Assembly: GCA_021234155.1 (NCBI GenBank) | Contig: JAJEKV010000059.1 | Location: 4,090,571 to 4,154,570 of the forward strand | DNA length: 64,000 bases | From: Isoetes taiwanensis | Lineage: Eukaryota; Streptophyta; Lycopodiopsida; Isoetales; Isoetaceae | Direction: 5' to 3' | Part shown: positions 1 through 64,000 of the stretch, piece by piece | Position numbering within the stretch: the stretch's first letter is position 1 | Layout of the letters: each line of letters begins with the position of its first letter | Translations under genes and position numbers: made by a program | Notes under the pieces: generated by a model | The model's database searches: none | Told to the model about the DNA's origin: nothing | Seen by the model: the letters and a program-made list of their open reading frames with translations, nothing else

Positions 1-899
1 TTGAATCATAGTTCAAAGTTTTTAACAATCAATTCAAAACCATAATCCTGAACATTTGGAAGCCTTCTCTGGTTATATCTGCTTTGTCTGTACATAAAGA
101 ACTCGGGGACTCATTTTCTGGCTGTACAGATAGAAATCGTAAATGCTTATGTTGCAAGTAATAACAAAGAACCTCAGCTCTGATTGGGGAAAAAAAAAAA
201 TCTTAAACCACGCTTTATTTGGTGCCAAGTAGAAAATGCAAGGTACTCCATGATAAATACTCCGAATAGGAGACCATAATTTATATAACTTTTAGAAGAT
301 ATATCCATGCATTATCTCCAGAAAAAAAAAGAAACGGACCAAATACTGCAAGCATGCCTATAATCCTTGCTAATTTCCATCTCCACATTGTCTATTCTTA
401 CTGGAGGTCTAAGGCATTGTTGGTCGAAATCCATGAACGAAAATAATTGCAAATTTCCATATTGATGATGGAGAGAGAAAACATTGATGAGAAAAATAAC
501 ATTAATAAAATAGAACAAATAAAGCCGGCAAATATAAATTAAACCAAGCCGGCAAACATTATGTTTTTGGTATCACTGATACTGACATCGACACCAAAAA
601 CAATGCCAGACTTGCAGAGGATAAAACCAAATATAGAAGGCATACTCCCATCTCGTAGAAAGCAAACCAAAAACAACGCTAGACTCTAGAAAGGGAAAAA
701 ACAAATAGCAAATCGATTGATAGACCTAGCTTTCAGAAAATCACTGCCAAATTTTGACCTCTATACAACAGATCAATTGGCAAACTTGAACTTCCTGAAG
801 ACCTCTGTTTTGACATCCCCAAAGCCGAAGCTAGCATAATCGAACATGCAAAAAAAAATATTACATGCAAAACACAACTCCGACTCGACTTCACTACAA

Positions 900-3265
900 A
901 CTCACTACAAATAGAAAGAAAGTGGTGCAAACTCACTACGAATAGAAAGAAAGTGGTGAACACTGCTTTCAGTTTCCCTTAGCTCTAGCTTTAATCTCAA
1001 CCCAAAAATCATAACTCTCCCGACATCTCCACCTTTGAACTGGAATATGAGGGGCATATCCCATAGCCACACCTTCATCTCTAGAGTTTGTCCTTTGGGC
1101 AAAATATAGTTTGATCCCATGACGGTGCAATGTATTAGAAGAAATGAAAATGGACAAAAGCATAATTTGATTAGAAGGAATGAGAAGCAGCTCGAATAAC
1201 AAATAACCTACCAGCCTCTGTTACAACATACGATTCAAGGGCAACCCATCGTTGCCACCATCTTGTTTCAATAAGTTTTTGGCATTTACAATGAGACATA
1301 AACTATATTGTACAGGAGAAATAAGTATATGAGAAACAAGTGCACAATTATTATTTCACACAATGTTGCCAATGACTAAAATGAACGTCTACTTCGAAAG
1401 AGCCAACAAGTTCTCCCTTCCTTGATAGTAATTTCAAGCAACCAGTGATTCCTGCAAAGAACAGGAGGATCTGAGTGTACATTCCACACAAGAACGAAAT
1501 GAAAGAACAAATTACCTCGTTTTTTTTCTCGATCAAATCTACATAAAGAGGCGGTCGGCGGTTGCAAGCCAAATATCCATTGGATACAAAAGTGGCACTC
1601 TATCATCCTTACGTTCTTGTGGAGCATGATGCCATACCTCAAATTTCATTTGAGATACCTTTCAGTTCGTTCAAAACTTCTGCATCAATTGAAATTACCA
1701 TCGCGACCGCTCTCGAGGTAAGAAGGATTTCCTGAATGATACAACACAATTTTAAATTATTTTTAACTAGCTAGCAAAAAAGATCATTTAGCCCCTAGTT
1801 AGAGAATGGATAGCCAAGAAGCAGAAATTGTTTCGCTCCCCCATGTCCATTAAAATCAGTAAAGATAAGATAAGATAAGATGAATAAGATAAGATAAGTA
1901 AGGAAAACTGTTCTTAATGGTTAAGGATTTGCAAAAATGTAAATTTTGTAAACTATGAATCAGAGATAGCATACCATGGAAGGAGTGGCCATTGGAGGAT
2001 AAGTAAGTTGGAGGATATGAATTCAATTGACCACTATCGCTCGGTTAGCTGTATTGTAAGGGAAGTACGATATCCTGCAAAGTTGCCCGTCATTAAACTA
2101 CTGCATTGTCGTTCACTTCTCACATGTAAAACTATACAAGAGTGAATCTGCCTTCGTTCTAATTATAATTGTAGGAGTAATCAAAAGGCAGGTTGAATAC
2201 TCAAAATAACTGCCCTTAATGGCAACTCAAAGTGGACTGGCATGTTTAGGAATAGATTAACCTACCAAAAGTTCACAAAAATGAGCATTTCCAAGCATAC
2301 TTTAGAGAACAAACACTTTTTGTAAAGACTAGATTCAATCACATTGGGAGAGGGTAAAAACCTTCAGTTCTGCTCTGAGAATTTTCACCTCCAGCGTTGC
2401 TTTTAAAGGTGCCCATGCATCCTTAGCATGTATGTTTTCATCCTCAAATATGGTTCCCTTTAAATTGCGTAGAAGATTCCATGCAGCTATAAGAAATTTC
2501 TACAAGCAACTTCAAGAAAAAAAGAAGTTGATAAGATGGAATCTTGTTCTAGCATAATTGGAAGACAGGAGCTTTTTGACCTGCAAAAAGCTACAATCCA
2601 CATTAGTGGAAATTTATTGTAAGGAATGTATAGGTAAGTTATGCCATTCAAATTGCAATACTCATAATTGTATGGTAGATGAAAGTCTGTTACATTAAAC
2701 AGCTGACCTAGCTGCCTTCACCAAGCGTTCAGAGAGAACTATTGCAAGTTTAATACCTTGTATGTCTATTGGAAAATATCCTTCTTAAGCAAGACGCAGT
2801 TCCCAAAGTTATGATGTAACAAGAAAGATGCAGAGTTCTTCAATGATGAGCAGCAGGTAAGATAACCAGTGGAAAGTAGAGAGTTGGAAAGTGTTAAGGA
2901 AAAAAATTAAAACCAAATGTTATTAAATTCAGCATCACATGCCTACAAAATGGGCAAATAAACATGATACTGCTGCTCTTCTTTATTTCTTTCTTCAATT
3001 TCATCTCCATTATATCCTTCTTTATCAACGTTATCCTCTTCTCCTTTAGCATCTCATCTGGCTCTTCTAAATATTCCTCTTCACTGTAGGAAAAGCATGT
3101 CCATCCCAGACAGAGGCTGCATGGGGCATTGCAGAATCCCATTCCAGGCCGTTTCCTGGGATCCCTCGGCAATGAACAAGACTTTTGTAGAGAGATTGTC
3201 AAGTAGAAATATGGTCTCATCAGATTAGACGTACAACCCGAGATATATATGAAAAAATCCATGTG
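900..3265 (-). other. Unidentified minus-strand exon-like stretches
   Basis: I do not recognise this gene. Several minus-strand pieces look like exons. About 2358-2499 is open for some 46 codons (reads AAWNLLRNLKG ... LEVKILRAELK) and ends before a gt, after a plausible acceptor. About 1206-1276 reads ETRWWQRWVALESYVVTEA and ends at a GT donor (gtaggt). About 1560-1650 reads APQERKDDRVPLLYPMDIW. About 2980-3170 encodes an acidic/basic stretch (EEEYLEEPDEM...) followed by a CPFC pair. These lie in one direction with no plus-strand competitor, so one intron-containing gene read toward position 1 is plausible. It lies downstream of the RCC1-like gene on the same strand, and some pieces could be decayed parts of it. 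No function is proposed. Confidence 0.25.
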
Positions 3266-3786
3266 TTGATACAGTTAAGACTTGTGATGTTTCTGCAAAA
3301 GCATTTGCGTTCTTGACTAATGTGCTTCCTCCCAATTGGGGGTGGGCAACATTGATGCCCATAAGAAACAAACTGCATTGGCCAATATAGCATGCCCGAT
3401 ACATTAAATTGCCGCAAAACCAACACAGGAAGAGAGAAAGAAAATGAGCTGCAACATCTACCAACAACCACAACCTAAGTTATAAATTTGGTTCAGTGAT
3501 GATTTCTAGACATCAAAAGACCTCTCAGCATGTTGACAATCCTAACTTTAGAAGAGCTATTCACAAATAAGTTGCATAAGAAAGGATAAACAGGTAAATA
3601 AACATGCTAACAAAATCCATTTTCTAAATTCTTTAAAGCGAAATGATAAACATATTGACATAAAGTAACATGTGCCATGTGCCCTGAATTCCACTAAATT
3701 TTCAAACAATGTAAACTAGGAATAACAGATTAAAATGCCTAGCAAAATTATAATTATTATTTATATCTTAAAACAACACTCCATAC

Positions 3787-5990
3787 CTGTCAATGCTGCA
3801 CTGTGGTAACCCCCACAAGAAACTTGGCTTATGCAGTATTTTTCAGATCTGGGACAGGCATTGGTTTTCCTCTGACGCTCTTACTTCCTCTTCCAAGCTC
3901 ATAATTCGAGTTTCCTGAACAAGAAAAACCAACTTAAACTAATTATCAGTGCATTTTTAGCCAAGAGAACTAAATTGGAACTTTTATTGCTTAACAACAA
4001 TTGATTTTCTTATTAGATTGGATCAAAATCTACATGTTTTCATGCCTTACCAATAATAAGTATAAAAGGTCCAATGATTACCTCCCCATCCCCAGAGTTC
4101 TCCTTCAGGTGTTAAAGCCATAGTGAAAAACGCCCCACAGCAGACAGTTGCAAAACGCACAGACAGATCAACTCTTTTCAGGGAAGAAAGCACTCCCTCA
4201 TCCAGTTGCAGATTGATATGGCCTAGTCTTCCATCTCCTTCATCTCTTCCCCAAGTATATATAATGCCTGATTATTCATGCATATGTCAAATTCTATGCC
4301 AGAAATCCAGCCCTTGCAGCCCCCCACTCCCATGACAATCTGCTTGAGCTATGCTTGACAGACATATCTGCTTGAGTTATGCTGCTACATGTATATGACT
4401 CGATGTAAAACACTAGATGTAGAGTTTTTATGCAGCAAATGCTTAAACTAAAGCAAACATCAGGTCTCATATCAGGTTTTTTGTACTTAACATAAGAGAA
4501 ACCTAGGATTTTGCTAACATAACTTACAGATCACAAACTTTCCAAATTTAAACCACTCCAAATTCCTCAAATCAACTTCATCTTTCCTAAATAGAACATC
4601 GTCGTTTTATCACAGTACCCCAACAGCCAACTACTCAAATCACAAATGTAGACATTACTAGGATATAAGAAGACACACCAGAGATAAAATATTAGATTTT
4701 TCATCCAAATAGAGCATTCAATCTTAAGTAAGGAACTAAGCACAGAAAATAGGTTGTACTTGCCAAATAAGAAATGCATCTTTTAGTTCTTTTCTTAAAA
4801 TCCTCATGTGGACATCAAAAAAGCTTAGAAGAAGTAAGCACTTCTAAGAAGACAGAATCTGAGCTTCCAATACCCACTCAATTGGAAATAGCGAGAGATG
4901 TTAAACAGCTCATATGAAGGTTCAGATCAGGTCCTCTGGGACCTTACTTCCTGTAAATTTTCAGTTAGACGGCTCTCATGAGATTTGGAAAGGCAGATAA
5001 GGTTACACGCCAAGGACATCCATTTCACTTCAATCAAAATCTTATCTAGTTTAAATAGTTAGCGAGACCCTTTATTTTTCTTGCACCACAGTGGAATTAG
5101 CTTCTTCCATGCTTTCTTTCCCACCTGTTAAGCTTTATGTTGACTAACTTAGGTGTTAGCAGAGGTAGCAAGCAACCAGAAACAGATGCTCATGTTACGG
5201 GCCTCTCAAACACAAATTTGTAAGGAGAGCCAATCAGCAGAAGTCATGCATGGACATTGAGTAATGATTATAAACACAAGGAACTAGTACTTACCACAAT
5301 CCATTACAGCAGCTGTATGTGATGCTCCAGCAGATATATGCATCACCTTTCCTTCCCAAGGATATTGTAAATGCCTTGGGACAAGCTCTCTAGTGTATAC
5401 TCCATGTCCCAACCCTCCTAAACCTCCGTAACCCCTGCAACCCTCCTATTACCTAAAATTTGATGATGTAATACAACCCTAAAAAATTCGGATAAGGACA
5501 TACCAGGTGTATACTTCTCCATCATTCAAGAGTGCGACAGAATGCAATCCTCCTAGAGCTACACTGCTAACATTCTCAATGTTCTTATTTAGCGTAGGGA
5601 AGTACTTAGGATCCTCTGATCCCAATCCTAGCCGACCTCCATCTCCTTTTCCCCAAACCCATAGATTTCCATTTTCCCAAGCCATTGAGAAAAAAGCCCA
5701 GCTGCAATTCCTACACTGCCTGCACCAGCATTTGACACTGGATCGTCCAGCTTGTCAACACCTGTTAAAGTTTCAGTTACAGAACCTGAATTTGTTTTTT
5801 CGCAGCTCTGTCTCAGAATTCTGTGATGATCGCTGGAGCAAGGCCTGGGAATGATGCAAATTGGAAGTAAGAGGGGAATTCAGAAGACCTGGCACTGGAG
5901 CTAATGCGAAAAATTGGCCTCGAAGCTCCATGATGAGAACAGGGGAGCTTTCCATACTTTCGACTCCATGTCCAAGCTGCCCAGACACTC
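3787..5990 (-). CDS. RCC1-repeat (UVR8/RCC1-like) protein, partial, with an apparent frameshift
   Basis: RCC1 repeats form seven-bladed propellers used in guanine exchange factors, UV-B receptors and organelle splicing factors. Minus-strand exons are visible at 5504 to about 5990, 5295-5434, 4082-4267 and 3787-3914, with GT donors and AG acceptors at the inner boundaries. They read as consecutive blades: WVWGKGDGGRLGLGSED, GLGGLGHGVYTRELVP, IYTWGRDEGDGRLGHIN, ELWGWG/NSNYELGRG and QVSCGGYHSAALTG. The recurring features are WGxG, GRLG and the 'CGxxHS/HTAA' segment. About four blades are seen, so the protein is incomplete; I could not find the rest below 3780. Near 3840-3846 the frame shifts by one base, between the DLKNT and ISQV segments. 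The start is unclear; in-frame methionines lie near 5930-5990. The mitochondrial RCC1 family (RUG3-like) is possible but unproven. It is either a decayed copy or carries an assembly indel. Confidence 0.6.
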
Positions 5991-6564
5991 ACAATACTCG
6001 CCGTCTTCTCAGATGGTTAGCCGGTTTCGAGATGGCTGCCCATCGACAGACGCCACCGCCAGTTTACAGGCAATAATGGGTTTTTAGCAGTCATTGGAAT
6101 ATTTTGGGCATATACTGGCATATACTAAAAATATGCCGTAAACCCACGTAAACGAGGGTTTGCCCCCTTAGGGGCAACCCAAAAACAATAAAGTATGAAC
6201 AAATTATTGTAAATATTCAAATCTAATTTGCTATGACAGAAGAGATCACTAAATTGTAGCTGCACTAGAGCCTACTATGTGTTAAAACTGATAAAATTGT
6301 ATATAAAACCTATGGGATTAGAATGAAAAGCTCAATAAAACTAACAACAATTTCAAGAAAGTATGACTAAGTTAAATGTAAAATTCAATGTCCAATGCTT
6401 CATAAATAGGTAAATTGAAAATTTTTTATGAGTCAAGCAAGCAGGAAAGTCCAAGCAGTAGTCATCACAGAATGATCAATTATCTGTGTCAATTGCACAG
6501 TCCAAAAAACATTCAAATATATTACTTTACCATCGAGTTATTTAAGGAATCACTGAAATCCTAC

Positions 6565-7559
6565 CTGCTGAGCCTTATTAAGAGCTAACTGGAACCTTTC
6601 TGTCTCCTTCATGGCACAATGTCCCCAACAGCATTTTGCAGTTTACAAGCTATCAAATAAATGCGCAGTGTGTTACTTAAACCAAGCATAATCTATTTGT
6701 GATTGAAAATGAGCAGACATAAGTTTGCCAACTTGACACAAGAAATCATACTAGGGATTGATCTGGGTTTGATGACCTGAACCCATATGTCCAGTAAAAA
6801 ATATCTTGATTCACCTCTAATCTGATTCTCAGTAAGAACTAAACTTAATTTACAAAGGGATCTAACCATTATTTTCTCAAAGAGCATGATGAATCTTGAA
6901 GTCAGATCTTTTAAACAAAGGACGTGAATTTCAAAATACATGACAACTTACTTTGTTATCTAGCTCCAACAACTGCTCTTTATGTATTTGCAGGGCAGAA
7001 TTTGTAACTTTAAGCTGTCCTTCCAGCTTATTCAATTCAGCTTGACAGGTCTGCAAGACAATAATTAATTTGATACAAATATGTAAACTCTTGAATAATA
7101 ATTTTAGTACTCTTACCTCGAAACTTTCGCCATCTGCTAATAGTCTTTTAGAACTCTGTGATGGGATGTTCGCCTGAGAGAGCTTATCCACCGACAGAAA
7201 GAATAACCGATGGACATCCTTTCTTGAGCATGTTTGTTTACAAACGGGGCATGTTGGTTGCCGATTATGGGGGCAATATTCGAACCATTGTTGCAAACTT
7301 CAAGCATACCATAACATAGTTAGAGAGGTAGTATGGTAATGAACATCCCACTAGCCAGACAGGAGCCACAATAGTTTGTTCAATCTAATCTGACTGGATA
7401 TCACAATAATTGCCCTAATCTAACATGCATTTGAGGGTTTTTGTTTATAGCTTACCAGAGTTCATGGAACACATGACCGCAGCCAGAGACAGATTGCAAA
7501 TCTTGACGGCCAGCTTGTGCATCTTCATAACAGATTGCACAATTAACACCGGGCACCAC
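6565..7559 (-). CDS. RING finger / coiled-coil E3 ubiquitin ligase, TRAIP-like, partial
   Basis: Likely ubiquitin ligase. Exon 7456-7559 carries the first half of a RING: CAICYED, then CGHVFHELC. Exon 7117-7297 completes it with LQQWFEYCPHN and CPVCKQTC, and the splice phase joins the two cleanly (the Cys codon is split TG/T). Exon 6952-7050 is coiled coil (AELNKLEGQLKV, HKEQLLELDNK), and a further coiled-coil exon covers about 6565-6650 (MKETERFQLALNKAQQ). A RING-H2 followed by coiled coil resembles TRAIP, a replication-stress E3, but simple RING/coiled-coil proteins are common. In the last exon, LQNAVGDI and MKETERF are in different frames, a one-base shift near 6612. The first exon, upstream of the acceptor near 7560, was not found. 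The gene lies upstream of the RCC1-like gene on the same strand. Confidence 0.6.
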
Positions 7560-7599
7560 CTGCAGAAGCACCCAATTTCAATATAATGCACTATAATTA

Positions 7600-8500
7600 T
7601 GACAGAGCAAAAATAAATCCTTCTTGCATTGCAGGTGCCTTGGCTATGGCGGCCGACGGCGAAGGCGGTGCAGGCCTCAGGAACCGGAGCATCATTTTCT
7701 CTTTTCTTTTCTTCTTGCAAAAAAACAGTCCGGGAAAAACATGCGTTAACGTTAGAATGCATGGCTTGCTGCCACGTGGGCGTCCCTATCGGACATAATA
7801 AATTATATATGTGTAGAAAAAGTACATATATTTGGTATCTATCTTGAAAACACACATATTTGGTATCTATCTTAGCCGTAATATGTCTATAATAAAAACC
7901 ACATAATACATGGTTTATCATGCTAGACATGCCCAGATCATAGCTTCTCATTTTAGACATTCAGAGAATGGTCCATCAATGGATACCTATGGTGCTCCCC
8001 ATGTCTTCACTTCGTTTACAACATCAATCAAACCTTTCTTTGTTCTACATCTGCACATTTTCAAAACATATAGTGGTTAACAAACAATGCAATTTAATGC
8101 AATAGGCTACGAGGAAGTGAAGCACAAAACTGGGCAAAGTGAAGCATTACTATATTACATTACATGCATAGCGACTACAAGATGTCTTGAATGTCTATAG
8201 TGACAGGCTACCACACTTTGGACTGTTATACCAATATATTATGCTGATTTTCAAGCTATAATTCAAAGTTGAAGTAGAGGGAACACAAGCAACAATAAAC
8301 AGACCAACCTAGACTAGGCATCCTGCCAAGCCCATCTCATAAAAGCTGCAAATTGTTCCAATCACAAAATAGATGCATGCTACAAATATGGAAGCATAAA
8401 CAAAGAAGTTGTAAATAATTTATATTAATTTACACCGATAGTATGATACAAGTATTTCGATACATTATGCAATGGAAACATGAAATGGAAACACGTGCTC
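7600..8500. other. Intergenic, no gene seen
   Basis: Between the RING gene and the transposase remnant I see no convincing exon. A GC-rich patch at 7630-7690 may be the RING gene's 5' end: the minus strand has ATG followed by an Ala/Pro-rich reading frame, but no clear splice donor follows it. Confidence 0.4.
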
Positions 8501-8507
8501 TCTCGTA

Positions 8508-10144
8508 TCACATTTTTCCACGTCTTGAAGTCTTCCTGGCCACAACCTTTTTTATGGCTACTACCTTCTTCCTCACATAATGGAGGATGTTCTTTCTCTT
8601 TTGAAGGATTTTCTTGCTTGTTTTTGACTTACCAATGGCCAATGTTTCTGAGTCTGGTAGTGGCAAGCAATCAATTAAATGGTCATGTACCTCCAATGGC
8701 AAGTCACATACATTGCCTTCACTTGCTACTTGAATGATCTCTACTTTTGCACAAATTACGAGATGCGAATAAGAATTTACGTCAGGCATATGACTGAGCA
8801 ACTCGTATTTGCCATCTTTAATGGATTTGTAGTATTTGCCTGTCAGGATGACATCGTGTCCGCTGAATTTACAGCCCCATTCATCTCTAAATGCATTTTC
8901 AACCACATGTCTAGGCTCCCTGCATTTGACTATCCAAAACTTGACATTCTCTTCATTGTCGGCCTCTGCATTGATGACAAGATTGTCAACTATTTTCACC
9001 ATTTCTGCCTTCCATTGGTTATCTCTCTCGTATTGCACATGAGTTGTAGGTGTATGCTTCTCCATAATCAGGGGCTTCAACTTAGAGTATGTGTAGCGTT
9101 CTAGCTTCTTTATATTTTTATACCTATTCTATAAACCCTTCTAGCAGCCCTCATAAAAACAGGACAAAAACTTGTGTGCTACCATGATAGGATTGGTTTG
9201 ACAGATAGCTCTAATAGTATGGATGCCCTTCACAATCTCACTATCACGTCTAAACTTTCTGCACACTTCACCTACTCTTATTAGCCAGAATACCCTGTGA
9301 ACATGAAGATTACAAGTTAGTAAATGGTGTGACATTGTATGGAAGTCCTTAAATGAAGTACATATATTACCTTATGATATTGTTGCTAAGATCTTGTCTC
9401 ATCTTGTTAAGTGCTTGTCTCACAAACTCCATTCTCATGTGATAGATGCAGCAATATGTCTCCTATCTTTGAGTAATAAATTTAGGCTTTAAGATTACAA
9501 ACGACCTCAAACCTATCTTCATGTCAGGAAAAGACATGCTTGAATCTTTTATAGAACACTACTTGGATTTTGAAAGACAAATCAAAGATGAAAGAAATCC
9601 AAATTTTAAGACAATAAAAAAAGCATTTAAATACTCGTGATTTTTTCAAGAAGTGAATTGCATGCAAGTTATAAGGTTTCAATGCTCTTTTTCCATCCAA
9701 ATGTCTCCTTAATTTAATGACTTACCTTTTATTTGGAGAGACGCGCGTTTTCGAGATGCAAAAGTTATATACCTTTTCTCGATCTTCATCGGAGAGTTTA
9801 TCTGATCTAGACTTCTTATTAAATATGGACCAAAGTCCTCCAATCTCAGCTGATCTCCTTTTGTCTAGAGCAACATATACAACTCTTCTTTTCAAGTTTA
9901 GAGCCCTTGCAAGAGCAATACGATTCCTACTTCCAGTGACAGCCATCATCAAGGTGGAGGACCTTGTTTGGTTGATATCTCGAGTCTTGAAACATTTCTT
10001 AATAGCGAGAGTCTCCTTCACATTGTTAACAACATGCTTGTAAACATTTAATTCTTTGTTTCCTATGATACCATATTCAGAAAGCTGTTTTGCTACTCTT
10101 GCAAAAATAACACGATTGCAAATTAAACGGGAGTGTTGCATCAC
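8508..10144 (-). pseudogene. Decayed DNA-transposon protein
   Basis: Separate minus-strand pieces read in order like one transposase-type protein. The N-terminal part (9722-10144) ends LSDEDREKVYNFCISKTRVSPNKR. Around 9370-9510 the fragments KIGLRSFVILKPKF and ETYCCIYHMRMEFVRQALN follow. Then 9141-9335 reads AHKFLSCFYEGC. The C-terminal piece 8508-9080 (190 codons open) has KFWIVKCREPRHVVENAF and a Lys/Arg-rich tail. The 'RVSPNK', 'YH', 'LSCFC' order is, from memory, a pattern of large uncharacterised transposon proteins in animals, algae and seedless plants; I cannot name the superfamily. The coding is interrupted by stops and frame changes, so it is inactive. It lies beside element A, but nothing shows that it belongs to A. 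Confidence 0.5.
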
Positions 10145-12003
10145 TCCCGTTTCAAAGATTCCCTTTAAAAAAACACCATGTTTCTAAAATAAGCCTTTTT
10201 TGATAGTTGTTGAGAATTTCTAGAGGTTTGCATTTTTTTTCATGCCATTTTGGCCCATCATTAGGCGAAAACTTTGTACTTATGAAACAGAAATCATAAA
10301 AATAGCGAAATTTAGGCATAGACTTGAAGAGACTGAAAGCATTACAAAAAAAAGCACCAGAATAGAAAGGGAAAAAAAGTAATATGTTTTTAATAAATTT
10401 TTGTACATCAATATTGAAGATTCATTGTAATAAATAATGATAATTTTAATATGCAGTAGTCAAAGATCTACATCATAGTCCTCCTCATTCTTTTTGCTGC
10501 TCTCTGCCGTCTCGTCCTTCTGTTCAATCTGCTCCTTTGCTGGAGACTTAAGTTTTGTATCCTCCTTGTTCTCTGGAATGGTAGCTAAAGCTACTTCTTT
10601 AAGCTCTGCAAAGGTTGCCTCGTCGTCTAGTGAGCTCTCGAGAATGGAGGTTTGTATCTCCGAGGGCGTTAGTTTAGCATAATCGGATGAAGACTTGGCC
10701 CCTAACTCTTGATTTTCATCCGGTAAAGTAGGTAAGGCGACCCGGTCTCATCTTCACAAAATGCACGGCCTCCTTATCAATATCCACGGCTATACGATTG
10801 CGGCCCTTCTTAAGTGCACATGCGATAGTAGTACCGAGAACCGGAGAAAGCATCAAGCACCCAATCTCACGGACGCGAGAACATGTCCGGGGAGATGGTT
10901 GATGAGCTTTTGTGGTTTCGGTAGTGATTTACAATCCTGCCTTGTGCACTTGGGTCCCTGCAATTCGTGAAGACTGCTTTGGAAACTCTAGGACGTTTGA
11001 AAAGTTTTGACAGGCGGCAGTGTTAAAGTGTTCCATGGACCTCTTCCCATCAAAACTCCAATAAGCTACATGAAGGTACTCTACCTTGCTGAGCAACCTT
11101 GGTCCTCCACCATGGTAGTTGATGTTCGTTTTGTACCTAGTGAAGCATTTTAAGTGATGTTAGCAAAAACAAGAAAACACTTCGAAAACCAGAAACAGGA
11201 AACACTATTCCGGAATACACTACGTAATTAAAGAGAAAAGTAATTGTATTCTGGAATAAGACTTACCAGACAAGGTTTTCATATCCTGCCTGAACTGGAG
11301 AACCAAAGTGATTTTTGAAAGCTGATTCCACCAAGCCAGACTGCATGCTCGAATGGAACGTAACTAAACGCCAATGTTTGGCCGTTGAGATGCTTTGATT
11401 CCTTCAATGAAAGCATTAAACTCTGAAAATTTGAAGGGTGGTGGTCGTCGATTCTCGGCTGTCTTTAAGCTTAAACCCGTAGGGAAGATCAGCAATAACC
11501 AAAGTAAAGTCCTGTGGCTTAACCGTTCCGACAAGGTTCGTGCAATCACCATGAATGATTGAATATAAATTGTTTTGATCAAACATGCAGAATCTCTCGT
11601 AGTCGGATGGTTCTGGCTCAACAGTTCTTCTTTCAGCTAACGACCTCTCTTCCCGTGCTGTTCTAACCAAATTCATAAAGCCCTCGGGCAGGTCTTTATT
11701 TTTCTTTTTGCTCTAAAGAAAAACAAAACAACAACTGTCAAGAGATCGTTTGTGCAGAGAAAAGGAATTTTGAGAGTACTTACCCAGCCCTCAAAATTTG
11801 GTGCATATTGCACAATGCGCTCGTCGGATGTGGCAATTGGGTAGAGTTCCTTGCACCTTTCCCATGTTTCGACGTTTAGCTGCTCCATCAAACATGTTTG
11901 ACATGTTATGACGTTCTTTTGGCTGCAAGACATTAAGGAAACAATGAGATTAAACGTAAGAATCAAGGCAAAGTAAAAGGAAAACAACTAAAAGTCAAGC
12001 TAT

Positions 12004-12298
12004 TTGTATTCTGGAATACAAACTGGTTAACTGGTGATGCTACCTCGAAACAATATGCAGAAAATAGTTCTGCTACAGGACAAACACTGCTTGTCTCTAG
12101 AAAAGCAATGTGTATTCCGGAATACAAATTGCTTCTCTAAAGGAACGCATGCGTATTCTGAAATACACATTGCCTTTCTTTCAGAGGAGCAATGTTTATT
12201 CCGGAATACACATGCCTTTCTTTAGAGGAGCAATGTGTATTCCGGAATACACAATGCTTTTCTAGAGACAAGCAATGTGTATTCCGGAATACACATTG
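12004..12298. repeat. Palindrome motif 1 cluster in intron 3 of element A
   Basis: Six units built on TGTATTCCGGAATACA lie in the intron between exons 12396-12620 and 11784-11922: about 12004-12022, 12105-12132, 12149-12175, 12190-12214, 12229-12256 and 12271-12298. Several extend to GCAATGTGTATTCC plus its complement. Spacers are about 14-80 bp (mostly 15-17) and often contain TTCTCTA/TAGAG-like sequence. Single diverged units also lie in intron 2 (near 12655) and intron 5 (11206-11217 and 11245-11258). Confidence 0.9.
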
Positions 12299-14322
12299 CC
12301 CGTGTGAAGGAAGGCATCGTGATTCGAATACACTATGTACCGATGTTTTTGGGAATCTAACATGCAAAGAGTAAAGTTTGTGTCAGAGAACTTACTTGTG
12401 CAATTCCTTTGACATTTCTTCTAGGCTAAACTCCTTATCAACAACTTTTTGGAGAAGCTGCTCCAGAAGCTCCGTGTCGGAGAAGCCCCCGCATTTCCCT
12501 CGGACGGTAATGGTCATTTCTTTTTGGGCACGTCCAGGTTTTTTCTTGGCTGTCTCCTTGCCCTTGCTCTTTAACTCCCTATTTCGAACATTGTGAATAT
12601 CTCGTCACGAGTTCCCAAATCTGTTCAAGAAGATTTCACGTCAAATAGTTGGTTTGCTATTCTGGAATACATTTTGTGCTTACCTTGCCATCTCTAAAAG
12701 CTAACTGAAACTAGTTGTCGTGGCCAATGAGAGACTGCCTTTTATTGGCCTCGTCATATTTCAGGCAGCATTCAATGGCACACGCCTCCTTAAGCTCCAA
12801 GGAAAATGCTGGCTTCTTAAGGTCCTCACCGTACTTTTCCTTGAAAATTACATACTCCCTGTGCATAAACCGGATCTTGTCGACAAAGCTCATCTTTAGT
12901 TTGTACTTTCGTTGTCGAGATTGTGGATGTTGGCAACGATTTTTGCTTCTTCATCCGTAAGAGACCACGAGCAGCTTGAGGGGGCGGAGAGGTACCTCGG
13001 GTTCTTCTTTTCTTTGTAAAGTTGCCTTCTTGCCTTGAAGCTATGATTCCCTCCCAAGACGTAGTGAGTGTAGGTGTCAGCGTTTTCTCTGTCATACTCC
13101 TGGGGGGTTGTGCACTGCTCCCTGTCAACAAGGACAACTATTGGGGCCACATGAGCATTTGGATTGCTCCTTATTCTGTCCTTCAGGTTCCTCAAGTGAT
13201 CGGCATAAATTTTGCGAACCTGAAGTGGCCTTTCACCAGCTTCATTTTTCGGAGGAAGCTTCATTGAAGTGACTGGCAAATAAATGACACCTTGCACAAA
13301 CTTGTGCAGGTTAATCTCTTCCATTTTTTCAGATGTTTTATCAACTTTTTTTTCCTTAATAGCAACACCAGGTGCTTTACCCTTCCCCTTCTTCTTCTTA
13401 GGTTCCTCGGGGACTTCTGTGATTTCAAGCTGCTGTGCTTTCCGCTTCTTTGGTTCTTTAGCAGCTATGGTTGCCCTTGGCCTGCTAAGTTTCTTTGGCC
13501 GCACAGGGGGTTCTTCCTCGTCTTGTTCCTGGGAACCTCCATCTGATGACCTCCCTGAAGAACTAGCATCTGAGGGTGGTGATTGTGACCTTTCTCCATC
13601 TGAATGCTCGGACTCACTGACAGGAAAGTCCTCGCTTGTACTGGTACAAACCTGTCTAATTACTGAACACAGGCTTCTTTTTGTCCGGTAGTGTGAAAAG
13701 AATTTGTACAGTGCCTGTGGTTGCACACTGACAATTCTAAAAAATGCGATGTCCACAACTATGAAGCCTTGGGAGGTCTTGAAGGATAGCCTCCCCACCT
13801 GACCACCTTGTCCGGCAACCTCGGAGACATCTTTTATTGTCCCAAGGTTCACAAACTCGGAGTCGGCGTACCTTTTGTTACCAGCACTTTTACAGACGTA
13901 CAAAAACGTCAGTGTGCTGTATTTTCCATCTGCACCCCTGGTTACGAACCACTGCGTTTGAAAGTTTTCGTAAATAGCAGGTTCGTCCGTGTCAGCGGTG
14001 TGCTTTTGTGGGTGTGGACGCTTAGGCTTATGAGATTTCTTTGATGCCCTCTTGCTTCCTTCTTCCCTGCCACTGAAACGTTTAAAACAACAATGTTAAG
14101 ACAGAAATTCGAACGAAAACTGTATTCCAGAATAACATTTACTAATCTTGTGCCCTAAAGGCCAGAAAAAGACAGGAAAACAAGCAGAAATATAGTAACT
14201 CTAAGACAATTTTTTGTGCCTTAATTGGACTCGAAATTGTTATTTTAACCTTTAAAGTGGTCTGTTTTAGCTAAAAGGTGTCTTATTTAAGTGCTAAAAA
14301 ACAAGAGTTTCCAAAAAGACAA

Positions 14323-14696
14323 GCAAAGTGTATTCCGGAATACACTTTGCCCTTCGGGTGAAGAGCAAAGTGTATTCCGGAATACACTTTGCCCTTCGGG
14401 TGAAGTGCAAAGTGTATTCCGGAATACACTTTGCCCTTCGGGTAAGGAGCAAAGTGTATTCCGGAATACACTTTGCACTACAGGCGTAGTGCAAAGTGTA
14501 TTCCGGAATACACTTTGCACTCTGGCGTAGTGCAAAGTGTATTCCAGGAATACACTTGCTCTTTTCACCGAAGGGCAAAGTGTATTCCGAATACACTTTG
14601 CACTTTGCACTTCTCGCCAAATGAGCAAAGTGTATTCCGAATACACTTTGTTTCTTCGACGAGATGGGCAAAGTGTATTCGGAATACACTTTGCCC
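14323..14696. repeat. 42-bp-period array of 28-bp palindromes, intron 1 of element A
   Basis: Nine units start at 14323, 14365, 14407, 14449, 14491, 14532, 14575, 14625 and 14668. The first five are perfect 28-bp palindromes: half site GCAAAGTGTATTCC followed by its reverse complement. The last four have one-base changes at the centre (TATTCCAGGAATA, TATTCCGAATA or TATTCGGAATA). Spacers of about 14 bp are variants of CCTTCGGGTGAAGA, themselves partly self-complementary. The array lies between the tiny first exon and exon 2 of the ParB-methyltransferase gene. Its open frames on both strands are by-products of the repeat. Confidence 0.95.
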
Positions 14697-14760
14697 TACA
14701 AAACCAAATCAGAAAACAAAAGAAAGGCGTACTATGTACTTTATATGCTTACCCGTCCAT

Positions 14761-15093
14761 TGTCTTCGCTTATGTAAATCGGAATACAAACAAATGTATA
14801 TTGATCGGAGGAATTTCGGGCTGGCGACTAAATCTGAAAGCGGAATACGAATCGAAATTTCGATTTTCCTTTTTAAAGGTAGTTCCACCGCGGGTTGTGT
14901 TTTTCTATGTAATGCGGAATACGCCTTGTCCAAACACTCACGGACAAGTGTATTTCGGAATAGCATCTTTGCACACACGATACAAAGAATGTTGCACACA
15001 AAATACTATTAGGAATAGCATTTGTATTCTTGAATATCATTAGTCCAATCGACTTGTGAGTTAGTAACAAGCCCACAATTTTTTTGCAGTTGT
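14761..15093. promoter_or_regulatory. Divergent promoter region of element A
   Basis: About 330 bp separates the ATG of the minus-strand methyltransferase gene (14758-14760) from the plus-strand transposase-like gene. It contains partial motif-1 copies (GGAATAC near 14780, 14843, 14912 and 14958), a TTTAAA box near 14870 that could serve the minus gene, and a polypyrimidine-CAG acceptor at about 15080-15090, suggesting a non-coding first exon for the plus gene. The layout matches the 547-bp gap in element B. Confidence 0.4.
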
Positions 15094-18061
15094 TTGACAT
15101 GGTTAACCGCCTCGCGGAACAAACTTCCACCACCATTTGTTTGCCCAAGTACCTCTACGCCGGATGGAACACAAGACGGAGATGCTTCTTCAACACCTAC
15201 CTCGACAAGGTCTTTGTTGCTTCTCGAAGACACTCCAGTCCAAGAAACTAGCAGACTGCCACCACCTTTCCAACCCTCTCCAAGTCCAAGAGGGAAACCG
15301 GCCGCCACCACCTTTCCAACCCTCACCGTTGCACGTAGCAATCTTCCACCACCATTTGTACCATCCCCCGACACTACAATGGCTCGACCTCAAAGAAATT
15401 TTTGGAACCGACTACCTCCGCTGGCTTTTGTTGTTTCTCCATCTTCACTTACACATGCTAGGAATACAGCACGTTCTGAAGACTGCGAGATCCTCCATCG
15501 CTTCTCCCACCACGATTTCACTACAAATGAAGACGACCCTGCAGAATCTACACCTCTTCACACAAACGTGGTGACACATGGGTTTGCAGAATTTCAGTCT
15601 GCTATAAAAGATATGTTTGATCGAACTCCCTGTGAAGACAATACAACAACTTTCGCTGGCACATCATATGCTGGCCCATCTCCTTCATTCAACACTGCAC
15701 CTCCGCCTTATCCGGGTACAGCTTCACGTGGTTTGTTCTCCTCTACAAGCACACCACTAGGGGTAGAGGAGGTCACCCCCAGAGTAGAACTCTCTTCAGA
15801 AGATGAAGACACCAACGAAGTGCAACGAGATTACACATTCTCTAGCCAATCCACCAAGAAATTCAAGGTGGATTTTAGTTTGAGAGCATGCTCCTCTGTA
15901 AGAAGAAGAAACCTAATGAGAAGACTTTTAAGAAGTAAATGCTGCTCATTGGGTTGCATCAACAAATTTAACATGGCTAAATTACGAGCAATTAGAGACA
16001 ACTACAGTTCAATGACATTGGCTGACCAGAATGCCTATTTGGCCTATCATGTAAGACCAGACCGCAACACCTTCTTGCACTACATTAACCGTCAAGAAGT
16101 TTGCCGAAATGCTTTATGGTTGTCCATCGCTTAGGGTCCACCGAATGTCTAGAATACACAAAAGATCGACAAAAATCCAGCAATTGATGATCATTGTGGA
16201 CCAAGAAGAGTTGTAACCATGCATGCCCTGTCTGCCGTGTCATGGATGGAGAAATATTTTAGAGAAACATGTGAGAAGTCGCCTTAACAAGAACATGTAT
16301 CATTTAACCGATAACATCACCAAAAAGATGTTTTTAATGAGTACAAAGAGACTTGCACTTTCTTCAAAGACATCTCTTACTCACACTTCACCGATCGTGG
16401 AAAAGTGAATTCGGTTTAGTGAAAATTCCCGTGAGACATAGAATGTCCGTTTGTTCAAGGTGTGCGAATTAAAGAGTCAAAGAGAAACCGCAAAGACAGA
16501 GGTCGAAAGAAGTAAGCTCATGTTCTCCAATCTCTCACTTGTTTTAAAGATAATGCTTTGACCTTATTTCTTCTACGAGATATTGTGCAACGTAACCTTG
16601 CCGGACATCGTGAACAACAAGCGCCAGAGAGAAGAAAGCTTGCCAAACACGAAAAAAAGCTCTTGAATGTCCACCGCAATATATGTCTCTGTTAGATTGA
16701 TGGAATGGACCAAAAAACTACTCTACCAAGATTTCTTGAACATTCCTAAAGATGTGCCAGGAGGAATGTTTTGTTAAGGTCCACCTTGTAGGAGCTATGG
16801 TCTTCAAAGGAAGTCTAAAGTGCAAAGTATTCTTGACGATCCAAACTTGCATGGTGACCCGAACCTCACAATTACAATTCTTAACAAGGTCCCCGCGGCG
16901 AAAGCAAGAGCAATTACCACCGCTTGCTTTTTTACGCAACTTGACAATACTACAAGGGAGAACAAGAACCAAACACTCTTTGCGTGATCGTGCCATGTTA
17001 GTGGAGCTAGGGATCTTTATAAAAGTGAAGCTGGGTTTCTTACTTGTAGGCCACACTCATGATCAAATTGACCAAATGTTCAGCAGATTTTTTAGGTGCC
17101 TCGAGGAAGGAAGAAGGCTTTCTCTTCCTACTTTAGTTCGAATTATTGAAGATTCTTACACTCCCACTCCGGTGATCGATCTTCTTAAAGAGACCGCTGA
17201 TTTCGAGAGTTTATTTTCTCTCAACGCTCATCTGAGAGAACAAGTTGCGGAACAAATTGAATGATCTCACCTTTCAACATCACATCAAGTTCTACTTGAA
17301 GGATGACCCGAGTTTCTTACAGGCAAGAAGTATACCACAACTAAGGACCGAGTCCACCGGAGGGATTACGCTTCCTTAAATATATTCCGACACTTCCTTC
17401 AGAGAACGCGGCTTTGAGCAACTTCCTCTCAAAAATCCTAAGGAGTCCAAGCAAAAAAGAAAAGTACCCCAGAAGTCATCCTTAAAAGCCATAGAAAATG
17501 GAATTTCCTCAGGGCTTTAAGTACTTCTTAGAAGAAGATCGAATGTGGTGGAGTAACTTCTTTCTAACAAAAAATTGTTGTGAAAAATATAGCTCTAAAG
17601 ACGGTTGCAAGAACCATTTCAATGGCCTAACACCTTCCATCAACCCCAAAGACCAAGCAGGTTCAAGCAATGCTACGTTAGCACCTGCGCAGAGAAGAAG
17701 ACGAGGATCGAGTCATATACCTCGGACCAAGACGCAGGAATGAGCCTCAAGGTAATATCACGTAAATTACCAAGGGTATGCTAATTGCTCTTCCCATCGA
17801 GGAGGATGACAAAGGTCGACCTTTCTCGATAGCAAAAGTGCTTGACACAAATCAAGGAGGAAGGCTTAGTCACTAAACTCAAGATTCATTGGCTTGCAAC
17901 ACGCCGTAAAAATGCTTTTGAAGGTAGATATGAGTTAGAAATGAGAAGCCAAGGAAAAGGGAGAAAGTCCAAGAAGGTGGGTTGTAGGGATGAGCTGATC
18001 CTTAATGACGTGACTATATTATGCTATGATTTTAAATTGAAATCGACAATCGCTCACGCTT
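15094..18061 (+). pseudogene. Element A: transposase-like protein with GHTH..ID motif (DUF7869-type), broken
   Basis: The first 347 codons (to 16134) are open. They start with four or five repeats around 'LPPPF', then an acidic segment, then the Cys-rich block SKCCSLGCINKF and VCRNALWLSIA. After the stop at 16134 the protein continues in changing frames: IDGMDQKTTLPRFL (about 16696), QLDNTTRENKNQTLFA (about 16943), VGHTHDQIDQMFSRFF (17046-17090) and a C-terminal block (17842-18061) with KIHWLATRRKNAFEG. The same order, CCKH block, 'DxMDQ', 'QLDNxxxxNKN', 'GHTHxxID', is found in the element-B gene at 39.1-42.2 kb. I recall this as the DUF7869 type found in many seedless-plant and animal repeats; a role as an RNase-H-like transposase is likely but inferred. 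Confidence 0.65.
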
Positions 18062-18069
18062 AGAGGACT

Positions 18070-18260
18070 ATCAATTTGCTTAAAAAGCTTGTAATTACGA
18101 AGAAGAGGATGAAGAAGGTGGTGGCAATGCTTCACCATCTGTTGATAGTGATGAGGAAGATAACTCAAGCACTTCCTCTAGTGATAGTGAAAGAAGTGAA
18201 GGTGATGAGGATGGCATAAATGAACATGATGACGCCCCGGATCCCCTCTCATCACTCCTC
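18070..18260 (+). other. Acidic low-complexity coding-like tail
   Basis: Runs of GAA/GAT/AGT codons resemble the acidic tails of the element genes. It probably belongs to the decayed transposase-like protein just upstream, but it is out of frame and cannot be assigned firmly. Confidence 0.3.
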
Positions 18261-18659
18261 ACACTTTTTGTACATAATCGAGTCTTAGAAAAAGATCAGA
18301 ATTTTGCATGTGAATATGAAGATTCTATCTTCAAATTTGGAGAATACTACAGTTTCAGTTACGGACTTACTTCAATTTTTTGTTAAATATTTTATCCTCT
18401 GAAATTAGAGATTCTCTCGTAAAATATACTTCAAGAACATTCTATTTGCTAAGAAAAGTGACACTTTAAAAATGTCAATTCTTTGGTTGCACAAAAAAAT
18501 TAGTCATTTTGGGGGGGGGGGTCAAAATAGAATTTCATGCATCTTTTTTTTTTTAACCTAGTTTTACCCCCTTTTGTAAAAAAAAAGAGGGAATCTTTGA
18601 GGAATATTCCTTTCGCTCTCGTTTCGATGATTTGCTCCCGTTTAATACGCAATCTTGTT

Positions 18660-19330
18660 AAATCTCTTTTCTATCCTCAAAATGCAAATTGAAGCATACC
18701 TTATTTTTTGGTGAAATCCACGATTTCCTTGGCCAATTTTTGTTTCTTTTTTGTGGTGATTTTTTCGTTGCTCTTATCTGCTCCAAAGACCAATTTCTCA
18801 GACTCTCTCTTCCTCTTTCTTTGCAATCTCCTTTTAGCTGATAGAATGCTTCTACATGCGGTATTTGGGGATACACAATTGCACACTATTTTACAATCAT
18901 CTAAGCATGTTCTAGAGGCTTCAGAAACTGGAGATACAGGAGATGAAGGCACCATGCATATGGATCCACAATTTCATGGATTTCTTGTGGATTTAGTGCC
19001 CATACTGCACAATATAGTTTGAACTAAACTCATCCAAAGCAATATCAAGAGCAGGAGCAATCTCTTCTGGATCTTGGCCATCAAATTGAGCTGCAAATTC
19101 AGCAGCATACCTTTTAACCAAATCCATTGATTTCCATTCAAAATGTTTTTGCTGAACCAAATATTCTCAATCTAATTTTCAAAATTCGCTTGGAACTGCT
19201 TCAGCCCGCCAATTTGGAGCAGGAGAACTAGCTCCTATAGCCGGATCGCTGACATGGCCAACTAATTTTCCAATTAGGATGAGTCAAGCAAATCACTTTT
19301 CGTGCCGTTCTTCATCATTCTTCAACCTAT
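18660..19330 (-). pseudogene. Unidentified decayed coding fragment
   Basis: Minus-strand pieces read like protein but carry stops: VSDPAIGASSPAPNWRAEAV, HFEWKSMDLVKRYAAEFAA, QFDGQDPEEIAPALDIALDE (about 19030-19260), and a basic Ser/Lys-rich part at 18701-18955. I do not recognise the family. Low GC flanks and nearby poly-G (about 18511) and poly-A runs suggest a repeat environment. Confidence 0.25.
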
Positions 19331-19469
19331 CAGAAATCGTTCTTGACGGGCCAAAAATAAAAGGGCCCTCACCTAAAGCACCCCCCTAAGCACCTACTGT
19401 CGCTGACATAAAAAATGACCCCCAGCTATATGCATCATATTGTTTGTTCTACCAAGTTAGATACAAGAA

Positions 19470-20842
19470 GATTGTGAATGCTTGTCTTTGCCAACCTCAT
19501 GGCCTATACTCCAGAGGACATGCAACGTCACCTGAATGCTCTTGACACTTTTTGCCAATTCACTGGCATGCGAGTTAACTTGGCCAAAACTAGGGTGCTG
19601 CTAGTTGCATCATCCCGTCAGCCAAGGCTTCCCACATTCACTTACCAGGGGCAAGAGGTAGAGGTGGCTCCGACCTACAAGTACTTGGGGATTGAGTTCT
19701 CAACTACCACCCATTGGGATACGGCTATCAGGTTGCGGGTCACGGCGGGTTGGAAAGCACTATATGCTATGCAGAACAACAGCCACAAGGCGAGTTGTAT
19801 GCTGGGGTCATCGGATCACATTTGTTTGGGCCTTGGTTGAGCCGGTCCTTTTGTATGGGGCAGCGGTGCAGGGGTCCGGTGATATCCCTCAACACCGAAT
19901 GACCTCGAAAGGTGCGAGAAGGCCTTCTTGGCACGGGCCCAGGGGTGAAGTCCACATTCCGTGCAGATCTTACTCCGGGAGACGGGCTTTTTACCCCTTC
20001 AGCGGGCTGCATTGGAACACCATATCGTTTACTTCCAAAAGGTGGTCGCTATGGCTGATACACGCTTGCCTCGCCTTTGCTTTTGCCACGCAATGGGCCC
20101 CAACGCTGAAATCTCGTTGGAAAACAAGGTGCTCGATGGTTCTCACTGGGGTGTGCAGCAAACGAGAATCGCCCGTGTCGGGACAAAGAAAGATCGCGAG
20201 GCACTTAAACTATACCTTGATGCTACTTTTCCTTCGCAAGTCGTGGGATCAGAGGCTCGACGCATGTTAAGGCGGGCACACTATCGCCAAGAAGTCAATC
20301 CTAGGCTCACAAGAGGCCCACACCAAGATTTGTACACCCAGCCTACCCATGAAGAAGCGCAGCTTATAGCTTCCATTCGCAGACGGGGCACATTGAAACG
20401 TATGTTGGGCTCGGGAAGCACGAGCAAAGGCTTTGCCGTTGTTGCCACCGCAGGCCGATTGAGGATGAATGTCATGCCCTCCGGACCTGCCTCAAACATT
20501 TGCCCATATCCGGAGAGCGATATGTTCGACATTACTAGTGCCTGGCCACCGTTACATCGCTTATTGACTACGGCGTCCGGTGGGTTTGTTGGGGTCGCAC
20601 CTCCGTGGAGGTTATGGATGCACGGACTCGTTTGTGTCCTGCGGGACGGTATTGAACTGTCCTATGCAATTGTACAGTGTGCCAGCAGGCTTATTACTGC
20701 TAAGGTTTTTCCCTCGAAAACCCTTCGGGGGGGGTTTTTAATCCTGTCAGTAATAAGCTTGCTGCTCTCTCTTTTTGTTTGGGTCCCATAGGCCAATTGG
20801 TCTCCGTGGACGCTAAAAACCTATTCTATTCTATTCTATTCT
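19470..20842 (+). mobile_element. 5'-truncated LINE, 3' part with (TTCTA)n tail
   Basis: The C-terminal end of a non-LTR reverse transcriptase is readable: TFCQFTGMRVNLAKTRVLLV, then YKYLGIEFSTTTHWDT, then WKALYAMQNN, continuing in shifted frames to about 20440 (NPRLTRGPHQDLYTQPTHEE). The element ends with a conserved 3' segment (CCAATTGGTCTCCGTGGACG) and a CTATT/TTCTA tail at about 20815-20842. Two further copies lie in the window, at 30.1 kb (tail only) and at 54.5 kb. Frameshifts near 19700 and 19960 make it dead. Confidence 0.8.
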
Positions 20843-20859
20843 TCAAGATGCTTGTAACT

Positions 20860-23450
20860 GGTACCATTAGTTTTGAGAAGTTTGTAAAGTTTCTTAGCTG
20901 AAGCATGGCGCTTCTTAAATTTGGTGTTGCCGATTTGTCAGAGGTTTCAATTTCTCGAAAAAAACTCAAGTATTTGCAACATTAAAAACTATGTAACATT
21001 TGTGCCCTTAAGCAGGTCTCAAGTTCGTTTATATCTGCTGCAAAATTCTTGCAGTGGGATGTGGTTGTAACTTATTATATTTAATTGTTTTCTCCTTCAA
21101 GAAATTGATGCATAGAAGCTTGTAGGGAGCACATGTGAACATGCTTCCGTGCTGCAATATTTATGCAGCGGACATGTCATTTGAATTTTTTTAATTGTTC
21201 TTTACTTTAATGAATTTGCATAAGCTGAATTGATGAAAACTTGTCAATTGATATGAAATTGTGTTTGTAATGCATAAGTTCTGGGTAGATTGTGTTGTAG
21301 CAAAGGACTTGATTCTATCTGTAGACGACTCTGCTTTATGATTGATTGTATGGTTGATCTGCATCCTATGGTTTGCAAATCATAGGGTGACATGGTAATT
21401 TGAGTTTGACCCCATCTTGATTTTGAAGAGATGGCCAGGGTTGAGCCATATGGAATAATGCTTGGAATATTCTATAATCCGATGGTCCAGATGACACGAG
21501 TATCCAGATGTAGACGAGTATAAATTTGGCGCTTTTGTTTATTATCTCTTTAATGGTATTATAGAGCATAAAACAATTATATGATGCTTTTATTTGTTAC
21601 CTTTTGTGATGGTGATACTTAAAAGCTTGACTTTTGAGTTTCATAAGATGTTTAAAGAAGACAACCAACCACATGTCCAAAAAATTGACGTGGACTTACC
21701 TAAACCATAGGATATTGATCTAAAGAAACGGACGGTAACGAGCACATTTTCTTCTCATAATCTACCCTAAGCTTCCAAATGCTGTGCAAAAACTCTAAAA
21801 CCTTAGAATTCAAGAATTGTGGCAAAAATGGCTGGGAAATCATATAGGTGGGCAAATCCAGAGCCGTCCAAACCCGTCCAGTGCACATGGACGGAGCTTC
21901 CGCAAGTGTCTAATTCCGACTCGCAGGCAACTTTTGGTAGGTCATGGTCTTTGATGATTCTTTTTGCATTTAATTGGTGCATCATGGAAAAGTGTTGATT
22001 AAACCCCAGTTCAACGAGAAATTTCTTGCAATTCGAAGCAAAAGGGCTCCTAAGATGTAGGGTTTGATTAAAAAAAAAAAGTCATGGCATATTCAAGATT
22101 CCTTATCAGGCATCACTTGTTATTTTCATTGATTTCTATTTTGAATTCAATATCTTCACATCTCTCTTCTTTCTAGAATAATCACGACCAAATCGTATAT
22201 GGTTTGCTGATTTAATGCTAAATGTGGCTTTGTCGAATTTAAGGCTAAGATCTTGCAGTTTGAAGTAGCCTTCTTGTAGATCTCAAATGCTTAAGGTCGA
22301 GGGAGCAAAGCAAGTTGCAAAATTAGCTGGCATCTTTATGTTGCTTCATATGCCAACTTTAAGAAGCATGTGGATGGTTGTTGCAGCTTGCAATCCGGTT
22401 GTAGAACACAAAGTCCTTGGGCACCATCAAGGATGGAAGGAAGGAAGGAAGGAAGGTTCTAGGGCCTAACTAAAATGTGGTTCTTGCAAAAGATGCTAGT
22501 TTATTGGCCATTCAAATATCATTCAGTTTAGAGTTGCTTTGTCTAAAAGTATCTTGCCGCATCAAGAGAGGTGCTAAGTAAAAGTGTGGTTGTTGCAAAA
22601 GAGGCAAGTTTATTGGCCATTCAAAACATCATTCAATTTAGAATCTCATAGGAGTTGCTTTGTTTAAAACTATTTTACTTAATTTAGATGGTATATTGTA
22701 TTGTGCCTATATTTGGTTATAATAAATGGGCTTACATTGGGTCCGCCATTGGCATCAGATTGTTTGAAAACAAATAGAAATCAAAAAACAAACATGGAAA
22801 AATAAAACATATCTGAAACAATTCCCCAACCCTGTAGTTCTGTTTGTTCTGAGCAGATGAGTCAGCATTTGACACAAGTATTAGGAATTTGGCAGCTTAG
22901 TTCTAATGTTATATAAAGCATCCCAAAGTTCTCTATAAGGAAAATTGATAAAAAACTTGCAACAAGCAGCTGATCAGTCTTGTAAGAGAAAATTGCCTGT
23001 AGGAGTTATAGAATTGCAATTTACTGATTTCTTCTCTTTCTACTGTCAGACCATTTATCTTTCTCTTCTTCTCAAGATAACGGCACCATCATCAAATCCA
23101 ACATCTCAAAATGGATGTGCTTTTTCCATTTATTCTCAAACCTATAAACCAAAATGCACTTCCTACATGTTATATGTATAATAAACAATAAAGTACCTGG
23201 AATAAATATTCTGCTTCAAAGAGATAGATAGGATAAAAATGGCAGTGTTTAAATACCATTCTAAAAGAAATTCCTTTAGTTGTCAATCAACTGTCAACCT
23301 ATCAATTTTACAGTTTGCCTTTTTGTCCTTTTGTAACCAATAAAACCTCTTCATACTATCTTACAACGTGACTATGAGAGAAAAAATAAAAAAGACCAGG
23401 TCAACGTGCAAAATGTCCTAAATGCAGAAACATAAATTATTCTCGCTGCT
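20860..23450. other. AT-rich intergenic DNA, no gene seen
   Basis: I see no supported gene. Notable only are a (GGAA)n run at about 22434-22456 and a partial direct repeat: the segment around 22500-22550 recurs near 22600-22660 (GCAAGTTTATTGGCCATTC). Confidence 0.5.
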
Positions 23451-23461
23451 TATGTATTGGT

Positions 23462-24540
23462 CTATACTGGAGGTGGATATGTCTTAGCTTGTTGTTTAAC
23501 CTTTCGCTTATATTCATCAGGATCCTGCAGTCACAAGAAAAGAAACACACCAGTGATAGCTAGAAAATACCAAAGATTACACTGACATACCTGAATAAAA
23601 ATGCGATAAATCCTTGTTTGAGCCGGATCTGCAGGATTTGGTGCATGTAGAAGTTCTTGGATTCCAACAAGGATTTGTTTCACTGTAATAGATGGCCTCC
23701 AGCCCTGAGAAATTCTTATAATATTGAAACCAGAAGAGAAAGAAAGGAACAAAATATGAGCATCTCAATAAAGTTGGAGCCTTTTACTCACCGAATCCTC
23801 ATTAAGAATAGAAAGGCAGACTGTTCCAGAAGGATATACATTAGGATGGAAAAAGCCTGGAGGGAACTTGTACTTTGGAGGTTTACTAGGATAATCTTCA
23901 GTGAAATGAATAGCAAGAGGAAAATAACCTCCTTCCCAATCAGTCTAGAGTAGCAATAAAACATCATCATAAAGTAAAGTAGGGCATAGAAAATAATATA
24001 TTCCACACTACATCGACATGCATATTGACAGCAGTTGGCTATTTTATCAAATAACCGAACTCGTAGCCAATCATTATGCCACATTAAATCGTTTTCTTTG
24101 CTTGAAAAGAATACTAGGTTAAGATACTTATCCCAGCCTTTCCTGGTAAGGTGCACTGCCAAATCATCAGGTTCACAGATCCATCAGGCTGAGTATCTGG
24201 TCTGGCCACAAATCCTTGCAGGATCATACGAGTATCAATAATTTTCAACAAATGTGCTCTAGACCTAGAAAACAGGATTATATTGACAAAGCTCGTGCTA
24301 ATAGAATAAAGAAACTACTTAAGTTACAATTAAAAAAAGAAATTAACCTAAAAGTTACAGGAAGAGAGAACTCTGGCTCCAACTAAACAGAAAGGGGAAA
24401 ACGGTGAGACGCTTACATGAGGATGATTCATGCGGCATGCCTTGCATTCTTTTGCCAAGCGATCTCTTGCAACAAAAAAATCGAGCACCCAAATCCCAAG
24501 GAGAAACAGGAACAAGAAGACCATCGCCATTGCAGGGATC
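23462..24540 (-). pseudogene. SUMO-conjugating enzyme (UBC9/SCE1-like), splice sites damaged
   Basis: The protein is recognisably the SUMO E2. Exon 1 (from 24417) reads ARDRLAKECKACRMNHPH; exon 2 (24132-24214) [19 protein letters not shown]; exon 3 (23792-23944) [20 protein letters not shown] through [13 protein letters not shown], with the HPN motif and catalytic Cys; exon 4 (23591-23704) GWRPSITVKQILVGIQELL; exon 5 (23462-23524) DPDEYKRKVKQQAKTYPPPV and stop. Two sites look mutated. The acceptor of exon 2 reads tgcaaGGATTT where tgcagGGATTT would keep frame, and the donor of exon 2 is ATAAGT instead of GTAAGT. Each is one G-to-A change. Exon 1 is preceded by a hydrophobic stretch not expected in UBC9, and its intact-looking relative lies at 25.66 kb. 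Probably a pseudogene; aberrant splicing is the alternative. Confidence 0.75.
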
Positions 24541-24664
24541 GCGATGAATTTTCTTTACTTTCTAATTTTCCTAACCGTAGATGCGAAATTAGACAGATCT
24601 AACGGCATGGAATCAATTTGGCCTATGTGACATGACACATGGCATAGCTAGAATCGTAGCAATT
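24346..24664 (-). repeat. Copy 1 of duplicated SCE1-like first-exon block
   Basis: This block matches 25588-25860 closely, from 'taacctaaaagttacagg' through exon 1 and its upstream region to 'ggcatagct'. Copy 1 carries an extra segment of about 45 bp right at the 5' side of the conserved exon, which adds a hydrophobic N-terminus, and has less conserved residues (DRLAKECKA). Confidence 0.8.
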
Positions 24665-25254
24665 AAAAAATCCTGAACATAAATGCTTTGTGGCACCTTA
24701 GAGCCTAGTTGAAGATATCACGATTTAGTCCGCATAGCACACATTGTGAGTCAAAGCGAAAATGGAAAAAAGATATACCTAAGTTTGCTGATGGTTCTGA
24801 CAAGTAATGTTTATTCTTTAAGGTATTAAATAGCATTGAGTCAGCTAATAGACCCAAGCAATTGGCCTCTGGTGCTGACTTTGGTTTTATCACAGTATAT
24901 AAAGGATACTTCTCTCCATGGAAGATGATAAAAATACTTTCTAGATTTTAGGCTCAAAGGGAATAGTAAAGCAATGCCTAACATAAGGATTATCCTGTGC
25001 ATATTTTTGAAGCAGAATATGTAATACCTGAAAAGATACATGGCCAACTTCTGCCAGAAGGCCGACTGGCAACATCCATCAGTGATTGTGTATAGGAATA
25101 GGAGAAAGGAACAATACATCAGTTGAATCGACATCATCTTGCAGCAAGTGATGAAACGTAATAACAAAATGTTAATCCTAATTAATGCTCAAAACTAAAT
25201 TAATGAAAATGACTAATTTTAAGCTTGAAGCCAAGACTCACTTACCACTTGGCA

Positions 25255-25560
25255 AATCGTACCCCCTGTTTGTGATATGCAGCAGATCGTGAAGCCAAGC
25301 CATCAAGCCCTTAGCACGAAGACTCATTGTTAGAGCCAGCCAAAGGCACAACACCCTAAGCTTTAAATAGAAAAGCTTATATAAAATAGCATAACTAGTG
25401 GAAATGCACTAACAAACATGGAATACCTTGTCTGTTTTCATATCAGGAACAATCTTCTGGCATTCAGCACATCAACAAACGTCTTGCCATGAGTACTTAA
25501 TTGGTATAGAGTCTCTTTAAAGAGGATGACACCAGAAACGTACCTCTGAACTCCCAGACC
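25255..25560 (-). pseudogene. Fructose-bisphosphate aldolase fragment (class I, plastid-type), broken
   Basis: Two minus-strand pieces are unmistakable aldolase: YVSGVILFKETLYQLSTHGK with FVDV (25460-25560), then KIVPDMKTDK in a shifted frame ending at a gt donor near 25434; and, after a short intron (tag acceptor near 25348), VVPLAGSNNESSC, a TAA stop where Gln is expected, and GLDGLASRSAAYHKQGVRFA ending at a gtaagt donor near 25254. The frameshift, internal stop and absence of the remaining exons make it a pseudogene. It kept an intron, so it arrived as DNA and not through cDNA. It sits between the two copies of the SCE1-like first exon. Confidence 0.8.
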
Positions 25561-25587
25561 GATAGCAGGTAGCTGTCCCAAAGCAGC

Positions 25588-25860
25588 TAACCTAAAAGTT
25601 ACAGGAAGAGAGAACTCTGGCTCCAACTAAACAGAAAGGGGAAAATGGTGAGATGCTTACATGAGGATGATTCATGCGGCATGCCTTACGTTCTTCTGCC
25701 AAGCGACCTCTTGCAACAAAACCATCGCGGGGATCGCGGGGAATTTTCAATACTTTCTAATTTTTCTAACCATAGATGCGAAATTAGACAGATCTAACGG
25801 CATGGAATCAATTTGGTCTATGTGGCATGGCACGTGGCATAGCTAAAATCGCAGCAATTT
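25588..25860 (-). pseudogene. Copy 2 of SCE1-like first exon
   Basis: The exon reads FVARGRLAEERKACRMNHPH and ends at the same gtaagc donor as copy 1. It is closer to the canonical UBC9 start (ARGRLAEERKAW...NHPHG) than the copy next to the remaining exons, so this is probably the ancestral sequence and 24.4 kb the diverged one, or the reverse arrangement after a tandem duplication. No in-frame ATG lies immediately upstream. Confidence 0.7.
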
Positions 25861-26142
25861 GTGCACCTCGGTTAGGCAACCCTGCAAAAGAAAAATGACG
25901 TAATCACCTACAAAATTTTATCCAATGTCTTAAAACTGCGCAAAGTTTTCTTTTAGTTTTGTGGTCGTGATACGTGTCAAAATATTAAGTGCGTACGAAT
26001 GTTCAAAGTAAATAGTCTAAGGCCATGTTTTTGGCGCCATAACTGAATTCATAGAACCGTCCATTTTACATTGGACGGACGGGATGCAATTGATGATCCC
26101 ATACTACTCAAAACTGGATCCCCCCCAGAGGAAAAACAGAGC

Positions 26143-28681
26143 ATGGGGAAGGCGAGTACTAGCAAGGATTCTGCAGCAGATCGAGATGCAGACGAAGGCG
26201 CCAGGCTAAAAAATATTGCCATCTCGAAAGGCTTGCTTGGCCGATCCAGAGCCGCTCCATCTCAATTTTTGGATCCTTCGGCAGGTAGAATTTTGCCTTA
26301 AATTTTTTGTTTCTTCTTAAGGTAGCTAAAACTTCAATGGTCATGCTGATATTGTAATCAGTCTTGAATGTTGTGTTCCTTCTTGAGTAGGCTGTCTCAG
26401 TTTTTTCTTTGCCGCAGCCATTCTGAAGTGCGATGGGAAAGATATTGTGAAAAAGGGTAACAGGAAAAACAAGTACTTGTTTGCATTTCCTGGCATTGTT
26501 GCTCCAGTTGCTGGAGGAAAATTTGGCGACTTGACAAATATGAATTCCCGCAATCCTATTCTGTATGTTGATTTTCCTCAGGTGAGCTGAAAGAGTGTCA
26601 GTTTAGTTTCTAATTTGTAAATTTGAAGCCAATATTTTGAGTTTTTATATGCAGGGGCGTCTCAAGCTATTTGGTACTTTTGTATATCCTAAAAACAAGT
26701 ACCTTACCATGCACTTTTCTAGAGGCACAAAAAGCATCTTATGCGAAGACTCTTTTGAAAGTCTGGTAAGCTCGTGGGCTTTCTTATCATCGCATCGAAG
26801 TAGTTTCTATGATTAACATAGCACATAAAATAGGTCGTCTTTTCTGAAGCTTGGTGGATTGGAAAGAAGGAGGATAATCCTGATGAACTTAAACTTATCA
26901 TGCCAAACGTTTCGGAACAGGTTTTTATTTGTCTTATAAGTTTGGCTGCTAGGGAGGTCTAAGTAATCTGGACTTCTGTTTTATACTTCTGCAGATGCAT
27001 ACGAATTTTGACTTTACAGCAGGTGGTGGCCGTAGTTCAGATGTATGCGTTGGTCAAGTTCCAAAGAGTGCTAGGGTTCCAGAGTCAGTTTTGACCACCC
27101 CTGTTCATGAAAACAACGCAGTTGAGGAGACAGAGACTGCCTTACGTCATTCTGCTCGTCATTCTGTTCGCACACAGAAGAGAAATCTCAAGTACGGTGA
27201 CTTTATGTTTGTGAAGGGCTTGTTTTTGCTATTTAGTTTAGCAGAATTGTTCTTGTTTCAGTTATACAGAGAAATCTGAAGATGAAGAGGATGAAGAGGA
27301 TGATGCCAGTAGCAGTGATGATGGAAGTCGAGACAGTCAGCCCGTTACTGATTTAAAACCTAAAAAAGTGGTCCTAAATCAGCAAGGCAAAAAGCCACTT
27401 ACATCAGATATCTGTGCAAAAAAAAAGCAGAATGTAAAAGGTAGGTTGGTAATGTGGTTTGTGTATACTCGCCAGAAATAGTTTCTAAGTACATGCTTCA
27501 AGAATTGCATGTGCAATTAATTGGTGAATTCGGACCTGCCTCTATTTTTATAACTTAGGGTTTCAGGTTTTAAAAAATAGTATAATTATAAGATGCTCAA
27601 CAGAATTTGTTAAGTTTCCTATACTACAATATATTGGAGTGTTAATCTAACATCCCATAACAGATGCAAGAGATTCCAATGCGAAAGGTATTCTAATTTT
27701 GGTGAATTCTGAAGATGAAAACAAGCCTGCAGCAAAAAGGAAAAAAAGTTCAGATGTACGCAACGTGTGTGATTTAGATGAAAGGCCGTTTTCTGTGTTT
27801 GATACTTTATCTTTTGTATTGATATGCTTACTCCGTTCATTATATTCAGTGCAAGTCGAAATGTAAAGACCTTGATGAATCTGCAAACGGCTGGGTATGA
27901 ATTATATATCACTTTTATGCTGATAAGCTACATCTTTATATAAAGAAAATCTAATGCTCCAGCATTTTACACTTTCCGCAGAAGCAATTAAAGCTGGACT
28001 TTAAGTCCACCGTTCAAGGTAAAATTCTGTTTAGCTGTGCAAAATCTAATTGTTGTAATGATCCCTTTTATGTTATTATTTCAGAAATTACAAGAAAGAG
28101 GAAGTCTTCAGATTCTATGGTATGCTTATATTTTTTGTTTGACAGCCATGAGATAGTCAAATAGCAGTGATAAAGTAGCAATTCTTGATGTTTTTTGGTT
28201 CTTTACTTGGTTTTAGGATATGTCTCGTACAGATAAAATATGTAGAACAAAGACTGTGGAAGTACAACAGAAAGGTCTGTAATTATAGTTTTGTAGGATG
28301 CATGTAATCTTTTCTACATTCACACTGTTGTTGACGTATTTTTCATTTCAGTGCTGGGAAGTAAAAGTACTCCAAAGCGAGCTGCCACTGTGAAACCGAA
28401 GAAGGTATACTTTGTTAAACTACAAAAGTTAAAGTTTCAAATGCAAGAGAATGACTGCAATTATTTGCAGAATCAGGTTTTGGACTGCAAAACCAAATAA
28501 AATGATAAAATTAGGAGGAATAAACAATAATGATAAACTAATTAATTTGATCTCAATGTACTCATCTTTACTATCAAATGGTAACTTGCAGGCCAAAATA
28601 GAACAAAGTGATAGCGAGGATGAAGAAGATGATCAAGATAGTATTGACAGTGACAATGACGATGATGATTGGGTAGCTTAA
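26143..28681 (+). CDS. RHL1: RHL1-like subunit of plant topoisomerase VI
   Basis: RHL1 is a nuclear DNA-binding partner of TOP6A/TOP6B/BIN4, needed for endoreduplication. Thirteen exons splice with canonical sites and keep phase: 26143-26284, 26418-26581, 26655-26765, 26834-26920, 26995-27191, 27262-27440, 27664-27755, 27850-27894, 27982-28018, 28085-28119, 28217-28274, 28352-28404 and 28592-28681. The product is about 429 residues. Diagnostic segments: KNIAISKGLLGRS, KCDGKDIVKKGNRKNKYLFA, FPGIVAPVAGGKFGDL, YVDFPQ/GRLKLFGTFVYPK, RGTKSILCEDSFESL and VVFSEAWWIGKKEDNP. The tail is Ser/Lys-rich with acidic clusters (EDEEDEEDDASSSDD) and a final DDDDWVA. I chose the ATG at 26143, the first in frame before the conserved region. 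A six-base micro-exon near 28471 (AATCAG) is possible. No damage is seen, so it is likely functional. Confidence 0.92.
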
Positions 28682-29189
28682 AAAAAAAACAGGTTATATT
28701 GGAAAAAGTGTACAATAGTCATTGATTTACTTCCAATCAGGAAGCATTGGTTGACAGCGTGTACATCTGCTATTCTTTTGTACAATAAAATATTCATCAG
28801 TGTAATCTCTATTTGACCACATTCTTTCCAAAATGTTTGCCATCAAGTTGCAGAGGGTAGAAGGTGCTTCATTTTAATCTTCTACTAAGCAAATGTACTT
28901 AATAAATTAGTTTCGGTGTGCAGTATCTAGTCATTCTTTGCTCCTGGTTGTGTCAGATCAGGTGGATGGCCAAAAGCTGGATTTACTCTCTTACAAAGAA
29001 TTCATGTTCTCAGCCTCTTTAAAAATAAAAGAAGTCTCCAAATCAGTTGCACAATTTAGACAATATTAAGTAGAATTATTGCTTTTGTAGTTCTGTTTGC
29101 CTGATTGTACCACATGGGTTCAATCTGTTTCAGCTTTTAACCTAGAAAATGCCCGTCTTGGGTGGACTTTGGGTTTGTAGTATATATGA

Positions 29190-29890
29190 ATTAGAATCTT
29201 CTTGTCTTTTTGAAATGCTTTGTGTACATACTTGATGCCACTTCTTAAGGTGCATCTTGAGAGGGTGACATATAGAAGACTGGAGATGTTTCTAGAAATT
29301 GCCATTACAATTTGGAGATGGTAATTGACAATGCTCCTATTGAAAGGGATGCTAAAATTTGAGGGCATCAAGTTGATCTTTGAGAATAGAACTCGAATCG
29401 TTTTGGTGATGCATAATCACGTTCCTATGCATCGAGGATACATAATTCGTAGCAGGATGATTGTTGCTTCTTGATGTCATTCTTTGAGATCTTAAGTAAT
29501 TAATAAACATAATCCCGTCATCATCATCGTCATCATCTTCCATGTTTAAGATGTCCATTGCCAGCCATTTTGACCTGCTGGACATCCATATTATATGTGA
29601 GTTTGATGCTATTGAAGTGACCTTAGAGGTGGTTACTCTTTAAATAGTCAATCTCTCACGTGTTGCCCGATTCACGATTGGAAAAGGCTATTCGAAATCA
29701 CCATCAATAACTATAATGATTCCTCCAAATGTTCTTAATCCTCGTCCATGTATGTCTGTCGCTGGGAGCACGTCTGTATGGGTCATACTGATTTCATCCC
29801 ATACTATGACTTTGTTCCTTTCCTTGTCATAGTCCTGATATTGCTTGCTATTTCCAGTCTGTGCTTTTTTCAATACAAGGCTTGTTATTC
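29190..29890 (-). mobile_element. Helitron-type PIF1 helicase remnant
   Basis: On the minus strand 29688-29873 reads KVIVWDEISMTHTDV and then FGGIIIVIDGDF, the Walker B region of the PIF1-like helicases carried by Helitrons. About 29190-29300 reads LLYVTLSRCTLRSGIKYV, like the C-terminal 'QLYVALSR.TS..GLKI' motif. The middle contains a (GAT)n acidic stretch at about 29518-29545. Stops and frame changes show decay. No Rep domain or Helitron ends were recognised. A host PIF1 pseudogene is the alternative. Confidence 0.6.
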
Positions 29891-29937
29891 CTGTCCATAT
29901 AATTGCTATGATGTTGCTCCCTTTTCCCTGGGCCTTT

Positions 29938-30075
29938 GATCTGGTGGTAACACACTAGTCCTAGAACAAATATGTTTGGAGTTCGAGATCGCCTAAGTCG
30001 CACTATGTATAGTTCTGTTCCATGGCCCCCTGCAAGCTTCTTGGATGTTAAAATAATGTCTGTCTGTCCGTCTGT
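29938..30075 (+). mobile_element. tRNA-derived SINE, copy 1
   Basis: It starts with a pol III-type promoter: an A-box-like CTGGTGGTAACACACTAGTC and a B-box-like GAGTTCGAGATCG, followed by a body and a TCTGTC simple tail (30057-30078). The same two boxes recur at 30.54 and 30.85 kb. Confidence 0.6.
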
Positions 30076-30079
30076 CCTA

Positions 30080-30275
30080 AGTATGGTGATGATGGTATTA
30101 AAGAGGGATGTATGGGTTCCCTTCATTGGGTCATTGGACAACAAGAGGATAGGGACGGGGGTTTTTTAATCCTGGTAGTAATGCGCCTGCTGCTCTCTTT
30201 TTGTACTTGGGTCTCATAGGCCAGTTGGTCTCCGTGGACGATAAAATCATATTCTATTCTATTCTATTCTCTATT
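30080..30275 (+). mobile_element. LINE 3' end, severely 5'-truncated, (TTCTA)n tail
   Basis: The segment from GGGGGTTTTTTAATCCTG through GCTGCTCTC to GGTCTCCGTGGACG and the CTATT tail matches 20730-20842 closely. It is the same LINE family, inserted directly after the SINE copy. Confidence 0.75.
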
Positions 30276-30474
30276 TAACTTAGCATGGTTCTGCTCTCCT
30301 TCTACCTTTTGTTTAGCACCAATATTGAGTTGGCTCATTTATATGATAAAGGAGGTTAGGTCTTGGCTCTGGGAGTTGGGTTGTTTGGCAGCTCAACGTG
30401 TATAGGCTGCATGGTCTGATGATTTCTTCAAAAGAATTATGCTTGCGCAAGTTTAGGGTGTTACTGACAATTGA

Positions 30475-30605
30475 TAGAGTGAGTTTGATGAAAAGAAGAA
30501 GAAGCAGCAACTTTTACCTTATATTGAATGTCACTCTAGATAGTCTTGAACTCAAGACATATTTATTCTAGGACTAGTGTGTTACCACTAGATTAAACTC
30601 CCAAG
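30475..30605 (-). mobile_element. tRNA-derived SINE, copy 2
   Basis: On the minus strand: TCTAGTGGTAACACACTAGT, then TCTTGAGTTCAAGACTATC, then a body and a TTGCTGCTTCTTCTTC tail. The two promoter boxes match copies 1 and 3; the tail resembles copy 3. Confidence 0.65.
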
Positions 30606-30789
30606 CATAGATTGGCCATGCCATTTATTCATCCATTTCAAAGTTTCCAAGTGCCAACTTCAAGTGCTTCGTGATGGTAACCATTTTCGGGCTTTTTCAG
30701 TCTAAAAAGATTTGACACTTTCTCAGCTCTCAGTCAAAAAGAGGAATTAGCTAAAGTTGTGATAAATGGGATGTTTATTATTGTGGTAG

Positions 30790-31050
30790 GATGACATTGT
30801 AGTTAATGAGTGGCTTACACATCTAGGTACACATTAGTGCTTTAATGTGTAACATAGTAATCCTAGAGCAAATATATCTTGAGTTCGAGGCTATCCACAA
30901 TTGCACTTAATCTAAGGTGGTTCGGGGTTTGACCAACAAGGCAACGTTGGCGTAGTGTGTGCGTCATATGCCCAGTCGGATGCTGCCGATGTGGCATGAC
31001 ATAAAAATTGCTTCTTCATCTTCTTCTTTAGCTTTTTTTTTTTCCTTAAT
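30790..31050 (+). mobile_element. tRNA-derived SINE, copy 3
   Basis: The B-box region reads CTTGAGTTCGAGGCTATC. The body is longer than in the other copies, and the tail (AAAAATTGCTTCTTCATCTTCTTC) matches copy 2. The A box is diverged (GTGTAACATAGTAATCC). Confidence 0.6.
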
Positions 31051-31689
31051 TGTATGATTTTCTACTATTATTAGGCATATTAGGCTCTATTTTGTTTTGT
31101 TTTGTTATGTTTCTTTTTTATTGAGCATTTGCCCTAGTTCTATGTGACAGGGCTTTATTCCATGCATGAGGCCCTTGTTCATTGTATTGTTCCATGGTGC
31201 TGGTGGTCTTAGTAGATGTTAACATTTCTCTATCTACCTACCTACCTACCAACCTATCCGTCGACCATTCGCTAGAAAAATCTTCCTATGGATAATACAA
31301 TTCTTGCAGCAGCAGCAATAGCAGCAGCAACATCAACAATAGATGATTCATTGAAGTTGCAGATAGTCCTTTGCCATTTGACCCCCGAATTTGTTTCAGT
31401 AGATTGAGAGGATTAGGGGTCTGTACATGCAGATGAATGCAAATTCTTTTTTAATTACAATGTGATTTGAAAGTCGATCGTGTCTTGCAGTTCTCTCCAG
31501 TTTGAGTCATTCGCCAATAGTCCAAGTTCCTTTGCGATTTCATGGAATGTGTTACTATACTGCTTGCCATTGATGTACCACATATTTTAAAAGCTCGTCA
31601 CTCGTTTCATATTGCCTCTTTTCGTCCTTAGACATTCTACGTCAACCTGATGAGTCTAAACCTTTCTTCATTTCCCACATATTTTGCCT

Positions 31690-32397
31690 TTTTTTTGGGC
31701 TTTTTATGTTGAGCAATCTCTAAATTTGCTCTGGATATGTATATTCTGTGTTATTTTGACCAATTTTATGCAAATCAAACCAAGGCTTCATATGAAACAA
31801 AATTGTATTCTCTTGAAATTGGACTTCTCTAAAGCCTTTGACACTGTTCATTGGAATTTTATAGATTATGCTCTTGACAAGCTTGGTTTCTCTGATAAAA
31901 TCATCAAATTGATCCATGGTCTAAATTCTCGATCTCAGCCTACTGTGCTAAATAATGGCTCACCATGACCTTTTTTCCCTCTGGCCAGAGGGGTTAGACA
32001 AGGCTGTCCTTTGGCCCCCTATATCTTTATTGATGTTATTGAGATCCTTGCTAGAGTTATTAATCATCAACACCATCTAGGGAATATTGAGGGACTGATT
32101 TTACCTGATAATACTACCAACATGAAGATCTTGCAATATGCTGATGATTCTTTTAGTTTCCTCAAAAATGACAATTCTAATATCTCTGCTTATCTGGATA
32201 TAAACTCTAGCTTTAGTGTAGCCTCTGGCATCTCTCTCAATCTCAACAAATGTAGCATTATTGGTGAGATAGATCAGCAAAGTATATGTGGAATTAATTG
32301 TCTAAATTCCTCTCAAGCTACCAAACTTCTGGAATTGTCTCTAAGATGCAAGGAGGGTGCATCTTTTTTAACATTAATAAAGCAATTAATACATTGA
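31690..32397 (+). mobile_element. LINE reverse transcriptase fragment
   Basis: Core RT motifs are readable: LKLDFSKAFDTVHWNFIDYA (block 3), GVRQGCPLAPYIFIDVIEIL (block 4) and QYADDSFSFLKND, the catalytic YADD (block 5), then ISLNLNKCSIIGEI. One stop at about 31967 interrupts it. It is a different LINE lineage from the one at 19.5 kb, judging by its codon use and sequence. No 3' end is evident before the satellite. Confidence 0.85.
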
Positions 32398-32529
32398 TTT
32401 TCTAGGAACCTTCCTTTTCCAACTGCCTTCAATCGCTATAACTTGGAGAGAGGGTCAGTTGAAGGTGGGACCCATGCTGTTTTTTTCCAATGAGTGATGC
32501 ATTGGCATCGTTCCATAGCAGTTGGAGAC

Positions 32530-33785
32530 AATGTAGTCAAATTCTAAGGTAATCTTTGGGAATCTAAGAGAATCTTCATAGAATGCTTGATAATCTAAGG
32601 GAATCTTTATGGAATCCTTGAGAATCTAGAGAATCTAAGGGAACTCAAGAGAATCTACGTAGAATCTTGGAGGACCCAAGGGAATCCAGCAGAACCTTTA
32701 CGAAATTCTTGAAAATCTAGAGGAATCTTGATGGGACCTTGGAGAATCTATAGGAATCTTTACAAAATCCAAGGAAATCTAGGAGAATCTACATAGAATC
32801 TTACAAAATCTAGAGGAAATTTGGGATCATTTCTGAGAATCTAGGGGAATCTCAAGAGAATCTTAAAGAATCTAAGGGAATCTACATAGATTCTTGATAA
32901 ATTAAGGGAATTTAGGGGAATCTTAGTGGAATCTAAGGGAATTTCAAGGGAATATTTTTGAATTTAACGAAATCTTTATAAAATGCTTGAGAATCTAAGG
33001 GAATCTTGATGGAATCTTAAAGAATGTAGAGAATCTGAGGGAATTTAAGAGAATCTATAAAGAATCTTGGAGAACCCAAGGGAGTCTAGCAGAATCTTTA
33101 TAAAATTCTTGAAAATCTAGAGGAATCATGATGAGACCTTGGAGAATCTAGAGGGAATCTTTATAGAATCCAAAGGAATCTAGGAGAATCTACATACAAC
33201 CTTATAAAATGTAGAGGAAATTTGGGATCATCTTTAAGAATCTAGAGGAATCTTAAGAGAATCTTAAGGAATCTTTACAGAATCCAAAGGAAGTTAAGAG
33301 ATCCTACATAGAATCTTGGGAATCTAAGGGAACTTAGAGGAATCTTAGTGGAATCTAAGGGAATCTCAAGGAAATGTTTGGGAATCTAAGGGAATTCTTT
33401 ATAAAATGCTTAAGAATCTAAAGGAATATTGATGGAATCTTGATGATCTTGGAAAATCTAGAGAATCTACAAAAATCTTGGAGGACCCAAGGGAATCTAG
33501 CAGAATCTTTATAAGATTCTTGAAAATCTAGAGGAATGTTGATGGGACCTTGGAGAATCTAGGGAAATCTTTACAAAATCCAAAGGAATCTAGGAAAATC
33601 TACATACAATCTTACAAAATCTAGAAGAAATTTGGGATAATCTTTGAGAATCTAGGAGAATCTCAAGAGAATGTTAAGGAATCTATGGGAATGTCAAGAG
33701 AATCTAAGAGAATCTTCATAACATCTTTGAGAATCTAGGGGAATTTTCCTTGAATCTTGGAGAACATAAGAGGTTCTTTATATAA
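32530..33785. repeat. Satellite of GAATCT/GGAATCT units with ~405-bp higher-order repeat
   Basis: The array is built of degenerate 15-20 bp units around 'GAATCTAAGGGAATCTT'. A higher-order repeat is marked by the phrase (A)GGA(G)GACCCAAGGGA at 32671, 33071 and 33482, spacing 400 and 411 bp. The order of sub-units (…CTAGCAGAATC, …GATGGGACCTTGGAG, …AAATTTGGGAT) repeats in each. No ORF is supported. Confidence 0.9.
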
Positions 33786-33789
33786 TTTT

Positions 33790-35310
33790 CATTGGATAGC
33801 TTAGAATTTGTATACTCCCTCATAGTACAACCCCTTGTATATATAAAAGAAATATGGTCGTAGGCTTATGAAATATGAGGTATATTTTCTTTGGAAATTT
33901 CCGTATAAGGGATAATTTCTCTTAACCCTATGCAGGCACATGCCATATAGACTTTACGTTAGGTGCACCCCCCGGGGACAGTAAGGGAATGTCATCAGCA
34001 TGATGAGAAGCTCAAAGAATCTTTAAACCTGATTATAAAGGTACAATAGTAACTTTTAGACTTACATGTTGAAAGACAGAACAATTATACGAAAATTGCA
34101 TACTTTGTATAACTTTTGTTGTAGGCATGGGAGATGTATTACTAATTTTGTTTTTCCCCCTTTTTTTTTGTTTTTGGCGGGAGGGGGGTGGAGGGGCCTA
34201 TTAACTCGTGGCCTTGTCAAGGACCCATGAATATTATAGGTATGAGTTGGTATAAGAAGGGCATGGACATCCAAGTGGTATTATGTTGACAAAAATGAAA
34301 AATCATAAGCATAATGTACAAGACCAGATGCCAACATATCATTCAACTAGAAGTAAGTTGACAAAAAATGATGAAGAGTCTCATAAGTATTAGTTGGTGG
34401 TATGGATGCAAGTAGGATTGTTATATATGCAGCATATGGCGTCTTGAAAAGCGTTATGGTGAAAGAGACAAGTGGCAGACAAAAATAAAGAATAGAAGCA
34501 TAATAGTACAGATACTCAAGATATCATTTTCAATGTCCGACGAAGAATTAGCATAATTGATAGAGAAAACTTTAGCATATCATTAAAAATCAGTGAAATT
34601 GACAGAAACGAAAGAAGTAAAAGCATAATCGTTGCATAATTAACATCAAGAGCTCAAAAAAATAACAGTTAGATATAAGCTGACATAAAGAGAAGATCTA
34701 GAAGAAGCATAATCGGAAGAAGAAAGGTCAGCGTATTAGTCGAATTGGCTGACAAAGATGACAAAAGAGGAGAATTTGAAGTTTGTCATTAATAAAGCAC
34801 TATACAAGTAGGTAGTGAATAGATTAACAAGAAAGACGCCGAAGGAGAAGGCATATGGCATGCAACCTTAGGAAAGAAAGGAATAAGTTGCTGAAGAAGA
34901 AGATGCATGGCCCACAACTTAAAAAAAAAAATGGAAAAAAGAAAAAGGGACTAGTGTTCTATGACACACGCACGGATGTTAATAAAGGCACAATACTAAC
35001 TCATGTGACGGCGTAGAAAGTATACTAACTCATGTGACAGATAGATAGACAGACAGACAGGGAGCATCGTATATATCGGACGCCGACATGTTATAGCCAC
35101 GGGCATATCCGTGTCTTTGACATGTTATAGCCACCCCCAAAAAAAATTACACATCATTTTTGTGGACTTAAGGATTTTTTGCCATTCAAGACTGGCTATA
35201 ACATGCCCACCTCCGACATTTACCGCGATGGGACAGATAGAGGATAAAATTTTATAAGATCCGATAAGGGCCACAATATGGTGGCCATTTTGACGGGGTT
35301 AGATTTGGGC
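33790..35310. other. No gene seen
   Basis: AT-rich DNA with small tandem features: 'ACTCATGTGACRG' twice (about 34999-35040), a (GATA/GACA)n run at 35041-35060, and the phrase GACATGTTATAGCCAC twice (35087 and 35119). Nothing coding is supported. Confidence 0.5.
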
Positions 35311-35448
35311 ATGGCCCATGGCCACCAACCGCAGTTGCAGCGCTTTCCAATTTCGGACCACCGATTTGTACAAGCCCCGCTCTTTTTATGAGCTAAGTTA
35401 TTGCATCGCCATAGCTCGTCCGGCGCCTACAGCTCTTCATTCCGGCGT

Positions 35449-35612
35449 AAGCATTCATTTCCTTAACGCTTTCCTTAACGTTTTGCATCGTATATCGTTT
35501 CTGCTTTGCATCGATCTTCTAACTAGTACCATTATAACACGCCAAATTTTCTGTTTGGAGCTCTTTTTCTGCGAAGTTTTGTCCGTTTTGAGTTTCTTTC
35601 TTACACTTACAG
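35449..35612 (+). other. Probable 5' UTR intron of the ketosphinganine reductase gene
   Basis: GTAAGC at 35449 and a pyrimidine-rich ...TTACACTTACAG ending at 35612 would splice out the region between an upstream leader and the exon that carries the start codon. Without splicing, the frame stays open from 35318, but those residues look like nothing in the family. Confidence 0.5.
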
Positions 35613-35629
35613 GCTACAGCACTACGGCA

Positions 35630-37099
35630 ATGATAATCCTGGTAGTATGTTTAATTCTGGTCGTATTGTCTGTTCTTGCTGGTTTTCTTGCGCCGAAGAA
35701 ACCACGGTTTAACTCTTTTGCTGCAAAGCATGTCTTTATAACCGGGGGTTCTAGTGGCATCGGATTGGCCATAGCCGAAAATGCCCTGCTTGAGGGATCT
35801 TATGTTACTTTGTGCGCAAGAAATGAGGCAAAACTGGAAAAAGCCGTGAAAGAGCTCTACATCCGGACGCAGTGCGGCAAAGGACGGATCAATTACTTGG
35901 TAATATATATCATACTTATATGATCAATGCAGGAACTTCTAATGTGTTAAATTGGGGAAGCATGAGGGATGCAAGGAATACAGTAACATAACATACCATG
36001 AAGGTTTAGTTACAGATTTTAGTGTTTTTTCTCAGGAGATGGATGATTCATAAGTAACAAAATAATGTAACATATATGAGAAAGGATCACTAACAAGGGA
36101 TTTACCCTGTGTAGTTGGCAGATGTGGCTGATAGCAATGCCATAAGTTTGGCTGTGAATAGCGCATTTGAATGGAGACCAATAGACGTACTGGTTTGCAA
36201 CGCTGGAAAAGCTCATGCAGGGTATATAGACGAAGTTCCACTCAAGGATCTAGAGGCGGTGTTGCAAACTAACGTTTTTGACACCCTTTACACCGTACAT
36301 GCTGGCCTACCACTTATGAAGAATTGTAGGCCTGACCACACCCTGTCCATTGTTATCATAGGCTCCTGCGCATCACTGGTAAGCTTTTCTTCTTCCTAGT
36401 CCAGTACTTCATTTAATGAATCGTATTCTTCTCTTCAGTCTCTCGTATATGCCCATTTTAAATGTTTCGATAATTGGCTCTTTTCACCAGTATCTTCTCC
36501 ATGGTAATGCTGCATATACTTCTTCCAAGTATGCGCTTCGAGGATTGGCAGAGTGTCTACAACTAGAATTGGTCCCTTACAACATTCAAGTTAATCTTGT
36601 TTTACCAGGCTTTGTAGAGACTCCTATGCTCGATGATGGTAAGTAGATCAAAACAATGAACTCACTTCAACCATTATGTCTATGTTGAGTTTTAAGTCTG
36701 ACAAGTCTTTACGGGTCTTTATAATGTCTATAACAGCTAATACTTCAATGGGGTGTTGCAGTTGAGATTGACAAGGACTTCGATAATTTATTAGAGAGAA
36801 TTGACCTCTATAAACGCTCCAAAGCATGTTCTCCCAAAACCATTGCAAAAATAACTCTGGATGGTATCAAGAATGGCAAGTTTTTAGTGACAACCAAAGA
36901 GCTTGTGCCTCTAGTGGCCCTGGTTGCAGCTGGAAGAGGCTTCACTCCATCTACATCTCTTGTAGCCACAGTAATTGAGACATTTATTTTTCCCTTTGTG
37001 AGGCTCGCAAGTTGGATCCACGCTTTCATAGCTCGAAGGCTGATTATGAAGTATCATATGAAACGAGAAGCCCTGTATCTGGCAAAATGCCCATCTTAA
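35630..37099 (+). CDS. 3-ketodihydrosphingosine reductase (TSC10/KDSR-like)
   Basis: An NADPH-dependent short-chain reductase for the second step of sphingolipid synthesis at the ER. Four exons, all GT-AG: 35630-35899, 36115-36378, 36491-36638 and 36762-37099, giving about 339 residues, close to the usual 320-340. Residues 2-20 form a membrane segment (IILVVCLILVVLSVLAGFLA). The cofactor motif TGGSSGIG is at 38-45 and NAG at 119-121. Catalytic Ser is about 174 (IGSCAS), and Tyr187/Lys191 lie in YTSSK. PGFVETPM follows, and a hydrophobic C-terminal region (LVATVIETFIFPFVRLASWI) matches the family. I chose the ATG at 35630: it directly precedes the membrane segment and lies just after a good acceptor (…cttacag, 35612). 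An upstream ATG at 35318 is probably in a 5' UTR exon. No damage is seen. Confidence 0.9.
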
Positions 37100-39000
37100 G
37101 CCCTTCTCCTTAAAAAGGTTGTTGGGACGTCGAATCATGTGGTCCTAGGTATATATGATATGGTTCGTGGAGCTGTCACCTCGTAGTGCCCGAGGAGCAT
37201 AAGGATACACTAGTCCAAGATTGTTGTCCCATATCATTATTATTTCATTGTTCATTAACTTCTTCCTTGAATTTATTCTCATTGTAAGGAAAAAGGGGCT
37301 TCGTAGCTACCCCTCCTTTTTAAACTTGTTCACGAGGGTGTCTGTCTGCTATAGGGCTTTAGGGCTTTGTAAAAGTTTAAAATGAAAATTCTTTATCCTT
37401 TAAAAAAAAAAGGGGAGAATTTGTAAGAATAAAGCAGATGGTAAACTTTCTTTAAGCAATTTTATTACTAGAGTCTGGGATGTATGACATGTGCATTTGT
37501 AACATTATGGGGGAGGAAATTTCCATTTCCTTCGCTTACATGCCCAGATTAAAACTTGTAATATTCTTCTCTTCTCTGCCATGTTAAAGAGATGGGCAAT
37601 ATTTTCTTGAATTTGTAGTCATTGTTAATGCCAAGAGACATGAAATTTTTGTCTCCCCTTAACTTTACATTGGAAAATGTGCCAAAAAAAGCAATTTCAT
37701 CTGGATTGGACACGCTCGCTCCATGAGTTTGTCAGGCTTTTACTGTACGTAAAAGTGCCTCCTGCGGCACATTATCCCTAACGAAGGGTGGCCAAAAACA
37801 CCTTGTGAGAAAAAACAAAAACTAGCAGCAGGGTAGGCTTGAGGCAGAGGGTCAGGTGAGGTTCATTTTTGGAAGTTAATATAACCCCCAGTATATTCTT
37901 TACTTATAGGAGAAAATTTTTATCCTTTCCCAGAAGGAAGATATTATGTACCATATTGATGTGCAGACGGGGAAACCGCTATGCGCGATGTAATGTTAGT
38001 CGGTAGCTGGCTTGCAGTTGATGGTTGTGAGGCAGGCCATCGGGCATCTTCTTGGCCTCGCTAACACTATGGTACTTAATCTTCTTTCCATTACATATTC
38101 AGGAAATGGAATCTGCTTTGTGTTAACTGCATGTTTAGATCAAGTAAATTCTATTCAAGCATTTAGACCATTTAATGCCAACGCTTTAGCGATTCATCAA
38201 ATCGCAGAGGACCAAGATCTACTTCAAAAGGTTTCAGGTCAAATACAAATGTAGAAGAGGTGCGTGCTCTTGAAAAAAAAAGGCTCTTTTATCTATTAGG
38301 AAATGATTCCATAATATTTGCTGTAAGATGGAAAAAGGATTACCGAACCAAAATTCGTCTTACTAATAAAAGATAAGAATAAGTACAAACCTTCCAAGTA
38401 TTGGTTTTTTGTGAGATTCTTATCCTTTGAAACATATCATATGTAGACTTTGAAACTTCCATTATGCACTTGAAGCATTTATGCATATGTCTTCGACATT
38501 GTTCCGCATAATTCTCTAACCAAGCAAATCAAGATATCATAGTCAGGAAATCCGTTGAAGCATCAAAAGAAAATGGCAGCATTGGGGTCATCTGCCGGAC
38601 ACTGCATTGACAATCTCAACGATGCATTAACAAAAGAAGAACATCACCAGGTGAGTTTTTAGTTATGCCCGATATGTTTTCCTTTCTTTGAGTGAAGATA
38701 TTATCAGCTTCTATCCTTAACCCTATCAGTGCCTATCAATTTGATGTAGACTTCAACAAAAGTCCCGTTAGTAGCAGGGATAGATTCCTTACGTATGAAA
38801 CTCAAATTTTCAACGTATAAAGTTAAAAAATACATATTTTTAATGTTAAAAATGTATATTCTGTATTTTTTACTCACTGGGTTGGGATTTTTTTTATATA
38901 TATATATATTTTTTTTTTTTGTTTTGAGCACACTAAAACGCATACCCGAACTTTAGTTCACATACGCTAATAGTGGGGTCCGTGTACGCAAATGCAAAAA
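37100..39000. other. 3' flank of the reductase and intergenic DNA
   Basis: The 3' UTR is probably up to about 37420 (a poly-A-rich stretch at 37400-37412). The rest shows no supported gene. Simple sequence: TA/T runs at 38890-38920 and poly-G at 39009-39025. Confidence 0.45.
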
Positions 39001-39120
39001 AAAGAGGAAGGAGGGGGGGGGGGGGCAAACTTTATAAAGCACAATTTCATTATTTTTGTACAAAACCTGAATTTATGGACCATTTTTTGGATTCATACTT
39101 CAATAACAATTTTTTCCACA

Positions 39121-42100
39121 CTAATAAGCATCACCAGCGAGGGCTGCATATGCTTCAGCAACGGGCTTCTTCCTGTTCGATGGAGACCAAGCAAAGTCGA
39201 TTGTCTTCAACTCAATGCGATCACTAGCAGTGGTTGGCCTCCATCTTTTCTTCCAACAGTTTACATAATTGGCTGGGTACACTTGGTTCCTTACGGGGAC
39301 AGGCTCCCACCAAGTGATCTGTACTGCCTCAAAATTCAACTTCTTATCATCCATCTGGGGCTCCTCCGTGGCGTATCCTACCCATGTGGGACACAAGACG
39401 TCATCAGGACGTGCCATAATGAACATACCTTTCTTCACATCCTTGAATGGATTGAATTCTGGTATGGGTTTATCCTTCAATGGTCCCACGTATGGAGGAG
39501 CGATGCTTGCAATTGGCTCCGCTACTGCAACTATTTCTGGAAGTGAGCTCGTTCTTGCCTGGTGCATGGCCAAAAGTCGTCGTAAGTGCCTTCCGGGCAC
39601 GAGATCTTCCCTAGCTCCTATAAAAGACCGATCCAATACTCAATGGTAGCCGTGAATTGTGCGGAATAGTTGGCTGTTTCCGGGGTGCCTTTCTTGCTTG
39701 TGGAGATTGCAACCCAATGAAAGATGTGCTTGTGGATGCTGTTTCACAGCTGGCCAAGGTCTTTTACTGTTGCCTTTGGTTTAAGCAGCTTGGGTGTTCC
39801 AACAGGCATTATGGGCTTCCCGTCTACCCCTTCCTTCCACATTTTTATACCGCCTGTAGGCAGCCAATCCAAGAAGCACGGACGAGTTTTGTAATACATG
39901 ACAGGCCACTCTCCATTCATTGCAAATTTGAATGTCAGGGGGGTGGTGTGGCCAGTCAATCTATCATCGCCGTCGGATATGTACCCTTCTATAAACCCCT
40001 TCCAATCTGGCACTTTATCAACAATGTATGGTACAGGTGCATTCAGATTGCATGTGTGGAACTCAGATAATAATTCGGGCATGGTCAGCACTTCGGCCTT
40101 CTTCAGAGTGGAGGAGAATTTGCCAAACAAAGCATCAATGTCTTCGTGTGTATGTCCAGGCATCATGAAACCCAACTCTATCTCCTCGAACACACCAAGA
40201 TATACTAGGTATGAAAGATACGAGAATACATACCTGTTTTTGTTTTGACCCGAAGCATTGTCCAGTTGCAGCAACAGTGTTCGGGGGAGGGGCTTGAAAG
40301 AAGGTCCTTCTGGTCTAGGCAAGCTTGCAGGGATGTTGCTATTGGTGAGTGCCAATTTCGATTTGAGTGCCGCATTGTTACGCAAGGAAGTCACCCAAGC
40401 TGGAGCTGATGTTTCCGGCATTGTAAGATGGCCTCCTGGATACTCATGAACCATCTCCAGCCTTCTCAAGATGCAATTCAAAGAACCCACATAGAAGTTC
40501 GAGTCATCTGGCCATAGATCCAAAGCAAAGTTTCCATAGCTTCCCCACCCATGACCATGAGTGAGAGCACCCGTCAATGATGTTTTGAGTTTATCCAGTC
40601 TCCAAAGTGACTTCACCGATTGCTGCAATTTTGGAATCATTGTCTTTGCCTAGTCCATCTTATCATGAATTATACAAACATAGTTTTTGGGATACCTATG
40701 GGACAATAATCTCCACGACCAATACTGGATACGACAGGAGGCTTGCTCCAATCTGTGTGCTCTTCTCTGGTCATGCAATATCCTCCTTTCTACCTCATCC
40801 TTTGTCTTCAACAGCTTCGTACGAATGACCTCACATGTATCACATTTAGAGAACGGATTTTTTTTTGCGATACTGACATCCCTAAAGCTCCTTTTACAAG
40901 TTCTATGAAACCCCACTGGCAAGACTTTCTTGCCTGTCAGTGCCATAACTTCTACATTCACCTCTTCTAGGATGCTTGTTTTCGTAAACATTGCAGGCAA
41001 CTTCTTAATGTTTTCCCGGATGCCATCTTCATTCCTCCGACTACGGTGAGGCAAGGATTCGCAATTCTCCCTTACGAATATGGAGAAAACTGCCTCGGAT
41101 GCTAAGGTGGATGCACGAGGCTTCAAACTACCACAGTTCCCGTGCTCTGCTTTGCGAGCACCCTCCATGTATTGTGCTTTCCATTTCAGATACCCTGACT
41201 TTGAGATTCCCAACCCAAGGTACCAGGCTCTCTCACAGACTAGCCTGCTATGCAACACTAGACATTCCACTCGATAGCCTTTCATGTTGTTCCCAAGCAT
41301 GTCATACACAAATGTCACCCTGTCGCTAGACTTTATTGCATAGAACTCCTTGCGCATGTTGATGACCTGATTATGTGAGAACTTTGCACAACACCTGTGT
41401 TTGCAACACAACGTCGTTCAATATTTCAAAATAGCCTCCCTAGGGCTAAGGCGTTCAATCTTAGGCTGTCTCAAGAACCGCCTACGCTGAGGGAGTGGAA
41501 AGTGTACTTGCGCCTCTCGAAATTTGGATGCTTCTCAATAACAGAGCTAACTTGACTTGACAGAGTATCTGCTTGCTCGGTTGGCTTTGCAGTCAAGATC
41601 ACAGAAACCTTTACACCATCCAATGTAACATATTCATTACTCCACCTAACAAGCATACTTGCTTTTGGTACCTGTAAACAAGCCTGACAGCGGAAATTCA
41701 CTTCAGCAGGAATCGGGTAACCCTCAACAATTGTCACTCCAATGCATTTCAACCCTAAGAACTGGTCGCATACTGTATCATCTGGGCCTGTAAAGGATAT
41801 GAACCCTTGTCCCGCAGGAATGGAGGCGCAAGAGTGCCATATTTCACAGTCCTTCTCCAGTAAAGTGTATCTGGTCTGGGGGATAGGTTCCATAGTAGAT
41901 TCCACTCTCTGTTTTTTGGAGGTGGACCCGACATTCTCTATATTGGATTCACAGACGTCTTCCTCTCTCCAAAAAATGAAGGATCCTTTGGCTTCTCCTA
42001 TAGTTTTACGCATCCGGAGTGGGCCATGGGAGGGCGTGACACTCCTCAAAAACCTCTTGAACACCAACAGCAGCGGCTCCAACGGGGATGGTTCTGAAAT

Positions 42101-42247
42101 GGCACTGGTTAGAGTATCCAGCAAATCCTTTGGCAATGGGACGACCATCCTTAGAGATGTACACTTCTTGCGAGCGTAGGAGAGAACATGGGGCCAAGTT
42201 ATTGAGAGCAGGCGCTCAAGAATGAAGGCTTCAAAAGCAGAAAGCAA
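39121..42247 (-). pseudogene. Element B: transposase-like protein with GHTHEDID motif (DUF7869-type)
   Basis: Exon-like block 41471-42247 (258 codons) is an N-terminal region of unknown fold with a CxxC (FRCQAC). Then 41411-40653 starts with the Cys block CCKHRCCAKFSHNQV and VCERAWYLGLGISKSGY. It runs to IIHDKMD, hits a TAG at 40650-40652, and continues in the same frame (AKTMIPKL; 39744-40640) with GHGWGSYGNFALD, LLQLDNASGQNKNRYVFSYL (about 40232-40262) and MMPGHTHEDIDALFGKFSS (about 40133-40160). The C-terminal 39121-39636 (WVGYATEE, ITWWEPVPV, YVNCWKKRW) needs a frame change near 39700. One nonsense codon and one shift make it a recent pseudogene. The motif order equals that of the element A gene. 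Likely a transposase; the catalytic residues are not established by me. Confidence 0.7.
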
Positions 42248-42794
42248 TAAACATAAATGGGAGGAATTCGAGATCCGAATTTGAATTACTCAGCAAATTC
42301 AAATTCAGAATTCAAATTCTCCCCCCATTTATATGCATTTAATAGAGGGCAAACTTTATTAATGTTATTTGGGACACGTGCGCGATGTCATTATATCTAG
42401 CGCACGTGTGTATATTCAGATTTTTTGGAATTTCAAATTTGAATTGTGAACCCTCAGCCATCAGCCCCCCTTTATTACTTTCAAATACGGCTTGCCATGT
42501 GGCACCCACATATTGGTGGACGCGGGATTGCCAGGTGGCGTCCAGGATTCCGTTCATTACGGTGCCTGCCCATTATTTATGGACTACAACGGTCCATTAT
42601 AACCGGAATTCGACACTTGTCCTCAGCCGGTGCAACCTCGGTGCATGCCTCGCTTATAAGTATAGTTTTTTCTGGATAGCCGCATTTTCAACAGTCCAAA
42701 GTTTCGCTTCGAAACAAAAGCTAACCGTTGTCACGGATCTTAGGACAAAGCCCATCCACATCTTGGCGACCGCACCGCTTTCTCGTATTGCTTG
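42248..42794. promoter_or_regulatory. Bidirectional promoter of element B
   Basis: 547 bp lies between the divergent start codons. Toward the minus gene, ATATAAAT lies at about 42329-42336, some 85 bp from the ATG at 42247. Toward the plus gene, TATAAGTATAG lies at about 42654-42664, some 135 bp before the ATG at 42795. The middle contains inverted and direct AATTTGAATTC repeats near 42275-42320 and 42425-42440. The paired TATA boxes support a real divergent transcription unit. Confidence 0.5.
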
Positions 42795-43085
42795 ATGGAA
42801 AGTCGTCCCACTAAAGGAGGCAAAGGTAATGCTTGCATCACTGCCGAGTTGCTGTCACTGTTTATTTATTTTTTAATAATGCTTCCCAAGACAACATGGC
42901 ATCTATTCTATCTTCCATCTATTCCCCCATTTGCTTTAAAAGAAGCTTGCTCCTCTTCATTCCGATTAAATCACGGTTTCTTGCAATAATCAACTGTTTT
43001 TCCTTCTAATCCCTCTCTATTCTATCCTCTAACTATCCCCCAGTTCCTCTAGAAGAAGATTTCACCTAATTCTTGTGCTCTGAAC

Positions 43086-43762
43086 AGGTCATGTGCTTGA
43101 TAGTCGAACCCTAAACTTGCTTCCCTCAGTAAAATGGGTGCCCACCCTATTTTTCTGTTAATCACAGCTTTCAACAGGTTATGTGCTTGATAGTCGAACC
43201 ACCTAACCTTGCTTCCCTCAGTAAAATGGGCGCCCGCCCTATTTTTCTGTTAATCACAGCTTTCAGCAGGTAATATGCTTGAAAGTCGAACAACCTAACC
43301 TTCCTTTCTGCTCAGTAAATTGGGTGCCCGCCCTATTTGTCTATTAATCACAGCTCCGAGCAGGTCATGTGCTTAAAAGTCGAACCACCTCACCTTCCTT
43401 CCCGCTCAGTAAATTGGGCGCCCGCCCAATTTCACTGAGGAAATGTCTCTGCGTCAATTGCGAGCACTTAGTAAATTGGGCGTCCGACCGTTGCACCTAG
43501 GAAGTGTGTATGCCTCAAGATCATCCACCGTTATGCTTGTCAGGTTGGTGGCCAGTCCTGGACCTGGCAAATTGGGCGGACGCCCAATTTTAGAAGGACA
43601 TACCTCTCCCTTGGCGCCCCCCTGAACCATTCCACCTTAGTTCAAGATAAGTAAATTGGGCGGGCGCCCAATTTATCTCTGAATTGTATGCCCAATTTTG
43701 GGTATCCAGGATTTCTTGGACATCTTGCGCCCCCTTTGCAAATTGGGCGCCCGGCCAATTTA
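43086..43762. repeat. Intron-1 repeats of element B: ~90-bp tandem units carrying palindrome motif 2
   Basis: Tandem units start at CAGGTcATGTGCTTGA (43086), 43175, 43266 and 43361, spacing 89-95 bp. Each contains an (A)AAT(T/G)GGGCGCCCGCCC core and an ACCTTGCTTCCCTCAGTAAA block. Cleaner motif-2 copies follow at 43411-43432, 43569-43590, 43653-43674 and 43739-43762. Motif 2 is two 10-bp arms, AAATTGGGCG and CGCCCAATTT, around a 2-bp centre. Confidence 0.9.
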
Positions 43763-45485
43763 CTGTAATACTGTCGGTCAACTTGTACTTCATGGTACTT
43801 ATGGTAAGCAGTACTTAATTCTTGTTTGATGCAATGCAGGACTAATGGCAAGGACAAAATAGGCGCCGCATGCGGCTATGGACTGGGATACGCATTTCAT
43901 TCTTTGCCGCGAAAGAGACAGAACAGGATGTGACATTTCAAGGGATTGAAGTAGTTCCAGAAGAAATCACTTCTGTTGCTGACAACACGTGGTGCATTGA
44001 AATTGGAAACGTAAATCCTAAGTCGAGCACAAACCATCTCAAGGATTTATGTTTTATATTTTGCCGCGAGGGGACAAAAAAAGACAAGCAATGCGGGGAT
44101 AACAATTGATATGGGGGTAAACACAGAGGTACCCGCGAGATAGAGGTTTTGTGGAAGACGTATTGGACAAGTGCTTCTGTGCATACATGCTACCCCTTGC
44201 CACTTATGACCCCCAACTCATGTCAGCAAGCATTACCGAAAATCAAAACTCCTGCGCCGCAAAGGGTTGGCAGATGAACTCATACGAGAGCTTGGAAAGA
44301 TCTGGAATTAGAAAGCGTGGAGACGTTATAGACGGCTTCAACATAGTCAGGCAGTGGATTCTTGATCACAAGCAGACTAGGTTGAAGGGCTTGTATACAG
44401 AATATCATGAGAAGGCCCAGCCAAAAGTGTACGATTCGGCCTGGTTGAGGTCTCGATATGGAGTTCCCAAAAAGGGAGAAGCAGAAAAAAGTGTAGAGAA
44501 GTCTAAGAATGTAGCAGTTGAAAAGGGAACTGCTGCAAAGAAGAAGAGATCATCTTTGACAACAAACCCCAGCATTGAGACGCCACTTGTCATGCTTGGA
44601 GGTATGGAAAAGAGAGCAAGATCCTCTGATCCGAGCAATAGTGCTGGAGAATCTTCTGAACATTCTGCTGACCTTCGGTTCAGCAAGAAACAAAGAGCAG
44701 AAGAACAAGCAGGCACCTCCTCTAAGAAACGAAGACGTCCCACTCCGCCTCAGACTTCATCTGAGATAAGCGAAGACAGTGAAATGTCTAGCGATAGTGG
44801 AGAAGGGGGATCATTGCCAATTGTACAGTATACAGCCTCTACTGGGGAGTTAACACAGGAAAGTAGGCGTGAATTATCTCAGAGCGCCATGTTGAACATC
44901 AAGCATAGGGAGAGGATTTATCCACTCGGTATTGGGTTTTTGAAATTGACGTCGACATATTCAAGATGCATCAAGCCCCTGCCAACATGGCTTGCAGGGT
45001 CATCAGTGCAGAACACGTAGATACCCTTTATGAATCTTTCATAACTATGCAAATGCATCCTCCGTGTGCAGGTGTCATTCCATTTGACCCGTCAACAGGG
45101 CATGCTATGAAATGGAAGAGAGCAAGTGATTTGGACAATGCGGAATTCTGGATCGTCAATGGAAATCACACTACAGCCGTTGCTCAAATCCTTGTGAACC
45201 AGGCTTTGGAATGGCCCTCAGAAAGGAAGCATTTAAAAGATTTGATCTTTTTCTTTTACGCCAAGAGAAAGTGTCGTGTACTGGCTGGAAACCTAACTCC
45301 AACGGAATATGTTAAGGTCAGCCAGGAAACAAATGATATCATAGTCAAGACAATCTTCGAGCAGGTCCAGCAACTTCAACAATCGGGGAACTCGTATGGC
45401 AAGCCCAAGAAAGGGGGAAGTGGTCAATCAACGGAAGGCGCTCTCTGTGAGTTGTCTCCCCATTAACCCCTGTCCCATGCAATCC

Positions 45486-45600
45486 AAATCGGGCGCCCGC
45501 CCAATTTCAACCATGCCATTGTTCTTCCAATCTCTTGTAATCTCGGACCTCCAATCGAATGCACATGCATGTTCACTCCAAATAGGGCGCCGCCCAATTT
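45486..45600. repeat. Motif-2 palindromes in intron 2 of element B
   Basis: Two copies, 45486-45507 and 45580-45600, lie between the gtgagt donor at 45447 and the CAG acceptor near 45708. The second has lost one centre base. Confidence 0.85.
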
Positions 45601-46642
45601 CAAACCCTTAATACGGTCCATATTGTAGTTTAGGTCTCCAATTCTTGTGTCATCTCATCTTGTCTTACGGTATCTTTTGTTTGCGGGAATGGGTAGCTAT
45701 CGTGAAAAGCAGCACCAAGAAGAATAAGAGCATCTTGGGACTATGATTACCGTCTATCTTGACGATGAAACTTGGAATATGTGCACTTTTCGTGTCGCTC
45801 AACTTTTACGAGGGACGAAGTGAAGGATGAGAATGGCGATAGAATTGAAGTCAAAGATCGTCTAAGGATGTTCACAAACAATTCTTGTCGGCCACTGAAG
45901 TCTATGCACCCCATGGACTTGTAGAGATTAATGAGGGAGATCATGACAGGCACCACGTTCTTCAAGGCCACGAAGGCTTATAAAGGAAGGCGTGTCATGA
46001 AGACAAGAGCGCAATAATTAAGGAAAATTGGCATTAACAAAGTTTAAAATGAAACGCACTTATTTGCTGCAAACGCACTTCAAAAGGAATCTTTGAAAGA
46101 TTCCCTAAAATTCCCTTAAAAAATGCCCTTTTCTTGGTATATTTGTGACAAGTGTGACAATTTGAATATTTTAGGCACCATTTTTGGAGGGGAATTTGAA
46201 CTCAGCTTCCATTCAAAATTGTTTGGTACCATTTTTTGACCCCCTAGTTTGGTTTGAGAAATAGTAATATTTTTAAGGACAAAACAAAATAGACATTGAA
46301 AAAAAAACAGCAAAGCCTAAGAGTGCCCAAAAACGTATTTAGTTCAAAGTTTATAAATTCACTACAAAATTATGAACAAAATTGCAAAAAATGCAACACA
46401 TTTTGATATTGCCTCAATGAAGCAAATATTGTCACCTTAAAGTATGCCTCACACGTGAGGTGAAGTCGAAGATGCTTGCGCTTTGCTTTATACACTTGCT
46501 CTTATTTGCTCCTCCAAATTTTGCTATAGACTTACGTATACCGCTTGATGGCTTACGTATGTATCCAATCACGGACTTTTTTAAACTTTGTAATTTATTT
46601 GTTCTCTGTAGTCTTTAGTTTCTTCCAAATAAATTTCAAGAT

Positions 46643-47016
46643 GGTATAAATTTATACCTTAATAGATAGTAATATGTGGACATAGTATGCTAGAGAGTTC
46701 ATGACGGTATAAATTTATACTTAAAGAAGACTTGAGCGGTATAGATTTATACAACAAAAGAACTCGGCGGTATAAATTTATACAAAAAAAGGACTCGGCC
46801 CGGTATAAATTTATACCATAAAGAGGAAAGCGGTATAAATTTATACCAAGAAGAGTTTTCTGTGTATAAATTTATACTAAAGATATATATATATGTATAT
46901 TATATAAATATATAATACATATATAACATATATATTTACATATATATATCAGAAAAAAGAGAGTCTTGCGGTATAAATCTATACCATGAGACTTCTATGT
47001 ATAAATTTATACCGCT
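46643..47016. repeat. Palindrome motif 3 array: GGTATAAATTTATACC
   Basis: Units lie at 46643-46658, 46706-46720, 46738-46752, 46769-46783, 46802-46817, 46831-46846, 46862-46877, 46970-46986 and 47000-47016, about 30 bp apart in the dense part, and one further at 47776-47790. Three are perfect 16-bp palindromes. They alternate with (TA)n-rich DNA at 46885-46950 and 47030-47120. All copies lie inside the nested transposon. Confidence 0.9.
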
Positions 47017-47426
47017 TTTTGTTTTTATATATACAAATATGTGAACATATATATATATTGAATATATATATATATATATTAACATGTATAAGATGTATAT
47101 AGATATATATATACATAAAATATGTAGTCCAGAGTATAAGTTTATATTGTGCAAAATCTTGTGGGGTCTTTCTTGCTCCCAAAGGTTTTTGCAACTTAAT
47201 CTTGTTGAAATAACACACTCAAGGGATAATTTTATGCGATTTTTCTTAGTTTTTTAGTTCAAAAAGTTCTAAAATAGTTCTAAATTCTCTCGACCTTGTA
47301 ATGCAATGTTAGAGCATAAATTAGTCGAATCCCGTTGTTATTTTTTTTTTTTTTTTCTACACACATGCTAACTTCACTTTAGGCAGCTCAAAACCGCTTC
47401 TAAAGGCAAAAGGACCCCAAAATGTT

Positions 47427-47741
47427 ATGGAGACACATGTGTTCAACGAGAAGGAAAACTTCGTGAGTTTGTCCATAGGGGTGCGAGGGAGTAGCAACCC
47501 CTCAAAAGTTTACCTATTTCTTTGCAAAATGGACAAAAAAAAAAAGCAAGATAGACAAATACTTCTCTGTGGAGAAATGTGCGGTGTGGCCGCTACTGAG
47601 ATGATGGAATTGTCTTTGAAGACTCTCAACATTGACAAGGAGCTTGACTATCTTCTCAACATCACTATATTGTGGATTGGTATTGTGCAAGCCCAAAGAC
47701 ATGATGAATACATCTCGAGAACAACAAAGAAGGCCATGTAA
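47427..47741 (+). CDS. Small ORF of the nested transposon, unknown function
   Basis: 104 codons open from METHVFNEKENFVSLS. It contains a Lys-rich turn (KMDKKKKQDRQ) and a helical C-terminal part (LSLKTLNIDKELDYLLNITI). I do not recognise it. It is the longest open frame in the element and is bracketed by motif-3 palindromes. It could be chance or one exon of a small gene: GT and AG sites exist nearby, but none is decisive. Confidence 0.3.
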   Translation: METHVFNEKENFVSLSIGVRGSSNPSKVYLFLCKMDKKKKQDRQILLCGEMCGVAATEMMELSLKTLNIDKELDYLLNITILWIGIVQAQRHDEYISRTTKKAM

Positions 47742-49029
47742 TCACAGAGCTTCACTACTTCAACTTCGTTTCCTCGGTATAAATTTATCGGCATCGTCGG
47801 TTGGAACTTCAACTAAGCGCATGATTTCGTGGATGTATTATCATTTGTAATACCATATGATGCAAAAACAATAATTTTTCATTCAAGCGGTTTGTTCAAC
47901 TGTCTCCCAATGTCTTTTAAGGTCAATTAGGATGTTTAGCCAAAATGGTTGTGAAATAACAAATTTTTGTCTTCTATAGCACCCAATATAAACGTTCTAA
48001 GGGATAAGATACAAAAGCGTCTAATTTTTTCATATGAGTTTGCCCCATAATAAATCTTTGGCTTTCGTAGTGGTCCTTTTTCCCTCTAAAATGAGATATT
48101 TTTCTTTGTTGTTCTTCTCCTTAATGTTAAGTCTTCCTAAAATGTCTGTTTTCATGAGCAGTTTTATAAATCTTTAGACACAAGATAGTAAAAGAGTCCT
48201 TTTTAGGGGTATTTTAGAATTTTGTAAATTTTTAGAAGGAATCTTTCAAACGCACTTCTTAAATAAGTGCGTTTCATTTTAAACCTTGTTCATTGTTGAG
48301 CGTGCATTACTGAAATATCTAAGAGAGGTGAAGAAGTTAAAAGTCGAAAATATGGATGAAGTCAGACAGTTTCATCCCATATTCACAGAGAACCTCATGC
48401 TAATGTTTGCAAACAATGTCAGTGATTGGACAGAGAGTCGAAAAGAAGCTGAGAAGGAAAATCTTCCAGAGACTCTAATTATAAAAGTTAACGAATACCT
48501 CCGTGGACCAGTTGAAGAGGGTTCGAAGGCTTTCAAATGCCTGACTGTCAGTCCACTGGGGATGTGTGTTAATGTCATGAATACGTCAGCACGTCTTGTT
48601 GGATGTGACTTTAGGAACCTTAAGAAATGGTCGGTAGAGGAGTATCAGAAATTCATGGATCAGATTAGTATCCTAACGGACCAGCAGTTATATTGGATAA
48701 CGATATTCATCAGCCCAGAGCATTTGAATGAGTGCTTGGCTGCAATGAAAACAATAGATGGTGGTAGTCGGGTGTGGATTAGAGCCTACCAGGATCCAAA
48801 AGCAAAGTCGGGGTCAACCTCTAGAGTTCGTGAGCTTCAGAGTCTTGTCTTGGTCATGTACGTGGCCCGAGACCAAGTGGCAACTCCTGCACTGGATGAC
48901 TTGAATGTATGCTTTATAGACAGTGACCATCCACAACAACATTGAAATTTCCCAAAGATCTTAAAGAGGCAGAGGACATCGAGAAAACTTACCGTGACGC
49001 TTGAGTGCTTTTGTGGGTAATATTCTTTG

Positions 49030-49051
49030 AAATAGGGCGATCACCCAATTT
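49030..49051. repeat. Motif-2 palindrome in an intron of element B
   Basis: AAATAGGGCGATCACCCAAT-type unit between a gtaata donor (near 49018) and the TTTCTTTTTCAG acceptor ending near 49088. It is the only notable sequence in this 70-bp intron. Confidence 0.8.
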
Positions 49052-49981
49052 ATGTGTTGCTTTTCTTTGAAATAGTTTCTTTTTCAGCAGTATTGGTTAA
49101 TATCGTCCACAGGGTGATAAGAGTGCAAAGCGGTGGAGTGCGGACCCCTCGTTCCGAATCAACTACAAGCCAAGACTTGCACGTATTTGGTGCGCAAACT
49201 AATGATGGAGAGTTGCAGCGTTCTTGATTTCTTTTCTGGAGGTTCATTCGTGCAGCACCATGCGAAGGATACAAAGCAACTTTTTTGAGATGAACGAGAA
49301 CCTGTAGCTCAAGCTAGTGCAGATCTTCGATCAACTAGAAATAATGTTGGACGAAAAGAAATCATTGGCCCGCAGGAGGCAGAAAATTGCAGAGGGCAAG
49401 AAGAAGAAATCTGGTTCCAAGCCATGCGGTTACAAAAATCACCGCCTGTCGGCAAATCCATTCTCTCTTTCGATACGGTTCGGGAGGCGCAATCCCTTGC
49501 AGAGCAAATAAAGAAGGCTGCAGGATTAAGAAGTAAGGATATATCCATCTTAGAATGAAAAAGATAAAATTAATATGTTGGCGGGGAACCCAAGTGGTGA
49601 ACACTCGGGATGTCATTGGCGGTGAGTTCGAAATTCAATGAGATAGTGGACAATGATCGTGAGGAATCCTTCATCAAGGACACACCTCAAAGTCAACAGG
49701 ACGAAGAGCCAGATAAAGCACGAGAGCATGAGGAAGAACAAAGGCAGGTAGACAATACAGACAGAATATCCGATGTGGAGAAGGAGACCGGTGAGGTAGA
49801 CAGAGGTGAGGGAGAGACAGGTGAAGAAGGTGGCTCACTGAGCAATGAAGAATTCATTAACATGATGGAAGCTATAAAGCAAGCTGCCCAAATAACAACA
49901 AGATCAACATAATGACGTCGACAACACTGAAGAGAACCCCCCAGACCCGTGAACAAAGGTTGGAGTTTCGGAGAGTTGCTG

Positions 49982-50242
49982 AAATTGGGCGCCCGCCCAA
50001 TTTCAGCAGTCACATCTGTCGAATCAATATTATATCATGTAATTTTGTATCTAAGATCAAACATGTAATCTTGTATCTGTGACAATTTTGAAATCATGAA
50101 ATACAAATTTTTCTTGTGATGCTGTTCATTCTATTGGATTTAATTGGTTGTATACTAATAGAACGTCTGAGATAATTGGGCGGGTGCCCAATTTTCCTGC
50201 GCTAGAAGAGTCCCGCATAGAAATTGGGCGGGCGCCCAATTT
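49982..50242. repeat. Motif-2 palindromes downstream of the element B gene
   Basis: Three copies at 49982-50003, 50173-50194 and 50221-50242. The first follows the stop codon of the methyltransferase gene by 70 bp; the copy in B' has one at the same place. Confidence 0.9.
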
Positions 50243-50449
50243 GAACCCTGGGGTGGGCGGTAGCAACCAGTGCCAGCAGTTGAACGTGAAGTGGTGGAAG
50301 TGCAGAAAAAGTGGAGGTCGAAGAGCACAACTTTATAAATTACTCAGGTTCGATACATGAAATAATATTCACTATGCTTATACATCCTTACATATTTCAG
50401 AATTGCTTATATCATTATATCCTTAACAGGTACACAAGTCATCACTGTT

Positions 50450-50692
50450 TCACTCATCATCAACACCTGCTGAGGTGATGGCATTCAGCTCATAGATCTC
50501 CTGATCAGGATGCCAAATAAGGTGGATCACAACACGAGTGAGCTCGGGGCAACGAATCTCAGGACCACGAGCTTTGGATTCTAGCCAGGGATCAAGCTTG
50601 ACACCCTTTCTCAAGCATTCATCAAGATCAAGGTAGCTCATGGAGCACTTGATGGTTTGGATGTGCTCAGGACGAGGAGGCAAGGAAGCCAT
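50450..50692 (-). CDS. Small paralogous ORF P1, unknown function
   Basis: I do not recognise the family. The likely start is the methionine at 50692 (MASLPPRPEHIQTIKC) because a TATAAAAG box lies at about 50731-50738, too near the upstream ATG at 50719. Shared features with P2 and P3, in order: proline-rich start ending 'PE/PER', a 'C.M...' segment, a 'DPW'-like motif (KLDPWLESKARG), then VVIHLIWHPDQEIYELNAIT. About 81 residues, single exon. It lies between motif-2 palindromes. Confidence 0.55.
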   Translation of the reverse strand: MASLPPRPEHIQTIKCSMSYLDLDECLRKGVKLDPWLESKARGPEIRCPELTRVVIHLIWHPDQEIYELNAITSAGVDDE

Positions 50693-50834
50693 GGGAGATG
50701 AATGACCCTTACCAACCATTTGGAGCTACTTTTATAGTGAAGTAAAATTATAGATGTCAATTATTGGTGTAGATTGTACTGCCATTATTGAGCATGTACA
50801 AGTATCATGTACAATTATCATGTACACGTACGAG

Positions 50835-50935
50835 AAATTGGGCGGCCGCCCATTTTCAAGCGGAGCCATTCACTTCGGATTTTTGAGGACAATTTGGAAT
50901 AAAGCATTCCAACCCAAATTGGGCGCCCAATTCGA
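50835..50935. repeat. Motif-2 palindromes between P1 and P2
   Basis: Copies at 50835-50856 (centre GCCG) and 50915-50935, the second shortened at the centre. Confidence 0.8.
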
Positions 50936-51086
50936 AAGGGAATGGATATCAATATTGTTTCACAGGAGTCATATACAAGACAAGTTGGACTAATAGTTTA
51001 TCTCAGAGAACTGTGTATTACAAAAGCATGTGTGATTGCGTTGGATAATAACACAATCTGATTACAACAAGATGACAAGTATTGAT

Positions 51087-51335
51087 CTAGGGGGACTCTT
51101 CTGAGTCATTGTCACCAGCCACCCCAGTGATCTTTTCTATCATGTACATTTGATGCTCTCTATTCCATATCAGATGGATGATAACATCGAAGGGATCGGG
51201 ATAATGGCGAGGATTGAGAGCGACAGTGGTCATCCAATCTTCCATGGGTATTTCTCGCTCGCGGCACTGCTTGAAGTTTTCGTGATTCATCTTGCAGGTA
51301 ATGAAATCACGTTCAGGACCAGAATGAGACCACAT
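51087..51335 (-). CDS. Small paralogous ORF P2, unknown function
   Basis: A paralogue of P1 and P3: MWSHSGPERDFITCKMNHEN, MEDWMTTVALNPRHYPDPF, VIIHLIWNREHQMYMIEKIT, then an acidic end. It starts at the ATG at 51335; a TATAAATA box lies about 50 bp upstream (near 51388). About 82 residues, single exon. Confidence 0.55.
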   Translation of the reverse strand: MWSHSGPERDFITCKMNHENFKQCREREIPMEDWMTTVALNPRHYPDPFDVIIHLIWNREHQMYMIEKITGVAGDNDSEESP

Positions 51336-51538
51336 GGCTTGACGAAGGCCAGATTTGATGGACAAAATTGGTTTGATATATATTTATACCCACCAAAATT
51401 ATTGATGATATTGTACACAAAAATTATTGGATATACATACTACTCGTATATACACCCAATAATGTTGCTACAGTGGTCATCAATAATTCCATGGCTATAA
51501 GTATAGCCGCATTCGAGTGCATAGCACATTCCTTTGCT

Positions 51539-51796
51539 ATGTCTCGCCGTCTTCTTCAGAGGCCGCAATTGCCTCCACCTCCAGAGCATCTCGACACCCT
51601 CACTTGCCTTATGACTTTCGACGATCTTCATGCATGCATCTTCAAAGGGATCACCCTTGATCCCTGGCTGCATAGTATAGCTACTGGCCGACCGAAAGAC
51701 TCCCCCGGCGAGTACCATGTTACTATCCATATTTTTTTTGTTCCGGAGCGCGACGCTTATGAGATTGATAAAATCACCAATAATTACAATCTATGA
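51539..51796 (+). CDS. Small paralogous ORF P3, unknown function
   Basis: A paralogue on the other strand: MSRRLLQRPQLPPPPEHLDT, CLMTFDDLHACIFKG, ITLDPWLHSIATGRP, HVTIHIFFVPERDAYEIDKI. A TATAAGTATAG box at about 51496-51506 favours the ATG at 51539 over earlier in-frame ones. Same strand arrangement and box type as the plus gene of element B. 85 residues. Confidence 0.55.
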   Translation: MSRRLLQRPQLPPPPEHLDTLTCLMTFDDLHACIFKGITLDPWLHSIATGRPKDSPGEYHVTIHIFFVPERDAYEIDKITNNYNL

Positions 51797-51948
51797 GCCA
51801 TGTATTCATAAGTTCATGAGAATTTATATCTGATATAACTGTATTATGTAGCATTCACACGTGATCTTATAGTGTTCAATTACTTTTATTTGTGTTGGAT
51901 TAATTATATTTGTGACAGTCTGTATTTCCATTTTCTCGCAACTCCAAC

Positions 51949-52028
51949 GAAATTGGGCGGTCCTTTGGAGGCATCTAGGAAACTTTGTTCAGACGACTGC
52001 CAGGGCAAATTGGGCGGGCGCCCAATTT
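51949..52028. repeat. Motif-2 half site and palindrome after P3
   Basis: An AAATTGGGCGG half site lies near 51949 and a full copy at 52007-52028. This is the last motif-2 copy before the B' region at 60.8 kb. Confidence 0.85.
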
Positions 52029-52221
52029 GCACACAACAAATTGGTGTCTTGAAATTGTGGGTTATGCTCCTTCATAAAAATAGATAGAACCAGTTCCATT
52101 CAAATAGAAATGCAGCACATAGATGGGGTACACATATTATAAAACCAATGAACATTATGCCTCGACGTAGATAGTTCGACACAAACAGAATAAAGAGTAG
52201 AAAATATCAGGGAGCCAGGTT

Positions 52222-52728
52222 TCAGTCAATGCCTAGTTCTACCTGAATAAGATCACCCAGATCGAACTCATCAATGTAATTTCTGCTATACATATCCAGC
52301 CAGTCATCCAATTCAAGGATCGAGTGAGGAGTGTTGACAATGAGCTTGGTTACCAAAGCTTCATGCTGCCTTTTTTCCTTCTTATAAAGCTTCGTAAATA
52401 ATGGTCTGAATGTGTTGTGCAGCCAAACATCCTCTAATTTGAGTAGCCTCTTCAGGGCCTCTCCCCTGTAAACATGTCGTTTCAATTATATCAGGCAAGC
52501 TTCCAGCTCCACCCTACTGAGTTGATCATTGCTTTCCTTTAACAACCCTTCCCCACGGAGGAGCTTCATGACCTGCCCACTGATTTCCTTTCTTTCATTC
52601 TGGTTTATCTCATTACGCACCTCAACACGCAAGAATCGATTCGCGTGGGCTAAAATTGGCTCACTAATATGGGACTGCATTTCAGTCATTGTGAGTCCAT
52701 ACCGGCATCTCGTTTCAACCATTCTCAC
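52222..52728 (-). CDS. Two-part ORF, unknown function, possibly part of element B
   Basis: Minus-strand 52486-52728 reads MVETRCRYGLTMTEMQSHIS and then a charged helical segment (RNEINQNERKEISGQVMKLL). 52222-52470, entered from a TTTACAG acceptor, reads GEALKRLLKLEDVWLHNTF, KKEKRQHEALVTKLIVNTPH and an acidic end. I do not recognise it. No clear donor joins the two. It follows the P1-P3 group, with a motif-2 copy just before it. Confidence 0.35.
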
Positions 52729-52749
52729 TGCTTCGTTCTGAATCTATGC

Positions 52750-53955
52750 TGCACAGATTTGCAAAACAAAGCTTGACTAGCAACACCTCTTGTACAGAAG
52801 GCGCTTTTCCGTGACCCCGAGGGCTTAATAGAAACAACACCTGCCATCTCACCTACCTGCACGTTTCTCGGAAATTTACATCATTCTATTAAAAAAAACC
52901 ATAATATTCCAGAAATTTGCGGCAACTTCGGAGGCGTATGGACTCAGGGAAAGTCCATATATAATGAAACAGTGCTTTATAATGCTCTTAAACTTATTCC
53001 AACTGATCTCTTTTCAAGTTCAAAGAAATGTTGGACAAACAGAAGGGACAAAATTTGAATATCCAGACCAATCCGAATGTTACGAATGCTCTATTCTTCC
53101 CTGCAAAACTCATCAACTTATTAGAAAGTAAAGCACCACAGGGTACTCGTTTTACCACCCAACCGGACCAACTAGAAGAGATATCACCAAGTCAAGCTAC
53201 TCCGCAAGACTGTATAAGAACAAACTCTTTCTAGCCACCAACCACTGGTGTTACATGAACTCCTTCTAATGATATGATCAAGCAAGGAACAAGAGAAGAT
53301 CCTAGAAGGTAAGGCTAGGCTCATCATCAACATAGGAAGAAGCAGATCTAGCTGTGCAGTCAACTCAGACCCCTATGCACCTTTCTAGGCATAACTTTCA
53401 AACCGTAAGGAATCTATGGACAACCAAGCCCAATCTGGAAACTAGACTTCAAGAGCTTTCCAATAAGGTAAGGATCGCCGATTTCTGTGTTGTGGTTGCG
53501 GAGATATCACATCTCAAAGTTGTCCTTCTATTTATAGGCAACAATACCTTTTTTTGCCTTTTTGCCTCTAAATAAAGGTCAAGGTTTATTTTTAGCTCTC
53601 TCTTTGATAATAGCAAGGCTTAGACATACTGGATGACTTTCTTACTTGATCATATCAATAAATATTGTTCCATGCAAGGCCACTCCCCCGAGCACCATTA
53701 TTAGTTATTAACCTTAAACCATATCACCGAACATCTATGCTACCTTCACAAAAAACTAATTTGTGGAATTGTCGCAATAATGGCTCAAGAGCCATTATAG
53801 ATCCATCAAAGAATTTTCCACATTTTCACGCTGTTCAATCTTCAAATTGCACTAATACCGAGGTTGAGCAGTAGCAAACTTAGGCAATCAGGTTTAGGAT
53901 ATAGAAAAACACAAATGCTTCACTAATGACACATCTACTTATGATATAGTGGTTA
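52750..53955. other. No gene seen
   Basis: Short open frames at 53028-53234 and 53354-53575 have no recognisable motif. This stretch probably contains the right end of element B, but I could not find terminal repeats. Confidence 0.4.
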
Positions 53956-54489
53956 CATCACATCAAAAACGATGCCCAAATCCTCCTTAAAATCCCCCAT
54001 GAAAACCCCCTCAAAATCCCCATTTTCGTGGAATGGACATGATTTTAAAAAATGGGGTATTTGGTCACAATCCCCCGTTGTGATTTTGTAGATTAATATG
54101 CTCTTATTTGAATTTTTTTCTATATCCCCCATTGTCATATGCAATGTTCATACCTCTTTTTCTCACAACTAATGTTCATAACCCCTTTTTCTTACAACTA
54201 ATCTTCATACCCCTTTCTATCTACAATCCCCCTTCGTGATTTTATAGTTTAATATCCCCTTACTTGAAATTTTTTTATTTATATCCCATTTCAACATATG
54301 CAATATATGTACCCCATTTCTTGCAACCAATGTTCATATCCTTTTTCTCAATAATCCCCCTTTTGTGATTTTGTAGTTTAATATCCTATTACTCCGTTCA
54401 TACCCCTCTTCTAAATAATAACCCTTTTGTGATCTTGTAATTTAATATTCCCTTAGTCATTTAATACCCCCACCACCCTTTGGGATCTT

Positions 54490-55012
54490 TGCCATCGGGT
54501 TGCGGTGGCGGGTTGGAAAACACTATATGCCATGCGAACAAATGAGCCACAAGGCAGAGTTGTATGCACGGGGCCCCCGATCACACTTATTTCGGCCTTG
54601 GTCGAGCCGGTCCTCTTGTATGGGGCGAAGTGTGGGGATGGGATATCTCTCAACACACGGAATGACCTCGGCGGTGCGAGAAAGCCTTCTTGGCGGGCCC
54701 TTGGGGTAAAGTCCACAGTTCCATACCAGATCCTACTCCAGGAGACAGGTTTTTTACCCCTTCAACGGGCTGCATTGGAGCGCCATATTATTTACTTCCA
54801 GAAGGTGGTCGCTATGGGTGATACACGTTTGCCCAACCTTGCTTTGGCCATAGCGATGGGTCCCCAATGCCTCAAACCTTTTGGAAGGACAAGCAAGCTC
54901 AGTGGTTCTCACGTTGGGGTGTACAGGCAAACAGATGCGTACAGGTACGGACAAAAAAGGATCACAAGGCACTTAAGCTGTACCTAGATGCTGGTTATCA
55001 ATCAAAGGTATT
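54490..55012 (+). mobile_element. LINE fragment inside the CACTA-like element
   Basis: It matches the 19.5-kb LINE between about 19740 and 20265: VAGWKTLYAM, LISALVEPVLLYGAKCG, FLPLQRAALERHIIYFQKVV and TKKDHKALKLYLDAG-like reading. Frameshifts are present. Confidence 0.75.
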
Positions 55013-55148
55013 GTGCAGTTAGCGAATATTTACAAGTTCTTCTACTTTCATGTATGGATAAATATGTCTGACGAATCCGGAACCTCTGCATGCTGCTACA
55101 TGCTCTTAGAATATTTAAAAATACAGGCCACAAAGCATCCATGAACAG

Positions 55149-55397
55149 TTAGCTGAATATGTTGTAGCGACATCTGTGGCTTCTTGTCTCAATGCGGAGA
55201 CGATGTGCACCTGTGCGAATGGAAGCTATAAGTCTGCACTTCTTCATGGGCAAATGGGTGTACAAGTACTGGTGTGGGCCTCTCGTGAGCCTAGGATTGA
55301 CTTGCTGCTGATAGTGTGCCAGCTTAACGTGCGTCAGAGCATCTGCATCCCAGAGCTTGCGAAGAAATGTGCATATATCTGCCTGATAATCCATCAA
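55149..55397 (-). mobile_element. Inverted continuation of the same LINE
   Basis: On the minus strand it reads NPRLTRGPHQYLYTHLPMKK and LIASIRTGAHRLRI, corresponding to 20265-20440 of the 19.5-kb copy. It is therefore the next segment of the LINE, but in inverted orientation and separated by 137 bp. Confidence 0.75.
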
Positions 55398-55409
55398 TTG
55401 AACTTTATG

Positions 55410-56400
55410 TACCTAACTACCACCCTCGGCAAAAAACATGAACTTCTCTATAGTAGTAGTGAACATATCTCAATTCTTGAAAATGTTCATTTACTTGGGG
55501 GACAGATTTAACCTTCACCTCTGCAGTTAGATTACGAAATTTCAATTCAGCTAGAGGCAAAACATTATCATTTGCTTGAGCGTATACCTGTAATCCAATG
55601 TCCCGTAATTGAAGATAAATGGTGGCAATAGCCTGCAAAATCAAATATGTATCATTAAACTGTGATAAAATAACAATGCACATGTCATAGTTATATAGTC
55701 ATTAAGAATAAGCATTCAGACTTCAGTTGGTTGTTTGTCTATTAGGGCATTTTAGATAGGATTTGAACATGATGAACTTAATGTATAATGAAGATGACCA
55801 AGGACTAAAAACCTTTGCGAATTGATGCCTTGCCTTGTTGCTCAACCAGGCATGTTAATAGAACCCAAATGTGGCATGCTACTGTGCCGGAATTGAACAA
55901 ATTGGATTCTTGAATCTCGTACATCTATCTCATATTACTGAACCACCCAACCTAGAGGGTTGCAAGCCGCAGCAACTGATCTCCATATGCAATTTTGCAC
56001 AGAAAAGTGCAACCATTTTTTTGTTATTATTGGCCTTTATTATTTGGCAGGAAAGGAATCGAAGCAACTTTATACTCATCTAAAAAATATCTTGAAAATG
56101 TACACTGCAACAAAGAATGCTATCTTGCCCTAAAACAAAACCGCCTTTTCCTACACGCATATACTTCCATTCTGACCTGCGTATGCAGATGCAGCAGAAA
56201 CCAACAAGGGAAGAAGTTTGAGCATGTATATTATCTTCTGAGAGAAAAAATTCTGGCCGGAAATTCAACTTCAATATCCCTTGAACTTGCAAGATGAGTT
56301 GAACAGCTAAAACTGATGAAAAACGTCTGAACAAACCTAGAACAAGCATCGAGATAGCTATTTAAACATGCATGGGTTGGCATTGGCCTCTCAACTTGAT
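55410..56400. other. Fragments of uncertain origin
   Basis: On the minus strand, 55417-55683 is open and reads YLQLRDIGLQVYAQANDNVL, PLAELKFRNLTAEVKVKSVP; it looks like real coding sequence but I do not recognise it. It may be a captured host exon. On the plus strand near 56020-56075, LLLAFIIWQERNRSNF resembles the 'IWxERNRR' end of LINE zinc-finger regions. Confidence 0.3.
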
Positions 56401-57316
56401 TATGGTGGATTAATATGCAGTAAAAGCATGGCCTTTGCTCCTATGACCTTTGAGGCAATGGATCTGCAGCTCTGTCGACCGATCTGCTCCTAAGGTTCGC
56501 CATTTTTAGGCCAACAACCATTTTTTATAGTAGAAACAACTACCAGCATGTTTTCGACCAGACAGATTGCTACATGCGGTATCTCACTTCATTTCTCCGC
56601 ATCCCCTATTCTTAATTTTGTATAGAAAATCCCCATGTTCTAAATTGCAATCCCCTGTTACTTCCTTAGTACCCCTATCATAAAACTAGATCCCCTTCTC
56701 CTTGACAAATTATCCTTTGCGCGTCAATCCCCCATTTCCAAAAGGGGGTATTTTAAGGAGGATCTGGCCATCATTTTTAGTGTGCATCACCTTACACTTG
56801 ATATGTCATAACGTTTTCATTGCAAGGTCAATTTATCTTTCATGATTGATAAGATTAACTAACCTATGGGCATTGCTATATGAACACCTGCATTTATAGG
56901 CCCTGTTATGCACACTTATACTGCAATCTTTTGTCCTTTGACTGCAATCTTTTGTCCTCTGCGGCATGTATTACAATAACAGAAGAGAGTGTTCAATTTG
57001 CTAGTACGGTCCAAAGTCCGTAGTATGCATGCTTGTAAGAATTCTTTGGAGTTTATTACGATGCTCGAACCTTGTTAATAAAGTGCTTGGGATTTTGCTA
57101 TTGAAACGACAACAATCTTAAACTTATTGCATGTTACCATATAGATGCAGAGCAAACATTTGGAACAGCTTAGTCAAGTGAAGAACAAAGGGTAATCATC
57201 TACATGTTTTTTGGAATATAAAATACAAAACCTATCATGCATGAGTGATTGAATCTTTGAAATTTTTATGAGTTTACAAGTGTATGAAGCTATGATATAT
57301 CCTATTCCTTGTCTTC

Positions 57317-57864
57317 ATTAGGGTTTTTTTGAGATTAAAAAAGGGCCTTCAAAACATGCCAACTAAGCCAAATGAAGATAAATGAACTACCAATCAGAAA
57401 TCAGAGCCTGACGGGTCCAGTCAGCAAAACTGTTATAACTAACTCACTGGATCACATTTTCTAGCATAACTATTGATAGAAAAGTCCAAATGAGCTCTCG
57501 TTTAGTGCAATAGATAGATCTCGTTGAGATCTTTCCAACCTTAGGTGCTTTGCACATATTTTAACCACTTATGATTGTCAAAACTCTAAAAAATATAGTT
57601 TTTACCATTTTTTACTATCCTAAGGGGCTAAAAGATATGCAAACCACCTAAGGTTGGAAAGATCTCAATGAGATCTATCTATTGCACTAAACAAGAGCTC
57701 ATTTGGACTTTTCTATCAACACTTATGCTAGAAAATGTGATCCAGTGAGTTAGTTATAACTGTTTTGCTGACTGGATTACCAGTTCTGTTTTCTGATTGG
57801 TAGTTCATATAGCTTAGTCAGCAATTCTTAGAAGGCCCTTTTATGATCTCAAAAAATCCCTAAT
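57317..57864. mobile_element. Long foldback (inverted-repeat) element
   Basis: Two arms of about 230 bp are inverted copies: ATTAGGGTTTTTTTGAGAT at the left end and ATCTCAAAAAATCCCTAAT at the right. Internal landmarks are CAGTCAGCAAAACTG and ATCTCNNTGAGATCTTTCCA. The loop is about 70 bp (roughly 57560-57630). The arms differ by scattered substitutions and small indels. No clear target duplication. No coding sequence. Confidence 0.9.
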
Positions 57865-57869
57865 GGCTG

Positions 57870-60780
57870 AATAAACCAGCCTTATTTGTACCACAATCAT
57901 AGAATTCAATAAACAAATTCAGCCCTTTGATTGTCTTGCTTTGGTATGAACTACATTCTTTATATGTGAGAACATTCATTAACTGAACGAAAATGCATAG
58001 AACAATGATTCCTTTTGATCCTAATTCTCGGGACTTATGAACTTCTTAAGTTATAAATTTGTACAAGAAACTTATTCCCACGACAATATTTCTCTTATTG
58101 TAGCTAGTATCTTTCTAAATGATGCAATGGTCCAACCTATAGAAAAGCAGAATGGATGATTTGAATGTCAAATAGAACTCGCCTAAGAGATGTTGTGTAT
58201 GCATTGTTGTGTGGAAGTTAGGATTATTCTCCTGGAAACTTGATAGAAAATCGGACACAAGGGAGTTAGTAATGCATCAGCAATTAAATGACGACATAAG
58301 AAGGGCTTGATGCTAATTAGTTTGCAGGATTATGGACTAAACCAAATGCATGCATACATGCAAGTACCACAGTGAAAATTGTCAGCCAGATGTGCCTAAT
58401 TATACGATAATGAAATCAAACTATTTAGAGATCTAATCATCACTAATTTTCTAGATGCCCGCCACTAATTTGTTTGTTACGCAGGAGTGCGAGGAGTCCA
58501 GTTACATGGCAACGATGGGACAATGGATAGTTTAAGAAAACCTTTGCAAGCTTCATGTCCACTAAATATTATCATACTGTATATGGCTCTTTTGAGCTAT
58601 TGATAGTTAAGAACTTTGACCACTATTGCCGAAGAGCAAAGAAACGTTTCAAATCAATCTTGATTAGTCTTGCTTTGCTTGAGAATACAAATAATAGGCC
58701 GCATTATTTCTAGTGAATGAAATCCTAGTTTCCATGATGATTACAATGGTCTCTGTAATAAAGTAAACTTTTGATATGAGGTTGATGTGAAGATGGCAAT
58801 AATACATAAAACAAAAAATTAGTGAACACTCATTTCTAGTGAATTAAATCCTAGTTCCCATGAAGATTGCGATGGCCTCTGCATTAAATATACTCTTCAT
58901 ATGAGGTTGATCTGCAGATGGCAATAATACATAAAGCATAACATTACTGAACATCCATTTTCTAGATGTCGTGTTTTATGTCCATCACCCATAATCATAT
59001 TTCTTTGCACATACTTGCAACATGCTCAAACTTGAAAAATCACCCACTGTCAAGTTTGAGTAAATATTGTCTGAAATCATACCGCAGCTAGCTACTGTCA
59101 TTGTCCCAAACTTGCCACCCTTCATTCTCGCATTCCCATTTGGCTCACTCAGCACCTTATTGTAGCCAATTTTTTTATTGGGTCCATTAGAGATAATCAT
59201 TTGCAACATAAGAGTAGCCTTCATTTCCTTTACTAGATTTTGACCCAACTGATTTGTGGCATAAGTATCCTATTGTTGAAACAACTCTGACTTTAAGAGA
59301 GTGTTCAAGATAAGGTCTCTTCCATAAGCTCCTCACTGTTTGATCCTGGACGACATCTCCTTAATCTGCTCCTCTAGCTCCACTAGAGAACTAACGCGGA
59401 GCATGTACTGCATATTTGGCCATTTCAAGATTAGGGCAGACGAGACCCAGATGGACGCTTTGATGCAGAAACTACTTGGGCGATCTGCTCCAATAGTCAG
59501 GGTTCGACCCCGATACACGATGAAGATATTCTAAATTATTTTGAGGGATCTATGACTTTGACTATCAATTTAGGAATCTATGATTTTAGCCGATTGTGAT
59601 GATTATGCTATCCTAGACTGCCTCTTTCATCGGACCCAAGACTGTCAAGATAAGAATCCCTTGAAATGATAGACCTAGATACATAGGCACAATTTCATTA
59701 AATATGGACTTCTGTCAAGTCCATATGTATCCCAAATGGTAGCTGCTATTAAGAATACAGACTCCTTAGGGCGAAACAATGGAATATGCTAGCAGGATTC
59801 TGTCGTGAGGTGGCAACAGTAGGCAAAAGTGAAGATGAAGCAAGGGGACAGGTATCTTACTTTGGGGTCTGCCAGGTAGGTAAGATGCCAGGATACATGT
59901 CAGTGGTACATTAAAGGCAAACTAAAATCATAGAGATGGTGAAGTTGTGCAAATCCATGATTTCCTGATTCATCTACAAGCTCCAAAGTCGGTTGTAACT
60001 AGGCGTAGAGAGGATCATACATTGTCAGAAATACAGTGCCAGGTCTCCGAACCCATTCTGGCCCATGCCATCAGCTGCGGCAAGAGGTGAAAAGGGAAAT
60101 CAATCAGCATAGAAAGAAGGAGATCAGAGCTCAGCCATAAAACTCCAAGAGCAAGGGTTGCTTCGAGTGTAGTTAAATGCAGAGGATCAGCTCCCCAGGG
60201 TGCAATTGGCAAAAAAATCTAGTTTCTCGGAAAACCTAGTATCTCAAAAAGCCTACATTACAGGGCAAAGACACTCACGAGGCTGCTGAGAATGGAGGAC
60301 TTATAGAACTACAATTCAAACTGATTTTTAGAGTCCTTTTTAGAAGCAGTATAGGCAACATGAAGCTTTGGCGATCATGCTCTTGGACAACACTACTTAC
60401 TCTGTGAATGACTTGGATACCTGGCTAAACCTGTAATGCAAAAATAATATTGAAGAATTCGTGCTTGAAGACCTTGTTCGGGCAGAAATGGAGTTGTTTT
60501 AATCTCTGCTATCTCATATCTACAGGACTCCAAGAACAGTTCTCAGCAATTCTCTGAAATCTGAAATTGTTGAAGACATATTTTGATAATGGCTAGCTGC
60601 TAGAACTATGTATTTCTTTATTACATGAATACAACCAACTACCGTGACTCAAATGCCTGACATGCTCTTCGGTGTGTAGACGGATGATTATACAATGTAA
60701 GGGGACAAAATAATATAACATGCAATACTTCTATTGAAATTTTCTCATTTGATTAAAATTACAAAGAGAATGTACATTGG
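57870..60780. other. Intergenic DNA, no gene seen
   Basis: Apart from the tandem duplication, I find no supported gene. Open frames near 58985-59248 and 59333-59534 lack recognisable motifs. Confidence 0.4.
58709..58957. repeat. Tandem duplication of ~125 bp
   Basis: TCTAGTGAATGAAATCCTAG at 58709 and TCTAGTGAATTAAATCCTAG at 58834 begin two copies that continue through ATGAGGTTGAT and GATGGCAATAATACATAAA. About 10 percent divergence by eye. Confidence 0.85.
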
Positions 60781-60789
60781 AATGGGTTG

Positions 60790-60811
60790 AAATTAGGTGG
60801 GCACCCAATTT
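60790..60811. repeat. Motif-2 palindrome 3' of B'
   Basis: GAAATTAGGTGGGCACCCAA-type unit, 22 bp downstream of the B' stop on the minus strand. Confidence 0.75.
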
Positions 60812-60832
60812 CAAGAAACATCGCTCTTCTAT

Positions 60833-61664
60833 TCATGCTTCAGGTGGCTCTTCCTTCTGCATACTCTTTTCGGGTTCTTCAACACATGCTTGAGCTAGCT
60901 TTGCAGCATCCTTCATACTTGCCATCCTCTCCATGAATTCTTGAGAGCCCAAGAACTCATTTCCCCTCCTCTACTTCACGTAGAGGCGACTTCTCAATTT
61001 CTTGCTCTGGTTCTGTGTGGGTAGGTTCTTGAGTTTCCAGGACCTGGTCTTCAGCCTTCGGGAGCCTGTCCTTAAAAAATAGCTCCTGGAATTTGGAACT
61101 ACCCTCAACAACATCTTGGATGCACACAAGGTGGTCTCTGCCAGAGCATTAATGTTATCTCTATTTTTCCTGAAGATTTGAAGCTGTTGTGATCCAGAGG
61201 CCCATGGCTTTTCAATTGCTTGACCAAGGAGCTCTTACTTAACCAATGCATGGATTGTGCCTCCTCTATTGTTTTTTGAGAGAAAGGATATGGCTATGTT
61301 GGGGACCTAGGGGTTTCTTGGGCTTGGATGCTCCCTGTTTCCTTTTCCCCATTGATAATTGATGTTGGCCTCGAGTCTTCGATTTTTTCTCGTCCACTAT
61401 TATCTTAAGCTGTTCAAATATTTGAACGAGCTTTTGGCATCGCACCCCATCCACCTCAAAGGCTAAGGCTTTATACCCTTGGCATGGCGCGGCCCTGTTG
61501 AATGCACCACCAGAAAAGAAATCATTGACAATGCAACCTTCCATCATTAACTTGCGTACGACATATGCACACATCCTCGCCTCCAATTGATTCGGCACTA
61601 GAGCCCCTTCCCTGCCGCTAACATTCTTCTCGCATAAAGGACGGTATATGCCAATATGCTGCAA
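60833..61664 (-). pseudogene. B': 3' part of a second element-B-type methyltransferase gene
   Basis: The first part (61266-61664) reads GREGALVPNQLEARMCAYVV, RKLMMEGCIVNDFFSGGAFN, RAAPCQGYKALAFEVDGVRC and QKLVQIFEQLKIIVDEKKSK. The FSGG segment with acidic residue after it is the AdoMet-binding motif. It aligns with 49105-49400 of element B and is intact where B is frameshifted. An acidic C-terminus continues to 60833 in other frames (SKFQELFFKD, SQEFMERMASMKDAAKLAQA), matching 49612-49912. Motif-2 copies flank it, at 60790-60811 after the stop and 61703-61723 just upstream, positions equivalent to those in B. The rest of the gene is absent upstream, where the LTR element begins at 62038. Confidence 0.7.
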
Positions 61665-61702
61665 GAGACATACACACTTAATTTAACAAAGATGCATGAT
61701 GA

Positions 61703-61723
61703 AATAGTGCGGGCGCCCAATTT
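61703..61723. repeat. Motif-2 palindrome upstream of the B' exon
   Basis: AAATAGTGCGGGCGCCCAAT-type unit, 39 bp before the B' open frame, equivalent to the intronic copy at 49030-49051. Confidence 0.75.
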
Positions 61724-62037
61724 GACTAAAACTATACATGTCACGCAATCAACGTCTGGCAAATTCTTTTCAAGGTCAGTTGCCTCCTTGAGATGTTCTG
61801 GAAAGTTTGAATGATGCTAAGGATAGTCAGCACTTGTGAAACAAAGATTCAGCTCATTCAAGACCGATACAGCCGCTTGCTCTCTTGCCATATATATCAA
61901 CAGCACAAGACTTTGAAGCTCGAGTACTCTAGACACCGAGACAATCTTCACGCTAGGATTTGGTATGCACAAATTGATACACGACTACCACCATCTATAG
62001 TCCTCATGGCAGCGAAGCACTCATTTAGATGATCTGA

Positions 62038-64000
62038 TGAAATGCTCCTAGGGTGTTTAACACTTGAAAATCAAACAGAGATATAATTGGGAATAAAATA
62101 ATGTATAACTTTCTTTTATTATGAGAGCTTCGGTAACAACGGTTCCCTGAAACTCAAAATTCGAGTTTCCAACTACTCATAGTCCATAGAAAATCTATGC
62201 CTTGACATCTCCGCTATTATCCCATGCTTCTCGCTGCGTAAAAATCACTTGGCTATCAACCCTATCCGTAAGGAGAAATAAGGGAGAGGTGAGGTTAGTC
62301 CTGGGGAAGACTAAGTGGGTAAACCATTACCTTAACCTGAGGCGAATCGTTAGTCATATATTAGTCTCATAAATGTTAGTCACACATAAAACATCTTCTT
62401 ATAACTTACTGTAATTCAGGGATGATGAATCCCTCACTCGGGTTCACACGTATATCATTCTGGACACAACTATACGTCCACATGCTAATCACTTGATATG
62501 GACATTGCTCTAACGCCCAACCCTTTGGCAAGGACAAAGGGGCGGGTTCTTTCATATAGATTCATTCTTTAATGTTCCATTATATTCGCAAACACAATCC
62601 AAATAATCAATAACAAAGTAATCATGGAAGCTTTTCAATAAACTACCAAACAAAACAAAAAATAACTCCAAACCAACAGAAACTTCAAAGATTTGGCTCT
62701 GGCTAGCCACCAAGGGATCTTCCATGTGAAATCTTATTTGGCACATGTCCACCTATATCTCTTTGACCGTACTGAGTTACGAGAGGTGTCACCTCAATTC
62801 TAAAAAACTAGACTCCGAGGGCTTTTCAAAATACTCAATATTGCTCAATTCTAATAATTTCACGCCAAGTTATGACGTTTCAAAGTTTGTCCTTTTTTTA
62901 TACTATTCGCCTTTTTAAAATTAGAACAATAGATCCTCTACTTTTCAATTATAGGAAATATCTTCCTGTTTACAAATTCTTATCTAGTTTATCTCCTCTA
63001 ACCATATCTCTACTATTCTAGTTCAGATATTCCCTCTATTTTCCTCAAATATCTACCATACCTTAGTATAGACACCATATTCAATTTGTTTCTTAACCAT
63101 TGCAATTCTCATAAGTATTCCTGATCATTCACTTCCCCCTCAACCCCCTAGGTGTGTTACATTTTCTCCCATACTAAAATTTACCCATGTCCTCATTGGG
63201 AGAACTCATCATCAAGCCCATGTCACACTTACCAAAGTTGTTCTGATATTCTATGTCAAAATAACCTGTGTTGGCTATGTCCAAGAAAACTCTTTCATAA
63301 AATTGTAGGAATAATTTTGTAAATTACATATGACCTCTATTTCCTCTCTCTTTTACTTTCCTCTTGGAAGTCTTTCATTTCTGTTGCATTTTTGGGAGAG
63401 AAACTTGATTTTGGTGTAGACTATTCTTTGGACTTCTGCAATATTTGGCCCAACATTTGAGCGACAACATTTCCATCATCACCCTCATTAAATTCTATAG
63501 GTGAACAAAGATATCCAAGGTACAAGAGACATCTAAGACTATGTTCCACTCCATATACCCTTCAGGGTTGACTACCCTTACCACTACAACATTTAAGATT
63601 AATTTGGACGACTATTAATGTTTGGGGGACTTCAAGGACAGGTACTAGATTTGGAACATGAATACTCTCCCCTTTCTTGACTCTGGCCACGGCTAGATAT
63701 CTTGGCTACATGACTTCCCCAAGAAGTTTCCTCCTTCTTGGTTTCCCATAACTCCAATATTGATGACTTCTCAATGTCAAGTCATGGCTCGATAACCAAC
63801 TTCCTTTGGCCCAATAACCAACAATGGTTAATGATCGAGAACTCTAGCTCTGATACCAAATGAAACGCTCCTAGGGCAACAATAGAAACTCAAATATTAA
63901 ACATATTCTTATTAGTATGAGAACTTATGCTCTTAATCACTTGATTTCCGTGTTTCCGTTTCTATGTTTCCGACTAATCATCTTCTATTTCTTGACAAGC
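62038..64000 (-). mobile_element. LTR retrotransposon (minus strand), non-autonomous or degenerate, runs off the window
   Basis: At 63847-63858 the minus strand has TGGTATCAGAGC, complementary to the 3' end of initiator Met tRNA and a standard primer-binding site. Directly beyond it (63861 on) begins TGAAACGCTCCTAGGG, and a similar TGAAATGCTCCTAGGG begins at 62038; these are the 3' termini of two related LTRs. The 3' LTR probably spans 62038 to about 62504, next to a purine-rich AAAGGGTTGGG on the minus strand. The 5' LTR continues past the end of the window. The internal region is only about 1.35 kb with no recognisable gag or pol. The two LTR ends are diverged, so it is old. Confidence 0.5.

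Follow-up and report, generated by a model that had tools for sequence, protein, structure and literature searches.

The closest described counterpart of the transposon reported here is Sola1-1_Ec32 from the brown alga Ectocarpus, a DNA transposon in which a protein combining a ParB-like part with an N4/N6 methyltransferase part is encoded on the strand opposite the transposase, and the accessible part of the same publication also cites ParB-methyltransferase transposons from green and red algae (PMC12477816). As far as that part of the source goes, a pairing of this kind has precedents in algae, although an earlier note on the DNA analysed here had known of no description of it. Element A, the transposon described below, shares with Sola1-1_Ec32 the make-up of the methyltransferase protein and its strand relative to the transposase; the algal element differs from it in host, in its length of 21.5 kb and in that lineage-specific palindromes are not mentioned in the accessible part of its description.

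A second point of comparison is provided by the VANDAL transposons of Arabidopsis, which are Mutator-like elements and whose accessory protein VANC is not known to be a methyltransferase. According to the accessible parts of two reports, the motifs bound by VANC (YAGTATTAY) are lineage-specific and arranged in tandem in introns and upstream regions (PMC5735166), and motif and element lineage change together (PMC5735166; PMC10398659). Element A resembles this system in having an accessory protein together with short, lineage-specific tandem motifs in introns and upstream regions, that is, in the non-coding DNA of the element, although its motif is palindromic, unlike that of VANC. Finally, fungal DNA transposons carrying TET/JBP genes are described in the accessible part of a further report (PMC12730594); these also join a DNA transposon to a DNA-base-modifying enzyme, but the enzyme is a dioxygenase and the transposases belong to other superfamilies.

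Element A as a two-gene transposon

The window analysed here is a 64,000-nucleotide stretch of the genome of the lycophyte Isoetes taiwanensis. It contains element A, a DNA transposon of the cut-and-paste type, 8551 bp long (10109-18659), whose limits are given by the recurrent end points of genome matches to its two ends: 19 of the 39 other left-end matches begin at query base 70 (= 10109) and the remaining 20 at bases 49-69, and 18 of the 39 other right-end matches end at base 410 (= 18659), with 38 of them at 409-416. The region 10460-18061, taken by the earlier note as the element, does belong to it, but the true element is larger. Alignment of the ends reveals terminal inverted repeats of about 25 bp, AACACGATTGCAAATTAAACGGGAG on the left (10109-10133, plus strand) and AACAAGATTGCGTATTAAACGGGAG on the right (18635-18659, minus strand, read from the outside in), which are identical at 22 of 25 bases and are bordered by a target site duplication AAAT read by eye at 10105-10108 and 18660-18663. 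The flanking duplications suggested as a check on other copies were found as well, being 4 bp long and exact in 14 of 15 aligned copies and imperfect, by eye, in L003. Besides, the genome holds 1397 first-look candidates for the left end, 1590 for the right end, 919 for the ParB piece and 1122 for the transposase piece, of which the best 40 per piece were scored; since all four pieces have roughly 900-1,600 such candidates, element A is not a chance assembly.

That the two genes form one element, as had been proposed from the window alone, is borne out by their enclosure within a single pair of inverted repeats and a single 4-bp duplication, by the orientation of neighbouring matches and by linkage in divergent loci. 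Among the best 40 genome matches of each piece, all pairs lying within 25 kb have the expected order and orientation (ParB-transposase 9/9, ParB-right end 11/11, ParB-left end 18/18). At 12 DUF7869 loci hand-picked for diversity, with transposases 42-58% identical, a divergent ParB-methyltransferase gene with collinear exons is present in seven, the ParB part in one, and neither within about 7 kb in four. In the same line, 24 of the 150 listed methyltransferase matches lie at most 20 kb from one of the 150 listed DUF7869 matches, 21 of them head-to-head and 3 otherwise, against a mean of 0.59 and a maximum of 4 in shifted controls. The gap of 330 bp previously given between the genes could not be reproduced: about 0.94 kb separates the main open reading frame (ORF) of the methyltransferase gene (14095) from that of the transposase (15034).

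The transposase gene (15034-18063, plus strand, from ORFs) is broken in the window copy. The motifs QLDN...NKN (16937-16969) and GHTHDQID (17049-17072), previously reported for it, were both found, and lie in a DUF7869 domain (16740-17264, plus strand; Pfam PF25273, E 2.9e-23, 82.9 bits against a cut-off of 26; 185.7 bits in the relative L026). A sequence search of solved structures with the L026 transposase gave no match up to E 1. As regards the superfamily, Ginger transposases have an integrase-core domain (the Pfam domain name), and Ginger was rejected as the L026 protein matched DUF7869 only up to E 0.5, without an integrase-core transposase. KDZ (Zisupton) was likewise rejected, DUF7869 being the only Pfam match of the L026 transposase and the duplication of element A being 4 bp rather than the 8 bp described for Zisupton (PMC12730594, accessible part). 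The 4-bp duplication agrees with that of the Sola superfamily, 4 bp being stated for Sola2 in the accessible part of its description (PMC3627910).

The ParB-like/methyltransferase gene

The second gene (10460-14076, minus strand) was drawn from ORFs with splice edges set by eye on the model of the six-exon gene of L026, and its exons lie at about 12681-14076, 12395-12626, 11784-11919, 11268-11714 and 10460-11144, with one 5' exon unplaced. The motifs previously reported on this strand are all present: GGNHS in an ORF at 12896-14095, DLPYG at 11476-11490 and DAFSGS at 10837-10854. The first belongs to a putative ParB-like domain (VLGGNHSFKAR, 12896-13290), the second to the exon of methyltransferase motif IV (IADLPYGFK, 11416-11712) and the third to the motif I region (10716-10928), all on the minus strand. 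A frameshift follows DAFSGS. Frameshifts disrupt both genes of the window copy, and the Pfam E value of its methyltransferase piece (0.16) falls under the cut-off; the better-preserved relative L028 matches PF01555 (N6_N4_Mtase) with E 2e-15. Judged on this domain in relatives and on motif IV preceding motif I, with DLPYG or DIPYG, the enzyme is a beta-class DNA methyltransferase. The nearest solved structures are MboIIA, RsrI and CcrM, and the best matches are m6A enzymes, so the target is probably adenine; PvuII, an N4-cytosine enzyme, is also among the matches (E 0.0086), and N4-cytosine may be the target instead. The methyltransferase is under purifying selection in two close pairs, with dN/dS of about 0.1.

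The ParB homology of the protein is modest. It draws on a PHROG ParB-like match of the relative L036 (E 0.013) and on a profile-level comparison with ParB-methyltransferases of phages, with a probability of 32% (E 4.9e-4) that fell to 9% (E 0.0035) once the second element of the window was added; Pfam gave no ParB match. The predicted structure of the ParB exon, made from one sequence, was too poor for use (mean pLDDT 37.8). Some phages encode N6/N4 methyltransferases that begin with a ParB-like part. The one in Aeromonas phage ST4 has N6_N4_Mtase at 212-443 and a front part matching phage genes annotated as ParB-like or partitioning, so that the two-part order is likely the same as in the element; Pfam up to E 0.1 gave no ParB domain on ST4. 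Its motif I region aligns with that of the element over 59 columns (probability 97%), and the phage match to the last exon of the element is about 30% identical over 60% of that exon. Phage genes of this type differ in having neither introns nor the N-terminal extra domain. By itself, the phage match is no proof of a phage origin. The L026 ParB exon, searched against phages, yielded nothing up to E 0.01, and scans of viral contigs gave no confirmed relative of the transposase, the methyltransferase exon or the ParB exon.

Lineage-specific palindromes and their possible roles

The lineage of element A carries the palindrome TATTCCGGAATA, and other lineages carry TATAAATTTATA, TATGCGCGCATA and TATGAATTCATA; no published account of them was met in a literature search that was not aimed at them. 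In element A, 18 sites (at most 2 mismatches in 12) span 11206-15036 and stop at about the start of the transposase ORF. They include a tandem array of GTGTATTCCGGAATACAC with a 42-bp period at 14322-14697, in the divergent intergenic and 5' region between the main ORFs, and a second array at 12084-12300 inside a methyltransferase intron. Such arrays sit in introns and the intergenic region and almost never in coding DNA: with exons as drawn, exon overlap within three gene spans is 0/18, 0/25 and 0/7, the first count covering only the methyltransferase exons of element A; a further site in L028 extends over the final codon and the stop codon. Genome-wide, the four palindromes occur 3720, 12556, 1551 and 2848 times, against 0, 17, 0 and 0 for their reversed controls, and a control palindrome of the same composition 3 times. 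This excess over a palindromic control, the avoidance of exons, the sites that three classes have in the intron following the ParB exon and the perfect palindromy kept by each of two 28-bp arm versions make it very improbable that the palindromes are functionless by-products of slippage and hairpin formation, even though they do lie in tandem arrays whose copy number varies.

The palindromes are also faithful to their lineages. In 31 of the 33 loci with sites, no exact site of any other class is found, and palindrome class tracks transposase clade with 8 label changes against a shuffled mean of 19.6. The TATGAATTCATA class is blurred: it comprises two loci only, differs from TATAAATTTATA at two bases and, allowing one mismatch, has 7 and 4 own-class sites in these loci together with 6 and 5 sites matching TATAAATTTATA.

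The explanation that we favour, at slightly better than even chances and by analogy with VANC/VANDAL, is that the palindromes act as a self-address for the methyltransferase that the element encodes and serve a lineage-specific anti-silencing. From an element that is itself observed, we infer binding, methylation and anti-silencing: the ParB-like protein would bind the palindromes of its own lineage, the methyltransferase would methylate adenine there, and either this mark or the protein bound there would keep host silencing from closing the divergent promoters. With lineages drifting toward new palindromes, each would protect itself alone; the data suggest that each lineage labels its own copies only. 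The element boundaries, the gene linkage, the methyltransferase matches and the purifying selection, together with site excess, class fidelity, clade match, exon avoidance and the VANC-like layout, count for this explanation. Against it count the four divergent loci without a nearby methyltransferase, 5 of 38 loci that have no exact palindrome site, the modest ParB homology, two poor structure predictions, the blurred TATGAATTCATA class and the L028 site at the end of a coding region. Besides, the fast-evolving N-terminal domain need not be the palindrome reader, as it is only 63% identical between L028 and L036, which share one class.

Since class and clade track all genes of the element equally, the palindromes could also serve the transposase or a host factor. 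One such possibility is that they are operators that bind the transposase or let the divergent promoter regulate itself, the methyltransferase being separate cargo. Clustering between the divergent genes and the match with transposase clade speak for it, as do site spacings that peak near helical-turn multiples (25 of 33 at 41-42 bp in the element A class, with strong Rayleigh values), a phasing that stays a hint because spacings within tandem arrays are not independent. We nevertheless consider operators unlikely, as several methyltransferase introns also hold sites and as the termini of element A, where transposase sites would be expected, have no palindrome of its class. Those bare ends equally weaken a coupling of transposition to DNA replication instead of a block on silencing. 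Dam methylation couples IS10 transposition to replication in this way, and a beta-class m6A-type enzyme acting on palindromes that would become hemimethylated after replication fits the idea, which we regard as hardly probable here. Even less credence is given to a restriction-like selfish protection, in which the mark shields element DNA from an own or host nuclease: the cores TCCGGA, GAATTC and GCGCGC do resemble restriction sites and are lineage-specific, but the sites avoid coding DNA, and a Pfam scan of eight element pieces, not aimed at nucleases, showed none.

Extending the self-address explanation, we propose, tentatively and at somewhat under even chances, that thousands of transposons in a vascular plant each write a private mark: their own adenine methyltransferase would read a TAT-core-ATA palindrome with a swappable 6-bp core in introns and promoter, lineages would re-code the address as restriction-modification systems do, and 6mA would be an anti-silencing mark in a plant. 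The TATGCGCGCATA class has no adenines outside its TAT and CATA arms. Loci in which TATGAATTCATA and TATAAATTTATA occur together may show such a re-coding midway. If true, a transposon would have found a second, chemically different answer to the problem solved by VANC, that of freeing itself alone from silencing. ParB-methyltransferase transposons would extend from algae to land plants, those of algae would gain candidate target sites, and DNA-binding proteins whose palindromic specificities can be exchanged would be available as a natural series.

The second element of the window

A second divergent element lies in the same window. Its DUF7869 part (39744-40649, minus strand; PF25273, E 2e-42) shares 27% identity with its counterpart in element A, and the predicted structure of its transposase, made from two sequences, was too poor for use (mean pLDDT 33.4). 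Putative ParB-like (WIVNGNHTTAVA) and methyltransferase-like pieces at 44909-49249 on the plus strand were located by tblastn with ORFs of L033 (E 3.3e-4 to 1.3e-14); they are named by eye, because Pfam gave no match above cut-off for two window pieces of this element and the L033 ORFs. Terminal repeats were sought and none were found. The element has a palindrome of its own, AATTGGGCGnnCGCCCAATT, with 13 sites (at most 3 mismatches) at 43224-52008, of which 6 fall in the interval separating the two genes.

Extent of element A and linkage of its two genes

The limits of element A, a DNA transposon in which a DUF7869 transposase gene stands divergent from a ParB-like/methyltransferase gene, emerge from genome searches with a piece of each end. 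With the left piece (10040-10480; 1397 first-look candidates), 19 of the 39 other best matches start at query base 70, the others at bases 49-69; with the right piece (18250-18720; 1590 first-look candidates), 18 of the 39 end at base 410 and, apart from a single one at 395, all end at bases 409-416. Because of these shared start and stop points, element A was delimited to 10109-18659 of the window. Its terminal inverted repeats, AACACGATTGCAAATTAAACGGGAG and AACAAGATTGCGTATTAAACGGGAG, agree at 22 of 25 bases, and 14 of the 15 copies whose two ends were read by eye carry an exact 4-bp flanking duplication, that of L003 being imperfect. Besides this duplication, an imperfect local one of the flank (roughly 12-36 bp, by eye) was seen at three insertions (L010/L011, L020/L021, and L016/L017). 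The left ends of the 39 other best matches are 96-99% identical, indicating that at least these copies spread recently.

Concerning linkage, co-located pairs among the 40 best matches per piece all have the expected order and orientation (9/9, 11/11, and 18/18). Twelve more distant DUF7869 loci, whose transposases share 42-58% identity with the window copy, were hand-picked from 150 listed for their differing profile coverage, and about 7 kb upstream was read: a divergent gene whose ParB and methyltransferase exons are collinear was found in seven, the ParB part alone in one (L029), and no divergent gene within about 7 kb upstream in four (L027, L031, L033, and L034), a split left unchanged by queries from other lineages. 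Among 150 listed matches for each gene, both small fractions of their families, DUF7869 lies within 20 kb of 24 methyltransferase matches (21 head-to-head, 3 otherwise), whereas shifted controls average 0.59 and never exceed 4. The proposal of the earlier note that the two genes form one element is supported in this genome.

The pairing, for which that note knew of no description, is already in print. According to PMC12477816, Sola1-1_Ec32 encodes, opposite in strand to its transposase, a 1104-aa protein that combines ParB-like and N4/N6 methyltransferase parts, and green and red algal cases are cited there (Iyer 2011; Petroll 2025). The idea of self-modification is likewise published, since ParB-methyltransferases are proposed there to bind and modify their own transposon. 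In the open-licence papers searched, neither a land-plant ParB-methyltransferase transposon nor a mention of DUF7869 was found. Given its 4-bp duplication and its layout, a likely superfamily for element A is Sola.

Gene products, selection, and coding integrity

The plus-strand gene contains Pfam DUF7869, a domain with 9907 first-look candidates in the genome, 150 of which were scored. The exon structure of the minus-strand gene was worked out from divergent relatives: in L026 it comprises six exons with GT-AG-compatible edges (by eye, to within a base), five of them whole codons long and the last with its end set at an arbitrary place. The protein runs from an N-terminal domain through an acidic linker and a ParB-like domain to the methyltransferase, in which motif IV precedes motif I. 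The C-terminal exon of another locus, L028, matches N6_N4_Mtase with E 2e-15, the window's own piece with E 0.16. The solved structures closest to the L028 exon are the adenine enzymes MboIIA, RsrI, and CcrM, and the N4-cytosine enzyme PvuII is also among the matches (E 0.0086). The ParB assignment is weaker than that of the methyltransferase, with E 0.013 in PHROG, E 4.9e-4 in profile comparison, and no Pfam ParB match found.

In two close same-class pairs, dN/dS of the methyltransferase exons is near 0.1 (0.05/0.53 and 0.04/0.46), and in the first pair that of the N-terminal domain is 0.30/0.60; in between-class comparisons, synonymous sites are mostly saturated. The methyltransferase is maintained by selection, and the N-terminal domain evolves fast. 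Frameshifts break both genes in the window copy, and exons are interrupted too in the five other full copies, as far as their ORFs were listed (L004 and L005 in part). Since the published Isoetes taiwanensis assembly was built on nanopore reads, according to PMC8566536, such frameshifts could reflect decay or assembly error alike. Read by eye, different copies among L003-L007 show frameshifts and short scrambled segments at matching positions within the exons, and these may represent assembly error rather than decay.

Lineage-specific palindromes and their proposed role

Element A is a two-gene transposon with lineage-specific palindromes in its non-coding DNA. Seventeen matches to its palindrome, GTATTCCGGAATAC, with at most two mismatches, all fall in 11205-14963, and window shuffles give 0.10. 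Other lineages carry TATAAATTTATA, TATGCGCGCATA, and TATGAATTCATA. In 50 Markov shuffles for each of 20 loci, the same 12-bp palindrome never occurred twice, and 33 of 38 loci carry two or more exact sites of a single class (class A in 10 loci, including six near-identical copies; class B in 16; class C in 5; class D in 2), exact sites being absent from L034, L040, L042, L044, and L051. No exact site of a second class is present in 31 of the 33 sited loci. The two TATGAATTCATA loci, L026 and L038, each have one exact TATAAATTTATA site and, at one mismatch, about equally many sites of either class; as these classes differ at two positions, both loci may be intermediates. On the transposase tree (38 rows, 175 columns, several A rows long-branched), a single branch sets class A apart, and another does so for class C; only site-less loci interrupt B and D, and the labels need 8 changes versus 19.6 when shuffled, a test inflated by near-copies. 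Genome-wide, with sites inside or outside elements taken alike and the GAATTC class left out, exact counts versus reversed controls are 3720 versus 0 for GTATTCCGGAATAC, 12556 versus 17 for GTATAAATTTATAC, 1551 versus 0 for CTATGCGCGCATAG, and 2848 versus 0 for AATTGGGCGNNCGCCCAATT, the class of the second DUF7869 element of the window; the same-composition control palindrome GTATTGGCCAATAC has 3 exact sites.

As for placement, none of 18 sites in element A touches the methyltransferase exons (exon fraction 0.63), the transposase exons being left out of this test. Exons of either gene, as drawn, are touched by 0 of 25 sites in L028 (coding fraction 0.74), where five sites that adjoin or enter the beginning of the transposase stop-to-stop ORF, upstream of the first ATG, were counted as non-coding, and by 0 of 7 in L026 (0.68). 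L028 has one more site, which overlaps the final methyltransferase codon together with the stop codon. The two arrays of element A differ in their 28-bp arms (GCAAAGTG/CACTTTGC versus GCAATGTG/CACATTGC), both versions being perfectly palindromic. The lineage-specific palindromes appear to be new relative to the literature consulted on related systems, in a search not aimed at palindromes.

We infer that the palindromes would be read by the ParB-methyltransferase. If one enzyme family methylated adenine in all four TAT-core-ATA classes, the TATGCGCGCATA class would leave only the TAT and CATA adenines. The predicted methylation could serve in anti-silencing. In VANDAL21, a transposon of the Arabidopsis VANC anti-silencing system, VANC-bound motifs are arranged in tandem within introns and upstream regions and change from one element lineage to another (PMC5735166), a layout matching that of these palindromes. 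In unicellular eukaryotes with AMT1, 6mA accompanies permissive chromatin (PMC12695648), which would fit such a role, although AMT1 is another kind of enzyme than the element's methyltransferase.

Second element and other remnants in the window

The second DUF7869 element (39744-52008) has its own palindrome, AATTGGGCGnnCGCCCAATT, and its DUF7869 (E 2e-42) is 27% identical to that of element A. Terminal repeats were sought in it and not found. Divergent from its DUF7869 sit two pieces resembling ORFs of L033, with no Pfam match above cut-off, which were read by eye as putative ParB-like and methyltransferase-like. The L033 pair itself (L033:853-4583), again with no Pfam match above cut-off found, adjoins a TATAAATTTATA-class transposase and has a further palindrome, GCGCAGCTGCGC, inside AAATGGCGCAGCTGCGCCATTT. 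Nested in the second element, a TATAAATTTATA-class fragment (46644-47790) retains a site array and an N-terminal-domain remnant. On the minus strand, a methyltransferase motif I-like piece at 60791-61722, with weak AATTGGGCG-class sites, is perhaps another decayed copy. Finally, ORFs at 19478-20791 resemble, by eye, pieces of a non-LTR reverse transcriptase.

Follow-up and report, generated by a model that had tools for sequence, protein, structure and literature searches.

Element-specific palindromes in transposons of Isoetes taiwanensis as candidate operator sites of an element-encoded protein

Described systems and their relation to the locus

In the VANC/VANDAL system, a protein binds a motif and removes 5mC. 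The motifs are short, occur as tandem repeats within introns and between the genes of Arabidopsis VANDAL elements, and differ between related elements, as far as the available part of the description goes; the motif of VANC21 reads YAGTATTAY (PMC5735166). A second group of described elements comprises Sola1-1 of Ectocarpus and other algal transposons with an accessory gene that combines a ParB-like part and an N4/N6 methyltransferase. In Ectocarpus Sola1, the accessory gene and the transposase are encoded on opposite strands. For such ParB-MTase proteins, binding to and modification of the own transposon were suggested (PMC12477816, with Iyer 2011 and Petroll 2025 among the references in the part available).

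The DNA analysed here is a stretch of 64 kb from Isoetes taiwanensis, referred to as the window. It contains the elements A and B, the element C nested within B, and a fragment D. One trait of the VANC/VANDAL system is found within the window, namely an element-specific motif that is repeated in non-coding DNA. As in the Arabidopsis elements, the motifs are short, often in tandem, located in introns and intergenic DNA and dependent on the family (PMC5735166, available part). An earlier note on this DNA had called the intronic placement unusual; the VANDAL elements, as described in the same source, provide a precedent. In contrast to the sites found here, YAGTATTAY is no long palindrome (PMC5735166), and the coding parts differ: the candidate partner protein in A carries a methyltransferase domain, and the second part codes for DUF7869. 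Neither a Mutator-type transposase nor a VANC-type protein was found in the pieces scanned, for which DUF7869 and N6_N4_Mtase were the only Pfam families above the cut-off.

The gene of element A resembles the accessory gene of Ectocarpus Sola1-1 in its similar predicted domain pair and in its orientation, which is opposite to that of the transposase (in A, the likely transposase; PMC12477816). Unlike the algal elements, A is a DUF7869 element in a land plant, and a cognate site array is absent from the algal description in the part available (PMC12477816). Among the literature matches listed (titles and starts of abstracts), none describes palindrome arrays in such elements, and a literature search for DUF7869 returned no paper. 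ParB-MTase proteins had already been described from algal transposons and proposed to mark the element that encodes them; relative to the available parts of these sources, the candidate sites are new. The palindromes are concrete candidate targets for self-marking ParB-methyltransferase proteins and differ between elements, by which the idea becomes testable. If true, self-recognition of the VANC kind would exist in a second system, outside the Mutator-type elements. With moderate confidence, the palindromes are taken to be element-specific DNA operator sites to which a dimeric, element-encoded protein binds.

Element A and the distribution of its palindrome

The features of element A are as follows (TIR, terminal inverted repeat).

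10108..18660, no strand: element A, with imperfect 26-bp TIRs at 10108-10133 and 18635-18660
10460..14760, minus strand: gene for a putative ParB-like / N6-N4 DNA methyltransferase, broken, six exons, from splice consensus and frame
15034..17264, plus strand: DUF7869-side ORFs of A, likely transposase (PF25273 2.9e-23, in ORF 16740-17264)
14322..14697, no strand: intron 1 array, 42-bp units around TGTATTCCGGAATACA
12084..12300, no strand: intron 3 array, 41-42-bp units, core as in the intron 1 array
14121..14136, no strand: dispersed site in intron 1, TGTATTCCGGAATACA with 3 mismatches
12656..12671, no strand: dispersed site in intron 2, TGTATTCCGGAATACA with 3 mismatches
12005..12020, no strand: dispersed site in intron 3, TGTATTCCGGAATACA with 1 mismatch
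11204..11260, no strand: two dispersed sites in intron 5, TGTATTCCGGAATACA with 2 and 3 mismatches
14773..15038, no strand: four degenerate sites upstream of exon 1, at 14773, 14908 and 14949 (3 mismatches) and 15023 (4 mismatches)

The TIRs of A reach an alignment score of 37, compared to a maximum of 33 in 100 shuffles, and an AAAT direct repeat is found at the ends, provided that the terminal T/A pair is assigned to the flanking DNA. Within this TIR-bounded element, the DUF7869 ORFs and the methyltransferase gene are divergent on opposite strands. The DUF7869 protein is likely the transposase in both A and B. On the minus strand, the exons of the methyltransferase gene are located at 14760-14753 (exon 1), 14072-12684 (exon 2), 12620-12396 (exon 3), 11922-11784 (exon 4), 11712-11267 (exon 5) and 11136-10460 (exon 6). 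As interpreted here, the gene is interrupted at 10 places, most of them frame shifts and one or more of them stops; either the copy itself is broken or indel errors are present in the assembly.

The read-through protein of the methyltransferase gene of A, named as such in the earlier note, matches PF01555 (5e-08) over the last quarter of the profile. Among the pieces of A, B and D that were scanned, the N6/N4 DNA methyltransferase domain is found in A alone. The search for relatives of the read-through protein among 7595 candidates yielded three, namely a protein from Riccia sorocarpa (P0001, 2.7e-34), one from Adiantum nelumboides (P0002, 1.2e-12) and one without a name (3.1e-5). The Riccia homologue itself matches PF01555 at 1.1e-07, and a homologue search with it recovered only P0001 and a second Riccia protein. 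Exon 2 of A alone as query gave no homologue, where a length limit may exclude full-length relatives. No relative of P0001 was found in the viral contigs, and no match to phage proteins was obtained with exon 2, the only query used for them.

With up to three mismatches, TGTATTCCGGAATACA has 18 matches in the 64-kb window, compared to a mean of 0.28 and a maximum of 3 in 100 dinucleotide shuffles. All of them are located inside element A, at 11204-14964, and the palindrome is family-specific within the window, as had been proposed. Relative to the splice-consensus exons, 15 of the 18 matches are intronic (six each in introns 1 and 3, two in intron 5, one in intron 2 and none in intron 4), and three are found upstream of exon 1 (14773, 14908 and 14949, three mismatches each). 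The absence from exons reported in the earlier note is reproduced, with 0/18 matches in predicted exons. The confinement to introns does not hold, given the three upstream matches and the site with four mismatches at 15023. All four introns named before (1, 2, 3 and 5) contain matches; exact copies (n = 8) are restricted to introns 1 and 3, where they form two arrays of 41- to 42-bp units, and the copies in introns 2 and 5 are degenerate (2-3 mismatches). When each array is counted once, seven of seven loci in the gene are intronic, compared to an intron share of 33% (~4e-4, calculated by hand). The half-sites TGTATTCC/GGAATACA have 29 exact matches in the window, 28 of which lie within A; one of these, at 15461, falls within an ORF on the DUF7869 side. 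The sole exact match beyond A is located at 35975.

A 12-bp core, TATTCYRGAATA, is intact in all five dispersed intronic sites and only partly kept at the sites upstream of exon 1. In the intron 1 array, perfect palindromes are found in five units (28-34 bp), and four further units, at 14538, 14581, 14631 and 14674, have a centre of 3 or 1 bp instead of 2. The perfect palindromes of the intron 3 array span 12-28 bp. The outer arms read AAAG/CTTT in the intron 1 array and AATG/CATT in the intron 3 array, and each array is symmetric despite this difference. One exact copy of TGTATTCCGGAATACA was also seen in each of two viral contigs (L001 502-517; L002 5365-5380).

The location of the sites bears on a possible role of the DUF7869 protein. 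In both A and B, its ORFs form the second main coding part, and the palindromes could be binding sites of this likely transposase. This is very unlikely because the sites of A are far from the TIRs (the left TIR is ~1.1 kb away, the right one ~3.6 kb); moreover, they cluster on the methyltransferase side.

Elements B, C and D and their palindromes

The window was scanned for recurrent palindromes, defined as 7-bp half-sites that are repeated as their inverse within 0-4 bp, with at least three copies. Low-complexity half-sites, consisting of one or two letters or containing six to seven equal letters, were excluded. In the 64 kb, seven half-sites with at least three copies were found, which correspond to three palindromic words; none of 40 dinucleotide shuffles had any. 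One word is located in A, one in B and its relative D, and one in the nested element C. Each word is found in one or two elements within the window. The corresponding features are listed below.

39032..52982, no strand: element B, with imperfect TIRs at 39032-39061 and 52953-52982
39121..42289, minus strand: DUF7869-side ORFs of B, likely transposase (PF25273 2e-42, in ORF 39744-40649)
42795..49912, plus strand: broken gene of B, with a tiny exon 1 (42795-42825) followed by intron 1, borders by eye
43131..43761, no strand: eight B sites in intron 1 of B, AAATTGGGCG-NN-CGCCCAATTT with 0-6 mismatches, four of them in a 92-94-bp tandem array
45486..52028, no strand: nine further B sites, at 45486, 45579, 49030, 49982, 50173, 50221, 50835, 50917 and 52007
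46036..48290, no strand: element C, nested in B, with a terminal CATT direct repeat and TIRs that differ at 2 positions of a 33-bp alignment
46643..47013, no strand: nine C palindromes, GGTATAAATTTATACC with up to 2 mismatches
60790..62070, minus strand: fragment D, a relative of the gene of B, with two degenerate B sites at 60790 and 61702

The TIR scores of B and C are 35 and 56, compared to maxima of 30 and 29 in 100 shuffles each. A 4-bp target duplication was looked for at the ends of B and none was seen. The gene of D is a sequence relative of the gene of B (2.1e-14, 5.3e-12); its best TIR score of 19 is below the shuffle maximum of 27. With up to seven mismatches, the 22-mer AAATTGGGCG-NN-CGCCCAATTT occurs at 18 places in the window, 16 in B and two in D. 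None of 17 B sites checked (50917 included) overlaps a listed ORF of at least 120 aa in that stretch. GGTATAAATTTATACC has 10 matches in the window with up to two mismatches, nine in C and one in B at 51375. In both A and B, the main array is located in intron 1 after a tiny first exon (8 nt in A; 31 nt in B, by eye), and B sites also occur past the end of the gene of B. In addition, B contains three short ORFs of 82-101 aa that look alike by eye (IHLIWHPDQEIYELNAIT and similar), at 50450-50719 (minus), 51087-51335 (minus) and 51491-51796 (plus). These are perhaps a small accessory gene family.

Inverted repeats in introns could act at the RNA level, as hairpins that influence splicing or give rise to small RNAs. 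Strong folding was obtained for all three array units of A that were folded (z -5.5 to -7.3), the outer arms differ between the two A arrays but remain symmetric, and the GC-rich arms of B would probably fold as well. This reading is unlikely overall, since four of the five dispersed intronic A sites show no hairpin at the palindrome (the folding was done on A sites) and sites occur outside genes, upstream of that of A and beyond that of B. For these reasons, among the options raised in the earlier note, a DNA site is favored over an RNA hairpin.

The tandem arrays, with units of 42, 94 and 31 bp, are also consistent with neutral palindromic minisatellites that have expanded in non-coding DNA through template switching or slippage and have no binding protein. 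The variable centres in A are in favor of this reading, and coding constraint, which would keep such repeats out of exons, could by itself account for the absence of TGTATTCCGGAATACA there. Slippage alone, however, explains neither the dispersal of one core over four introns and the region upstream of the gene of A nor the presence of the B word in the diverged relative D, and the three elements have three different palindromes. A purely neutral origin is rather unlikely.

The candidate binding protein and its possible role

For the operator sites, the likeliest candidate binder in A is the ParB-like/N4-N6 methyltransferase whose gene holds them. The label ParB-like is putative and rests on a sequence pattern, R...VLVD...YVLGGNH, that is present in A and Riccia and weak in B. 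ParB proteins usually have GERR where the protein of A has GGNH. No match to a ParB domain was found in Pfam, NCBIfam and PHROGs for the proteins examined, and PDB searches with the ParB-like part gave nothing or chance matches. The AlphaFold models are poor (mean pLDDT of 35 and 39) and lend no support to a ParB fold. Like those of bacterial ParB/parS, the sites of A are 16-bp palindromes and clustered. Unlike them, the site sequence of A departs from the parS consensus, and neither an HTH nor the CTPase motif was found: no ParB or HTH family is matched and GGNH replaces GERR. The parS-like nature suggested in the earlier note is not supported by these results.

The element-specific palindromes suggest that the own protein of each element recognises the DNA of that element, and B and C would use a protein related to that of A. 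In direct pairwise comparisons of the A and B proteins, the scores were equalled by 205/500 and 255/500 shuffles; for Riccia P0001 and the ParB-like part of B, the score was equalled by 6/500. Profile matches to B have E values of 0.084 (the best ORF outside A among 1615) and 0.47. The ParB-like and linker regions of the B protein are weakly similar to the protein of A, and no Pfam methyltransferase match was found in the pieces of B and D scanned. D is no better than shuffles when compared to A or P0001 (343/500 and 420/500 as good). Judged by sequence, the link between the B and A proteins is weak, which lowers the confidence in operator sites as the nature of the palindromes. An ORF of C (47325-47741) was considered as the N-terminus of an A-type protein, which is not supported; shuffles were as good in 9/300 (A), 72/500 (B) and 494/500 (P0001) cases.

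The 2-bp centre of the B sites is variable, with CC in seven, GG in six and TC, GA, AT and GC in one each (17 sites tallied, 45579 and 50917 excluded), as expected for two half-sites that are read by a dimer. The words of A and C can likewise be written as half-site, 2-bp centre and half-site. Their centres are mostly self-complementary, and a 2-bp centre is fixed in B only. For A and C the spacer is just a way of writing, given the self-complementary centres and the four A units with 1- or 3-bp centres. A half-site plan common to A, B and C is suggestive only.

Following the operator-site reading, a dimeric element-encoded protein would bind the palindromes. Introns, the promoter and intergenic DNA tolerate new sequence, and the sites would therefore increase in number there as tandem arrays. 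Binding would mark the own DNA of the element, probably through local methylation, and would counter host silencing or regulate the divergent promoter, comparable to the action of VANC proteins on VANDAL elements. A more specific version has a small chance of being correct. Here, the bacterial-type protein of each transposon family would load on its own palindrome array and spread or methylate N6A/N4C nearby, the resulting self-mark would shield only the own copies from silencing, and families would diverge by joint change of protein and palindrome.

Methylation could also be directed at the palindrome itself, in the style of restriction-modification. A has the N6_N4_Mtase domain, and the bases A and C are present on both strands of the words. 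This is extremely improbable: the words are 16-22 bp long and usual restriction-modification sites are much shorter.

At CpG positions within the sites, all 12 substitutions are of the deamination type (A 5/5, B 7/7), whereas the remaining 38 substitutions include 10 transitions. The pattern hints at methylation of these copies by the host (5mC) and, like the broken state of the A copy, speaks against the operator-site reading. No significant increase was seen in the rate of CpG decay at the sites (p 0.059 for the core in the eight dispersed sites of A, 0.30 for B). Helical phasing of 21 collapsed spacings gave p about 0.015-0.022 at 10.5 bp, yet the best period is 7.2.

Elsewhere in the window, ORFs resembling LINE reverse transcriptases were recognized by eye at 19478-20791, 31969-32397 and 54457-54987, and degenerate tandem repeats with GAATCTAAGA-like units are located at 32551-33786.
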